Shown here piece after piece: positions 1 to 64,000 of a stretch of 64,000 nucleotides of DNA. How positions within the stretch are numbered: the stretch's first letter is position 1; each line of letters begins with the position of its first letter. The stretch comes from Mesostigma viride (Eukaryota > Streptophyta > Mesostigmatophyceae > Mesostigmatales > Mesostigmataceae). A model generated the notes under the pieces. It was not told where the DNA came from and ran no database searches. It saw only the letters and a program-made list of their open reading frames with translations. The stretch spans positions 2,546,107 to 2,610,106 of the forward strand of contig RPFO01000389.1 in the NCBI GenBank assembly GCA_009746045.1, given 5' to 3'. The position numbers and the translations under genes are program-made.

Positions 1-44
1 GGGGGGGGAGGGGAAATTTCAAAATTTTAACCCCGTTAAAAAGT

Positions 45-356
45 AATGAAAAACCGGGAGACCGTACACCTGTTTCTGGCTGCAGGCCGCGGCGCAGCTA
101 GATGAAGTGGAGCGCCGCGCTTGCCGCGCCGCCGCCGGTCGCGCCAGATTGAGAACGCGTTCAATTTTTGAATTCTAGGCCCTATTAGCACTGATTAGGG
201 GCCCTAATTAATTAAGATTAGGGCCTTATGTCATACTGGTTCACTTCATTGTCAGATAGGAACTGCGCTTGGTGGGTAATTAATGTTCTTGATAGGTTAG
301 AATCCAAGTCAGACCTGAACTAGGTGCCATGTAGGTGCCCTATAAATATAAACAAG
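45..356. repeat. Dispersed repeat, left part
   Basis: This stretch closely matches 46130-46418, with small indels. Both share a CTGGCTGCAGGCCGCGGCGC core and a run of TTAGGGGCCCTAATTAATTA-like sequence. It is continued by 1068-1190, which matches 46427-46540. At 46.4 kb the two halves are joined directly, so this copy has been interrupted by the element at 365-1059. No coding potential is recognisable. Confidence 0.8.
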
Positions 357-364
357 CTCCCGGG

Positions 365-1059
365 AAGGAGGGGGGCCGGGACATCCAGCCAAAACAGCAC
401 ACTCACTCGTGTGTCCGGCGCGGCACCTCAAACGTGGAGCGGACTCCAAAAAGTGTCCGGCGGCAGAATTTTTGCGACGGAGTGTACTCCAGTCGAAAAT
501 TTTAGGGCGGCGCGAAGAAAAAATTTTGTGGAGCTAACTCCTGGCGGTCCGGCCGCCTGGTTTTAGGAAAGGAGTGCGCTAGTGCGCTCTGGTGATCCGC
601 TAGCTCGGTCAGGCGTTTGATTTTAAAGTGCAGGTGTCCGCTTCGGCCCTGCTGTACTTACAACTTACGCTGAGAACTTACCAAGTATTGTTGATTCTAG
701 GAAGACGTATCGACTTTCAGGCAGGCGTCAGGTTGTTGTTGTTGATTCTGACACCGGACCTGGCGTCAGGCAATAGGCATCGAATTTCCGCCGGCTTGAC
801 GTCATTCTTCTACTTGGAGAATATGCTAATACTATCGCTTACTAAGAGCTTCTACTAAGAGATTCTACAAAAAGTGCCACGTGTCGTACAAGCCACGTAG
901 CACGTAGCACACTCCCAAGTCGGTCCGGCGCAGCTTTTTGACAGACTGAGTGCACTCCAGCACTTTTCACTTTGGCTGGCGCCGGGCGGCGCGGTACTCA
1001 AAAGGCCAAACTCTGGAGTACGCTCATGTACGATTTTAGGGGGGGATGTCCCCCCTCCT
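365..1059. mobile_element. Non-autonomous hAT-like DNA element (MITE), 695 bp
   Basis: The element begins AAGGAGGGGGG...ACATCC and ends GGATGTCCCCCCTCCT, so its ends are inverted repeats; the left one carries a CCGGG interruption. It is flanked by an 8-bp direct repeat CTCCCGGG at 357-364 and 1060-1067. The related locus near 46419-46426 has one copy (CTACCGGG) and no element, which is an empty site. An 8-bp duplication suggests the hAT superfamily, but TIR sequence alone does not prove it. No transposase is encoded. A partial relative is at 26054-26351. Confidence 0.75.
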
Positions 1060-1067
1060 CTCCCGGG

Positions 1068-1190
1068 CTCGAAGTTTACCTAACCCGGGCTGAACTTTCC
1101 CCGCAAAGTGTCAAACATGCAGAAAACCCTCGAAAAATTATTTATTCGCAATGTGATTTCAGCCACTACGGTATATGGGTTTTTTGCAAC
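1068..1190. repeat. Dispersed repeat, right part
   Basis: This continues the repeat begun at 45-356 and matches 46427-46540 (motif GAAGTTTACCTAACCCGGGC and onward). From 1191 to 1572 I see no gene or recognisable repeat, apart from a run of ten G at about 1315-1325. Confidence 0.8.
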
Positions 1191-1572
1191 AAAACACTTG
1201 GATTTTCTGCTAGCTCCCTATATGGTCGGAATTTTGAAACGGTTTGACGGACAAACTGATAGCACTTGGCGAGCTGAACCCAAATCTGCAGTCAAATTTT
1301 CGCAGGTACATAGAGGGGGGGGGGGTTGCCCGCAAGATGGTGCTGCCCCTAGGCACGGAAGTACATTGCTGCCGTCTGCCACCACTACAAGGCTTCGGCT
1401 ATCCAGCGCCGTGCCGTGCCAGTATCGCGTCGCGCCGGCCAACGACCCATTTCAGAAAACCGGAATTTTCCCATACACCAATATGCTCAAACGGTAGAGC
1501 TCGCTGAGACGATCATTTTTGCTCCCTAGGTCGACCCCTATCACCCTTGGGACCTCAGGGTTTTGCTAGGTA

Positions 1573-2711
1573 TGTCAAACGGACGCGCGCTATGTCATCC
1601 GGGCGCCCACTATGCACAAGACCGGTGACGTGCGCAAGGAATTTGTCTTCTACGCATTTTCGACAAAGGCTAGTGACCGGGGGGGACACTAGCACTTGCA
1701 GCATAAGAGCGGACGAAAGTGTACGTGCACGCGCGCCGGGCCAGGCACAGCTGGGCGCGCAGCACTGACTTGAGCGGACGGCAGCACAAGTGTGCAGCGT
1801 CGAGAGGATCATACGCGTGTTAGTGGACAGCTGGAGCTGAAGCTGGACTGCTGGACTTCAACAGCGCCGAGGCTATTGACAGGCCAGGTGTCTTTGTGGT
1901 GTAGAATAGCGGGTCAACGTTATGAGGACTGGACAGAAAATGGAAAAGGACAATTTGCGGTGCGGAGCCAGATCGCTGGAATGAATGCGAAATCGCTGGC
2001 AGCCCTAAAAAGGGATTTCTTCTAGAAAGGAACGATTAGACGCAATGTTTGCTGGGCCACTCACACGCAAGGTGTGAGCGTGCAGATTGTCTGAAGGATA
2101 TTATGCTTCGACCTTGCTGGACGTGACTCAATGTCGGACATTCCCAGGGACAGAAATGCCGGAGCCTCTAGGAGATGAGATCGGCAACAGGGTAGCAATT
2201 TAGATTTGTCGGGATGCCTTCCTGCTTTTGTTGGCATGTGTGGTAGAAAGCCAGGACGGCAACTGGAATGCGGTTTCTATTCGCATGGTTCAGGCAGCAA
2301 GATAGTTTTGGCATTCCTGGCTGGACTGACAAGTGTGGCGTGTGTCATGCGTGTGGCATGACGAATGGTTTGGTTCATAGTCGAAGAGGACTCTCACGCA
2401 GCGTGTAGTCTCTTCGAGTCTCTCGTTAGTGGCCTTCGTGTTTCTCCCTTTCCTTGGGAGCAAGGCCGGTAGCATGTCATGGAGCGCTGCCTAACTGCGG
2501 GCTCGTGAGCATGGAGTGCATCGATATTGAGACTATCAACGTGTTGTAATTGTATTAACTTTCTCAATAAACTCCGCATGTGCGGCTTCATCATCAGACT
2601 GTGCAAAGTGTGTGTTTTGAAAGCATTATTCTATAGCAGGGGAGGCAATAAGGTGGTTATCAGGCACGAGGGACAGTTCCTTGTCCTCGGCTGAGAGCCC
2701 TCCTTTCTTTA
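1573..2711 (+). repeat. Terminal block A1 of the gypsy element
   Basis: From 1580 the block matches A2 at a constant offset of 9445 bases. The first bases differ only by two extra A in A1. It ends in the pyrimidine-rich CCCTCCTTTCTTTA and then diverges from A2: A1 continues CTCGAAG, whereas A2 continues into B2. It contains an AATAAA and no convincing ORF. Confidence 0.9.
2566..2571 (+). promoter_or_regulatory. Candidate poly(A) signal in the A block
   Basis: AATAAA lies near the 3' side of A1, and the identical hexamer is present in A2 at 12011-12016. In an LTR-like element this would mark the transcript end within the downstream repeat, so the A2 copy is probably the functional one. Use is inferred, not shown. 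Confidence 0.45.
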
Positions 2712-3036
2712 CTCGAAGAGACTACCCGGTAGTCTGCTTCCTTCTGTTCGAAGCCAAGACGTTGGCTTTAGTGTTTAGCAACCATCAGCAGTACAGGGAA
2801 CGGCCTGGCTGACAGTTTGTAAAGGAAGTGTCTTGAGACAGATTTTAAGAAAATAGAACTAGCCAGAATTTGCTGGCTCTTGTCTTTTTCTGGCAGGCTA
2901 GTCGAGTCGTTATCCTTGACACCTGTTATAAAGCCTTTGGTTGTTGCTTCTTCTCAGCGAAACCTAGGCTTGTTGGTTCTTGTTTTGCCCATCGGTCAGC
3001 TGGTGCATGCCACTGACGCGAGCGCAGACTCGAGCC
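2712..3036 (+). other. 5' leader of the gypsy element
   Basis: This is untranslated sequence between A1 and the gag start. It opens with a near-perfect hairpin at 2719-2735 (AGACTACC, one C, GGTAGTCT) just where a tRNA primer-binding site would be expected. TTATAAAG at about 2925 is TATA-like. The hairpin could serve packaging or self-priming; neither is demonstrable here. Confidence 0.4.
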
Positions 3037-4815
3037 ATGGCAGATGCAAATAGAGCAGATGCCGACACGTCCGCTCCGGGGTCGAATGGCGGGATTCCTC
3101 CCGCCGTACCCGCAGTGGGTGAGAGTCGCGACCAAGAAGCGCCGCTGAGTATGGTGGCGCTGTTCGCGCAGATGCAAGCGCAGATGCAGCAACAGTCGCA
3201 ACAGTTGCAGCAGCAATTGGCGCTGCAGATGCGGGAAGTGACCGACAGATTGGTGGCCGTAGAGGGTCGTCATCTGCAGTCCACACCATGGGACGGGCAG
3301 GCATCGATGCCGGGCCCCAGTGGTGTTGCCGCGGAGCCGAGGGAGCGGGACCAGCCGCCAACCTCAGGTAATGCGGCGGGAAGGGCTTCGATGGAACCGG
3401 GGGTTTTGGCTGGGTCGCTAACCCAACACGACTTGCTTGGTGAGGCGGATGGTCAGCCACGGGGCGAGTATACGCTGGCGCCCAGGCGCCTGCCTTTCGA
3501 TCAAGCGCGAGACGGATTGCACGAGGAGAACGGGGCAGGGCTGGCGCGCGCGATGGACCCACACAGGGGTGCACCAGGACGCATGCTGCCAGGCGGGGCC
3601 TCAATTCCGTTTGGGCGAGGCGGTGGGGCGCTGACCGGCGGGTCGACTGCACGGTGGTCAAGTGTGCCAATCGGGCGCATTCCGCCCATGGAGGACATAA
3701 CCACGCCGCTGGCTTTCCGAGTACGGGAGGCAGCACGACCAAGCACGCTGGCGCAGGGACGCGCAGCTCAGCGACCGCCGGAGGATGCCGATGGGGTGCA
3801 GTACCCGCAAAGGGTGCGCCTCATACCGGAAGGCGCGAAGATGCCCACCCTACCACGGGTGGACATGCGCGAGAAGTTCTCCACAACCGGCAATCTGGCC
3901 ACGCTGGCGCAGGCCTACAACGCGTACAAGTCATGGATTGATCTGCAATACATGACTACGCAAGGCGCTGTAATGCATGAGTTTGTGATGAACAACATGC
4001 ATTTTTTCTTTCACGGCCTTACGCTGAGGCGAGTGGCTAGGCTGGTGGAGCAGTGGAGAGAGGTCTCGCTGTACACGCGTCACACGGACGTGTGGTTCGG
4101 CTTCGACGGGCGTGGCCAGCCCGACTATGACAACATCATGTATGGTGTCGACCCTGCCGAGGAACTGTGGGGCCTCCTTCGCCAGGAATACCCGGTGGAG
4201 ACCATCAAGGCAGAGCGTGAGTGGCGCAGTTTCAAGATAGCCGAGGGTGAAACCCCGGAGCAATCTTACGAGCGCCTCATGGAGTTCGCCGGCGAAGTGG
4301 AGGACTGGTCCGAAAAGCTGGCGTGTCAGAAATGGCTGCAAGCGCTAGGCTCCAAGGAGATGGAGCTGCCCACGCCGCCCAACGGCCAGCCGTGGCGATT
4401 GCGGTCACTGTGCATTGAGGTCAGGGCCATGATGCGACGACACGCGCAAGGCCGGATCTCGGTAAGCACGGTGGTGGCCGAGCTGCAGGCCAAGGTCGAC
4501 GCGCTGACCAAGGCCAAGTCGGGTGAGTCGTCTGCCACAAGACAAGCGCGCCCGCAAGGCGGCCACGGTGCTAGCAGGAACCAAGGGGGGTCTCGCAACG
4601 CCTCATCGCATGATGCAACCCAGGGTAACGCCGCTGGCGGCAACAAAGACGCTGCCGCCCCGACGCGAGCTGGGGGGGCACGTCCTCACAGACGGGTACT
4701 AGGACGGATGCGCGCAAATCGGGCTGCTTCCTTTGCGACAAGGATGGGCACCTTAGTCGCGAGTGTCCAAGCCGCTGCACGAAGCCGCATGGGGCAGACA
4801 CGAAGTGGCACCTGA
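3037..4815 (+). CDS. gag: Gag-like capsid polyprotein
   Basis: This is the structural protein of the retrotransposon, expected to build the virus-like particle. I chose the ATG at 3037 because its context GCCATGG is strong; an in-frame ATG lies upstream at 3007. The product is 592 residues. A glutamine/methionine-rich coiled-coil segment (QMQAQMQQQSQQLQQQ) lies near residues 45-65, followed by a Pro/Gly-rich linker. The middle region, roughly residues 280-490, has the Trp- and Leu-rich character of a retrotransposon Gag capsid (AEREWRSFKIAEGETPEQSY). The zinc knuckle expected at the C-terminus is not in this frame but in the -1 frame, right after a run of seven G at 4672-4678. The ORF then ends in off-frame sequence. 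Either -1 frameshifting or an indel links it to the next frame. Confidence 0.8.
   Translation: MADANRADADTSAPGSNGGIPPAVPAVGESRDQEAPLSMVALFAQMQAQMQQQSQQLQQQLALQMREVTDRLVAVEGRHLQSTPWDGQASMPGPSGVAAEPRERDQPPTSGNAAGRASMEPGVLAGSLTQHDLLGEADGQPRGEYTLAPRRLPFDQARDGLHEENGAGLARAMDPHRGAPGRMLPGGASIPFGRGGGALTGGSTARWSSVPIGRIPPMEDITTPLAFRVREAARPSTLAQGRAAQRPPEDADGVQYPQRVRLIPEGAKMPTLPRVDMREKFSTTGNLATLAQAYNAYKSWIDLQYMTTQGAVMHEFVMNNMHFFFHGLTLRRVARLVEQWREVSLYTRHTDVWFGFDGRGQPDYDNIMYGVDPAEELWGLLRQEYPVETIKAEREWRSFKIAEGETPEQSYERLMEFAGEVEDWSEKLACQKWLQALGSKEMELPTPPNGQPWRLRSLCIEVRAMMRRHAQGRISVSTVVAELQAKVDALTKAKSGESSATRQARPQGGHGASRNQGGSRNASSHDATQGNAAGGNKDAAAPTRAGGARPHRRVLGRMRANRAASFATRMGTLVASVQAAARSRMGQTRSGT
4672..4678 (+). 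promoter_or_regulatory. G7 tract at the gag to zinc knuckle/protease frame change
   Basis: The tract GGGGGGG is read GGG GGG G in the gag frame. Moving back one base here opens the frame that encodes the CCHC knuckle at 4725-4766 and continues to 5846. A homopolymer can act as a -1 slippery site, but its first repairing codon is imperfect (TGG for GGG). It is also a typical place for a one-base sequencing or mutational indel. Confidence 0.4.
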
Positions 4816-5846
4816 TGAACAAGTGTCCAGCCGCGGGCATCAAGACGGTCCACTTCGCCGAGATGGCGGGCAAGACCGACTCGATGGAAGCCCAGGTGGC
4901 TGCCATCAAGCATGGTGAGGAGGCGACGGCGCCCCCCAACCAATTCGAGACGGTGTACCGGGAGGACCCATTCTGGGCGCCCATGCCGGGTGACGTCGAG
5001 ATCAACGCTGCGGAGGCTACCAAAGGCAAGCAGGCACGCAGCCCGCTTTCTTTTCAGCAGGCACCCATGTTGCCTGCCGGGCAGTTGCCCGCGTCCTTTT
5101 CCATGCCGCTGGCTGGGGTGCAATCTGCTTTTGAGCATGCGAACCCTGCTGGGCTGGAGCAGCGTAGGCGATTGGCGCCTGTGTACCCAATGCCGTTCAT
5201 TGTGGACGTACCCATGTTTTCAGCACGGCAGGTGGTCGACACCTTCGGGCAGAAGGGGGTTGAGTGGCTGGGGTCGGTTGTGTCCGAGATCCAGTTGTTC
5301 GCAGATGGGCATGATGTGCGCACCTTGCGCAATTCTGAGTCCGTCACCTACGGGCGCCAGCCGGTAGAAGCCGCAGTGCCCGTGGTGCAAGCGGGAGTGG
5401 TCAGCACAAGTAGCCAGCAGCGCACTAGTGCAGTCCCCCAGGTTCCATACCCCAATGGTGAGCCGTCCATGGCGTTCCAAGCAGTTGGAGCCTGTGGAGA
5501 TGTAGTATGGAGCGACATGGTGACATGTCCGTTGGTTGGCGCAGTCAAGCTTGATAGCGGTGCTCAGCCGCTAGTCATCAGCACGGACTTGGCCACCATG
5601 CTGAACCTGACCTACGAGAACGGTGGCTTAGTGGAAAGCCCCGTGTCTGTGTCAGGTTGGCAGGGTCCGGCTAGTAAGCCGTACGCTATGACGGCGGTTA
5701 AAGTCAACGTGATTTTCAATCCGTTGCGCGCCTCTAGCATGACCACCGTGTCCGCGTATGCGCTGGTGGTCAACATTGAAGTGTGGATATTCCGCACTAC
5801 TCGGGGTGGATGTCCTTGCTCGCGCCATGGTTCAGGTGGACTATAG
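4677..5846 (+). CDS. pro: Nucleocapsid zinc knuckle plus aspartic protease (-1 frame)
   Basis: This segment is open in the -1 frame relative to gag and has no need of its own ATG if frameshifting occurs; the first ATG in frame is at 4815. It starts with a perfect CCHC knuckle at 4725-4766 (CFLCDKDGHLSREC, CX2CX4HX4C), which binds template RNA in this family. Near its end is an aspartic protease active site, KLDSG, with the Asp codon at 5553-5555. The protease's second conserved block (ALLGVDVL) is not in this frame but in the next one, after a +1 change near 5775-5790. The gag and pol frames are the same, so this block of about 1.1 kb is bounded by two opposing shifts. That is equally consistent with two small indels in a formerly continuous gag-pro-pol. 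Confidence 0.7.
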   Translation, partial: GTSSQTGTRTDARKSGCFLCDKDGHLSRECPSRCTKPHGADTKWHLMNKCPAAGIKTVHFAEMAGKTDSMEAQVAAIKHGEEATAPPNQFETVYREDPFWAPMPGDVEINAAEATKGKQARSPLSFQQAPMLPAGQLPASFSMPLAGVQSAFEHANPAGLEQRRRLAPVYPMPFIVDVPMFSARQVVDTFGQKGVEWLGSVVSEIQLFADGHDVRTLRNSESVTYGRQPVEAAVPVVQAGVVSTSSQQRTSAVPQVPYPNGEPSMAFQAVGACGDVVWSDMVTCPLVGAVKLDSGAQPLVISTDLATMLNLTYENGGLVESPVSVSGWQGPASKPYAMTAVKVNVIFNPLRASSMTTVSAYALVVNIEVWIFRTTRGGCPCSRHGSGGL

Positions 5847-8800
5847 GGCGGAGGAGGCATCTTACATCCCTGATTGGGATGGGGCTGGCCTGAAGCGGGC
5901 CAGCGTGCCGGTCTCATGCTTCAGTTCTTCAGCCGGGGCTGCACGCCTCAACCCTTCCGCGGCTGCGGGCGTGGTGGAGGTCAGCATGGTGGAGGTACGG
6001 GCGGCGGGCTCATCGGCGTGGGACAAGCATCGGACGGTGCTGCCCCAGCCAACGGCGAGCATTGCCAAGATGCGCACGCAGTGGTCGCTGGATGCTGTGA
6101 CGTCCACGCGGCAGCTGGCTATGCGCAAGCGGGTAACTGAAGCCGTCATCACCATTCCTCAGATGGCCAGCCATGGCCTCACTTTGCTGCAACCGGGTGT
6201 CTCGGAGGCCCAAGGTAATTTTTCTGCTGCAATCTTACCGCAGGCCCCTGATTTTGCCAAGGGTGCGGTAGTGTTGGAACTGTTTGCGGGGATCGGAGGG
6301 GGCATTGCAGGCTTTTTGGCCGCAGGCGGCGTGTGCCGTAAACTCATCGCGGTAGAGCCATCGCACAAGGCGCGTCAGGTGTACTTCAGTCACTGTGGCG
6401 TGTTGTCGCGAGAGTATCCCGCGCAGTTTCCGCCATCAGCATGGCGTGACCCGTTTGGGGAATGTCCTCAAGATATCCGAGCCATCGGTGAGGTGCAGGT
6501 GCAGCAGTTGTTGCGCAGGCATCATGCCATCGACTTGGTAATTGCGGGTTGGGAGTGCCAGGGCCTGAGCCAGGCAGGGCAAGGGCGGGGGCTAGCCGAT
6601 CCGCGTAGCGCGCTGTTCTGGGAACTGTTGCGTGTGGTGGGACTGTTGCAGTCGCGTCAGCCCCATCCGCCTGCGTATCTGTTTGAGAACGTTGTGGCGG
6701 GTGACAGCCCACATCAGGCGGTGCGGGAGGACTGGGCTACAATCGTGGCACTCCTGGGGGAGCCCATCGTGTGTGACAACGCAGGGCTGGGTGGGCTCAC
6801 GCATCGTTTGCGTGCCTATTGGACCAACGTGGCGTGTGCGACCGATGTGCAGGCGGTCTTGGGGGCCGTAGCAAGGCAGCATCCGAGTGTGTCTGCGGAG
6901 GTAGCATTGCCTTCCCACCTAGTCACGCAGAAGGTGGATAGCGAGGATCGCCCACCGTATGCACGCGTCAACCGGGTCGGGAGCCCCATGTGTGCACTGC
7001 CGACCCTGGTCAGTTACCAAGGGTCGACAGCATACCGTGATCGGGGTAAGGGTCTCGTTTGGGACACTACCACCGGTCTGTTGGTGCAGCCACCCGCAGA
7101 ATTTCGTGAGGCCAGCATGGGTTTTCATGTCGGGGCCTCGGCGCTGCCGGGCGTGCTCGAGAGTGAGCGCTGGTCTTTGATAGGCCAGGCTATGTCGGTG
7201 TTGCAGGTCGGGTATGTGCTGCTTGCATCGGTTGCCGTGCGCCAGTCTGGGGGGGCGTCCCCAGCCAATCCGCCTCAGCAGGTTGAGGCGCGCGCAGCCA
7301 AACTGAAGCGCCCTGCAGCGACGGGGACTTCATCAGCATGGGGGTGGCGTCTGCGACAGGTGTGGACTATCATTCTCATGACCGCCCTGCTGACCAGCAC
7401 CGTGCTGGCCGGCGAGCCCACGCTGCATCGGGTAATACACCGTGCGGCACGCGAGGCTCCGGCGGTGGGTGTCACACCAGGCGTGGCAGCCTTTTCCTTG
7501 TTCCACGACGATGCGGCTAGGGCGCCGCATCTTGAGGCACATGCGGTAGCTGTGGGTGATCCCGCGGATACGCACCCCTGGGCTATTGGCGAACACCTTT
7601 CTGATGCGCAGCGCTCAGCCATGCTAAAGTGGCTAGGCACTGCAAGGGGGGCCTTCGCTTTCACAAGTGATGAACTGGGGTGTTTCAATGGTGGGACCAT
7701 GCGTGTTCCATTGGACACTGACACCCCTTTGTTCCGACGCCAGCATCGCCTGAGTCAGGCCGAGTTGGATTTTGTAGCCGAGCAATGCAAGGAGTTAGAG
7801 GATGCCGGTATCATCAGGCAATCTTCCTCCAGCTATGCCGCTGCCGTTGTCGTTGCGCCCAAGAAGGACGCTATCACCGGGGCATGGACGGGTATGCGCA
7901 TGGCCACCGATCTGCGGTTGCTGAATGCACACACACCCGTGGACCGTTACCCCATGCCACGTGTGGATGATGTCCTGGATAAGATATCTCCTCATGTGAA
8001 GTTTGTGTCCTCGCTGGACCTGCGTAGCGGCTTTCATCAGATCGCAGTTGCGCCGGAGGATCAGCGGAAGCTTGCATTCTGGGGGGGCGGCAATTTGTAT
8101 GAGTGGGTGCGCATGCCCTTTGGGCACCGCAACGCTAGTGCTGTTTTCCAACGAGCTATGGACAAAGTGCTTGCAGGTCTTCCTTTCGCCGCTTGTTACA
8201 TTGATGATGTAATCGTCTTTAGCGCGACATTTGAGGAGCACCTGGCGCACTTGGAGCAGGTTCGCTTGGCTCTCGAGGAGCATAATATGCGGCTGCACCC
8301 TGAGAAGTGCAAGTTCGCCCAGCGGACCCTCTCATTCCTTGGTCATCAGATTGTGCCGGGTGGCCGGACGCCTGATGCCGCCAAGGTCGAATCCATTGTG
8401 CAGGCCGCCGTACCCACGGATGTCTCAGGGGTGCGGGCGTATTTGGGTTTGGCTGGCTATTACCGAGGTTACATTGAGAACTTCAGCAGCAAGGTGAAGC
8501 CCTTGACCGAGTTACTCAAGAAGGGGTGCGTGTGGGCGTGGGGTCCCGCACAGCAACGCGCCATCGAGACAATCAAGCAGGAGCTCACGTCGGCCCCGAT
8601 TCTGCGCGCCCCTGACTATGCTTTGCCGTTTGTGTTATATACCGACTGGTCCAAGGTAGGACTGGGTGCGGTCTTGGCGCAAAAGGATGGTGATGGGCGC
8701 GAGCACGTTATTGCTTATGCTAGTCGCAGCAACAACCCAGCGGAGAGCCGGTATTCTTCCTATGAGGGGGAGGCACTGGCTGTGGTGTGGGCCATCAAGC

Positions 8801-10848
8801 ACTTTCGCCCGTATTTAGTTGGGCGCGTGTTTACTCTGGTGACAGACCACCAGCCGCTTCAGTGGCTAATGACCAACACCAACCTGACGGGTAAGCTCGC
8901 CCGATGGGCCATGATTATCCAGGAGTACCACATGACCATTGTGCATCGGGCCGGCAAGGACCATGTCAACGCCGATGTGCTATCCCGATACGCCATGCCT
9001 ACCACTGTTGACCACACTGGAGCCCGGGCCATGGGTGCCGAGGGCTCGTCGGGTTCTGTGGTCTTTGTGAACGCTGCTGGGTATGCGGCCGACGATGAGG
9101 AGGAGGCGTGGTGGCGCAGTGTCGAGTACTCTGTGGCGGACTTCGGCATCAGCGACGACCCGGTGCGGCCGTCGCCATTCACGCCATCCAAAGCTGTGTG
9201 CGCTATGGAAGAGGGTAGGTCTCTGTCCTTTGACATTGATCCTTCTCTGCAGCAGCTGATCGCTGTGCAGGCTCTCTTAGCGCGTAGCTCTCTTGCTGAT
9301 TGCTACACCGCTGATATCTGGCTAGATGGTCGAGTTTTGGAGCAAGTGCAGGGTGCTGTCTTGACTCCTACTCCAGTCGATTGGACTCCTGCTCAGAAGG
9401 CGACGGAGTTGAACAGGGTGCAGCACAGGGCTGCAACCTATGGTTGGGAAGATGGGGTTTTGTACAAGCTGTTGGGCAAGCGTAGGGTGGTCGTCCCACC
9501 GCCTGACAAGCGCGTTGCTATAGTGCAGGCGTACCACGAGCGGTATGGTCACTTGGGTGGCAATCGCACGCTCAGCCTCGTACGGACCAGCTATTGGTGG
9601 AATAACATGCGACACACAGTGGCCCAGGTAGTGGCCAGCTGTGTCCCGTGTGCTCGAACCAAGGCTAACTTTAGCGCAGATCATGGTGCCAAGGAGCTGA
9701 TGTCGCTTCCCATCAAGGGCTTGTTTTATCGCTGGCACGTCGATCTGTGCGGGCCGTTTCAGGAGAGCCCTGACGGCAACCTCTATGTCATGGTATGCGT
9801 GGAGAGCTTTAGCAAATGGGTTGAGTTGATCCCCATTGCTGACAAGCATGCCGCTACCACAGCGAAGCATTTTGCAGACATCATCACCAGGTTTGGGGCT
9901 CCCGCGGAGGTAGTCACGGACCAGGGTGGTGAGTTCAGGGGTGAGTTCCAGGAGTTGCTGGATGGATGTCTTATTGATCACCGTCGCACTTCTCGGGAGC
10001 ATCCTCAGGCCAATGGTTTGGCTGAGAGATTGGTGCAGACCGTCAAGCAGGCGCTGCGCAAGTGGAGCCTGCAGGTGCCGGAGTCGGCCAGGTGGGATCG
10101 CGAGTTGGCATGGATTGCCATGGGTTATCGCATGTCTCCCCAGGAGTCTCTCGCTACCTTCTCCCCGTATTTCCTTCTGTTCGGGCGTAATCCTCTTTTG
10201 CCTACGGAGGCACAGGTTGCGCACCCCGAACCCATGGCCTTCGACAACGCTCAGCAATTTTTGGTTGAGGTGCTGGCCAGGGCAGAGACTTTTAAGAAGG
10301 TCATGCCCATCGCGATGAACAACTTGTTCATTGCTCAGCACAGGGACTCCCTGCGTTACGCTCAGCGCCGGGGGGGCGCATACATGGCTCGCCAGCTGCG
10401 GTTTAGGCCAGGGCAGTATGTTTTCCTGCGCACTCAGCTGAAGCACACTTTGGATGTGGAGGCGGGGCCCACCATTTTGCGCATTGTGGCTATCAAACCA
10501 TCGGGAGTGGCAATTTTGGAGGGCGCCGACGGGAGCCGTACGACAGACAACCTCAGCAATCTCAGTCCCTGCTCACTGCCCAATTTGGTCCACGACCTCC
10601 AACCGCACACATCTCGCCGAGTCAAGGACGCCCAGTGTCAGGTTTGTCACCGGGTCGATCAGGCGGAGTCCATGTTATTGTGTGATCAGTGTAACTGTGG
10701 TTGGCACATGCAGTGCTTGCAGCCCGTGGTCACCAGCATTCCGGAGGGGGATTGGTTTTGTCCAGTGTGCACCGCTGCGCAGTTTACCTCCCGCAGCTTG
10801 ACTGCGGTCACCGCTGCCCTTGTCTTGGTACGATCGCTGTCTTCGTGA
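5758..10848 (+). CDS. pol: Pol polyprotein: protease end, C5 DNA methyltransferase, RT, RNase H, integrase, PHD finger
   Basis: This 1696-residue polyprotein begins with the end of the protease (LLGVDVLARAM, about residues 14-24). A cytosine-5 DNA methyltransferase follows, about residues 168-490. Motif I is LELFAGIGGG near 172. Motif IV is GWECQGLS with the catalytic Cys at 267, where Glu replaces the usual Pro. ENV has its Glu at 310, and HRLR at 349-352 stands for motif VIII. A hydrophobic segment (about 528-552, IILMTALLTSTVLAG) precedes a gypsy reverse transcriptase with YIDD at 814-817. RNase H (YTDWS, Asp 963; YEGEAL; TDHQPL) and an HHCC integrase follow. The integrase has its zinc region from about 1259 and DDE residues at 1329, 1388 and 1423. 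A PHD finger (C4HC3, about 1627-1674) closes the protein. No chromodomain is present. All key catalytic residues are intact. Confidence 0.93.
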   Translation: MRWWSTLKCGYSALLGVDVLARAMVQVDYRAEEASYIPDWDGAGLKRASVPVSCFSSSAGAARLNPSAAAGVVEVSMVEVRAAGSSAWDKHRTVLPQPTASIAKMRTQWSLDAVTSTRQLAMRKRVTEAVITIPQMASHGLTLLQPGVSEAQGNFSAAILPQAPDFAKGAVVLELFAGIGGGIAGFLAAGGVCRKLIAVEPSHKARQVYFSHCGVLSREYPAQFPPSAWRDPFGECPQDIRAIGEVQVQQLLRRHHAIDLVIAGWECQGLSQAGQGRGLADPRSALFWELLRVVGLLQSRQPHPPAYLFENVVAGDSPHQAVREDWATIVALLGEPIVCDNAGLGGLTHRLRAYWTNVACATDVQAVLGAVARQHPSVSAEVALPSHLVTQKVDSEDRPPYARVNRVGSPMCALPTLVSYQGSTAYRDRGKGLVWDTTTGLLVQPPAEFREASMGFHVGASALPGVLESERWSLIGQAMSVLQVGYVLLASVAVRQSGGASPANPPQQVEARAAKLKRPAATGTSSAWGWRLRQVWTIILMTALLTSTVLAGEPTLHRVIHRAAREAPAVGVTPGVAAFSLFHDDAARAPHLEAHAVAVGDPADTHPWAIGEHLSDAQRSAMLKWLGTARGAFAFTSDELGCFNGGTMRVPLDTDTPLFRRQHRLSQAELDFVAEQCKELEDAGIIRQSSSSYAAAVVVAPKKDAITGAWTGMRMATDLRLLNAHTPVDRYPMPRVDDVLDKISPHVKFVSSLDLRSGFHQIAVAPEDQRKLAFWGGGNLYEWVRMPFGHRNASAVFQRAMDKVLAGLPFAACYIDDVIVFSATFEEHLAHLEQVRLALEEHNMRLHPEKCKFAQRTLSFLGHQIVPGGRTPDAAKVESIVQAAVPTDVSGVRAYLGLAGYYRGYIENFSSKVKPLTELLKKGCVWAWGPAQQRAIETIKQELTSAPILRAPDYALPFVLYTDWSKVGLGAVLAQKDGDGREHVIAYASRSNNPAESRYSSYEGEALAVVWAIKHFRPYLVGRVFTLVTDHQPLQWLMTNTNLTGKLARWAMIIQEYHMTIVHRAGKDHVNADVLSRYAMPTTVDHTGARAMGAEGSSGSVVFVNAAGYAADDEEEAWWRSVEYSVADFGISDDPVRPSPFTPSKAVCAMEEGRSLSFDIDPSLQQLIAVQALLARSSLADCYTADIWLDGRVLEQVQGAVLTPTPVDWTPAQKATELNRVQHRAATYGWEDGVLYKLLGKRRVVVPPPDKRVAIVQAYHERYGHLGGNRTLSLVRTSYWWNNMRHTVAQVVASCVPCARTKANFSADHGAKELMSLPIKGLFYRWHVDLCGPFQESPDGNLYVMVCVESFSKWVELIPIADKHAATTAKHFADIITRFGAPAEVVTDQGGEFRGEFQELLDGCLIDHRRTSREHPQANGLAERLVQTVKQALRKWSLQVPESARWDRELAWIAMGYRMSPQESLATFSPYFLLFGRNPLLPTEAQVAHPEPMAFDNAQQFLVEVLARAETFKKVMPIAMNNLFIAQHRDSLRYAQRRGGAYMARQLRFRPGQYVFLRTQLKHTLDVEAGPTILRIVAIKPSGVAILEGADGSRTTDNLSNLSPCSLPNLVHDLQPHTSRRVKDAQCQVCHRVDQAESMLLCDQCNCGWHMQCLQPVVTSIPEGDWFCPVCTAAQFTSRSLTAVTAALVLVRSLSS

Positions 10849-10863
10849 TGGGGCCGGTCGCCA

Positions 10864-10876
10864 GCGAGGGGGGGAA
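10864..10876 (+). promoter_or_regulatory. Candidate polypurine tract
   Basis: GCGAGGGGGGGAA sits 15-28 bases after the pol stop and directly abuts block B1. In LTR elements the polypurine tract primes plus-strand DNA and immediately precedes the 3' LTR. Its position implies that the reverse-transcription repeat starts at B1, not at A2. Confidence 0.55.
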
Positions 10877-11017
10877 TCATGGGACAGGTCCTCGCCCACC
10901 CCACAGGGCATGCAGTTAAGGCAGGCACATCAGCTCAGCTCATTTGGGTTTTACCAAATTAAGCTGAGTGGCCAGCCGCCATGGTGGCGCCGGAGATTGT
11001 GGCACGCAGACGCGACA
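10875..11017 (+). repeat. Block B1 of the split terminal repeat
   Basis: This 143-bp block is identical by eye to 12156-12298 at offset 1281. It contains an imperfect hairpin (CTCAGCTCATTTGG ... CCAAATTAAGCTGAG) and ends CGCGACA. It is followed by two bases (GC) and then the TGTCA start of A2, so the B1/A2 join reads GACA-GC-TGTC and is palindromic. Confidence 0.9.
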
Positions 11018-11019
11018 GC

Positions 11020-12156
11020 TGTCACGGACGCGCGCTATGTCATCCGGGCGCCCACTATGCACAAGACCGGTGACGTGCGCAAGGAATTTGTCTTCTACGC
11101 ATTTTCGACAAAGGCTAGTGACCGGGGGGGACACTAGCACTTGCAGCATAAGAGCGGACGAAAGTGTACGTGCACGCGCGCCGGGCCAGGCACAGCTGGG
11201 CGCGCAGCACTGACTTGAGCGGACGGCAGCACAAGTGTGCAGCGTCGAGAGGATCATACGCGTGTTAGTGGACAGCTGGAGCTGAAGCTGGACTGCTGGA
11301 CTTCAACAGCGCCGAGGCTATTGACAGGCCAGGTGTCTTTGTGGTGTAGAATAGCGGGTCAACGTTATGAGGACTGGACAGAAAATGGAAAAGGACAATT
11401 TGCGGTGCGGAGCCAGATCGCTGGAATGAATGCGAAATCGCTGGCAGCCCTAAAAAGGGATTTCTTCTAGAAAGGAACGATTAGACGCAATGTTTGCTGG
11501 GCCACTCACACGCAAGGTGTGAGCGTGCAGATTGTCTGAAGGATATTATGCTTCGACCTTGCTGGACGTGACTCAATGTCGGACATTCCCAGGGACAGAA
11601 ATGCCGGAGCCTCTAGGAGATGAGATCGGCAACAGGGTAGCAATTTAGATTTGTCGGGATGCCTTCCTGCTTTTGTTGGCATGTGTGGTAGAAAGCCAGG
11701 ACGGCAACTGGAATGCGGTTTCTATTCGCATGGTTCAGGCAGCAAGATAGTTTTGGCATTCCTGGCTGGACTGACAAGTGTGGCGTGTGTCATGCGTGTG
11801 GCATGACGAATGGTTTGGTTCATAGTCGAAGAGGACTCTCACGCAGCGTGTAGTCTCTTCGAGTCTCTCGTTAGTGGCCTTCGTGTTTCTCCCTTTCCTT
11901 GGGAGCAAGGCCGGTAGCATGTCATGGAGCGCTGCCTAACTGCGGGCTCGTGAGCATGGAGTGCATCGATATTGAGACTATCAACGTGTTGTAATTGTAT
12001 TAACTTTCTCAATAAACTCCGCATGTGCGGCTTCATCATCAGACTGTGCAAAGTGTGTGTTTTGAAAGCATTATTCTATAGCAGGGGAGGCAATAAGGTG
12101 GTTATCAGGCACGAGGGACAGTTCCTTGTCCTCGGCTGAGAGCCCTCCTTTCTTTA
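11020..12156 (+). repeat. Block A2 of the split terminal repeat
   Basis: This is the second A copy, matching 1580-2711 at offset 9445. It starts TGTCACGG where A1 has TGTCAAACGG. At its end it passes directly into B2 (CTTTA then ATCATGGG), in contrast to A1, which passes into the internal leader. Confidence 0.9.
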
Positions 12157-12298
12157 ATCATGGGACAGGTCCTCGCCCACCCCACAGGGCATGCAGTTAA
12201 GGCAGGCACATCAGCTCAGCTCATTTGGGTTTTACCAAATTAAGCTGAGTGGCCAGCCGCCATGGTGGCGCCGGAGATTGTGGCACGCAGACGCGACA
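12156..12298 (+). repeat. Block B2, right end of the gypsy element
   Basis: This is the second B copy, identical to B1. It ends GCGACA at 12298 and is followed by GGTA, matching the four bases before A1. The flank from 12303 to 12472 shows no gene. Confidence 0.9.
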
Positions 12299-13085
12299 GG
12301 TATAGCGCCTACATGCTAGGTAGGTAGGGTCCAAGGGCCAGCTTTTGGAAAATTTCAGCATGGTGTCTTTTATTTTTGTTTTGAGTACCCCCCTTAATTG
12401 CCTCCGGACCCAACTTTCAGCTAAAAATGACCGGTTCGGTTTTAACTTAAAATCCGTATAGACCGGGCCGGGTTAACCCTTGGATGGTGTCCAACTCGCG
12501 CCTAAAAATAGGCTTGAGTTGCACCTTGCATGGTTAAGTCCACAAACCAACCTAAAAACAATTTAGTGTCCATACTGGGACCAAAGCACACACATATAGG
12601 GACTTACTTGGGGGTCATGTCATTGGTCATGTTGCAATGTCCTACGGGTGCTAAATATAGCACCACCCTCAGGGGGGTGCGCGAGTGCGAGAAAAACACA
12701 CATGTATATTGCATTATTACACCTGAAAACAATTCCGTTGCTCCCAATATTTTAAAGGCAGTTGCTTGGGTATCCAGGCATGGCTTCTGCACACTGACAT
12801 GATGGGTTGTCCCAGGGACCCAGATGCACGGTCTAAAAATAACTCGCGCCTAAAAATAGGTGCCAGTTTGGCTGGTGACATTTGCTAGCATTACAAGGCA
12901 GGGAACTCACTCGCTAGCATAATAAAACATCAACCATGGTGAAACATGGATGGTCTCATCTATTCCAGCCTATAAACAACTGGGTAGGCTATAAAACATT
13001 CAAAAACCATCCCGGCATGGTGGTACACGGGCGCGCCCCGGGCGCGGTAAGGCCAAAGGCCATGTCAACACTAATGCTTGCATTC

Positions 13086-15497
13086 TCAAGGGGTGGCTCG
13101 CGCCTGCCCCTTCTTCTTGATGTTGGTACGCCTCGGCCTGCCCACCGCCGGCGTGCTTGGGCCTGCCTCAGCACGGGTGACCACGCCGTCGCGCGCAGCC
13201 CACTCCTTGCCGAGACGGCCGCGCTGGGTGAGGCCGAGTGTGGCGCGCTGGCCGATGTGACCCGTGTCGAGGCCCTCCACCTCCTCCTCATGCCACACGC
13301 GGAAGCAGTCATACTCGCCCTTGTTGCACAGGGCTATGTCGCACTCCCTGCACAAGAACACCGTGCGCTTCCTGTTGCCCGCTGCGGTGCACACGGCGCA
13401 CTGCGCTTGATTGGTGAAGGGGATGTATTCCACTTTGTGCAAGCCGCTCCTGCGGCCAGCCTTCCCTGCACCCACCGGCAGCACTGCCGCCAGCTCGTTG
13501 ATGCGCACCCGGGTGCCAGCGCCCCACTTGTTGCATGGATCAGCTCATGTGCCAGCAGCTAGCTTGAGGAAGCCGGCGTGGGTCAGCGCGACCTGGCCCT
13601 CCTGCTCCGCGATCATGACGTGCATGAGGTAAGCGTCGGTGGCTGTGTGTGCCATGTGACCCGTGAACAGGCGGTGCCACCAGATCTTGGTAACGGACGC
13701 CTTCTGAATGTCGTACTCGGCGCAGAGCTGGTCGTTTTTGTCGGTGGCGTGCATGCAGTCCCAGTAGTTGGTGATGCTGCTGGGCGCTGGCACCGTCACG
13801 CGCTCGGACGTGCGACCGCTATGGCGGCTGACCTGGGCCTCGGTCAGGCCCAGACCCTTGGACAGGGTCCAGACTTGCTTCTTGTCCATCCAGCACGTGA
13901 GGACGAGGCCCTCCTTGTTCACCGCCCAGGCGTAGTCGCCCTGCTTGGCCGCCTTGCCCTTGGGCATGAGCGCGCGCACCTCCTCGAATGGGAGGTCCTT
14001 GCGGTTGGTCATGATGGTGCCCACCACCTGGTGGCCCATTGCTGCGCACTCCTCTACCGCGGCGCGGGAGGTGTACCAGCGATCCATCGCCCACTTGGTC
14101 TTGTGGGGCCACTTGGCCACCATACGCTTGACGACCTCGAACGTGTGGTTGGCCTGGGGCAGCTTGTCATATGTCTCGACGTGATACAAGTAGCCGGTTG
14201 GCCAATCGTTGTCCCCGAACTGCTTGATGTGGAACTCCTCCGGCTTGTTGGGGTTGAAGACTGTGATGGGAGACAGCCGGTGGCGGGTGGGGATGGAGCG
14301 CTCATCCAGCGAAGCACGCTGCCCTGGCTTGACATACTTCTTGTACGTCTCGTTCAGGTGGCGCTCCAGCCAGTCGCACTGCCACAGCCGGTGCTCACGT
14401 GTCTGCTTGTCCGTGGGGCGCTCGGAGGTTGGCGCCAGGTGAAGGAAGCGCGTGATTTGGTCAAAGCGGTATTTGGACATGTGCCTTTGCAGCATGGGTG
14501 GCTCAGCCCCCCCGATTGGCTCTGATGAGAAATAGTCTGCCCGGGACGGCAGCTTGAGCAGGGACATGGTAAAGATGATGCCAATGAACTTGCCCAGCTC
14601 GTTCAAGGTCAGATCCTTCCAATCCCTTGAGCCACCCTTGCCCGCCTCCTTGAGTGCAGCGTAGAGGTTGGTCTGCTGCACAATGCGCTCCAGGACATCC
14701 CGCTGCGTCCAGAACAGCCTGAACAGCTGCTCAGGGTCGTTCTTCTGGAGCTGCTCCTCGCTGCATGAGGTTCTGGGGTTTGGCTTTGCCCTCCAATCGC
14801 GCAGGCAGTGTAAGAGAGGGAAAAGAAGCGAGATTGGGCTTCCCGACACCGAAAGTCCACTCGTTGCCACCCCTCGAGCCCTGCCCAGTCGTGTCGTCCT
14901 CCTCGCCATCACTGTCATCTGCCTGCACCGGAATTTCCAGCAGCGGCTCCTCCTCGGCCTCGCCCTCCGACTCGTCATCGACATGTGCTCGAGCAGCACG
15001 GCCCCTTTTCTTGGCCGGCTGCCTGGCCGGAGCCTTCCTCGCCTTGCCCTTGCCCTTGCCCTTGCGTTTCTTGACAGGCGAGAATGCAATATCCTCGCTA
15101 GAGGCCGACTCCGAGCTGGTAGGTGCAGATGCGCCATCGTCGCCTGCGCTAGGTGCCTGGCCGACGTCGGCGCTTTTCTCACTGCCATTGGCAGAAATGT
15201 TGCCCTCCTTGTCGCTAACCTGCTTCTCAACATCCGTAGGGGCCGTGACAACCCTAAAGTCGAAAATCTGCGCCTTTGTTTAAGGTCGTATTTCTTTGTG
15301 TCACCTGTGAACAGGCACTTCGCCAGCGTCCCGCACCTCGCCACTGACACTACTTCCCCCGAAATCCTCTCATTTTCATGGTCGGCTCCGAATTTCTCGA
15401 TAGCCCACTCTAGCCCAAATACTTTCGGAGGCACTGACACCTTGATACCCCTTTTTAGCCTAAAATCTGACATACTGCCACTAGGAACGTCCGCCAT
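13086..15497 (-). pseudogene. piggyBac transposase (in-frame stop, two opposing frameshifts)
   Basis: This transposase would cut and paste the element at TTAA sites. The core is readable from 15497 to 13545. The three expected Asp residues are at about 398 (SLDERSIP), 472 (AMDRWYTS) and 538 (WMDKKQVW), matching the order in the piggyBac family. A stop (TGA, 13545-13547) separates this core from the same-frame C-terminal cysteine-rich domain (CAVC...CREC...C...CFRVWH type, about 13400-13310) and a basic tail. In the N-terminal third, from about 15267 to 14765, the reading frame is wrong. The acidic, NLS-bearing sequence typical of these proteins (KKRKGKGKGKARK, then DDSDGEEDDTTG) is in the -1 frame, and the frame returns near 14765. 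The copy is therefore probably not functional as read. Indels from assembly are possible. Confidence 0.88.
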
Positions 15498-15747
15498 GGT
15501 CTACCGCCGCAATCGTCGTCTTCATCGTCCTTCCACGTTTTTGTCAATTTTTGAGGCGCGCGGACAGCTGTCAACCAGGGTACCCCCCTGTACTGTAACC
15601 GTTAATTAGTCCCTGCAGACTTGGTCTAAACATAGTGATGTCTGGTATCAGGGCGTAGAGCACATCTAGCTCTAGCAGCAGACCTAAAAATATCACGGAA
15701 ATGTCTACTGGCATTCGCGCCGCGCCGCTTCCCATCTCGCGCCTATT

Positions 15748-15787
15748 TGTAGGCGCGAGTTGAACTCGCGCCTACAAATAGGCGCGA
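15748..15787. repeat. Subterminal hairpin repeats of the piggyBac element
   Basis: Two adjacent palindromic units, CTCGCGCCTATTTGTAGG-CGCGAG type, sit just inside the right TIR. Related single units lie inside the left TIR (12496-12513, 12842-12860). Subterminal repeats are known transposase-binding features in piggyBac elements; the role here is inferred. From 15806 to 16337 I see no gene; a 43-bp segment near 16018 recurs near 16290. Confidence 0.7.
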
Positions 15788-16337
15788 ACACCATCCAAGG
15801 GTCAAAATGTCGTCTCGCGACATTTTGACGTTAGCGACTCGATCGAGCTTGGCTGGCGCGTGGTGGGACGAACTTTCACGACTTGCCACCTGTCGGCTCA
15901 CCGAAACTGGGTCGTAGTGACGGTCGGCTCACTCGGCTTGACGGCTTTCGTCTTTTCGCCGTTGCTCTCGCCGTGTTCGACTTTCCACCTTTTTCGACTT
16001 TCTACCTGTCGGAACGACGAAACTGCGTTAGCGGCCGGACAGGTTCGCCTGAAGTTATTCCCCTGCACGTGGCGGCTGGCCGGCTGCCCATATACCAACC
16101 TAGGACGATCGTCGTAGGTTGGTACATCCAAACTGCGTCGTCTACTGAAGTGACGGTCCAAAGACTGACGGGCGAAGATACTTTTGTTGCTGTTAAAATT
16201 TTCCGTCTTGAATCCATGTTGATTATTAAAAGGGACCAATAGACGTTAGGTTTGAAACTGACCAAAGTTTCTAAGTCGTCGAAAGTACGACGAAACTGCG
16301 TTAGCGGCCGGACAGGTTCGCCTAAAGTTATCAGGAA

Positions 16338-16771
16338 TGATTCCGCCAGCGCATCGTGGCCGGCCGCAACGGGGTCGGCGGGGGGGAGAGGGGGGGGGGA
16401 CCTCCGGGTGGGTGGGGGGGTGGGGGGTGGGGGGGTGGGGGGTGCGGGGGACAGATCCACCAGTGCATGGGACCTCGCTGAGGGGGTGGGGGTGGGCCGG
16501 GGGACCTCCAGGTGGGTGCCGTAGTGGGCACGGGGGGCGGGGGATCCGGGGGCGGGGGATCCGGGGGCGGATCCGCCAGCGCATCGTGGCCGGCCCACGC
16601 TGAGGGGCCGGGGGGGGAGAGGGGGGGGGGCACCTCCGGGTGGGTGGGGGGGTGGGGGGCCGGGTGGGGGGTGCGGGGGGCAGATCCGCCAGTGCATCAT
16701 GGAGGGCCCTCGCTCAGGGGGGTGGGCCGTGGGGGTGGGGGGTACCTCTGGGTGGGCGCGGGGGGCGGGAA
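16338..16771. repeat. G-rich minisatellite, left block
   Basis: Degenerate units of about 112-117 bp carry the core GATCCGCCAGTGCATCATGG and long G runs with GGGTGGGTGGGG. Units are recognisable at about 16344, 16456, 16573 and 16685. The G runs (up to 9-10 G) could form G-quadruplexes. Long ORFs here are proline-rich translation artefacts. Confidence 0.8.
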
Positions 16772-16774
16772 CAC

Positions 16775-17071
16775 GCGGCGGAAGACGAGCCACTGGAGGA
16801 GGACGGTGGAGACGGGTACAAAGCCCTTGATCCTATGCATGAAGGAGACGGGGACGTAACGGAGGGAGGTGTTGCCGAGGACGAGACTGGCGGAGAAGAC
16901 GAGGACTAGAGGCAGGAGCCGGCGGAGGAAGAGGCTTCGCCGGAGGCGGACTTTGGGGACGACTTGCACCCAGTCGACGAGGAGGACGCAGCCGATGCTG
17001 CCCAGCGCCAGGTGGACGGTGACAAGCAGCATCGGGCAGGGCAACTGGAGGACCTTGAACATGTACTTAGT
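16775..17071 (-). pseudogene. Exon of a triose-phosphate/sugar-phosphate translocator (DMT superfamily), isolated
   Basis: On the minus strand this non-repetitive island encodes about 99 residues resembling plant sugar-phosphate/nucleotide-sugar translocators. The pattern is FKVLQLPCPMLLVTVHLALG, then a hydrophobic helix (GSIGCVLLVDWVQVV), a basic RRSLFLRRLLPLVLVFSAS turn, LGNTSLRYVPVSF, and MHRIKGFVPVSTVLL. The last parts correspond to the family's conserved LSN/LGN...Y...VSFIQ.LKA..PV block. The segment is bounded on both sides by C-rich (minus strand) minisatellite. An AG precedes the exon (ACTAAG at 17068-17073) and a GT follows it, so the repeats could be introns. No other exon is seen nearby. 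It may be a captured gene fragment or part of a gene with exons beyond recognition. Confidence 0.6.
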
Positions 17072-17462
17072 TGGGGGGGGGGGGGGAGGGGGGGGCACCT
17101 CCGGGTGGGTGGGTGGGTGGGTGGGGGGTGCGGGGACGGATCCGCCAGTGCATCATGGAGGGCCCTCGCTGAGGGGGGTGGGGGTGGGGGGACCTCCGGA
17201 TGGGTGGGGGGCGCGGGGGGCGGGGATCCCGCATACTATGACGTCTCGCTGCATGAGGCGGGGGGGGGGGGGGGGGGGCACCTCCGGGTGGGTGGGGGCC
17301 GGGTGGGGGGTGGGGGGTGCGGGGGGCAGATCCGCCAGTGCATCATGGAGGGCCCTCCGGCTCGCTGAGGGGGGTGGGGGTGGGGGTGACCTCCGGGTGG
17401 GTGGGGAAGCGTGGGGGGTGGGGGATCCCGCATATACTATGACGTCTCGCTGAGGGGAGAGG
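17072..17462. repeat. G-rich minisatellite, right block
   Basis: This continues the same array with units near 17137, 17225, 17328 and 17427. Two of them carry a variant core, CCCGCATACTATGACGTCTCGCTG. The array has an 11-G run near 17073 and an 18-G run near 17261. No gene is visible. Confidence 0.8.
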
Positions 17463-19019
17463 GGGGTTGCGACCTCGCCGAGTAGGGCGGGGCGTCTCAC
17501 TGAGGCGTCAAATGGCCTCCGGGTGGGTGGGAACTGCGGTGTTTCAGGCCCACACAGCGTGTCGTTATTTGTCTCCCGACTTTTTCCTTTTTTCAGTCCC
17601 CTTCATAAGCTTCAGTTGACTCGAATCGAGTTGCCACCTGTCGACGGACGAATCGAATCTCGACTTCTAGAGTTACGGTCGGCTTTGCACCTTCTTTTGG
17701 GGGGGATGCGAAGCATCCCCCCCCCCACAACACCGCGAGCCCCGCCAAATTTTTACATAAATTACTGTCCGGAATTCGTCCGAGATCTAGATTTTTCCCG
17801 CCACGCGAGAGGCGAAAACGACGAAAACACCCATGGCGGTCGAGCATGAGCTAGCGTTCTGAAACTTGCGTCATTGCAGCCGCTCGAGGTGTCAAAACGA
17901 AGCTTACATCACGGTTAATCCATGGAATAATTTTGGACTTATATACGCTGTGATTGCGACGCGGGCATTGAACGGGACAAAAAGTTTTTTTCACAGCGGA
18001 CCAGTTTTTCGCGAAAACCGGATTTCTCGGTGGTACGTGTCTCAAAGTCTTGGTCACATGAGGATACGAAAATCCCGGCACGATAGCTCAGCTTGTTCGT
18101 TATAATATTCCCGGAAACGTTAGTGTTTTCATTTTTTGAGTTTCGCTTTTAATTGTCCGGCATTGACGTGAATAAATATGGGGGTGCGAAATCCGTCTGT
18201 TTCTTGCTTCATGCAATGCATATCTTTGTCGTCAGATAATCAGCTCTTTAGGCTATGCCCGACCTTCCTATACTGCCAGCCTGCGGCAGTAAGCCACCAG
18301 AGGATATGGCGTGCCCAAGGTTCCGCGCTAAGGCCGCTAATGGTCTTCCGGATGTGCAGAAGTGCGGTAAAAGCTGCGAAAATTGCTTATAATGCCTGTA
18401 GGAAGCTGTTTGCGACAGTGTTTTCCAAGCGAGTTCATTGTTCTTTTGACGCCAGATACAAAAGGCAAAGGGGGGCATCGTTTTTATTAGTCGGCAGTGC
18501 GGTTGCGAGATGTGATGAGTTGGGCAGACGACCTCGCCACGACACGCTCGGCTCAAGCTTCGCATTAATCCCGGCTGCCATGAAGAAGCGCAGATTAAGC
18601 GAGGTGAGCGAGTCAGAGGGCCCAGAATCGTTGCTAACGCAAGGCAGCTTCTGAAAGGGTAGAAAGCTGGATTGTTAATACTTTCTCAAGAGCATGGTGC
18701 AGTGGTTATTGCCACCTTGTCCAGATATTTGCCTTTGCCTTTCTGATTTAAAGACTGTTTTAAAGAGGAGTGGGAGAGCGTTTCCAACGTTGTTGCTTAT
18801 TCATTACTGTGAATAAAGAGCCTTTTCAGTTGCTGACAATGAGATGGAAGCTGTCTCATGCAAATTACCCAGACCAGGCAATGCAAGTGGTGCAAGGTGA
18901 GGCCATGCATGGCTGATGTTGCCTTCATGCGTGAGTTGAGCAGGAGACTGGCTGGGTGTGTGGCTGGCTAGGTGAGCGGGGCGTGTATGGGGTGTTGCAT
19001 TGGTGAGGGCATGCGAGGC
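17463..19019. other. Intergenic, no recognisable gene
   Basis: There is AT-richer sequence with scattered short ORFs and no family match I can name. The G/C hairpin GGGGGGGATGCGAAGCATCCCCCCC lies near 17698-17723. AATAAA occurs near 18172 and 18812 without an associated convincing ORF. Confidence 0.5.
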
Positions 19020-19613
19020 GGGCACATGCCTGGCTGGTGTGGGTGTTGGGTAGTTAGTTGGTTCGGTGATTGTGTTGTTGAGTGGTTAGGTGGTTAGGTG
19101 GTCGTGTAGCTGGGTGATTGGTTGTTTGGTTGTTTGATTGCCCAGAGAGCCTTGGGTGGGAGGCTTGGGCTATAGATGCTTCAAGGGATGCCTAGGCGTG
19201 GGTGGGTTCAATGGCAGGTGGCTGGCTTATAGGTGGATGCCTTGGTAAATGGCTGGCTGCGTAGGTGGGAGCACAGGCAGTTGGAGAGGGTGGGTGGCTG
19301 GCTGGCTGGTCATGGTGGATGAGTGCGAGGGCGGTCGGTTATTGGCAGATGGCTCGGTGGCTGGGTGATGATAGGCTTTGGGGACTTTGAAGTGGGTGTT
19401 TTGTTGGATGCATGAGTGAAACGCACGGCTTTGAGGGTGGTGGGTTGGTGGTTGGTTGGTTAGGGATGTGTGTGGGTGGGTGGGTTGGTGGGTGGGCCAT
19501 TGGTGGTTGGTGGCTGGTGGATGTGTAGATGACTAGATGTGGGTGGGTGGGTGGGTGGGCGAAGGGACGGGTAGATGGACGGGTGGGCGCACAGATATGG
19601 ATGCGTGGATGGG
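19020..19613. repeat. TGG-rich degenerate minisatellite, left flank of palindrome array
   Basis: Irregular GGTTGGTGGGTGG, GGATGG and GGCTGG steps run to the first palindrome. The same composition resumes at 24262-24830, so the palindrome/Helitron complex appears to have been inserted into, or to have grown inside, this tract. Confidence 0.75.
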
Positions 19614-20283
19614 TTTAGTTAAGTAATGCAATACGCATTACTTTTGCATACTTGCAAGTATGCAAAAGTAATGCGTATTGCATTACTTAACTAAAATTGG
19701 GCCGCGTGGGGAAATCCGGCGTTCCGCACACACCGCTCGTTACCGAGGTGACTCGATTAATTACGACTCGGCTATTCCCAGCCTCGCGCCGTAATTCCTA
19801 TTTCGACTTGGCCTACCCGGCCTCCGCCAAACATAGAAATCCACAAATATTTCGACTCGGCCTCCCAGGCCTACCCGCCGCAAATATTTCCGTGCCTCCG
19901 AGAGGATTCGAACCCGGTACCCCAGGAGCGAACGCCAATCTTAGTTAAGTAATGCAATACGCATTACTTTTGCATACTTGCAAGTATGCAAAAGTAATGC
20001 GTATTGCATTACTTAACTAAAATTGGGCCGCGTGGGGAAATCCGGCGTTCCGCACACACCGCTCGTTACCGAGGTGACTCGATTAATTACGACTCGGCTA
20101 TTCCCAGCCTCGCGCCGTAATTCCTATTTCGACTTGGCCTACCCGGCCTCCGCCAAACATAGAAATCCACAAATATTTCGACTCGGCCTCCCAGGCCTAC
20201 CCGCCGCAAATATTTCCGTGCCTCCGAGAGGATTCGAACCCGGTACCCCAGGAGCGAACGCCAATCTTAGTTAAGTAATGCAA
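19614..20283. repeat. Palindrome-separated 326-bp repeats, copies 1-2
   Basis: A perfect 82-bp palindrome (19614-19695, centre 19654/19655) precedes a unit, an 80-bp palindrome (19941-20020) and a second unit, at a period of 326 bp. A third palindrome is cut after TTAGTTAAGTAATGCAA. Each palindrome contains two smaller hairpins (AAGTAATGC/GCATTACTT) around a central one (TTTGCATACTTG/CAAGTATGCAAA), so a strand can fold into a three-armed shape. The unit carries GGATTCGAACC at about 19909, the inverse of a pol III B box (GGTTCGAATCC), but no matching A box or tRNA fold. Confidence 0.9.
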
Positions 20284-21393
20284 CAAGAAAAAAGTGGGGG
20301 AGGGGGGGCTATCGCCCCCCCTCCCCGACTTGAGAGGACGTGACTCGCCGCTAGCGGCCCAGAGGCCGATAGTCGACCTTCTGGGCGCCAACCGCACCGG
20401 CCCGCGCGACGCGCCAAGACCCTTCCACGGAGGACGCGCGAGCGGACGATTCCGACCGGGACGAACCGCCGCCGTGCGCCACGCGCAACGGACCCTTCCC
20501 CGTCAACACCGTGGAAGCTCTACGAGCGTGAGATACTTGAAAATTTCGTCACGTTCGTATCGAAATTAAAATTTCTGACAAATTTGTCAGCTCGGACTTA
20601 ACCACAATGAATTTGAGCATACCATTCGATACAACAATGATATTTCGGCGTCAGATACTTGGAAATTTCGTTACGTTCGTATCGCCAGTGAAATTCTGAC
20701 AAATTTCTCCGCTCGGACTGAACCACAATGAATTTCAGCATAGCATGCGATATACTTTAGAGATATTTCGGTGGAAGATACTTGGAAATTTCGTTACGTT
20801 CGTATTTCCATTGAAAATGTGCCAAATTTCGGCCTGAACAATTTTACCCCACCCTGACTGAACGCCTGTTAGGCTCTGAACCTTCCACCCGTCCTGAAAA
20901 TTGGATCCATCCGTTCAGAAAATCGCATTCTATATTTTTCGAACTGAACATACCGTCGTCTTACCGTTCTGAAATTTATCGACTCCTTATGTAAACTACT
21001 CGACCATTAAGTAGGCGTTCTTGTGCGCCAGCTCGTATCCTCTACTAAATTCTACAAAGGCCTGGGATGTTTGGGAGAGATTGGTTCGCGACTTTTTGTT
21101 TGACGATTAAAAAAGTCAAAGCGCCGTACCGTCCTGAGGCCGCGCGGATTGGCGAGACGCCCCACCTGCCCGCGAAACCCTGAACGTGTTCAGCGTTTCA
21201 GCACCCGTTCAGAATACCTCAGACTCGATCTCCAAGGTTTGGGGATTTTCTTTGTACTACGCGATTGGCCATCTCGCTACGGTCCTGGACGGCGTCCGCT
21301 CCCGCGCTAGGGGGCGCGGGGGACGGCCCCACCTTCGGCCTACGGCCGCGGCCAAAGTTTTCGGGCTTCATAAATCGTAGTTACATTAGGGGA
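20284..21393 (-). mobile_element. Helitron-like non-autonomous element, tandem copy 3 of 3 in its own orientation
   Basis: Read on the minus strand, the element starts TCCCCTAATG and ends CTTTTTTCTTG. A strong hairpin (GGGGAGGGGGGCGATAGC and complement) ends about 12 bases before its 3' end. These are Helitron features, though the 3' end is CTTG rather than canonical CTRR. Internally, a motif AGATACTTGGAAATTTCG recurs three times at about 122-bp spacing (20531, 20653, 20776). No protein is encoded. Length is 1110 bp. Confidence 0.65.
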
Positions 21394-22502
21394 CAAGAAA
21401 AAAGTGGGGGAGGGGGGCTATCGCCCCCCCTCCCCGACTTGAGAGGACGTGACTCGCCGCTAGCGGCCCAGAGGCCGATAGTCGACCTTCTGGGCGCCAA
21501 CCGCACCGGCCCGCGCGACGCGCCAAGACCCTTCCACGGAGGACGCGCGAGCGGACGATTCCGACCGGGACGAACCGCCGCCGTGCGCCACGCGCAACGG
21601 ACCCTTCCCCGTCAACACCGTGGAAGCTCTACGAGCGTGAGATACTTGAAAATTTCGTCACGTTCGTATCGAAATTAAAATTTCTGACAAATTTGTCAGC
21701 TCGGACTTAACCACAATGAATTTGAGCATACCATTCGATACAACAATGATATTTCGGCGTCAGATACTTGGAAATTTCGTTACGTTCGTATCGCCAGTGA
21801 AATTCTGACAAATTTCTCCGCTCGGACTGAACCACAATGAATTTCAGCATAGCATGCGATATACTTTAGAGATATTTCGGTGGAAGATACTTGGAAATTT
21901 CGTTACGTTCGTATTTCCATTGAAAATGTGCCAAATTTCGGCCTGAACAATTTTACCCCACCCTGACTGAACGCCTGTTAGGCTCTGAACCTTCCACCCG
22001 TCCTGAAAATTGGATCCATCCGTTCAGAAAATCGCATTCTATATTTTTCGAACTGAACATACCGTCGTCTTACCGTTCTGAAATTTATCGACTCCTTATG
22101 TAAACTACTCGACCATTAAGTAGGCGTTCTTGTGCGCCAGCTCGTATCCTCTACTAAATTCTACAAAGGCCTGGGATGTTTGGGAGAGATTGGTTCGCGA
22201 CTTTTTGTTTGACGATTAAAAAAGTCAAAGCGCCGTACCGTCCTGAGGCCGCGCGGATTGGCGAGACGCCCCACCTGCCCGCGAAACCCTGAACGTGTTC
22301 AGCGTTTCAGCACCCGTTCAGAATACCTCAGACTCGATCTCCAAGGTTTGGGGATTTTCTTTGTACTACGCGATTGGCCATCTCGCTACGGTCCTGGACG
22401 GCGTCCGCTCCCGCGCTAGGGGGCGCGGGGGACGGCCCCACCTTCGGCCTACGGCCGCGGCCAAAGTTTTCGGGCTTCATAAATCGTAGTTACATTAGGG
22501 GA
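21394..22502 (-). mobile_element. Helitron-like non-autonomous element, tandem middle copy
   Basis: This 1109-bp copy is nearly identical to its neighbours and joins them with no spacer: the 3' CTTG of one copy meets the 5' TCCCC of the next. Visible differences are confined to the length of the G/C run in the hairpin. Confidence 0.65.
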
Positions 22503-23611
22503 CAAGAAAAAAGTGGGGGAGGGGGGGCTATCGCCCCCCTCCCCGACTTGAGAGGACGTGACTCGCCGCTAGCGGCCCAGAGGCCGATAGTCGACCTTCT
22601 GGGCGCCAACCGCACCGGCCCGCGCGACGCGCCAAGACCCTTCCACGGAGGACGCGCGAGCGGACGATTCCGACCGGGACGAACCGCCGCCGTGCGCCAC
22701 GCGCAACGGACCCTTCCCCGTCAACACCGTGGAAGCTCTACGAGCGTGAGATACTTGAAAATTTCGTCACGTTCGTATCGAAATTAAAATTTCTGACAAA
22801 TTTGTCAGCTCGGACTTAACCACAATGAATTTGAGCATACCATTCGATACAACAATGATATTTCGGCGTCAGATACTTGGAAATTTCGTTACGTTCGTAT
22901 CGCCAGTGAAATTCTGACAAATTTCTCCGCTCGGACTGAACCACAATGAATTTCAGCATAGCATGCGATATACTTTAGAGATATTTCGGTGGAAGATACT
23001 TGGAAATTTCGTTACGTTCGTATTTCCATTGAAAATGTGCCAAATTTCGGCCTGAACAATTTCACCCCACCCTGACTGAACGCCTGTTAGGCTCTGAACC
23101 TTCCACCCGTCCTGAAAATTGGATCCATCCGTTCAGAAAATCGCATTCTATATTTTTCGAACTGAACATACCGTCGTCTTACCGTTCTGAAATTTATCGA
23201 CTCCTTATGTAAACTACTCGACCATTAAGTAGGCGTTCTTGTGCGCCAGCTCGTATCCTCTACTAAATTCTACAAAGGCCTGGGATGTTTGGGAGAGATT
23301 GGTTCGCGACTTTTTGTTTGACGATTAAAAAAGTCAAAGCGCCGTACCGTCCTGAGGCCGCGCGGATTGGCGAGACGCCCCACCTGCCCGCGAAACCCTG
23401 AACGTGTTCAGCGTTTCAGCACCCGTTCAGAATACCTCAGACTCGATCTCCAAGGTTTGGGGATTTTCTTTGTACTACGCGATTGGCCATCTCGCTACGG
23501 TCCTGGACGGCGTCCGCTCCCGCGCTAGGGGGCGCGGGGGACGGCCCCACCTTCGGCCTACGGCCGCGGCCAAAGTTTTCGGGCTTCATAAATCGTAGTT
23601 ACATTAGGGGA
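22503..23611 (-). mobile_element. Helitron-like non-autonomous element, copy at the host junction
   Basis: This 1109-bp copy differs from the first two in a T-to-C change near 23062 and one base of the hairpin run. Its 5' TC abuts host A (on the minus strand, GCGTA then TCCCC). The array's far 3' end abuts host T, so the whole array sits between A and T with no duplication, as expected for Helitron insertion. Confidence 0.65.
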
Positions 23612-24257
23612 TACGCATTACTTTTGCATACTTGCAAGTATGCAAAAGTAATGCGTATTGCATTACTTAACTAAAATTGGGCCGCGTGGGGAAATCCGGC
23701 GTTCCGCACACACCGCTCGTTACCGAGGTGACTCGATTAATTACGACTCGGCTATTCCCAGCCTCGCGCCGTAATTCCTATTTCGACTTGGCCTACCCGG
23801 CCTCCGCCAAACATAGAAATCCACAAATATTTCGACTCGGCCTCCCAGGCCTACCCGCCGCAAATATTTCCGTGCCTCCGAGAGGATTCGAACCCGGTAC
23901 CCCAGGAGCGAACGCCAATCTTAGTTAAGTAATGCAATACGCATTACTTTTGCATACTTGCAAGTATGCAAAAGTAATGCGTATTGCATTACTTAACTAA
24001 AATTGGGCCGCGTGGGGAAATCCGGCGTTCCGCACACACCGCTCGTTACCGAGGTGACTCGATTAATTACGACTCGGCTATTCCCAGCCTCGCGCCGTAA
24101 TTCCTATTTCGACTTGGCCTACCCGGCCTCCGCCAAACATAGAAATCCACAAATATTTCGACTCGGCCTCCCAGGCCTACCCGCCGCAAATATTTCCGTG
24201 CCTCCGAGAGGATTCGAACCCGGTACCCCAGGAGCGAACGCCAATCTTAGTTAAGTA
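23612..24257. repeat. Palindrome-separated 326-bp repeats, rest of palindrome 3 and copies 3-4
   Basis: The interrupted palindrome resumes at 23612 without loss of bases. It is followed by unit 3, a complete palindrome (23921-24000) and unit 4. The array ends with only the first 11 bases of a palindrome (24247-24257). Units 3 and 4 look identical to units 1 and 2. Confidence 0.9.
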
Positions 24258-24261
24258 TGGT

Positions 24262-24830
24262 TTGCATACTTATGGTTGGGACCGACTCACCTATCGCGGG
24301 TGAAGGGCTGTGCAGGTTTGGGGTGAGGTAGGTGTCGGGGTGCTGGCTGAGAAAATGCATGTGTGGGTGGGTCAGTGGGTGGGTCACTGGGTATAAGGGT
24401 GTGGGGGCAGTGAGTGGTTGAGTGGGTAGGTGCGTGGGTGGGTCAACTGTGGGTGACCGGACGGGTGCATATGGGGCCAGCTGGCTGGGTGTTTAGGTGG
24501 TTGGGTGGTTGGGTGGTTGGGTGGTTGGCTCATTGGATGGGGGAAATTGCCTCCTTATTACCTAGTTGGTGTGTGGGTTGCGCGGGTGCCTTGGTGGGTG
24601 GGTGGATGTCGAAGTGGGTTGGTAGGTGGTTGGGTGCCTAGGTGCACGCATGGTTATATAAGTTGGGTAAGCACGTGCGCGGCTGGCTTGGTGGGTGGGT
24701 CACTGGGTGGGAGGACAGGTGGCTGTCTGGGTGCACGGGCGCGCGAGTGTGTGAGCAGTTGTGTGGGTGGGTGGCCAGGTGGCTGCATGGGTGGGCGACT
24801 GCATGGGTGGCTTGGTGCGCACAAAGTGCA
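24262..24830. repeat. TGG-rich degenerate minisatellite, right flank
   Basis: GGGTGGGTCAGTGGG, GGTTGGGTGG and related steps continue the composition of 19020-19613. ORFs here are low-complexity Trp/Gly runs and are not taken as genes. Confidence 0.75.
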
Positions 24831-25871
24831 AGAGATGGAGACATGGGATATGCCAATGCCATATCATGTGAGCATACGTGGATGCCAGGTGACATGTGCC
24901 AGCGTTGGGGTCACTGCACCTTGATATGCTCGCTCGGCATATTCTCGACATGTATTACACGTAGTGTATATCATGCATGGTGCGTGTTGGTAGCATTCAA
25001 ATGGCTGTGTTAGTGATGTGGCATGTATTGTTCACCTTTCCTTCCCATTTTGCAATTTGCCAAGTAGTTTAGAGGCATGGTGTCATGGGGTATACATATG
25101 GACATGCACTGCACATCACAGCTTTGTGGCATACTGGCAATGCCTACCTTACATGATGGATTCTGCTAGCGATGGTCACCACTCAGGCATTCACATGCAC
25201 AAAGTTTTTGCACACTGTTTGTACTAGTCATTCTTGAGTTGCCTGCAAAGATTTAAATGATGTGCCCCAGCTTGGAGAGTGTTTTGGTGGTTAATGTTGT
25301 TAAAATTATGAGTAAAAAAGCAAAAAATGGTGACAATTGCTGGCTAATGTCACCATTTCGGGCTCTGCATGATCTGAATTTTTGCTCATGACTTGTTGAG
25401 ACCATTCATCAGGTGCTGGCATGATGGCAATAAGTTTTGGTGGCATTCTGACATTATTTGGGTTAAATATTGATTTAAAATGGCCATTAATGACAAATGC
25501 TAGCAAACGTTTGCTAGCATTTGTCACCAACTAGGGCTCCAAATGGCGTAGAACTTTGTAGAAGGTCAGAACAACTATTATTCATCACCACTGCAAAGTT
25601 ACAGCATAATCTGATGTCAACTATTGTTTCTAAGCAAGTGCAAGTCCACTTGCAGTAAGGTTTAGGTGGCCAGTTTTGGCCTTGGATCTGGAGTTAACTT
25701 AAGCAGGGAGTACCATGTAAACTTAACATTTTGACTCAACTACTCCACCACTAGCCAGACACATCCCGGGGAGTGGTGGGATCCAATCCTAGGTCAATCT
25801 GACAACAAACTTGCCATGGGCCATAATTTATGTAAAAAAAAGGCCATTTCAAGGTGTTGTGCCTTAAGCTT
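24831..25871. other. Intergenic, no gene recognised
   Basis: The sequence is AT-rich with scattered CATG/GCATGC words. The only distinct structure is a perfect palindrome at 25491-25526, listed separately. Confidence 0.5.
25491..25526. repeat. Perfect 36-bp palindrome
   Basis: Centred at 25508/25509 on CAAACGTTTG, with TGACAAATGCTAG as the left arm and its exact complement on the right. A weaker palindrome of similar wording (TGGTGACAATTGC ... AATGTCACCA) lies at about 25328-25355. Together they may be arms of a small fold-back element. Confidence 0.7.
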
Positions 25872-26012
25872 GTTTATATTCCAGTCCGGGCGACCAACTT
25901 GAGTGAAAATGTGTGAAAATCGTACGCTAGTTTCAGTCCAATTTAGAGATTCCGGAGACTTTTGCCCTTCCCATTACGCTACGGAGATGTGCGACTGAGG
26001 CCGTTAGTCGTG
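25872..26012. repeat. Dispersed repeat, second copy at 39607-39748
   Basis: It shares ATTCCAGTCCGGGCGACCAAC, GTGAAAATCGTACGCTAGTT and CTACGGAGATGTGCGACTGA with 39607-39748 at moderate divergence. No coding role is seen. Confidence 0.75.
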
Positions 26013-26053
26013 GCGACTCCGCAGTCGCTGCGTGCCAGAGGACAGCTCGGTAG

Positions 26054-26351
26054 GAGGAGGGGGGACATCCAGCCAGAACAGCACACTCACTCGTGTGTCC
26101 GGCGCGGCACCTCCAACGTGGAGCGGACTCCAAAAATGTGTCCGGCGGCAGAATTTTTGCGACGGAGTGTACTCAAGTCGAAAATTTTAGGGCGGCGCGA
26201 AGAAAAATTTTGTGGAGCTAACTCCTTTTGGCGGTCCGGCGCCTGGTTTTAGGAAAGGAGTGCGCTAGTGCGCTCTGGTGATCCCGCTAGCTCGGTCAGG
26301 CGTTCACAACTAGTCGGTTTGATTTTAAAGTGCAGGTGTCCGCTTCGGCCC
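26054..26351. mobile_element. Truncated copy of the hAT-like MITE
   Basis: It matches 366-650. It begins AGGAGGGGGGACATCC, the uninterrupted form of the TIR, and runs through GTGCAGGTGTCCGCTTCGGC. It is then cut off where a LINE fragment begins at about 26366. The right half of the MITE is absent. Confidence 0.75.
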
Positions 26352-26365
26352 TCATGCTGTGCTGA

Positions 26366-27223
26366 AAATTGGCTGCATGTTGGCAAGGGGCGCCTGGACA
26401 CGCTTGCTCTAGACCCGCTAGAATTTGGGTGGGTCCTCACATCTGGCGGCACCCCAATGACGAAGTGCCTTTTCGAGTACACGGCAGACTGGGGATACCG
26501 GCTACTTCTACATAAAAATCATAGGATGCACCCGGGTCGCCTGCACCCCGAGTGGCCGGGCTACACCTGGATCAAGAACATTACCTTGGCAGTTGATCAC
26601 CCATTGGTTGACAAACGGGCCACCGACGTCCAGCACCTGCTTAATATGCATCGGGCCATCGGGGTCAACTCCCAACTGCACTGGTACTCCCACGCGGCGG
26701 CGTGCTTATTATGCAACTTTCCATATGAAACAATTGAGCACATATTTCTGGATGCCAACTCGCAGGGGTTTGGCAATTGCTGCTGGGTATATGGGCCAAG
26801 TGGATGGCTATTACAGCTCCCCCCACCACCGTCACACTAATATCTACGGTTATTTTCGGCATCACGGGATTACGGGACGCGAGCCTCACAGCCAACCAGA
26901 TGACATGGATATGGCTACGCACGACGATGCTTCACACCATATGGCAAGTTCGCAACGAGACCGTATTCACATTACGTGCCGCGTCCACGAGAGGTGCCGT
27001 GGTCCGCCGGTTCATCTCCTCTTGGAACCTGGCTATGCGTCGTTACTGGCTCCTGGCGCCGGAACAACACAAAGTATGGGACCCGGGCCCTAACAATGAC
27101 ACCCCCAGCCCACTGGAAGTCTTCCATGCACTCATGGGCATGAACCAGGTCTTTACACTTATGCCGGATGACGATATATCTTCAGTACAATGGCTACCAT
27201 GGTCGCAGGGCGCGCCTTATTAA
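26366..27223 (+). pseudogene. LINE ORF2 C-terminal fragment (zf-RVT region), frameshifted
   Basis: This is homologous to the C-terminal third of the LINE protein at 53176-54883. Shared blocks include WLHVG..RLDTL.LDPLEFGW, ITLAVDHPLVD.RATD.QHLL and LWNSAMRR-like followed by VWDPGPNND.PSPLE. It carries the Cys/His zinc region (CLLCNFPYETIEHIF) typical of the end of plant-type LINE reverse transcriptases. A frameshift and loss occur near 26760-26790, and there is no RT domain. A stop at 27223 ends at the same position as its relative. The 3' untranslated part extends to about 27330 and includes AATAAA and ACACCCATTTCACCGG. Confidence 0.75.
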
Positions 27224-27555
27224 TGCGGGCACCCCAATTTAGGCACAACGAGGCATTTCAGGCTATTTTTGGCATACCTGGGTCACCTTAACTGTTATAT
27301 GGAAATAAACTAACACCCATTTCACCGGAAAATTGAGCGCCTTAACTTCAACAATTGTTGATTATCCGATTTGCACCGGCATTTTGAACGTGGGTTACCA
27401 GTCAAGATTGGACTGCCGTACCAGAACGACCACCTCATTGTGAGCAGAACGTATTTCAGGCTTCAGGAGGCTTCCGGAATCGTCATTTGCTGGTGACGTC
27501 TTGCAAACCCTCGCGCCGGCTGATACCTTCGACCGCCCTGAAACCGGAGCCTTGC

Positions 27556-28080
27556 ATGTACAACATGATGAAGACCAGTGAACTAGACGGCACGCAGCAC
27601 ATGGAAAGTGAAAACTCTGCGCTGGGAACGGCTTGCCAAACAGCCATGCCAGCTTTGCCCGTTCAGCCTTGTGTTTCACAGAAGACTGCTGTCGCCTCCA
27701 ACTCCAGTGGTCTCTTACAGCCCGAAGAAAAGGTCTTGATGAAAGCCGATGTCACCCTCAAAGGGCTGGCATATTTTGACAACCACGGGGTTCCCCCAGA
27801 TTGTGGTGCTCTTTGGTCGAGGGAACCAGGCAACATATACGACAAGAATGCCATCAACGTTTATGTGCTGAGTGTCCACGTCGGTCTCCTCTCGGCCCGG
27901 GATGCTCGTGTGTTGTCGCCGTTGCTAGATGCCGGGTGTATTACTATGGAACTCACCGGGACCACGAGCTCAATTCCATATCGTGAGCAGACTCTGCGGG
28001 CATCTTTTACCATTACCAGTGGGACCCCGCATGAGATAGCCAGGCAGCTTCGTGCACTTACAAACTTCAGCATTTGCTAA
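27556..28080 (+). CDS. Small HIRAN-domain protein
   Basis: This is an intact ORF of 174 residues from the first ATG at 27556. Residues from about 66 onward match the HIRAN fold: LKGLAYFD at the start, then LWSREPGNIYDKNAINV, VHVGLLSARDARVLSPLLDAG and a final beta segment (TLRASFTI). In HLTF/RAD5-type helicases the HIRAN domain binds single-stranded 3' DNA ends at stalled forks; it also occurs alone in small proteins. There is no helicase or RING segment here. The N-terminal 60 residues are low in recognisable features. A poly(A) signal follows 75 bases after the stop. Base composition is less GC-rich than in the neighbouring mobile elements. Upstream exons cannot be excluded, and neither can a captured fragment. 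Confidence 0.65.
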   Translation: MYNMMKTSELDGTQHMESENSALGTACQTAMPALPVQPCVSQKTAVASNSSGLLQPEEKVLMKADVTLKGLAYFDNHGVPPDCGALWSREPGNIYDKNAINVYVLSVHVGLLSARDARVLSPLLDAGCITMELTGTTSSIPYREQTLRASFTITSGTPHEIARQLRALTNFSIC

Positions 28081-28155
28081 GTCATTTGCTAGGATAGTGC
28101 ATTAGCTCGCAATCGGTGGCATTGTATGGTCAGTTGTTAGCTTCTAACTTTGTTT

Positions 28156-28161
28156 AATAAA
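28156..28161 (+). promoter_or_regulatory. Poly(A) signal of the HIRAN gene
   Basis: AATAAA lies 75 bases past the stop codon and is followed by T/G-rich sequence (TTTGTTTGTGTTTC), as in a eukaryotic 3' end. Confidence 0.55.
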
Positions 28162-28479
28162 GTGAAACAATTTGTTTGTGTTTCAACATTTCATTGAAAG
28201 ATGAGCTGGTCATTGCAAGAAAAGGGACATTCTTATTGCGAGTATCATGAAGTGATCACTTGATGTGTGTTCTTGCGTAGCAGTGTCACACGCAATAGTA
28301 GTCCCACTTAATCTTGAGACACGGCTAGTTTTGGCAAGCGATCGTGGGAAAATGACATAGCCGTGCCGTCATCATGTTGCCGTGAGTGTAAAGTGTAATA
28401 TGGAAATTGTGATGAACTAATCATTAACACTCTCCTATGTACTGTTAATCTACAAGCAAAGCGGCTTACGTGGTTTGCT

Positions 28480-28570
28480 TGATTAATTAATTAATTAATT
28501 AAGAACATAACTCCGTTGGGAGCTTATGTCATACACATAGCCCTTAGAGGGGGCATATCAAGGAGACACC
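28480..28570 (-). mobile_element. LINE 3'-UTR remnant, same family as 46753-48367
   Basis: Read on the minus strand it matches the end of the element at 46753-48367: AGGGCTATGTGT, then a CTCCCAACGGAG-like stem, then the (TTAA)n tail. Only the last 80-90 bases remain, which is normal for 5'-truncated LINE copies. Another tail of related type (TTAATTAATTAATCAATTAGAGTC) lies at about 28655-28700. Confidence 0.6.
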
Positions 28571-28699
28571 CAGCATATGGTAAGCGGGGGCATATGGTTA
28601 GTAAAACATTTTGAGCTACAACCTGCAGGTGGCGGGGATGTAAACCGCCACCTTCTATTAATTAATTAATCAATTAGAGTCGTGCTCCCACCATTGCAC

Positions 28700-28780
28700 A
28701 CCTACTATTGATTAATTAACTAATTAATTAGACTCGTGCTCCCGTTGGGGAGTCACGGAGCATTAACCCCGATGCATGGA
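28700..28780 (-). mobile_element. LINE 3'-UTR remnant of the 40059-41309 family, split by later LINEs
   Basis: On the minus strand this matches the 3' end of the plus-strand LINE at 41220-41309 (GGGGTTAATGCTCCGTGACT ... ACGGGAGCACGAGTC, tail of TTAA). The remainder of the fragment (TGGATGGGTGCAAACA) resumes at about 31702-31717. It was therefore interrupted by the two LINE copies now at 28781-31689. Confidence 0.75.
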
Positions 28781-31354
28781 TTAAATTAAATTAAATTAAA
28801 TTATAACATGCCTCCGTGGGGAGGTCATGTAGCACATATTTCATGATGGATGGGGTGGAGGAAGCCGCGTGATCGAACTATCCTAACTCTATCTAGAAAA
28901 TCCTAACTACACTACTCATCAAAACGCCTCCTCCGCTTGGGGGGAGGTGGCTTGCCCACAGGGTCGGGCGTGTGCGCCTTGACAATCTTCTTCCACCGCG
29001 TCTTGTCCTGCATGGCAGTCCAAAGACGGGAGAGAGAGTGGATGCGGTGCTCAAACTGGGCTGGGACCACGAGGTCGTCCAGCAGCATCTGAACGTAGTT
29101 GGTGACAGGTTTCCCTACCCTTTTGGGAATGTCCTTGGGGCCAGGCCAGGTCAGAATGTGCCGCCCTGGCTGTCCAAGCCGCTGGGGGCCGGCCAGACCA
29201 AGGGTGGTGTCGACCTGGCTGGTGCGGGCAAGGTGTCCTACAAATGCTATCCTACGCTGCCTAATCTCGTCCGAAACACGAGGCATGCCATGATACAGAG
29301 ACTCTGACGACGGACGCTCGGAAAAACCTACATTAAGGACCTGCCGGAGCATCCTGTAAACTGTGCCGTCGAGCCGAGCTGCCAGTTTGGGTGGGAGGGT
29401 CCACGCCTCGGCGCCATACGTGAGCACCGTGAGGACGAGGACCTTGAAGAGCATGCGCTTGCGGTGCCCGTCCAGGCCCTTCGAGCGCCAGTAGGGTGTG
29501 AGCGAACGGAGCTTGGCCCAGGCAAGGCCGATGCGGGTGTCCACATCGTCGGCGGTGTCAGCAAGCCAGCTCCCCAACAGCTTGAAGCGGTCGCGGAACG
29601 GGACCTCCGTCCCGTCGAGCAGGCGCGGCAGCGGTGGTTTACTGGATGCCCCTATCACCATCGCCTCAGTTTTGACACTAATCTCCAGCCCCACCGCCCG
29701 CGCCTCCAGGCCCAGGCAGTCCAGCAGGTCTGAATGTGCTCGGGGCTCTCGATGAGGGTGGTATCATCCGCATAAATCAGGTCGGCAAGGCGGTAACCCG
29801 GTCTAACCCCGCCGTGCTCTTTCACGTTAAGGATGTCCAAGCCTGGCTCGAACCCCTTAAGAGCAGTAAAGCGCGCACGTGCCCGGCGCATGACGTGATC
29901 CACGACAATAATGAACAGGTATGGGGACAGGACACAACCTTGCCACACCCCGTGGTGAAGGGGGAATGGTGGAGTGGTGCCCTCCGCAGTCCGCACTACT
30001 GCCTGTGAACCCTCATACAGACGGCGAATGGCAGCAATAAACGCAGGTGGTACCCGATCCAGAGCTAGGATGGCCCAAAGAGCCTCCCAGAGAACCGTGT
30101 CAAAGGCCTTGATATAGTCAACAAAAATGAAGACCAGCGGCAAACTGTCAGGGGGAAGTCGACGCACCTCCTCCATCAACCGGCGCGCGACAAACACAGC
30201 CATGACAGTGTTACGACCACGACGGAAACCCATCTGAGACTCACCCAGGTGTGGGTCCAGCGCGGCGCGGAGCCTGTGCAGCATCATGCGCATGAAGACC
30301 TTCAGCGCGGCGCTCTGGAGGCAGACACCCCGGTAGTTACCGGGGTCAGCAGCAGAGCCCTTCTTGTACAGCATGACGCGGATGGCCGTCTGCCACTCAG
30401 CAGGCGGAGGCTCGTCAGAGAGCAGGACACGGTTGCAGAAGTTCGCCAGCAGAAGATCCCTAACCGCCAGATCAGGGGTCTTCAGCAGCTCAGCAGAAAG
30501 GTGGTCGGCACCGACCGCCGCATCGTACCGCAGGCGAGCAAGGGCGCCGTCCAATTCCTTCAAAGCACTTGAAGGGGGGGACGACGTCGTCAGTGGCAAG
30601 GCAGCCCTCCTGCAGGGCGGGGACTTGGTAGTCCGCGGCCGAGGAGGGGGGCGCTGGCGGCGGCGGGGGTCCGGCGACCCCGAGGCGGGCGGCCGTCTCG
30701 GGGTGAAGCGGCGGGGGGGGGCGCGAGCCCCACCGGTCAAGGAAACATTGTGGGCCAACCAGCGGTCAAGGCTTACCGGCGCCGTGCCGTCCCCCGTGTG
30801 CTCCACCGGGGTGCGCTGCCGCCGGCCGCCGAGCCGGTCGAGGTGGTACCACATGTCCTTGCCCTGGTTGCGAGCCTGGCAGGCCTTGGCATCCGCGATG
30901 CACTGGGCCGCCTCCGCGTCCTGAGCGTGCTCGTAGGCCTCCACAAGGGCGGCCTGGAGCAGTGGTTTCTGCAGCGGGTCCCGGTTACGCTTGAGGCGGT
31001 GCCGGGCGGCCAAGACCTTGGGGTCCTGGCGGTAGAGCGGGCCGGGGCGGCGGCGGGGCATGACCGGCAGGTGCCGGGCCGCCAGCAACGGGGCACGGGC
31101 CGCAAAGCCCGCAAAAATGGCTGCGTTGGGGGCACCATTGTCCAGCTCGTCGACGTCCGCCCGGGCGTCCAGGGCCGACAGGTACTCCCGTCGGCACCGG
31201 TTCCGCTCGTGCTCGGCGTCCGTCCAGTCCTCAGGATCTCCCTTGACCGGACGTAGAGCAGACCAGTCAGGGCGGACCACTGGGGCGTGGCGCGCGGGGA
31301 CGTGGAACCGGAGCCGAAGGGTCGCGCGCACCAACCGGTGGTCAGAGCACACCT
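28781..31354 (-). mobile_element. 5'-truncated LINE, copy 1
   Basis: This minus-strand copy has an AAATT-repeat tail at its left end (28781-28802) and is truncated within the endonuclease domain at about 31352. The target duplication GATGCATGGA is at 28771-28780 and 31355-31364. Its coding part is almost identical to the full-length copy at 32029-37221. Confidence 0.88.
28912..31352 (-). pseudogene. LINE ORF2 (endonuclease end, reverse transcriptase, C-terminus), frameshifted
   Basis: It begins at the SDHRLV block that closes the APE-type endonuclease. It continues through the RT fingers (NYRGVCLQSAALKVFMRMM), MGFRRGRN, FVDYIKAFDTV, WQGCVLSPYLF and the catalytic YADD. The C-terminal region (LTYGAEAWTLPPKLAARLDG and the rest) is conserved. 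One base is missing near 29727 relative to copy 2, so the RT and its C-terminal third are in different frames; the region is thus read as two pieces. It ends in a basic tail (KPPPPKRRRR). The clade resembles RTE/RandI-type APE LINEs, but I cannot place it firmly. Confidence 0.85.
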
Positions 31355-31364
31355 GATGCATGGA

Positions 31365-31689
31365 CTAAAATTAAATTAAATTATAACATGCCTCCGTGGG
31401 GAGGTCATGTAGCACATATTTCATGATGGATGGAGGAAGCCGCGTGATCGAACTGTCCTAACTCTATCTAGAAAATCCTAACTACACTACTCATCAAAAC
31501 GCCTCCTCCGCTTGGGGGGAGGTGGCTTGCCCACAGGGTCGGGCGTGTGCGCCTTGACAATCTTCTTCCACCGCGTCTTGTCCTGCATGGCAGTCCAAAG
31601 ACGGGAGAGAGAGTGGATGCGGTGCTCAAACTGGGCTGGGACCACTAGGTCGTCCAGCAACATCTGAACGTAGTTGGTGACAGGTTTCA
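31365..31689 (-). mobile_element. Short 3'-end LINE copy in the same target as copy 1
   Basis: The last 325 bases of the same LINE family (tail, 3' UTR, last 60 or so codons) are flanked by CTGATGCATGGA at 31353-31364 and 31690-31701. The target duplication is the same word used by copy 1. Confidence 0.85.
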
Positions 31690-31787
31690 CTGATGCATGG
31701 ATGGATGGGTGCAAACACCTACTATGGTTGCTTGATTACATGTCAAGGAGACAACCATGTGTTTAGTTTATTAGTTGTCTTGCTTAA

Positions 31788-32017
31788 TTAACCCTTAAAA
31801 CCGTAGCACCTCAGTCCTAAAAAACGGACTGAGTTGCACATCTTTGCACATTTGTTGTGTATGGCCTAAAAACAATTTCTGGCCACCCCTTGGTACCAAG
31901 CATGCATTTATGTTGAATTTCTTTGGGGACATGTCACAGGTCCCATATCTACGACTTTTGGGTGCTATAAATAGCACCAACCCCAGGGGGGTACGGGAAA
32001 ATGGGGTTTGAGACATA
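31788..32017. mobile_element. Left end of a second piggyBac-like family
   Basis: TTAA then CCCTTAAAACCGTAG (31792-31806) resembles the piggyBac end at 12473. It is followed by a subterminal hairpin (CAGTCCTAAAAAACGGACTG). The next 200 bases parallel 12520-12720 in order: CCTAAAAACAATTT, GGGACATGTCA, GGGTGCTATAAATAGCACCA, GGGGGGT. The sequence is broken at 32029 by the full-length LINE and resumes at about 37233. A right end of the same type is at 55133-55147, too far away to be the same copy with certainty. Confidence 0.55.
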
Positions 32018-32164
32018 CATCATGCAATTAAATTTAAATTAAATTAAATTAAATTATAACATGCCTCCGTGGGGAGGTCATGTAGCACATATTTCATGAT
32101 GGATGGGGTGGAGGAAGCCGCGTGATCGAACTATCCTAACTCTATCTAGAAAATCCTAACTGCG

Positions 32165-35100
32165 CTACTCATCAAAACGCCTCCTCCGCTTGGGGGGAGG
32201 TGGCTTGCCCACAGGGTCGGGTGTGTGCGCCTTCACAATCTTCTTCCACCGCGTCTTGTCCTGCATGGCAGTCCAAAGACGGGAGAGAGAGTGGATGCGG
32301 TGCTCAAACTGGGCTGGGACCACGAGGTCGTCCAGCAGCATCTGAACGTAGTTGGTGACAGGTTTCCCTACCCTTTTGGGAATGTCCTTGGGGCCAGGCC
32401 AGGTCAGAATGTGCCGCCCTGGCTGTCCAAGCCGCTGGGGGCCGGCCAGACCAAGGGTGGTGTCGACCTGGCTGGTGCGGGCAAGGTGTCCTACAAATGC
32501 TATCCTACGCTGCCTAATCTCGTCCGAAACACGAGGCATGCCATGATACAGAGACTCTGATGACGGACGCTCGGAAAAACCTACATTAAGGACCTGCCGG
32601 AGCATCCTGTAAACTGTGCCGTCGAGCCGAGCTGCCAGTTTGGGTGGGAGGGTCCACGCCTCGGCGCCATACGTGAGCACCGTGAGGACGAGGACCTTGA
32701 AGAGCATGCGCTTGCGGTGCCCGTTCAGGCCCTTCGAGCGCCAGTAGGGTGTGAGCGAACGGAGCTTGGCCCAGGCAAGGCCGATGCGGGTGTCCACATC
32801 GTCGGCGGTGTCAGGAAGCCAGCTCCCCAACAGCTTGAAGCGGTCGCGGAACGGGACCTCCGTCCCGTCGAGCAGGCGCGGCAGCGGTGGTTTACTGGAT
32901 GCCCCTATCACCATCGCCTCAGTTTTGACACTAATCTCCAGCCCCACCGCCCGCGCCTCCAGGCCCAGGCAGTCCAGCCAGGTCTGAATGTGCTCGGGGC
33001 TCTCGATGAGGGTGGTATCATCCGCATAAATCAGGTCGGCAAGGCGGTAACCCGGTCTAACCCCGCCGTGCTCTTTCACGTTAAGGATGTCCAAGCCTGG
33101 CTCGAACCCCTTAAGAGCAGTAAAGCGCGCACGTGCCCGGCGCATGACGTGATCCACGACAATAATGAACAGGTATGGGGACAGGACACAACCTTGCCAC
33201 ACCCCGTGGTGAAGGGGGAATGGTGGAGTGGTGCCCTCCGCAGTCCGCACTACTGCCTGTGAACCCTCATACAGACGGCGAATGGCAGCAATAAACGCTG
33301 GTGGTACCCGATCCAGAGCTAGGATGGCCCAAAGAGCCTCCCAGAGAACCGTGTCAAAGGCCTTGATATAGTCAACAAAAATGAAGACCAGCGGCAAACT
33401 GTCAGGGGGAAGTCGACGCACCTCCTCCATCAACCGGCGCGCGACAAACACAGCCATGACAGTGTTACGACCACGACGGAAACCCATCTGAGACTCACCC
33501 AGGTGTGGGTCCAGCGCGGCGCGGAGCCTGTGCAGCATCATGCGCATGAAGACCTTCAGCGCGGCGCTCTGGAGGCAGACACCCCGGTAGTTACCGGGGT
33601 CAGCAGCAGAGCCCTTCTTGTACAGCATGACGCGGATGGCCGTCTGCCACTCAGCAGGCGGAGGCTCGTCAGAGAGCAGGACACGGTTGCAGAACGCCAG
33701 CAGAAGATCCCTAACCGCCAGATCAGGGGTCTTCAGCAGCTCAGCAGAAAGGTGGTCGGCACCGACCGCCGCATCGTACCGCAGGCGAGCAAGGGCGCCG
33801 TCCAATTCCTTCAAAGTGAAGGGGGGACGACGTCGTCAGTGGCAAGGCAGCCCTCCTGCAAGGCGGGGACTTGGTAGTCCGCGGCCGAGGAGGGGGGCGC
33901 TGGCGGCGGCGGGGGTCCGGCGACCCCGAGGCGGGCGGCCGTCTCGGGGTGAAGCGGCGGGGGGGGGCGCGAGCCCCACCGGTCAAGGAAACATTGTGGG
34001 CCAACCAGCGGTCAAGGCTTACCGGCGCCGTGCCGTCCCCCGTGTGCTCCACCGGGGTGCGCTGCCGCCGGCCGCCGAGCCGGTCGAGGTGGTACCACAT
34101 GTCCTTGCCCTGGTTGCGAGCCTGGCAGGCCTTGGCATCCGCGATGCACTGGGCCGCCTCCGCGTCCTGAGCGTGCTCGTAGGCCTCCACAAGGGCGGCC
34201 TGGAGCAATGGTTTCTGCAGCGGGTCCCGGTTACGCTTGAGGCGGTGCCGGGCGGCCAAGACCTTGGGGTCCTGGCGGTAGAGCGGGCCGGGGCGGCGGC
34301 GGGGCATGACCGGCAGGTGCCGGGCCGCCAGCAACGGGGCACGGGCCGCAAAGCCCGCAAAAATGGCTGCGTTGGGGGCACCATTGTCCAGCTCGTCGAC
34401 GTCCGCCCGGGCGTCCAGGGCCGACAGGTACTTCCGTCGGCACCAGTTCCGCTCGTGCTCGGCGTCCGTCCAGTCCTCAGGATCTCCCTTGACCGGACGT
34501 AGAGCAGACCAGTCAGGGCGGACCACTGGGGCGCGGCGCGCGGGGACGTGGAACCGGAGCCGAAGGGTCGCGCGCACCAACCGGTGGTCAGAGCACACCG
34601 TCGGCGTGTCAAACACTCGGGTGTCCAGAACCGAGGTGCACCTGGACTGCCGTACCACCACGTAGTCCAAACAGGCCTGACGGCCGTTAGGGCCACGAAA
34701 AGTGACCAAGTCCTGTGAGGGACGTTGGAAGTGGCAGTTGACAGCAACCATCCCGCTATCCCGCAAAAAGGCAGAAAACAGGGGAGTGTTGTCGTTAGCA
34801 GTAGTGTCAGCAGGCGCAAAGCGGCTGCCAGCAGTGCCCACGGGGAGCGTGGCATTGGCGTCAGCAGCATAACCAAAAAGTGGCGGGCCGGGGTGACCCT
34901 CTCAAGGTCATGCAAGGATTCGAAGAACTCCTCACGGGCCGAATCAGTAGACCACTGTGGGGTGCGTAGCCCACCCCCACCGTGAGGTGGTGTTTAGACC
35001 GCCCCTCGACAGAGGTGAAATGTGCTACCATAAGGCGTGGGGTTAGAAACTTAAGCGTGCTGAGGCTAGCAACTGCCAGCGGCGAACACAAAAGACCAAC

Positions 35101-35637
35101 ACCACCTTGGCCAGACGTACCGCTGCCAGCAAAGTAAAACCTCCAGCCACCCGCCAAGCGATCAGTGCTCACCATGCCAAGTGGCACCGTGCGGCGGTGT
35201 TCCTGGACGCCTAATATAGATACACGATGCTCAATGCAGAATGCGACTAGCTCCTCTACCCGGCAGCTATGGTCGTCATCTAGCAGTGTGCGGGTGTTAA
35301 AAGTGGCAAGGGCCAAGGATGCCTGCTGGCCCACCAGGGGAGGACGACGATGGATGATGGGGGTGGATGCGGCGGGGGGTGGAGGTGGGGGTGAAACGGA
35401 GGGGGGAAGGGAAGCGGTAGGAATAGTGCTTTTCATCGCATTTATTTTGTCCTGCAAGCGTAGGATGCGAGCCTGCCGCTTGCTCTGGGTATTCGGGGTT
35501 GGGGCTGATTGCACAACGCCGAGGCGTAGGTAATCTAGCAAACGTTGGGTTTTACGAATCTGACATTTGACAGATGAGGTTGTGGCCCGAAATACCGGCA
35601 CCACCATGGCTTTCACCCGACGGTTAGGTCGAGGCAT
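32165..35637 (-). pseudogene. LINE ORF2: APE endonuclease and reverse transcriptase, frameshifted
   Basis: Translation starts at 35637 (MPRPNRRVKAMVV). The endonuclease opens with LALATFNTRTLLDD and ILGVQEHRR (Asn and Glu ligands) and GQGGVGLL. Near 34975-34860 the frame shifts at least twice. The later endonuclease blocks (LDYVVVRQ, SDHRLV) and the linker to RT are read at 34841-33741. A further change near 33815, where copy 1 has extra bases, moves the RT into 33814-32165. There the RT has FVDYIKAFDTV, WQGCVLSPYLF and YADDTTL (YADD at about 33019-33030) and ends with the same C-terminus as copy 1. All catalytic motifs are present but not in one frame, so as read it is inactive. Confidence 0.85.
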
Positions 35638-35711
35638 GGTAGTGGAACGGGACTGTTTAGAGGCTGTCTCCGAAGCCTGTTAGCCGCGAGCCGACGAGGA
35701 AGGTTGTCTAC

Positions 35712-36929
35712 CTACTGGTCACCACCAGGGGCAGCACGTTTCTCACCACGAGACTCACTACAAGACTTCTCACTACGAGACTCTGCACCCGTGGTGTTAA
35801 TCTCAACACCGTCAAAGGAGGCAACCCAGCGACCATCCGTCTTCAAACGCATCTGCACACGCTTCCCTCCCTGTACGTACCCATCCCGGATGGCCACGAC
35901 CTTCGCGTGATTCCAGACCTTGCTCCTTGCCGCCAGCTGTGCAGGGGTGTAGTCCTCGTCCATGCTGATGAGGCTGCCCTTGAGCAGGCGACGGGCGCCC
36001 ATGACCCGTTTTTGGTCGTTCACAGTGGCCATGGTGACCAGGACCAGGCCACCTGGGCCTGGCAGGCGGATTGCCCTGTCAATGGTCACGTGATCGCGCA
36101 GCTGCAGCAACCCCAAGAACATGGGGCCCCGCAAGGCCTCGGTAAGTGCTTGTGCGGTGTCATGCTTGCCCTCCACATGCTTGAGAATGATATTGCGTTG
36201 GCGGAGCTGAGCCACATTCTGTGACGCGACTGCGGTGGCAGCTGACTTAGCCGCCTGGGCGACTATGGCATCCAGGTTCTTCCCCGCCGCATCCGCGAAC
36301 GTGACCCGCTTGGGGGGGGAGGTGGCCATGGCCGCCTTTAATTCCAGCAATGTGGCTTGGGTGACAGCAGAGTTAGCAGCCAAAGACTTGAGCGCACCTT
36401 GCACAGACTTGAGCTCAGAGGTGAGCGCCTGCAGCTCAGTGGAGTCGGCTGCGCCGGCAGGGGTGTCGGCATCGGCCGAGGTGTCGGATGCGGCCGCGAT
36501 GGGCGCCGGCGGTTTGCAGAGTTCAGGGCAGCATGTAAAGAGGCAGGAGGTGCGTAGCTGATCGTCTTCCCAGTGCAGCCACTCCGCGGAGGGGTCATCC
36601 TCAACTGCGCCGGTCTTGGGGTTGCGGATGGTTTCTTCGGCTTCGTGTCGGAGTTTGAGGATTTTCCTCACGTTGTCGACCGGCATGGTGAAAATTGCCG
36701 CAATGTCGGCCGGTTGCAGGCGACCGAGGCTTGTATATTTGGTTAAATCAGACGGTGAGGGCGGTGACGTTTCAGGCGGGGGGGTAGCCTCGGTGGCCAT
36801 GGAAGTGATTTCCGTGGTACGCGGCTTCTTGGGAGCGGCGGGAGCGGTGCCGGCGAGGGGGCTGGCTGCGGCAAGAATGTCTTCCAGCGAGCGGTTTTCT
36901 GGGGCGGCAGGTGTCGTAGCGGTCTCCAT
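35712..36929 (-). CDS. LINE ORF1 protein (L1-like RNA-binding chaperone)
   Basis: This intact 405-residue ORF lies upstream of ORF2. The N-terminus is Ala/Pro/Thr-rich. A predicted helical stretch with heptad-like Leu/Ala (about residues 165-205, LQALTSELKSVQGALKSLAA) suggests a coiled coil for trimer formation. The following region (RQRNIILKHVEGKHD ... RLPGPGGLVLVTM) fits an RRM-like fold. The end (LISMDEDYTPAQLAARSKVW) resembles the C-terminal domain of L1 ORF1 proteins. Such proteins coat the LINE RNA and act as nucleic-acid chaperones. The protein at 46753-47933 has the same order of parts (LDDDLTLTQQQRRRELWP). Assignment is by pattern, so moderate. Confidence 0.7.
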   Translation of the reverse strand: METATTPAAPENRSLEDILAAASPLAGTAPAAPKKPRTTEITSMATEATPPPETSPPSPSDLTKYTSLGRLQPADIAAIFTMPVDNVRKILKLRHEAEETIRNPKTGAVEDDPSAEWLHWEDDQLRTSCLFTCCPELCKPPAPIAAASDTSADADTPAGAADSTELQALTSELKSVQGALKSLAANSAVTQATLLELKAAMATSPPKRVTFADAAGKNLDAIVAQAAKSAATAVASQNVAQLRQRNIILKHVEGKHDTAQALTEALRGPMFLGLLQLRDHVTIDRAIRLPGPGGLVLVTMATVNDQKRVMGARRLLKGSLISMDEDYTPAQLAARSKVWNHAKVVAIRDGYVQGGKRVQMRLKTDGRWVASFDGVEINTTGAESRSEKSCSESRGEKRAAPGGDQ

Positions 36930-37282
36930 AGCTACGGGGAAGATGTCGAATGCTGGGCGGGGGGCGCAGGCGTGCTATTCACGAAGAGGATGCCGCCATA
37001 TCGATTCGAAAATAGCGATATCTGCTGGGCAGGCCGAGGTCGAGAACGTACGAAATCGGGGACGATAGCTGCCGGAAATTATACCAGCATGTTCGTCGTC
37101 AAAAGACGAGTCGAATGCAACAAACCCGACTAAATTTCATGGCCTGAGTCGAAAGTTATGAGCATTCTCGGCAGCCATAGCTCGGCATATTTTCGCGCCT
37201 AAGTTTTTTTGTTTAGGGTTTCATCATGCAATATGGACCACTTATACAAATATATAGGCCCTGGAATCACTAGGAACTCAGG

Positions 37283-37610
37283 AACCGTAAAAGTGGTAAA
37301 AGTGGGTGGTAAAAAGTGGTAAAAAGTGATAAAAAGTGATAAAAAGTGATAAAAAGTGGTAAAAAGTGGTAAAAGTGGGGGAAAAGTGATAAAACGGTGG
37401 AAAAACGCTAGGAGCAAAGCAGGTGGTAAAATCGTTTTACCACCTCTTTTACTGTCAAAGTGGTAAAAAATACCATAAAGTGGTAAAAGTGAGGGTGGTA
37501 AAAACACGCCACAAAGTGGTAAAAGTGAGGGTGGTAAAAACACGCCACAAAGTGGTAAAAATGAGGGTGGTAAAAAAATACCACAAAGTGGTAAAAATGA
37601 CAGTGATAAA
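37283..37610. repeat. GTGGTAAAA minisatellite
   Basis: Tandem GTGGTAAAAA and GTGATAAAAA decamers (37283-37400) are followed by about four 36-bp units (GTGGTAAAAGTGAGGGTGGT and onward) at 37455-37610. The same decamer, inverted, makes the array at 50740-51310. Both are adjacent to the word CACTAGGAACTCAGG or its inverse (37268, 51317), so they are ends of one repeat family. From 37611 to 38194 nothing recognisable is seen. Confidence 0.8.
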
Positions 37611-38194
37611 AAAGGGGGAAATGCAGATTTTGCCAGCATTACAACACAAGCACTGTTAAGAACAGCTTAACAGGCCATCATTCCAAATGGTTTCTTTATT
37701 AGAAATAATAATACATCCCATTTACAGTTGTCTCTCTTGATTTACAATGAGGATTTAGCCCCACATTGGGCGTCTCATCGATACGTTTACACCATTGTGA
37801 AATAACACAGGCCGCATCAAGCCCAGCCAATTAATTTACTTCTTCTTCAGGTGTCATCATGATCAATGATGCTTCTTTGCATGAACAAAGCCACACAGTT
37901 GCCAGCACTCATGCTCTGGAGGCCTGCAGGCACACTGAGCACCACCATTGAAGAGGACACAAGGGCAGCAAGGCAGGGGGGGGGGGGGCAGTCAGGCACG
38001 GCAGATAGTTGTTTCCCAGCAAAACATCCTATGGTGAAATGGGTTATGCCTCAACCCCGCTAGATTGTCAGCAGTCAGTCAAGCAGGCATACAGAACGGT
38101 ATAATATAGCCGGTCCAGTTAGTAGCCTGTGTAGCTGAATGAACAAAAGCGAAAGCATGCCAGTGAGGGCAACTGCAAATAAGGAAAACATCAG

Positions 38195-38354
38195 GGAGAC
38201 AACCAGCGCAGGCCAGAAATCGGGAGAATCCGGACCATGGTAGCTCGAGCCTGCCGTTATCTTGTCCGCGTGTTCGAGTCGTTCAGGATGATGAAGATGA
38301 ATGGTGATGGAAATGTGTAGCCTTGTGCATTGAAATTATGGCTGGCTTACGTGT
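38195..38354. repeat. Dispersed repeat, copies also at 39850-39981 and 51668-51826
   Basis: The copies share GAGACAACCAGCGCAGGCCA, ATCGGGAGAATCCGGACCAT and TGATGAAGATGAATGGTGAT. A fourth, partial, inverted copy is at 42425-42472. In most copies it starts after TATCAAGGAGACAACC, a word that also occurs alone (31743, 41519). It may be the end of an unrecognised mobile element. From 38355 to 38850 I see no gene. Confidence 0.8.
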
Positions 38355-38875
38355 TAAGGAAAACATTACCTTGCAAAAACTGCTACTCTGATTGCTAACA
38401 AATAAAGGTATGGTTTGCAAAGGTGCCGCGCATTGGACGTTGACAGCAAATGAATCGGAAGATAACGATTGAAAGCAATGGTTACCGACAGATTCACAAA
38501 TACGAATTGAAACAACTAAAGAAAGCGCTTGCTCACCATAAAATTTCACCGCGCTTCTATAGCCTTCGATGCAGACCACGTTCCTCGTCCCGTCTCTGCG
38601 ATAGGGCCGCATTGCTATAGACATCTTGCAGTCCCGTGATCGCGCCGATCGCCGACCTACAGTAGCTTCCCTGGCCCTTGCTTTGAATGTGAGTTAAGGA
38701 CTCACACTGAGGAAACGATGCCTTCATCTTGTCGAGTCGCACCAGATGAATACAACGGTCACACGGCTCGCAACTCGGAAGGTCAAGCTTTGCAATGCCG
38801 GGCTCCTGAAATGAAGTTACGGTTACGCCGCTCAGTCTCCGGCAGCGATGTGTACAGCGTGTACATTTACCTTAG

Positions 38876-39110
38876 TATCAAGTAACGTGCGTGTTTGCAA
38901 CTTGCCCGTTGAAACTCTACGGCGGAGCCAATTTTCGGAAGACCCTCACCCTTCTGCTTGCAAATTCGGGACAAATTCGGTGGATGGATGTATGTATCAA
39001 GTAACGTGCGTGTTTGCAACTTGCCCGTTGAAACTCTACGGCGGAGCCAATTTTCGGAAGAACCTCACCCTTCTGCTTGCAAATCAGGGACAAATTCGGT
39101 GGATGTATGT
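38876..39110. repeat. 119-bp tandem duplication and TATG microsatellite
   Basis: TATCAAGTAACGTGCGTGTT and the following about 110 bases occur twice, at 38876 and 38995, nearly identical. The second copy runs into (TATG)n/(GATG)n at about 39100-39133. A related unit lies at about 46700-46750. Confidence 0.85.
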
Positions 39111-39175
39111 ATGTATGTATGTATGGATGGATGGATTGACGGATTTTCATCCCCTATTCCTATGTTTTCTCACGT

Positions 39176-39249
39176 GTACGGCCTTATAAGCTTCGCCAAT
39201 TCTGGCGAACCTAACGGTTCTTCCGAAAATTGGCTCCGCCTGATCAAGT
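39176..39249. repeat. Short dispersed repeat, also at 46548-46624
   Basis: The segment TACGGCCTTATAAGCTTCGC and on through GGCTCCGCCTGATCAAGT is shared with 46548-46624. A shorter, more diverged relative (GGTTCTTCCGAAAATGGGCT) is near 45970. Confidence 0.8.
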
Positions 39250-39606
39250 AACGTGCGTTGTAACTTTCACGTTAAAACTTTCGTCGGCGGAGCCCATTTT
39301 CGGAACTGAAGAACATCTAGTTTAGTAGACCCCTTCTGAGAACACCTACTCCGAAAAAAAAACACCGACTAAATTGCTGGCGCGGCGCGTTTTGGGGAAA
39401 TTAGTCGGACTCCGACTAATCTACCCCGCTACACCCTCCGCATTGGTAGATTTACTAAACAAGAACGGGGGCTTCGCCCCCGGGCCCCCGGTAGTAACCA
39501 ATATTGTGCCTGTCCGGCGTTTGTGGCCGGTTTCCGGCCGGACACGTCACCTACTCTACTACAACCGTCTACGGAACGTGTGCACATTTAGGGCCCACTG
39601 AACGCG

Positions 39607-39748
39607 AGCAAATATTCCAGTCCGGGCGACCAACTGGAGTGAAAATCTGTGAAAATCGTACGCTAGTTCCCGGCCAATCGGAGATTCTGGAGACATTTGC
39701 CCTTCCCATTGCGCTACGGAGATGTGCGACTGAGGCCGTAAGCATTAG
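39607..39748. repeat. Dispersed repeat, second copy of 25872-26012
   Basis: This shares the blocks named for 25872-26012. Upstream, 39463-39490 holds a GC hairpin (CGGGGGCTTCGCCCCCG). No gene is seen between 39250 and 39606. Confidence 0.75.
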
Positions 39749-39849
39749 TAACCGTTGGGGTAACACAGCGAACACGTCTTGCACTTAATTGTTCACTGTG
39801 CGATGTTCAGACGGAGGTACGTGTAAAATACGTATGCGTATATCAAAGT

Positions 39850-39981
39850 GACAACCAGCGCAGGCCAGAAATCGGGAGAATCCGGACCATGGTAGCTCGA
39901 GCCTGCCGTTATCTTTTCCGCGTTTTCGAGTCGTTCAGGATGATGAAGATGAATGGTGATGGAAATGTGTATCCTTGTGCA
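39850..39981. repeat. Dispersed repeat, second copy of 38195-38354
   Basis: This is nearly identical to the first copy through CCTTGTGCAT, where it ends earlier than the other two copies. Confidence 0.8.
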
Positions 39982-40058
39982 TATCATTGCTTGTGCGTTA
40001 GGTTTAGTTGTGAGATTTATTGAGCGTTACGAAAGCATTTATATTTCATTGGTAAGGC

Positions 40059-41309
40059 GTTACCAAGGGGTTACGGGACCACGCCCCCATGCCCTTTACA
40101 GAAGGGTGTGTGGCAGGGCTGCGTGCTGTCGCCCTACCTGTTCATTATTGTTGTCGAATACGTAATGATTCAGGCGCGCAAGCGATTTGCCCGCATCGTG
40201 GGCAGGGAACCAGGAGTGCAGGTTGCTAACAAATTCTGGCATGGCGGTGCGGACACGGAGATTCGGCTAGCAGACATCATTTACGCAGACGACACCACCC
40301 TCTTCGAGGACACCGAGCACGTGCAGACATGGCTTGACTGCCTGGCTCTCGAGGCCCGTGCAGTGGGGCTTGAGGTCAGCAAGAAGACAGAGGCCCTGGC
40401 GGTTGGGCTCACCAACCCACCGCCGCCCCTCTATCTCCTAGACGGCTCTCGAGTCCTGTATCGGGACCGCGTTAAGCTGCTGGGCAGCCTGCTCCCCAGC
40501 TGCGAGGTTGATGTGGACCATCGCATCTCCCTCGCCTGGCACGCTTTACGTCAGTACCGGGCCCTGTGGCGCAAGCCCCTGGGCAAGATCGAGAAACAGG
40601 ACCTGTTCAAGGTCCTCGTCCTTCCTGTTCTCACGTATGGCGCCGAGACGTGGACCCTCACCGCCGACCTGGCCCGCAAGCTGGACGGCGCGGTCACCAG
40701 CATGCTGCGTTCCATTTTCAGAGTAGGATATGCTGCTCATGTCCGCAATGAGGACCTGTACCAGGGCATGCCCTATATCACCAGCACCATTAAGCAACGC
40801 CGCCTGCAGCTTGTAGGGCACCTAGCTCGCACCAACCAGGTAGACACCTCACGTGGCCCCCCCGCAGGACTGCGACCAGCCCAGCCTGGCCGGCACCTCC
40901 TGACGTCGGCTGGGCCTAGTGATGTTAGACGCCGCAAGGCCCGCACCTTCAAGGAACAGCTAGTAGAGGACATGGGGGGCCTCGGCCTCTCCGTGATTTG
41001 GAAGAAGATGATGGACAAGGCCAAGTGGGCCCAGGTCATAGAGGACAATGAGCCCCCCCCAGTGGGGAAGCGCCCGCGTGTGCAATCCCGCGGGAGGCAC
41101 GCCAGATAGCTCCCCCTCGGGCAGCGTGCGGCTGCCTAGATAGATGTTGTAGTTAGAATGCTGTTAGATAGATGTAGTATGTAGCCAATGTAGATAGATT
41201 AGACCGGTAGGAATGTTTGCACCCATCCATCCATCCATCGGGGTTAATGCTCCGTGACTCCCCAACGGGAGCACGAGTCTAATTAATTAATTAATTAATT
41301 AATTAATTA
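40059..41309 (+). mobile_element. 5'-truncated LINE of a second, related family
   Basis: It is flanked by ATTGGTAAGGC at 40048-40058 and 41310-41320 (11-bp duplication). It contains the last third of ORF2, a 200-bp 3' UTR and a (TTAA)n tail at 41279-41309. The 3' UTR shares the GCTCCGTGACTCCCCAACGG stem with remnants at 28700 and 57090-57180. Confidence 0.9.
40060..41109 (+). pseudogene. LINE reverse transcriptase C-terminal fragment
   Basis: This is an open frame to the stop at 41107-41109. It starts at GYGTTPPCPL, then GVWQGCVLSPYLFII, followed by the catalytic IIYADDTTLF and the thumb/C-terminal region (LLGSLLPSCEVDVDHRISLA, VLTYGAETWTL, LYQGMPYI). It ends with a basic tail (KRPRVQSRGRHAR). 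The N-terminal endonuclease and RT fingers are missing through 5' truncation at insertion. It is clearly homologous to, but more than marginally diverged from, the ORF2 copies at 28912 and 32165, so it represents a separate subfamily. Confidence 0.88.
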
Positions 41310-41579
41310 ATTGGTAAGGCAGGGAGGACCATGAGCGCGACATTAATCTATTCATCCATTAATTTATCACAACCGGTTATACCGTAGGATAATTTACACT
41401 AAAGTTGGTCGCCCGGAGTGGAAGCAATATATGCATTCATTGAGAATATTAGAGGCGGGTGAGAATGGCATGCAACATAGGGAAATTAAACCCCGAAAAG
41501 AAGAACCTGAAATATATGTATCAAGGAGACAACCATGTATACCTGGCATTATATACTGCTTTACCAAAGATGCCCTCTA

Positions 41580-42000
41580 CCTACATGCAGTTTCACCCAT
41601 GGAGTATGCCCCTTAGATCAACCCCTGTCACGCAGTGCGTTACCAATGATGATAGGTATTGGGCATACGTACATGCAGCTTCACCCATGCCGTACGCCCC
41701 TCAGGTCAACCCCTGGAACGCACCGTGCCTTACCAATAACCGGACAGGTAAGGAGTACCTAGTGCAGTTTCGCCCATGCAGTATGCCCCTGAGATCAACC
41801 CCTGTCACCTTTCTTTCCAGCACAACCCTTTGGTAAGAAACCAAAGCTTGCCACAAGGCCAAATTCAATATACGCATACGCATAATGCAACCTACGCATA
41901 CGCAAGATATGTATACACATAACATACAGCCTTACCAATGATACTCCCTACCTGCATGCGTTTCACCCGTGCAGTATGCCCCTCAGATCAACCCATGTCA
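41580..42000. repeat. Degenerate repeats of an ATGCAGTTTCACCCATG unit
   Basis: The unit GCAGTTTCACCCATGCAGTATGCCCC + TCAGATCAACCCCTGTCAC type recurs near 41587, 41672, 41766 and 41957 at irregular spacing. It occurs inverted near 56045-56100, so it is also dispersed. ORFs across it are not convincing. 42001-42632 has no recognisable gene. Confidence 0.7.
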
Positions 42001-42424
42001 CTTTCTTTCCAACACATCCGTTTGCTAAAAATACACAAGCTGGTGAGCCTCCAAGCACAGTGAAGCCTCCAAGCACAGTGAAGCCGGTGCTAACAAACGT
42101 TTAATTGCCTCAATATTTACATACAACTGAGCAGCCTGCAGCAAACACCTTCCAACAAACCACTCAAAAACCCTTGGTTAAACCCCGACAGCCGACATGT
42201 TTCGCTTCTTAGCAACGTTATCAACGTGAGGTTATGCCTTCTTTCCCGTCAGATAGCGCCAGATCCCTTGCCATGCCGCCCTGCAGCGCCGCCGGAGTTT
42301 TAATGATGTTATCTACGTTGCATGCCTGTGAGGTGTCAAGGCGCGAGCCACCACAAAAGATGATCCCACCACAAAGTAGATCCCACCACGAAAGGTATCG
42401 TCCCTCGCCCGGGGGCATAAGAAA

Positions 42425-42472
42425 GGGTCCGAATTCTCCCGATTTCTGGCCTGCGCTAGATGTCTCCTTGAT
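42425..42472. repeat. Partial inverted copy of the 38195 repeat
   Basis: The inverse of ATCGGGAGAATTCGGACCC and CAGCGCAGGCCAG-like sequence is present, ending at TCTCCTTGATA. It supports this junction as a true end of that repeat family. Confidence 0.65.
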
Positions 42473-42632
42473 AAAAATTTCCCCCCTTCCATGCAGGACG
42501 CGCATCCCGCGAGACTGGTGGCGCAAACCGATAGTTATGGAAATCTTGACGTAAAGCAGCACACTTTCGACTCAAAGGCCAGTATAAACGCTTCCTTGCC
42601 GTTGATTGAATCCCACAACACCTGACTTTTCA

Positions 42633-43030
42633 AAATGCACAAACAACATCATTCAACGACCTTCTTTCACGAATTCGCATTGATTTCTCTGCATTCCGCA
42701 TGCTATCGTTGTCTTCGTCCCTTCGTGCCTTCGTTGCATCCGTTAAAATCTGTTGAAATCATTGAAACCAACGCTACCGAGCTGTCCTTTGGCACGCAGC
42801 GACTGCGCGGTCGCCACGACACGCAAAAACCAGGCAGCAACCGGGCAACATGCACAAACAACACCATTCAATGACCTTCTTTAATGGAAATCGTGCGAAT
42901 TCTCTGAATTCCGCATGCTATCCTTGTCTTCGTCCCATCGTGCACTCGTCGCGTCCGTTGAAATTATTGAAACAAACCCTTACCGAGCTGTCCTGTGGCA
43001 CGCAGCGACTGCGCAGTCGACATGCAAAGT
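42633..43030. repeat. Degenerate 215-bp tandem duplication
   Basis: ATGCACAAACAACA begins at 42633 and again at 42848. The two units share TTCCGCATGCTATC, TTGTCTTCGTCCC, CCGAGCTGTCCT and GGCACGCAGCGACTGCGC at about 80-85 per cent by eye. From 43031 to 43711 I see no gene; a GGCAA/TTTGG-rich region is at 43200-43330. Confidence 0.75.
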
Positions 43031-43723
43031 GACGAACCAACATTCAGCGACTGGGCAACAATGCCGCAATTCTGTGGTCAAACTGACGCTAGTTCCCGGC
43101 CAATAACCGGGCAACAACCCCACCACGTTTGTCGCACACATACCGCTTGAATCGGTCGCAATGCCGAAATTCTGTGGTCAATAGGACACGCTACTCGAAT
43201 ACGGAAGAGTTTGCGCAACACTTTTGGCAAGAGTTTGGGCAAACAACTTTAGGCACGCCCGCCAAAACGCTGTTGGAGAAGAGTTTGGCCGCAATGGTGG
43301 CACAAATGGGCCAAACTTTGCCGCGCAACCAGTGGACAGCGTGGACCAAGCCAACGGCACGCATGTAAGGGAACCCCTACGGTCGACCCCCCAATCGCGG
43401 TCGCCGCGGAACGCTACTCGCACGCGGCAACAGTTTGCTTTTAGGGTTTGCGCAAACAAATCGCTGTCTAAAATTGTAATATAAAGGGCAATAATTATGA
43501 GGCTGGGCGCCGGCCACCTGCAAACGATAAATAAAACAAAAGATTTTCAATTAACTAATTCCTGAGTGTACTCCCCTGTAGGTTTTCTAGCTACCAAACA
43601 AACAAAGAACGTGTAAATAAATATTCTTAGACTGCCAAGAGCTCTTCTTTTGCGGTAAAAAACAAAGAAATATTAAATCTCTGGCTGAAAAATGTGCTTT
43701 TACTAGCCGTAAGAGCAGTGCAT

Positions 43724-43893
43724 TAAAAAAAATTAAAATTAAAATTATAACATGCCGCCGTGGGGAGGTCATGTAGCACATATTCCATGATGGATGGGGT
43801 GGAGGAAGCCGCGTGATCGAACTATACTAACTCTAAGCTATCTAGAAAAACCTAACTACACTACTCATCAAAACGCCGCCTCCGCTTGGGGGG
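43724..43893 (-). mobile_element. Very short LINE 3' end copy
   Basis: These 170 bases match the 3' UTR and tail of the family at 28781 and 32029 (ATAACATGCCGCCGTGGGGA and the following blocks). They are flanked by a perfect 12-bp duplication AGAGCAGTGCAT at 43712-43723 and 43894-43905. It is minus-strand with the A/T tail at the left. Confidence 0.9.
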
Positions 43894-43905
43894 AGAGCAG
43901 TGCAT

Positions 43906-46129
43906 CCAGCTGGGTTATACAAAACAAACAAAGAATTATTAAATTTTGCAGCCAGTTCAACGGTTGTTCGGTAACCAAACAAACAAACTAATAATTAATT
44001 AATTGGGCGGGCACGGTAGCACTTTCAACCAATAAAACGCTATTGTCTAATTCCGAAGGGCCTTTCGGCTGAACTGAATTAAAACTACCAATGCGGAGGG
44101 TGTAATTTTCGCGAAAACCGGAAATTAGTCGGTGTCCGACTAGCTTAGTAGGGGTGTGCCTCTGGCCATGCTGGCATCCGTACCGGCTTGGAAGTGCCGA
44201 AGTGGGGCGCCACCGGCGTTAGAGGCCACTTTACGCGGCGCGGCGCTGCTGCTGTCCGTCCCGAGTCGGTGTTCTCAGAAGGGGGAATCCGTGCCCGTTT
44301 TTCGGCTTAAGTCCGACTATTGGTCCGACTAAATTAGTCGGAGTCGGTGTTCTCAGAAGGCTAGTACACCGTCCGCATTGGAAGTTTTAAATAAATAATT
44401 AGCTTCTGGAAAATGTTCTGGCTGAAAACCATAAAAAAAACAAAAGAAAATTAATTAATTAACTCCGGGGGCTGAGGACTGGACTCATCAAACAAACAAA
44501 CAAAATTAATTAATTAACTCATGTGGGCACGGGGTCGTCGCCCTGTGAGAAAACAAACAAACACTTTATATTATATGATATAAAGTACATAAAACCTTCG
44601 AAAATACCTTGGACAGGCGGGGAACATGAAATATCGTGAAAATCGAAAAAAAACCGCGAGACGCAGGCCGAGCGCGGGGTGAGGCGCGAACCAAGTGAAC
44701 CGCTTTTGCATCCAGCAATCCACGCTCTACAGTACTGCCTCGGCAGGGCACGTCGGTCGGTACCTACTCAGTAGAGGCTGAGGCCTGAGCGTGTCTACAG
44801 ATGTACATGTAAGATGTACTACTCATGTGCGATACTTATGGGCCTTGAGCAATTAAATAGGGTATCACTGACCTGAGACCTCCACTGACTATAGCCTGTG
44901 GCCGCCGAAAGGGGGGCCGCCGGGCCGGGTTGGGGACGGCGTGTACCATATCTACCAATTACCAAACAAACAAAAGAAATTTAATTAAATAAGTACCCAC
45001 GTGCCTTGAACGGCTGCCGCAGGACAAACAAACAAACAAAAGGTTTTAATTAAATAATAAAAACCCGGGACTCTAACTGGCTCCCCAACAAACAATCCAG
45101 GGTTATTCGTAATGCAAATACGGCAAAAATTGACCCATAATAACAAACTTCCAATGCGGACGGTGTATTCGGCAAATGACCACCCCACCCACCCCGCCGC
45201 GCCGCGCCACGCCAAACAAATACAACTAGCCGTTTGCAGAAAATACAACTAGCCGTTTGCAGAAAATACAACTAGCCGTTTGTCCGAAATTCGGTTGATG
45301 GTCTACTCGCCGGTTGAAGTTTCCCAAAAAACTGGAACTTTTTCTACTGACCACTACAATACGGTTCGTAGGAGACGCGAAATGAGTGAGAATGTTACCC
45401 GAGCGGTAACGAGGATTCGCACCGTTGATTTTAACATATGTTTCTTTTTTTGCGCCATTTGGCGAGCATCGACTGGAGCCTGAACCTAGCGGGGGGAATC
45501 GTGCGGGGGAATCTTGCGGGGGAATCTTGCGGGGAAAAATTCCGAACGTGAATTTAGCAAAGTCCTACTACATTTTGCTTGGTACACGGTACTACAGTTT
45601 CGTCACTGAAAATTTTCTGTAGTTGCGTCGGTGTTTCGTACGTTCCGCTGAAATTTTCGTGTTCAGTGCCCAGATCACAATTTGATCCGGGCGCAAAATG
45701 GTTGGCTGTACGGTACGAACCAAAAACGAAATTTTAGTATCTAAGTTCCGCAGCGCTTGCTGAATTTGCCCCGGAAGCCCGGGGGCACTTTCCCCGCTGA
45801 AAAAGGTGTCCGCGGAAGCGTATTGTAGTGCCGTACCACTACAGCCGCAGATGCAAAAACTTTAAACAAAGATCCACCGTCGGCTAAGTTTCCTCCAATG
45901 GTAAAGCTAATCGTGCATCCCCCTTCTCACGCACCTCTCCAACTAAATTGGCTTCGCCCTTTCTTCGAACCTTTGGTTCTTCCGAAAATGGGCTCCGCCG
46001 GATTACATGTATGGATGGATTGACGGATTTTCATCCCGTATTCCCCGTAGTGGCTGAAATCACATTGCGAATAAATCTTTTCGAATGACCCCCCGAAAAG
46101 TGCTAAAATAATACTTCAATTTACCCGTA
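43906..46129. other. Repeat-fragment region, no gene recognised
   Basis: Recurrent words are (AAAC)n with TTAATTAATT, and GTCGGTGTTCTCAGAAGG at 44267 and 44344 (inverse at 39330). A weak tRNA-like stretch lies on the minus strand at about 44670-44745. No convincing ORF is seen. Confidence 0.5.
45220..45288. repeat. Three tandem 23-bp units
   Basis: ATACAACTAGCCGTTTGCAG plus AAA is repeated at 45220, 45243 and 45266, the last one incomplete. It is a simple local tandem repeat. Confidence 0.9.
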
Positions 46130-46545
46130 AAGTATGAAAACCGGGAGGCGCTACACCTGTTTCTGGCTGCAGGCCGCGGCGCAGCTAGATGAAGTGGAGC
46201 GCCGCGCTTGCCGCGCCGCGCCGCGTTGCGCCAGATTGAGAACCCGTTCAAGTAGCACTGATTAGGGGCGGGGGGCCCTACTAGCACTGATTGGGGCCTT
46301 ATGTCATACTGGTACTCACTTAATTGTCAGATAGGAACTGCGCTTGGTGGGTAATTAATGTACTTGATAGGTTAGAATCCAAGTCAGACACTGAACTAGG
46401 TGCCCTAATATAAACAAGCTACCGGGCTCGAAGTTTACCTAACCCGGGCTGAACTTTCCCCGCAAAGTGTCAAAACCATGCAGAAAAACCCTCGAAAAAT
46501 TATTTATTCGCAATGTGATTTCAGCCACTACGGGTATGTTTTCTC
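46130..46545. repeat. Uninterrupted copy of the dispersed repeat at 45-1190
   Basis: This joins sequences equivalent to 45-356 and 1068-1190 at about 46419-46426 with no insertion. It therefore serves as the empty site for the MITE at 365-1059. Confidence 0.85.
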
Positions 46546-46752
46546 ACGTGTACGGCCTTATAAGCTTCGCCAATTCTGGCGAACCTAACGGTTCTTCCGA
46601 AAATTGGCTCCGCCTGATCAAGTCATAATGGCAAGCCATATGTCCATTCGTTTGAATTTTGCTGACGATGTACGGATTAGAATCACGTACCCAGGATTTT
46701 TCTCTGGCAGGGATGTGTAGAGCGTGTACATTTACCTTAGCATCAAGTCATA

Positions 46753-47933
46753 GCCGCCCTGAGCATCCGCCCCCTGACGAGCCGGACTGGAAAGCAATAG
46801 ACTTTGACGTCAAATCAGCTACATGGTGGACACAAGGCCGCGCAAATCCCATCCAGTTTATGAACGCCGTGTTCTTCGGGTCGCGCACCTCGCTTCTTGC
46901 CCTGGGCAAGCACTTTTACGTCCAAGGCCGCATCATTATGCCTACCCGCATGGATTCCCCGTCGGATCTGTCCAGCTACTCCCGCCCCCGCCTTCAGCTC
47001 CTCGCCCTCTGCTGCCTCCTCGGGCGCTCTGTCGCCGACATCTGGGCCCCCCCCTCCACCTCCGAAATTCGCTCCATCATCAACAACGCCATCGAGCAGC
47101 ACGTGACACCCCTGGCCGCAGATGTGGCGGCCATGGGCGGCACGTTGGCTGCCGAGCTTCCCATCCTCTCCTCCACCACCACCGCCACCTCCAAGCTCCT
47201 CGCCTCCACCTCCACCACAACCGACGCCCTCACGGCCCAGCTTCTCGCCATCGACAAGCGCCTGCAGGACAATGCCATAGCCATCGAATGCTTGCAGAAC
47301 ACCGCCGGCATCACTGCTCAGGCGGTGAAGGACATCGCCGCTCGGCCAGCCCCTGCTGGCCCTGCCGGCGATGCTCCTCCCATCCCGACCTGGGCGGACA
47401 TGCTTAAGCAACACGCCACCTCCACCACCTCCGCCGTCGCCGCCCAGCTTAAGCAGCAGACGCTGGACCTCCGCGAGGAGGCCGAGCTCGCCAAGCGCAG
47501 CCTTAACGTCATAGTCAAGCACTTCGACCCGCTGCAGGACGAGACCTCCGAGACCCTTGCCCTGGCGTTGGAGAACAAAATCCTTGTCCCCATGGCTATC
47601 ACTGGTAAGGGCAAGCCGCGGGGGGTGACCCGCCTTCCCCGCTCGCGGGGTAAGGCCGGCCCCTCCCCCTTGCTCCTCACCTTTGACACCATGGCGGATA
47701 AGATGGAGTTCCTCAAGTGTCGCAAGCGGCTTGGGGGGACCGCCTACACGTTGGACGACGACTTGACCTTGACGCAGCAACAACGGCGACGGGAGTTATG
47801 GCCGACCTACCTCCAGCTTCGGCAGACGGCGGGGCAGAAGCCGGTCTACTGGAAGGGGGCGGACATCTACGTCGCCCACAAGCCCTGGCAGGCGACCCCT
47901 GCAACCCCAGCCACCCCAGCCACCCCAGCCTAG
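46753..47933 (+). pseudogene. LINE ORF1 protein, 5'-truncated
   Basis: The frame is open from the insertion junction, with the first internal ATG at 46860, to the stop after a Pro-Ala-Thr repeat tail (ATPATPATPA). Parts in order are a Trp-rich start (ATWWTQGRANPIQFMNAVFF), then a long Thr/Ala-rich helical stretch likely to be a coiled coil. A basic RRM-like part follows (AKRSLNVIVKHFDPLQDE ... LLTFDTMADKMEFL), and then a C-terminal domain (LDDDLTLTQQQRRRELWPTY). The layout matches the ORF1 protein at 35712-36929. It would bind LINE RNA. There is no room for ORF2 before the 3' UTR. Confidence 0.7.
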
Positions 47934-48367
47934 GGAATATAGCAGTAGTGTAGACTAGAAAGCTTAGTGACGTGGCCATGTATGCCTACGTGATGGGCCC
48001 ACACCCGCCCTTGCACTAGCCGTAGCAATGTCGAGTCATGCTTTGCCCATGCAGGGAGTTACTCCCTGCTGAGAGGCCATGTGTACCCTAGCTATAGCCT
48101 AGCCACATACCTTCCACCCCATATGTCATGTAGGCCTTCTAGGCCCTCTCCTCAAGCCCCCCCTGGGTGCCTGTGCTTGTTTAGGAGGCATGAACCATCA
48201 TGGAGGTGCAGGTGCACCTAGTGCACCCAGAGCAGGTGATAGTTGTACATCCTACACCTGCAGGTTGTCGCCCTGATTGTATTACAAACCCATAGATGCC
48301 CCTTTCTCAGGGCTATGTGTTACATATGCTCCCCACGGAGCTATGATTTTAATTAATTAATTAATTA
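46753..48367 (+). mobile_element. ORF1-only LINE insertion
   Basis: It is flanked by ATCAAGTCATA at 46742-46752 and 48368-48378. It contains an ORF1 reading frame, a 3' UTR of about 430 bp and a (TTAA)n tail at 48344-48367, with no endonuclease or RT between them. The target is itself a 125-bp tandem repeat (units starting 46617 and 46742). Confidence 0.85.
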
Positions 48368-48378
48368 ATCAAGTCATA

Positions 48379-50739
48379 ATGGCAAGCCATATGTCCATTC
48401 GTTTGAATTATGCTGACGATGTACGGATTAGAATCACGATCACAGGATTTTATGATTGTAGATGCCAATGGGTGTGCAGAAAGACAGGTCTTGCAGTGTG
48501 ACCTTCGCCCGGTATTGCCGTTGCGGAAAGATACCGTCGCTTGGCCTGTACAGTTTAAAAACTAGCGGTTGCTGCTGGTTTCGGATCGACGCCAGCAACC
48601 GACATGCTTTTGCGCCAACGGCCATAGACACATGTAGTAGTAGTGCAGCTGCTTTTGGGTGTGGTCGACAGGACGTGATTACCCCACATTTCACTTCGCG
48701 GTTTGCGCTGGGAGTGTACAGCTAATTGATTCTGAAAGGTAATGGCAGGAGGATGGGGGGTTCGATGACAGGCTAGCAGTGGTTATGTATGCTCTTAGGT
48801 TTGGAAGGGAATTTGTGGATTGGCCCATGGATTGGACTGGAGGAAGTCACCGGAACGACTTTCCTTTGCAAAGGCAGCGCCTTCGACCAGCTTTAAATTT
48901 CAGAGCAGAAAGATGTACAGGAGAAAGCTCAGGCAGGCGTATGAGTAACAAGCTAGTCCTCGTCGCAATGTTAGACTGCTATAGAAACCCGGCGGTTTCC
49001 TGCTATGACCTCAGGTGAGCAAGTGAGTGCTTTTGTAACATGGCCATGAATTCTGTATGCCCCATGCGTTCCCAATATTAAAGAACTGCTCCCAGTGGTG
49101 TGTGGCGCGATGCAAGGGTTTCAGATGCACATAGCATTCGTTTTGAACTTGTTGAATTGAATGCTGCAGAACAGGCAGGCCAAGGAAGTTCCGGAGTTGG
49201 AGAAGTGTGCGATGTGGAGAGACCTAGCCGGATGGCTTCAGATCCAGTCTTAACTGCACTTGTGCTTCTGGTTCTTACATCATTTTACTGTTTGCATTGC
49301 GTGCTGCACTTTGTACATTCGTTGGCAGCGTCATGGCGTTAGACCGGCATGCGGCGGCCTATCCGTCTATGCTAGTAGAGCCTCTGGTTCTCTATGCTTG
49401 GTGATTGTGGTGCAGCATGGTGAGCGAACGTATGCCATTCCGTGTTGTCGGCATTGAGTTGCATGTTCCTTTTTGATATCCAGAGCTTACTTGGCATCTT
49501 TAAAATGGTTCTCTCCAAATCTTCGCATGCCTGCAAACGAAATCCCTTTGCTGGTGAGAGCAATCAGGAAGTCTTTTCATTTTGACTTTTTTGTTCTCAC
49601 TCGCTTGCAACACCATAGCAAGAGGTTTGCTGGATTTTCGTCTCATTCTTCTCTTTCCAGTTATATGCCTTGCCATTAGGAATACATGGCCTTGTTAGAT
49701 GACTTTCTTCACCTCGTTGAGCAGTTCTGAGGCTTTGGAGGTTATTTCAAATTTCATTGGCCTTGATTACTCAATGATTTGCTATCGACTAAACGCTTGT
49801 CGCTGGTGGCTTCTATTTGTGGCTATTTGAGCGTCCTTCGCTTTTTAAAGCCTGCCATCATTAGAACTTTCTATTTGCAGTTGCACGAACTGGTATGTTG
49901 CATCTTCTTGCGTAGCAGCTATGCCTTGTAGGCTAGTATGCTCACCTATACATCTATTCAAAATATGGTGTGCGCCACCAGCCTTGCATTCCCTTTCACT
50001 TTAGTTTCCCTTTCTATGCCTGCATTGGGAGGCATGCATGACAAGCATTGGCATGCTTCATGCTAAGTGCGTGTTTGCAACCCCTTGCCTATTGTCAGCC
50101 AGCTTGACCCTGTGCCTTTTATGTTTTCTGTGTTTACGACTAGCAAATTCTATTGCGTAGCTAGGTTTGTGGCTTCGTTTATGTTCTGACTGTGGTTTTG
50201 TTCCTTACGCCATCCCTAGTTGGTGGCCGCTTACTTTGCAATGGGAGGGGGATGCCAGGTCAAGCTCATGGAAATTTTTCGTAGAATTTCTTTCAAACTC
50301 AGTTCCTTGACAACACAACATGTTGCCCCATGCGGTGGCCTTGTTGTGCTCCTTTGATGGTGCTTGATCATTTTGCAGGAAAGCGCACCATGAGGCGAAC
50401 TGAAGAACGATGGAGTAGCAATCATAGAGAGAAGGATTCTTCGTTCGTCGAGGATAGCCCCTAAGTTGAAGTAGCATTTCGTAGTCCCTCGATTACTCTT
50501 GATGTATGGGACTCCGGCATGCCATCGGTTTCTAAAGGATTATATTGCATCAATGACAAAGTCCTTGTAGGCGTGCGCTTGCACGCCATGCAAGGTGAGC
50601 TCATGCTTGCTGAGCTCACGCAGTTGTCCTCAACTTCTCAGTTTTCTCCAAGTTAATCATGCCAATATTACATTGAATAAAGGTGCATCATTCATTGTTT
50701 GGGCCTAAACTGACTTGTTGTCGGTTCAGCCCTTGTATT
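48379..50739. other. Intergenic, no gene recognised
   Basis: There is mixed-composition, T-rich sequence with only short ORFs. AATAAA occurs at about 50677. I found no protein family signature on either strand; a spliced host gene cannot be excluded by eye. Confidence 0.4.
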
Positions 50740-51310
50740 TTTTACCACTTTGGTGCTCGTCGTGGTGTACTTTTACCACTTTGGCCACTTTTACCACTTT
50801 TTATCACTTTTTACCACTTTTTACCACTTTTTACCACTTTTTATCACTTTTTACCACCTGGTTTGTCTGTAATATGGAGGCAGATGGTGCGCAAGGATAG
50901 ATGGCAAGTAGTGATGAAGGAGACCACCCCCAAGCCTGTGGGGGCTCCGCGTGTGACCAAGTATGGCATTCATAGCGATTCGGGCCGCGGTGCCCACACC
51001 CCTGTAACTAGGACCTAGATAGCTTATACCATCCATTCCATCCCATGTTCCCCTCCCACTGAGGACTTATGCTCACGTGACGCAGTCACGTGTCTATTAA
51101 TTAATTAATTAATTACCACCTTTTTCCACTTTTACCACCTCCGTGGCCGTGTTTTAGGTGGTAAAAGTCGCTTTTTTTATCACTTTTTATCACTTTTTAC
51201 CACTTTTTATCACTTTTTATCACTTAATACCACTTTATACCACCTTTTGGGTGGTTTTGGGTGGTAAAAAGTGATAAAAAGTGATAAAAAGTGGTAAAAG
51301 TGGTATTTTT
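50740..51310. repeat. TTTTACCACT / TTTTTATCACT minisatellite with fold-back end
   Basis: Decamers of TTTTACCACT and TTTTTATCACT run 50760-50859 and again 51113-51240, then invert to GTGGTAAAAA at 51255-51310. The last part can therefore fold back on itself. The array is split by the LINE insert at 50860-51112. 51311-51660 holds a poly-T/G tract and an inverted AGTCCGTTTAATAGGACT word similar to the piggyBac-like subterminal hairpins. Confidence 0.85.
50860..51112 (+). mobile_element. LINE 3' end fragment inserted in the minisatellite
   Basis: It encodes the last about 50 residues of a LINE ORF2 (VIWRQMVRKDRWQVVMKE, then KPVGAPRV), comparable to the end of the protein at 40060-41109. A short 3' UTR and a (TTAA)n tail at 51096-51112 follow. 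It is flanked by TTACCACCT at 50851-50859 and 51113-51121. Confidence 0.8.
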
Positions 51311-51667
51311 TACCACCCCTGAGTTCCTAGTGATTTCAAAGGCAGTTACTTTATATCACAGGCATGCCATCAATGCATTCACAACATGACATGCCACAGA
51401 ACTGCACAAGCTAGCTAGCAAAAATCCCCAAATAGCTCAGTCCGTTTAATAGGACTGAGTTTTTTTTGGGGGGGGGTGGCTAGCACTACCGTTTTGGTTT
51501 CCTATCCCAATGTGGCGTAAAGCATCATAGCTGGCCACACATGCATCCTCCAACACATTTTCAGCATATAAAACAGCAGCTCATGCTATATAATACTGTA
51601 AATCTAGTGCCATGGGGCATAAAGCACGCGTAGAAGGCACATGCAGATCCCAGGCATCTCTATCAAG

Positions 51668-51826
51668 GAGACAACCAGCGCAGGCCAGAAATCGGGAGAA
51701 TCCGGACCATGGTAGCTCGAGCCTGCCATTATCTTGTCCGCGTGTTCGAGTCGTTCAGGATGATGAAGATGAATGGTGATGGAAATGTGTATCCTTGTGC
51801 ATTGAAATTATGGCTGGCTTACGTGT
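51668..51826. repeat. Dispersed repeat, third copy of 38195-38354
   Basis: This is the longest-matching copy with 38195-38354, ending at GGCTGGCTTACGTGT. From 51827 to 52895 there is no recognisable gene. Confidence 0.8.
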
Positions 51827-52907
51827 AGAGCGACTAGATGACCTAGACGGTGGGGCCGGAAACAGCATGCTTGATCAGGGCGTGTGTTTCGAGCCTAACT
51901 GGCCGGGAGTGTCTAGTGGTGAGCACCATTGCTGCGATCGCTCTCCCACCATTTACGAGGAAATACCCGCAAATGGAAAACCACTGAAAAGGTAGCTAGT
52001 CAGTCACCACGTTAGCCATGCCATGATTCCAAACGTCCAAGAACTGCACACGGTGCAAAGGCAAAAAGCCGGAGGAGAGCACTTTCAAATGTGCGGCGGG
52101 AACCAAAAGCCCGCGGATGCCAGATCTCTATGTCTCTAACACACAGCAAACACACAAAAAGAAGGCGGACTTGGCCAGCATGCATGCCTAGAACTGGGCA
52201 GAAAAACACTCGCCCTAAGTTGTTCAAGTGACGGAAAGCATCGTATCATCACACTGAACATTATTACAAACGATATCGATCTGTCGTTATACCGACATTC
52301 ATGCTGTAGCATACGCTAAAAGCAGTCAAAACTCGTCCAAAATCTGGCCGAGGTAACATTACTACCCAATCATCACAAGCCTATGCACAGAAGCAATAAA
52401 ACAACAAAAAGACAGTAATTTAGCCTCGATTATAGCCCCGAGACTGGTACCGAAACAATATATGACACATACGCAGTCACTGAGACATGATAAAAGGCTA
52501 TAACGTACCTGGTCGAAACCGCAGATTACCTTGTTTGCAGGAGCTACCACGGCACCACGCCCACCCCACGAACGTAGCCGTAAGCATGTCCTGGCCGCCA
52601 TTGATGGTCAACTGCATGTGCTAGGAACGACGTAACTAATTCATCCATGCGCAAAAGTCCAAACATTTTCTGCCGAGCACCAAGTACAGCTTGCACTGTC
52701 ATCGCCTGGCCGCTTACGCGATTTGCTGCGCCGCCACATAACCTCGAGACATATCTAGGCATTTGTAAATGTTGCATGGCTACGCATATAGCATTTACAA
52801 GACCTAGGGATTATGCCTACAAAGTTTCGGTCGAATACGTCAAGCCATGCTCTCGCCCCAGTCAGTTGTTTGTGCCACCATAGCCGCGGACGTGAATAAT
52901 TTTTATT

Positions 52908-53054
52908 TCCTAACGCGCCCTATTAGCCTTTCACCTGTCACCGCCACACGTGTGTGTGCCCACCTTCATTAGGATTCGCTGATACTCATTTCCCCTCTCA
53001 CCTCTTTGGTCCATAATTGGCTAATAAAATATACCCATTTCCCCGAAAAAAAAA
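52908..53054 (+). mobile_element. Short plus-strand LINE 3' end
   Basis: This 147-bp 3' UTR ends in TAAAATATACCCATTTCCCC and an A-run. It is flanked by ATAATTTTTATT at 52896-52907 and 53055-53066. It resembles the inverted 3' UTR of the next element. Confidence 0.75.
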
Positions 53055-53066
53055 ATAATTTTTATT

Positions 53067-54883
53067 TCCGGGTAAATGGGTATTTTTATTAACCAATAGG
53101 AATATCATTAGGTGAAGAGGTACCACGTATCGACCAGCTGGTTACCCTCTGAGGGTAGTGTGATAGGTGAAAGGTTTAGAAAGGAGCATTGTGTGACCAG
53201 GGGAGCCAAGTGACGCGCGTAAGGTCACCGTGAGGAATGCAAGTAAACACCCTGTTGCGTCCCAGGAGAGCATGGAAGAGCTCCAAGGGGCTGGGCCTGT
53301 CATTGTTGGGCCCGGGGTCCCACACCTTGTATTGTTCTTGCGCCAAGAGCCAAGCGCGACGCATTGCTGAGTTCCAGAGGAAGATAAACCGCCTCACAAC
53401 GGCGGCTTTGGTGTATTCATGGCGCACTTTGAAAACCGTCTCGTTCCGGATAGTCCAGATCGCGTATAGCATATTAGTTCGGAGCCATACCCAGGCTAGT
53501 TGACTGTCGGATAGCTCCTCCCCGGGGGACCCCGCCATACCGAATATGATACAACGCACGGATAGCGTTAGTGTGGAATGTGGTAGCGCGGTCCATGCGG
53601 ACCATACGTTAAACAACCATTGCCACACCCCGCTCACTTGGCAGTAGAGAAAGCGGTGCTCAATTGTTTCCGAAGGGAAGGTGCACAGGCATGTCGCATC
53701 GTGGTGAAACCGGCTGCTGAGGGTCGCGTTTACCCCGATGGCTCTGTGCAGTAAAAGATGTTGAATGTCGGTCGCTCTGCGGTCCACCAAAGGGTGATCG
53801 ACCGCCAGGGTGATAAGTTTAATCCAACTATATCCAGGCCATTGAAAGCCCCATCGTGGGCGGCCAGGGTGGAGCTTATGGTTCTCGTGCAATAAAATGT
53901 CATAACCCCATTCTGCCGTGTACTCGTAAAGACATTTGCTGATCCTAGACATCCCCTTGGTCAGGGTCCAGCCAAATTCCAGGGGGTCCAATGGTAAAGT
54001 ATCCAATCTCGTATTGCCTACGTGTAACCAAGTGATGGCCTCCGCCGGGGTCGTGGGGTCCGGCTGGAACATGCAGGACCTTGATACTAACCACGGGACC
54101 ATCCGGATACGGTGACATTGGTGGGCTGGAAGACAGACACATAATGTCGCCAACTGATTGAGGCAACCATTGTGGCCTGGAAGGGTGTCGGCCACTTGGA
54201 CTTGAATTCCGGCCGGAGGCAACACTCCCCGGACCAGACCTTTGCATGTGGATATGATCCCGTCTGGGTAAAAACTGATCCAATCACCCGGCTGTAGGGC
54301 CTTGCGTGGGGCCATCATCACAGCATGCCATGTAGCTGGGATGGCCTGGATGAGGGTGTTCCAAGCGTGTAGCGATGGCATGTTTTGCACCCAAGCATTA
54401 ACTTCAGTGTATGCCCGTAACCGATATCTGTCCCCCTGCCACGCGTAGAGATCGAGCACTCTCAGAACAGGGGGTGATGCGCACAGGAAGCCAGCATAAG
54501 GGTTGTGCCCATGTAACGTGCCCAAGGGCTTGCGCGCATTGTCCACGATCAAATCATTGAAATAAAGAATCTGTCGTGCAACCTCCTCACGAGTGGTGGG
54601 AAAAACGAGGCGCCCAGGTTTGAGCTTGTGATAACCTGACCATAGGCGCGACCAGTACCAGGGGAGCCCCTTGTATGATATCAGTGTGCAGCCAAGTACT
54701 CCAGCGTCAAGGTGCCATGATGTGCCATTAGCATGGGTGTAAATAGCGGAGAGAGACTCTTTTGCCAACAGGCAGCCAGGGTGCGTGTTCACTTCCATGT
54801 ACACGCTGATCACTTGTTTAGCATACATCGACCACAAGCGCCATTGTATGTTGTGTAGCCCTAGACCACCGTGCAACCATGAC
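53067..54883 (-). mobile_element. 5'-truncated zinc-knuckle LINE, tail-to-tail with its neighbour
   Basis: This minus-strand copy is flanked by the same ATAATTTTTATT at 53055-53066 and 54884-54895. Its 3' UTR (53067-53175) ends CATTTACCCGGAAAT near the tail. A similar 3' word occurs at 62410-62430. Confidence 0.85.
53176..54883 (-). pseudogene. LINE ORF2 C-terminal third with zf-RVT domain
   Basis: The frame is open for 569 codons from the 5' truncation point to the stop at 53176. It starts WLHGGLGLHNIQWRLW, the GGLG block that follows RT in plant-type L1 proteins. It ends with the zinc-binding region (DATCLCTFPSETIEHRFLYC) and WVWLRTNMLYAIWTIRNETV. The polymerase domain itself is missing. 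The zf-RVT domain helps the RT bind template in this group. Homology to 26366-27223 is clear along the last 280 residues. Confidence 0.8.
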
Positions 54884-55079
54884 ATAATTTTTATTCACGT
54901 CGTCCTCGTTTGGCCATGGTACCCCCCCTACAGTACTTTCCTTGACCGTAGGTCCCTGTCCAGGGGTCCAAAAGTAGTAAACCAGGGGTGTACGTGAAAG
55001 TACAAATCTAGATCTAAGAGCTGGTCCAGTCAGAATCTTCAAAAGTTTGCTAGAATCTGAGCCAGTTCTGCCACAAACT

Positions 55080-55147
55080 CGGTCCGTTAAGTAGGACTGA
55101 GAAAAACTCAGTCCTTCAAAACGGACCGAGTACGGTTTAAGGGTTAA
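55080..55147. mobile_element. Right end of a piggyBac-like element
   Basis: Subterminal hairpins (CGGTCCGTTAAGTAGGACTG and AGTCCTTCAAAACGGACCGA type) lead to CGGTTTAAGGG (55133-55143) and TTAA (55144-55147). This is the inverse of the left end at 31788 (TTAA CCCTTAAAACCG). Its partner end was not located. Confidence 0.5.
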
Positions 55148-55168
55148 GTTAATGAATTTTTTTAAACA

Positions 55169-58100
55169 TTAAGGGGACGGTCCCGGCGCGAATATTTTGG
55201 CGCCGAAAAATTCGCGGTACCCGTCCGTACCGTGAAAAAGTGGTGCACGGGGCGCGCACCCCTACCGGAGCTGGCCATGGCGACGTGCTTTCAGGCAGAG
55301 TAGAAAAAGATAGCTCGCGGAATGCAGAGAAACTGAGCGAATCTTAAAGACGATGAGTAAATGATACTACTTCGTAGCGGAGTTCGCGTTTTTTGCAGTG
55401 TCGATGATTTTATTGATGACCATCGCCACGGGGGTCCAATCTGATGTTTTCGTCGAGAGGAATAAATTAGAATGCACGCTGGCGGCGGTGATTGTCAGGT
55501 TTTATGGGCTTTACCTAGCGTCAAGGATGCGTTTAAATCGTTATTGGTAAAGCTTTAAAAAATTTGCTGGGTTTCGGCAAGATTTCCGTCATGATCGGTA
55601 AGACACTCTCCAGGCTCGCGGGATGCGCGTCTTATTATTCCATGGAAGGTTGTTCTTTCTTGCGCCGCTGGGCGAAGGACAATTCCGGTAATGGTACGAT
55701 CGTGTGATCAACGTGACCCTATGAATGTTTCGCTTCCTTTATGGGTTATCAACGCAAGTTTTCGGCTTCTTTCCGTGCAGTTAGCGCCAGGTATAATGCC
55801 ATTCCGTGCTGCGCATCGCCAGATTCCTGGCACCTTTCAGTGGTTTTTATGTACGTTGCATGGCTGGGATGTGTCAAAGCGTGACCGTGGCATATCGTCA
55901 AGTTGTCAGGGATTTGCTGAGTGGTTTCTTGGAAGGAGATTGCTAACAGCACTCAGTTTTGTGTGAATATTGACGCGGCCTTTCTTAGCAGAGGCTTCAT
56001 TGTGGTTAGAGGCACAAGCTTGAGTTTGTTTCTTGGCAAACAATGGCGCTGGAAAGAAAGGTGGCAGTGGTTTTTCTGAGGGGCATACTGCATGGGTGGA
56101 ACTGCGCGTAGGTAGGGGTTATCGTTGTCTTGTTGGCCTTTCTCCCACTAAAATGGGAGAGCCCTAATTCATATGCTAGCAAGGCAAGGTAACCATGGTA
56201 AGAAGCCTTGGCAAGCAGCATGTATGATAATTCTGCTTTCTCTGTGGACTGTCTGTTGTTACCCTTGTTGGGCAATTAGTGGATATGGCTTTCTAGGGTG
56301 TGTTTGAGCTTGGTTTTGGGATGATGCCCACACCATAAACCTGGAATATGCTTTAGAAGAGTTGGCTAGGCATGTAGAGCTACCTGCCTCATTGTTGTGC
56401 ATACACGCAACAGGTTGCCCGTGTCGAGGTAAGGCAAGGGCACATGACGTGCCCAGCCACCTCCTTGTACATTGTGGTCGAATTGGGCATGGTCAGGAGC
56501 CTTTTGGATGGCATAGGAAGTGTTAGTGTGCCTTAATACTCACTAATACCTTCCTTAGCGTCTGCACAGGTGGCCAACTGCCAAAATTAATAACTGCTAC
56601 AGCTGAGCTCAGAATGCCACCAAACTTTGACAGTGCCTTCTATGGTCATGACAGAATTTGACTTGTGCTTTTCAGGCCTAATTGATGTGTTATGAGTGTG
56701 TATGGGGACGCCCCGCCTAAAAAAGCGTATTTTTGGCCCAAAAATTTATAACTCAAAGGGATGTGCTGATTTTGTTGATCCAATTAGGTAGAAACAATGT
56801 CCCATGACATTTTTATATGGGGTGTGCTTTTTTCATGCAACTGGTTCTCCCACTGTTCTGGGCAAGATGTGCCCCGGACAGCGTTTTTTTCTATTTTTAG
56901 CTCATAGCCGTTGTATGGCTGGGGGTAGTACCCCCAACAAGTGGTGGTATGCATGCCCAAACATCATGTTTATGGTCCCCAAACATCATTCAGTGGTTGT
57001 CAGTTGCATTTTTGTAGTTATTAGGGGGGGTAAGTTTTGATATATTTCTATGGGACCCTCCCCTACAACTATTAAACTCGTGCCATGCTCCCGTTGGAGA
57101 GTCATCACGGAGCATTAACCCCGATGCATGGATGGATGGATGCGGACCCCGATGGATTAATTAATTAGACTCGTGCTCCCGTTGGATGTGACCCCAATGG
57201 ATGGAGACAACTATGTATCATGGTTGCTTTGCTTCATGTATTTAATAAATCAATGAGACAACACATGATAGTACGCTGTCTCACTCACTGATATAGTTGT
57301 CTCACTTCAGGGGAGGGGATATGCCTAAAGAGCACTTTTCTGGAAACCATACCTATGCATGTGCTAAAAATCCAATTATGATTGGGAACCATAAATATGA
57401 TTAAAAAAAAAATTCCAACCACTTGGGGGGGGTACTAGCCCCCACCAGATGCCGGTTACGCGCTAAAAATAGAAAAAGACGCTACTTTTGGCATATTTTC
57501 CCTAGGGCAATGGGCAAACATATTTTGACCAAATCATATATTTCCATATAGTTCCCCCACTTTTGAGAAAGTCTGCCTAATTTTGAGCACAAAATATGAT
57601 GTTTAGACACATTGATGGATTTTCCCGCAAAAAGGGTACTTTTTTTCACCAAAAAAAAAAAACAAATCATAAACACATAGAATCATGCCATATCTTATAT
57701 TTTCAAATACTAGAGAGGGGGGGACATGCAGCCCCAAATTTTCAGGTCATTCTGACAAGCGCAGCCCTATTTGATGGATATTCCTAGATTGCCACCTGTG
57801 ATGACGCTGACGGAGGTTTTAGCTAGTATTTAACCACACTAACACCCCTTTATACATCTAAGCCACGTGAAAACTGGCCAAACCACACACTACCATCCTC
57901 TGCACATATGGTACCTCCTATGTTCCAGGTTTGACGACGTTCCGACAAGAACTGCCCAAGTTACAACCATTCCAAGACGGCCACCCATGTAGACACTACA
58001 AGGAAATTATAGTAACCATTCAGCCACACTAGCACCTCCTTCTTCATCAAAGACATCTGCAAACTGACCAAAGCACACATAATTAACTCTTGCATGCTGA

Positions 58101-59608
58101 CGGAATCGCATGCTCAACGTGGGGTCATTGTGACAAGAACTACTCAAGTTGATGGGTTTCCTATATGACCACCTGACAAGGCGCTAAGGACCACTCAGTA
58201 AGTTAGTAACCCCACAGTGCCACTTCTTATGCCATCCAACATGCACCAAAACCATGCTGAGTATGTTTACAATGTACGGGGTGTTTACAATGTAAGGGGT
58301 GGCCACGCACCTCATATGTCTTCATCATCCCTCCAGCATGGCCAGCCTTGTAAATATGTTCATAGCCTTGACGATGGTAGCCCTAATACGCCTAAGCAGC
58401 ATTTCCTATGTTTCTCCCAGGTTAGAGTGTAAGGTTGATGCCAACCAAGCTAATCAACTCAACAACACCTCCTAAACTGTCCTCCCCGGCATGGATGACA
58501 AACTGGGACTATGGAGGGCGAGGAACCAAGCAGGAACATGGTATATATTGCATGCAGTCATGCATGTCAACCATGGTTGGCTCAGCACATTGTAGTCTTG
58601 TCACATCATCATAACAAAGGAAAGCTCAAACAACCATTGGTGCCAGCTATCTACATGCAGTCACACAAATGCAATATCTCCAACATCATCATCAATAAAA
58701 CACTTCCATCCCTGCACGATAAAATGCAAATAAACCACTGGCGGCCCTTCAGCGCATGAGCGCTGTGATGCCGCTGTGGCCTGCGAAGAGAGGGTGCGTC
58801 ACTCTCAAACAACAAGAAGCGTCCATACGCACAACATCCTCATGCCGGGACGCGTTTTATGAAATGCCTTATACCTTCCCAAAGAGCTATAGGCTGCGAC
58901 TGAAGGGGCCCTGATCACGGCATCAACGAAAACAATCTAAAGCTGCCAGGTATTCGACAACACAACGGCAAGCGACGGCGAGCTAGCTGGCAGAAACTGC
59001 CCAAAAAGAACGCAAAAAAACTCGAACGATGAGCTCATAGAAGAAAGCACTGATAGCAGATAACATTCGCGACAAATCTGTATCTCGCCCTCGTAAATCC
59101 CTCACCCAGGCGCGCAACAACAGCCGTTCTTCTATGGACAGGTCAGACACGCACTGCGCAGGTCTGAACAATTACTTACCGATAATGGCCGAAAATCTGA
59201 CAAAAAGCACCAGATCGGTTTAGAATTCGATGCAACCGATATTAACGCCTGCTTCACGGTCAGAACAACCCTTAAAACCGCGATTTTACAGCCGCTATCA
59301 TGAATTCTATTTCATTCCGCGCGACCAAAAAATTCAGATTACCCCCCATGCCGATGGCATAAAAAAACAACAGCGATATTGTCAACCAGCTTATTTCCGC
59401 CACAAACTAACACCATAAACGCATCGTCTTTTAGATTCGAGTAAAAATTTTGCATTTCGCCTGCCCTGGTGTGGTAGTTTCGCCTGAACGCAGTCACCAT
59501 GGCCACTTCCGCAAGGGGTGCGCGCACCGTGCACGTGAAATTTATGACCTTCGGTTCCGGCGCGAATTTTTTTGCGCCAAAAAATTCGGGCATGTCCCGT
59601 CCCCTTAA
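55169..59608. mobile_element. Possible 4.4-kb non-autonomous DNA element with TTAAGGGGACGG ends
   Basis: TTAAGGGGACGG starts at 55169 and its inverse CCGTCCCCTTAA ends at 59608. Inside each end is a hairpin-like segment, GCGAATATTTTGGCGCCGAA / AATTCGCGG, on the left and its inverse on the right, giving TIRs of roughly 50 bp at about 80 per cent by eye. TTAA at both edges suggests a TTAA-targeting element. No transposase is found inside. The interior holds AT-rich sequence and LINE-tail scraps (57065-57190) with no gene. Confidence 0.45.
57818..58240. repeat. Degenerate 190-bp tandem repeat
   Basis: Units starting near 57818, 58009 and 58200 share TAACCACACTAACACC-like, ACTGGCCAAACCACAC-like and GACAAGAACT.CTCAAGTT-like blocks. 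Divergence is high. Confidence 0.5.
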
Positions 59609-60419
59609 TAGCAAGCAAGCAACCACGTACTACGCACACGCACGTACGCATGTCAGCCAGCCATTCTACAGGGAAGCAACTTTCATGCGCACGCATGCAT
59701 GCACACTAGCATAATGCATATCATTTTCAGAATGAGTGAGACAACATTATACCCGGACGCACGGCGTTCCTACGTCGATATTAATTAAGTGCTCACTTAA
59801 GACTATTTTCTCACTTTTAGTTTTTAGCATTAAGTGAGACAACCATTGTATTAGGTGAGCTAGACGACTAAAATTAAGTGAGGCAACTATTCCTAGTAGC
59901 TGACATGTATGTTGCATAATAGGACATCAAAATAAGAAGTCTTAACTATCAAGGAGACAAGTATAACTTACTGAACAACTATAACCATTTACGAATTCAT
60001 CAAAGAGATAACGAAGCCAGTATGGTTCCATTAGTCTACTTCATTGCATTACCGTTAAACAAGCAACACTTGCTTCATTGATCACTTGCATTGTAATAAT
60101 AAAGCAAGGATATACATTTGTGAGGTATGTTGGAGCCGGCGGCGAGCTCTGGACTGGAACATCAAAACTGGACTGGAGTCTCCCCCCATCATCCATCCTG
60201 GAATCCCCCCCTCACACCACAGTCCAACTCCTCCTTGCTTCCACCTTATTCCCTCCCCAACCTTCTTTCAAGCCCATCTTCTCACAGGCTGTACCATCCG
60301 GCCCCCATTCTGGCCATCCCTGCCCTTTGGCCCAAAGACTGGGAACTGCTCCACCATGTGAGCTAGCTCAGACCAGTTCTTGCTGACCTGCACCACCATG
60401 CAAGTCTCAGCAGCTCCCT
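59609..60419. other. No gene recognised
   Basis: This includes repeated AAGTGAGACAACCATTG-like words at 59812-59890 and AATAAA-like sequence near 60098. On the minus strand it lies 3' of the gypsy remnant and might contain its LTR, but no repeat pair was found. Confidence 0.35.
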
Positions 60420-61446
60420 TCACCATCTGGGCAGCATAACGGCTGCAGGACCCTGGGTAAGAAAGAGTGACCACAGACTGACACTTGAGCAGGGTCCAAG
60501 ACCCACTGCATGAGAGAACGTCTTGTGCCTGCTCACCCACGACCTATACGCCCACCAGAACTGCAGAAAGGCCTTGACCACAGGCCACCTAGCACCTATC
60601 AGGGGTACCAGAACCCTTAAGGGCGTCAGACGGGTCTTGAGCTCCACAGTAAACCTGGGCATCCCCAAATGGCAGAACAGGTTGGAGGTCTCCAAAGGGA
60701 AACAGGCTCTGACAGAGCACGACTGAGAAGGAGCCAAGTCAAAGTCACCCTGCTGGATAGACAACTCCAACAGCTCCAGATAAGAGGCTTCCCCCTTGCC
60801 CACTGGTTGGAACTGGCTGAAAGCCTCCTTCAAAGCCTCCGGCAAAGCTGCCATCAGGTCCTGGCCCTCAGTAGGCCTCCTGTCAAGCTCAGGAGTGGGC
60901 TCCAAAGCAAACATCCTGTGCAGCAGATGAGCCACAAAAGGAGAGCCAATCTCATACAGGAGAGGGTGCAGCTGGGATAAGACCTCTTCCACAAAGTCCT
61001 CAGAGCCTATCTCTCCCTCCTCCTTGTTGAGAGCATGCAGTTATGGCCTTGGACAAGGTATCACAGTGGTCACAGGGTCCTGTGCACTTCCTATGATCCA
61101 CATAGGCCACCACATTCTTGACAAGTACCACATGACGAGGGATCTGCACAATGGGGGTGAGGTTGGAGCTGAGAGTCATGCTGGTATACCCCCCACCCTG
61201 CGACTGAGACAAGGACATCTCTTGCAGGACCTCATACAGCTTATCCTGCTTGGAAATCATCCCATGGAGAAGCCCATTGATAGCATCCATCTGCTGACCC
61301 CTCCTCAGGTCACGTCTGACAATACTGTCAAACAAGGACTCCACCTGGGCCAGAAGGTTGGACGTCTCTGGATGCATCCCCACAGCACCCTCTTCCATCC
61401 TGAGGTGACCCTCAGTCAAGTTGGTTGCAAAGGTCTCCTCCTCCAT
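60420..61446 (-). pseudogene. Extra ORF downstream of chromovirus pol, function unknown
   Basis: Two minus-strand pieces, 61446-61000 and 60992-60420, become one reading frame of about 340 residues if a shift at the GGAGGAGGG stretch near 61010 is allowed (HALNKEEGEIG joins DFVEEVLSQL). It starts MEEETFATNL, overlapping the end of the pol frame by 31 bases. The first part is helical (LLAQVESLFDSIVRRDLRRG) and has a CTGPCDHC cysteine pair. The second part is Leu-rich with no motif I recognise. Position after pol recalls additional ORFs of some gypsy elements, but no function can be assigned. Confidence 0.45.
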
Positions 61447-61975
61447 CTGGAACCATCACAGCATGCATCAGGAAACCATCCATTATAGTCATGAGATGCA
61501 TGAAGGGGAGCAGTGGACATCACCAATTCATTATACCAAGTAGGAATAGTGAGGCCATGCTGTTGGCAGTAAGCCTGAACTACTGCATGACAGTGAGTCA
61601 AGTCAGACAACCACAACCATGTGGCTGTAGACTCCAACTCCCCTTTCCAGTGCACCTTGAATTGGAGCTGCCTGGTCCTACCCTTGCCCTTGACCCTGTG
61701 AGCTAGCAACTGCTCCACTTCATAAATCTTCTCCCCCTCAGAATCCAGCTCAAAGGGTAAGGGAGCAGAAAGACGACCCTGCAGGGTATTACGTAATTTA
61801 CATTTGTACAGCTTGAGCTGAGCCAAGTGGAACACGTTGTTCTTTAATTAACCTCCAGTGTGAAGGCACCTGGACTTGCACGACCGTCCTATAATGGAAG
61901 GTCTGCATGCATGACAGGGAAAGGTCCCAGCCACAACAAGGGCTGAAGCTTCCTGCATTGCTCCTTCACTATACT
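61416..61975 (-). pseudogene. Chromovirus (gypsy) integrase C-terminus with chromodomain
   Basis: On the minus strand the integrase GPY/F-type motif (LLWLGPFPV, about 61955-61920) is followed by VQVPSHWRL and then FHLAQLKLYK, the usual block before the chromodomain. The chromodomain is at 61740-61580: YEVEQLLAHRVKGKGRTRQL, FKVHWKGE and WLWLSDL, ending CHAVVQAYCQQHG. Aromatic positions (Y, W, and W in WLWL) are kept. In chromoviruses this domain steers integration toward modified histones. The frame is broken at least twice between 61975 and 61840, and the RT and integrase core are not found upstream, so this is a remnant. Confidence 0.8.
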
Positions 61976-62115
61976 TTTCGTCCGAGGGTGGTAAAAAGGA
62001 TCCGAGGCGTAAATTACCAGGTGGTAAGTTACGCCTCGGATCCTTCTTACTATATACATCTCGCCTACGATCCTACGCAGTAAGTTATCGCTAAGATCCT
62101 ACCTACGATCCCACG

Positions 62116-62232
62116 CGGTAAGATTACGAGGTGGTAAGATTACGAGGTGGTAAGTTACGAGGTGGTAAGTTACGAGGTGGTAAGATACGAGGTGGTAAGA
62201 TACGAGGTGGTAATGTACGTACGGTAAGTTAC
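62116..62232. repeat. 15-bp minisatellite GGTGGTAAGTTACGA
   Basis: About six to seven units alternate GGTAAGTTACGAGGT and GGTAAGATACGAGGT. Further single GGTAAG and ACGCCTCGGATCC words extend to 61990. Translation gives an RGGK repeat that is unlikely to be a real protein. Confidence 0.85.
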
Positions 62233-64000
62233 CACCTGGTAGTTTACGATCCCGATACTCGGTCCCGTAGGTTACGACGTCGTATGCTTCTCGCGTACAC
62301 TACCGGTACTACACTATCATGTCGCTATGTCGTTCTGAATTGCAGTACGCATGTCACTTAAAATTTCACTGAAGGAATTTCACTTATCATTTCGGTCAAC
62401 CTAACCCCTAACACCCATTTACCCGGAAAAAAATAATAAAAATGAATGGCATTTGCAGCAAGGCTCATGCAAGACAAGTTTCTATTTCATAAACCATTTC
62501 ATTATTACATGCAGGATTACATGTCATGCACATAAATCCAACGCCTTCACAGAAAGAGCATATCAAGTCTTCTGACGACAATATCAAGTCAATATCAAAG
62601 TCGTGGCTTCTCTTCGTGGCTTGAAATACTGTTTCCATGCAGTGCTTAGGACAGCTCCGGGGATGTCGGCACCGCACAGAAGCTCCATCCGGGAGCAAGT
62701 GCGCCGGGGGAAGATGTTGTACATCCAGAGCTCGATACGTGCGGGAAGCCGTCGTGTTGGAAACCGAGGTGTCTGCACAGAATTCCGCGCGCAGGCAGCT
62801 TGTGCCTTTACGGGGGAAGACCTGCGACACAAAAACCGTGTCCGGACAATGCAATACGGAGAAATGGCAACGGCAGATGGAGTCGGCTAAGGCCGCTTGT
62901 AAGGAAAGTGATTTTTAACCCCTAAATGGGCAGAAATACTGCCGATGCATCGGCTGTAACTTCACAATTTTGCAAACCAGATGCCATCCAACCCACCCAT
63001 ATCCAATGGCTGTCCTTGGGGGCCAAGCATGTCCATGAGTTGCCCTTCGGGTTGGTATATCACAACCTTACATATATGCAGGGTAGGCCATGTATAACTG
63101 CCTTCAAAGTCAGGGGGGTCAAGACGAGCGTTTTCATTTTTGGTAGAATGTGCATTTTGAATTATGTTGTAAGAGCTAGGCACCTACCACTTCAGGGATG
63201 ATAAACAATTAGTTGCTGAACAGTTTGAGCCATTGGGGTCATCATTTGGGTGGGTATACCAGCAGTTACACCCAGTACAGCCCATAGGGGTACCGTTGGT
63301 AAAAAGCAACCAAGGGGGTAGGAGTGGGCATACTACCTACTAATACCTACTAATATGGCCCCCAACCATGCCACACAATACATTTCCCTTCCACAATGAT
63401 GGGGAAACATAACTGCATCATCACACTGCCCTTACATGGCACCTATGTGCAGGTGCCACCTTGTCCATGCACGTAGGTAACGTGGTGCGGATACCCTACG
63501 CAAGGCATGCATTCTAGGAGGCAGCCACCAACAAACTAGTGATTTTAAGCCTATTTCAGCTTGCCCTAGCAAGGATAAACTAGGCCTAAGCTGCTATAGC
63601 TTGCCAGGTGATGGCCAGCACACCTGGTGGCACATGCTGACAATGGGAAGCTTCTACTCACCGGTTACATGCTTGATGACGCCACAGAGACCAGCCAACT
63701 GCCTCACACTCATGCAATATGTGTGTGGGAAATGTATAACAAACATATATGGAGGTATTCAAACCCATACAGCCTCTAAAACTTTTCACCATCACCCTGT
63801 GGCAGGTCAACTGACTGAGGGAAGCATCTAAGAAGGGTGTTTTAGAAAGGGGCCAGGCCAGGGTCAAGAAAGAGCATGAATAATGCAAAAAGAATGTGCT
63901 ACACAAGCTAGAACGTATATATAAACGTCAAACATCGATAGGAAAACGATGATTAAGCTTTACCAGGCATGGATGGCGTTACCTTGGCCCAGGCGGTGGC
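62233..64000. other. No gene recognised
   Basis: CACCCATTTACCCGGAAAAA at about 62412 resembles the 3' end of the LINE at 53067. ORFs of 80-130 codons occur on both strands at 62465-62920 but match no family I know. The rest is low in structure. The last bases (GCGTTACCTTGGCCCAGGCG) run off the window. Confidence 0.4.

Follow-up and report, generated by a model that had tools for sequence, protein, structure and literature searches.

A recently inserted Ty3/Gypsy-type retrotransposon with split direct repeats in Mesostigma viride and its proposed integration from a circle

Split repeats, self-priming and circle cleavage in described elements

Split direct repeats in the order A1-B1-A2-B2 are carried by the tyrosine-recombinase retrotransposons of the PAT, Ngaro and VIPER kinds (PMC4157794). 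A preliminary description of the locus reported here cited such repeats as known from tyrosine-recombinase elements, and the suggestion that they are confined to these is incorrect: the legend to Figure 4 of de Mendoza et al. 2018 (PMC5890265) presents KnitGypsy-Dnmt3 of Klebsormidium nitens, a Gypsy element combining DIRS-type repeats, Gypsy domains and a DNMT. In the self-primed Ty3/Gypsy elements Tf1/sushi, the RNA 5' end is complementary to the primer-binding site (PBS), over 11 nt in Tf1 (PMC7175516). In vitro, the integrase of PFV, a foamy virus, cleaves each strand of its palindromic LTR-LTR junction after CA to give cohesive ends that carry a 2-nt 5' overhang (PMC1180852), and HIV-1 integrase cuts its own 2-LTR palindrome as a tetramer (PMC1905944).

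Here, we report a retrotransposon in a 64,000-nucleotide stretch of Mesostigma viride DNA (contig RPFO01000389.1; the whole stretch is called the window) and compare it with these systems. It has in common with KnitGypsy-Dnmt3 the Gypsy domains, the DNMT in the pol ORF, the DIRS-like A-coding-B-A-B repeats and a streptophyte algal host, whereas the legend's account of the latter gives no PBS, polypurine tract (PPT), palindrome, target duplication or mechanism, and PHD is absent from the main text (PMC5890265). A pol protein of K. nitens with a methyltransferase, P0035, shows 52% identity along the integrase query and 39% along 259 methyltransferase residues; for K. nitens, the position of the methyltransferase upstream of RT is read from this protein alone. 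The repeat scheme together with Gypsy and DNMT domains is already published for Klebsormidium, and the window element belongs to a known kind. No mechanism for the K. nitens layout was found in the open literature searched, where the name KnitGypsy occurs in a single paper and where none of 10 papers listed out of 363 mentions Mesostigma viride; the explanation proposed below, i.e., a self-priming site, a fused attachment palindrome in U3 and a seamless circle joint, is new in that no precedent for it was found there. The PAT, Ngaro and VIPER elements also share the split direct repeats, but they use a tyrosine recombinase, in place of which the window element carries a DDE integrase, and it also shows a target duplication. 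The likeness to Tf1 lies in the PBS complement, which is 15 nt long in the window element, counted from a predicted RNA start; Tf1 reportedly has conventional complete LTRs, whereas the integrated ends of the window element sit within the reverse-transcription LTR. As for foamy virus and HIV-1, we also propose here that processed ends arise by cleavage of a palindrome after CA on each strand, but the palindrome there consists of juxtaposed cDNA ends in a circle, whereas the window element encodes it in U3.

Repeat layout, coding content and class

Self-BLAST of window positions 1-20000 recovered two pairs of direct repeats, A (1579-2711 and 11024-12156, 1133 bp) and B (10875-11018 and 12156-12299, 144 bp), both at 100% identity; the single base by which the blocks overlap at 2711 and at 12156 comes from neighbouring A's that match by chance. 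Base-by-base reading gives the order shown in Table 1, and the four-block A1-internal-B1-A2-B2 layout of the preliminary description is confirmed with essentially the same boundaries, as is its assignment of A1 and B2 as the integrated termini, marked by TG at 1573, CA at 12298 and a 4-bp GGTA duplication. Chance falls far short of explaining the repeats; by simple arithmetic, the 4-bp GGTA duplication by itself is only a 1-in-256 match at that offset. B1 ends with CA at 11017 and is followed by the spacer GC and then by the TG of A2. A1 starts with TGTCAAACGG and A2 with TGTCACGG, a 2-nt difference placed 5 nt from the end, which is the sole difference between the A copies. The start of A (1573-1620) is made of imperfect tandem units of the TATGTCA..CGG type, of which the first is spaced like its neighbour in A1 and not so in A2; this spacing may have a bearing on the 2-nt difference. 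The window holds one copy of the retrotransposon, with no further copies of A or B (the longest other matches are 18 bases or less) and no empty site, i.e., joined flanks, elsewhere in it. The element was inserted recently.

Table 1 Features of the retrotransposon, in window coordinates
Feature	Position	Strand	Basis
Target-site duplication, left copy, GGTA	1569..1572	+	Read from sequence
A1, left integrated terminus, begins TGTC; most of U3 (832 bases), R and U5	1573..2710	+	Self-BLAST; right boundary set by PBS
Predicted R region; TGTAA at 2545, AATAAA at 2566	2405..2590	+	Start (about 2405) and approximate end inferred from PBS complement and signals
Internal region	2711..10874		Base-by-base reading
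Self-priming primer-binding site (predicted), exact reverse complement of 2405-2419	2711..2725	+	Sequence
gag-like ORF (stop to stop)	2968..4815	+	Named from position; without Pfam match
ORF with zinc knuckle and DSGA protease-like motif	4629..5846	+	PF00098, E 8e-4, below curated cut-off; protease motif by eye
pol ORF: C5 DNA methyltransferase, RT, RNase H, integrase H2C2 and rve core, PHD finger	5743..10848	+	Pfam
Polypurine tract GAGGGGGGG, adjoining B1	10866..10874	+	Read from sequence
B1, opening part of U3 in the 3' reverse-transcription repeat	10875..11017	+	Self-BLAST
Palindrome GACA-GC-TGTC, fused integrase ends (predicted) within U3	11014..11023	.	Sequence and relatives
Spacer GC	11018..11019		Base-by-base reading
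A2, begins TG	11020..12155	+	Self-BLAST
A2/B2 joint, seamless join of the predicted right and left cDNA ends	12155..12156	+	Sequence and PBS position
B2, right integrated terminus, ends GACA	12156..12298	+	Self-BLAST
Target-site duplication, right copy, GGTA	12299..12302	+	Read from sequence

The domain order RT-RNase H-integrase in pol is the Gypsy order, and the full DDE integrase that had been noticed earlier is indeed there, with D1334, D1393 and E1428 all present at the 35-residue spacing. As to Ty3/Gypsy traits, the DDE integrase with a short target duplication (GGTA) is present, and self-BLAST shows no pair of complete identical LTRs at its integrated termini; the element is a Ty3/Gypsy-type retrotransposon. 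The C5 methyltransferase is located upstream of RT (PF00145, E 6.6e-11). On a placement in the Dnmt3 clade, PDB offers weak matches: 4onj, labelled simply DNA methyltransferase, at 5.4e-5, and HaeIII/HhaI and DRM2 near 1e-3. The usual motif in methyltransferases is PCQ; the window element has ECQ at position 6547 (pol residue 269), and among the best 120 of 1116 pol homologs a simple pattern found E at this site in 29, P in 25 and no match in 66. By BLAST, 81 of the same best 120 match the window methyltransferase and 92 match the PHD region. The named sources of the listed pol homologs are mostly green algae (Klebsormidium, Closterium, Monoraphidium, Gonium, Tetrabaena, Cymbomonas and Chara), with a few animal names, one bacterial MAG and many unnamed metagenomic proteins also among them. 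The gag-like, protease-like and pol ORFs are in different frames and overlap at 4629-4815 and 5743-5846, with a shift in one direction that the second overlap reverses; several homologs, in contrast, form one long ORF, and the frame changes may reflect either programmed shifts or decay.

Other repeated DNA is seen in the window. A piggyBac-like element (12473-15805) begins about 170 bases to the right of the retrotransposon; it has a transposase ORF on the minus strand (13545-15500, PF13843), 18-bp inverted ends of the TTAACCCTTGG type and, at 15737-15787, a 51-bp palindrome whose two arms are 25 nt long. The stretch 19614-24257 is taken up by repeat units in tandem, about 326 and about 1110 bp long and 99.8-100% identical, with an 82-bp perfect palindrome at 19614-19695, and two LINE copies of 99.1% identity are located side by side (28781-31353 and 32034-34599). 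A LINE of the window has 99% identity, over 58% of the query, to a gene model of Mesostigma viride, which places the DNA in this streptophyte alga or a very close relative.

Predicted reverse-transcription signals and the palindrome in U3

It had been suggested in the preliminary description that B-A is the reverse-transcription repeat because the PPT abuts B1, and this is supported by an independent signal at the other end of A, i.e., the predicted self-priming site. The 15-base PBS complement is the sole inverted repeat of at least 10 bp (arms within 900 bases) in 1573-3020. The chance expectation for a 15-base boundary word in A is 7e-7; when A was shuffled, one of a first set of 5000 shuffles gave a 15-mer match, and in 40,000 further shuffles the longest match was 13. 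Of the 15 PBS pairs, 13 (2405-2417 with 2713-2725) are present when 2405-2780 is folded to minimum energy. Because the G-run adjoins B1 and the PBS complement adjoins A1 exactly, the cDNA LTR is likely B-A and not A-B; A-B as a conventional LTR, a candidate in view of its TG...CA ends, is rejected on the same two positions. The predicted cDNA ends are 2710 on the right and 10875 on the left, and a blunt join of the two is exactly 12155|12156, with nothing lost or gained. Since B2 is located beyond the poly(A) signals of A2, it would be absent from the RNA under the B-A model and would have to be remade in each cycle, as by circle formation.

When contigs of prokaryote genomes were scanned with an integrase alignment, relatives were found on five of them (L001-L005), presumably eukaryotic contaminants. 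The integrase identity to the window element is 49% in L001, 48% in L002 and 43% in L003, whereas L004 and L005, 99.4% alike, end 63 and 154 bases after pol, before the palindrome region, and were excluded from the count of palindromes. In L001, the methyltransferase and the RT-integrase part lie in two ORFs with a single in-frame stop (3489-3491) between them. Two protein scans of viral contigs gave no relatives; 13 viral-contig loci from two pattern scans (L006-L018, two of them on one contig) are treated as chance matches, none of which encodes a relative (tblastn, E 1e-3). Priming by a tRNA was rejected: of three PBS words of the initiator-Met type, none occurs in window 1573-3020 or in those parts of L001-L003 that were searched, and a further pattern, which was very loose, matched several places and is uninformative. 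Inverted repeats of 13 bp in L001 (7239/7415) and 12 bp in L002 (4711/5061) are too weak to serve as evidence of self-priming, and L003 has none of at least 10 bp.

The integrated ends of the window element fall exactly at GACA-GC-TGTC, and GACAGCTGTC is found downstream of a G-run in three of the five relatives (L001, L002 and L003), the palindrome of L003 being perfect over 20 bp. The chance expectation of the palindrome per 250-base stretch is 1.1e-4 to 2.7e-4. Its distance from the start of the G-run is 146 bases in the window, 111 in L001, 59 in L002 and 58 in L003; please note that G-runs are common and that the PPTs of the three relatives were chosen as the nearest run of at least six G upstream of the palindrome. 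In the alignment of the four sequences after the PPT, little is conserved besides the palindrome, and MAFFT left that of L001 unaligned with the others. The central GC is identical in all four, so that it is probably templated within U3 rather than remade through end joining. The B1/A2 palindrome had been said to look like an end-to-end junction; the joint that resembles a junction of cDNA ends is instead A2/B2, and B1/A2 looks like fused integration ends templated inside U3.

Proposed integration from a circle and the rival explanations

We consider it probable that the element, a recent insertion, is a Ty3/Gypsy retrotransposon that primes itself, carries its integrase attachment ends fused as GACA-GC-TGTC inside U3 of a B-A LTR and integrates from a circle. 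Judged from the PBS complement and the poly(A) signals, the RNA would begin at about 2405 in A1 and terminate after these signals in A2; its first 15 nt would prime at 2711-2725, with the primer 3' end paired with 2711. Reverse transcription from the PBS and the PPT would then give a linear B-A-int-B-A cDNA, and joining of its ends would give a 2-LTR circle and create the A/B joint. In the palindrome of the 5' LTR copy, integrase would cleave CA-GC-TG 3' of CA on each strand and thereby produce in one step two processed ends with a 2-nt 5' GC overhang, the same ends as ordinary 3'-processing yields. The opened circle would insert as A-int-B-A-B with a 4-bp target duplication, i.e., the observed form, which would be able to renew itself, whereas a cut in the other LTR copy would give A-B-A-int-B, without a 3' R; besides this dead form, A-int-B and A-B would be expected now and then. 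The best reading of our analysis is that integrase opens the circle at a built-in fused site, much as foamy-virus integrase does on 2-LTR junctions in vitro. The earlier idea of a 2-LTR circle opened at the A/B boundary is kept in part: circle opening explains the layout, but the joint that resembles a junction of reverse-transcription ends is A2/B2, not B1/A2.

It may also be that the palindrome is normally a promoter element (TGACAGSTGTCA presumably resembles the binding sites of TALE homeodomain proteins) and that an ordinary B-A-int-B-A element had a dead-end 2-LTR circle opened once at this U3 palindrome, an explanation we regard as unlikely. It agrees with the single copy in the window and with the second GACAGCTGTC there at 15563, outside the retrotransposon and near the piggyBac-like gene. 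Every one of the four G-runs (window and L001-L003) has a TG 3-5 bases further on, so that the relatives may have a conventional LTR start nearby; in the window, however, the A2/B2 joint places the left cDNA end ahead of this TG, and CTTT rather than CA stands at the predicted right end. The contigs of two relatives are also on its side, since L001 is a closed contig int-B-A with identical 127-bp ends, and L002 reads unbroken from pol via B and A into a gag-like ORF; both give B-A-int paths without an A/B branch, which would be expected to interrupt the two contigs if A-int-B-A-B copies were numerous in those species, so those species fit B-A-int-B-A copies or 1-LTR circles better, and the two contigs argue against the A-int-B-A-B layout being universal among the relatives. 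The 2-nt difference between the starts of A1 and A2 counts against the circle model as well. A single accident, however, does not sit well with integrated ends that coincide exactly with the palindrome and show TG...CA as well as the 4-bp duplication, nor with the same split layout described for K. nitens elements (PMC5890265). A family trait rather than a one-off is favoured by us, because the K. nitens element has the same repeat scheme and the palindrome appears at the same place in the three of five relatives that reach it.

Two other explanations concern the origin of the split repeats as such. Mobilisation by a tyrosine recombinase in the PAT/Ngaro manner, with the integrase idle, would account for the same repeat order, A1-int-B1-A2-B2 (PMC4157794), but none of the 11 ORFs of at least 150 aa that the element contains has a Pfam match to a tyrosine recombinase (E 0.01 or better), all three DDE residues are present and so is the target duplication; we hold it to be highly improbable. 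An assembly artefact, recombination between tandem elements or a nested insertion might mimic split repeats, and with A and B copies 100% identical a collapse of reads is conceivable. This seems improbable as well, as the A1/int edge coincides with the PBS and the int/B1 edge with the PPT, and as the TG and CA ends are each bordered directly by a matching GGTA.

Retroviral 2-LTR circles are often considered dead ends (PMC5314604), and reports of their use exist (PMC4372172). On the broader proposal we are evenly divided, i.e., that there is an algal Gypsy lineage in which circular cDNA is the obligatory precursor, the fused palindrome is templated in U3, the ends of reverse transcription and of integration are uncoupled and split repeats arose with a DDE integrase independently of tyrosine-recombinase elements. 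If integration from a circle is true, a retroelement obliged to use it would be a natural test system for whether a DDE integrase is able to use circles, and DIRS-like split repeats alongside a Gypsy pol would be accounted for. It also suggests that annotation tools seeking paired complete LTRs would miss such elements or set their boundaries wrongly.
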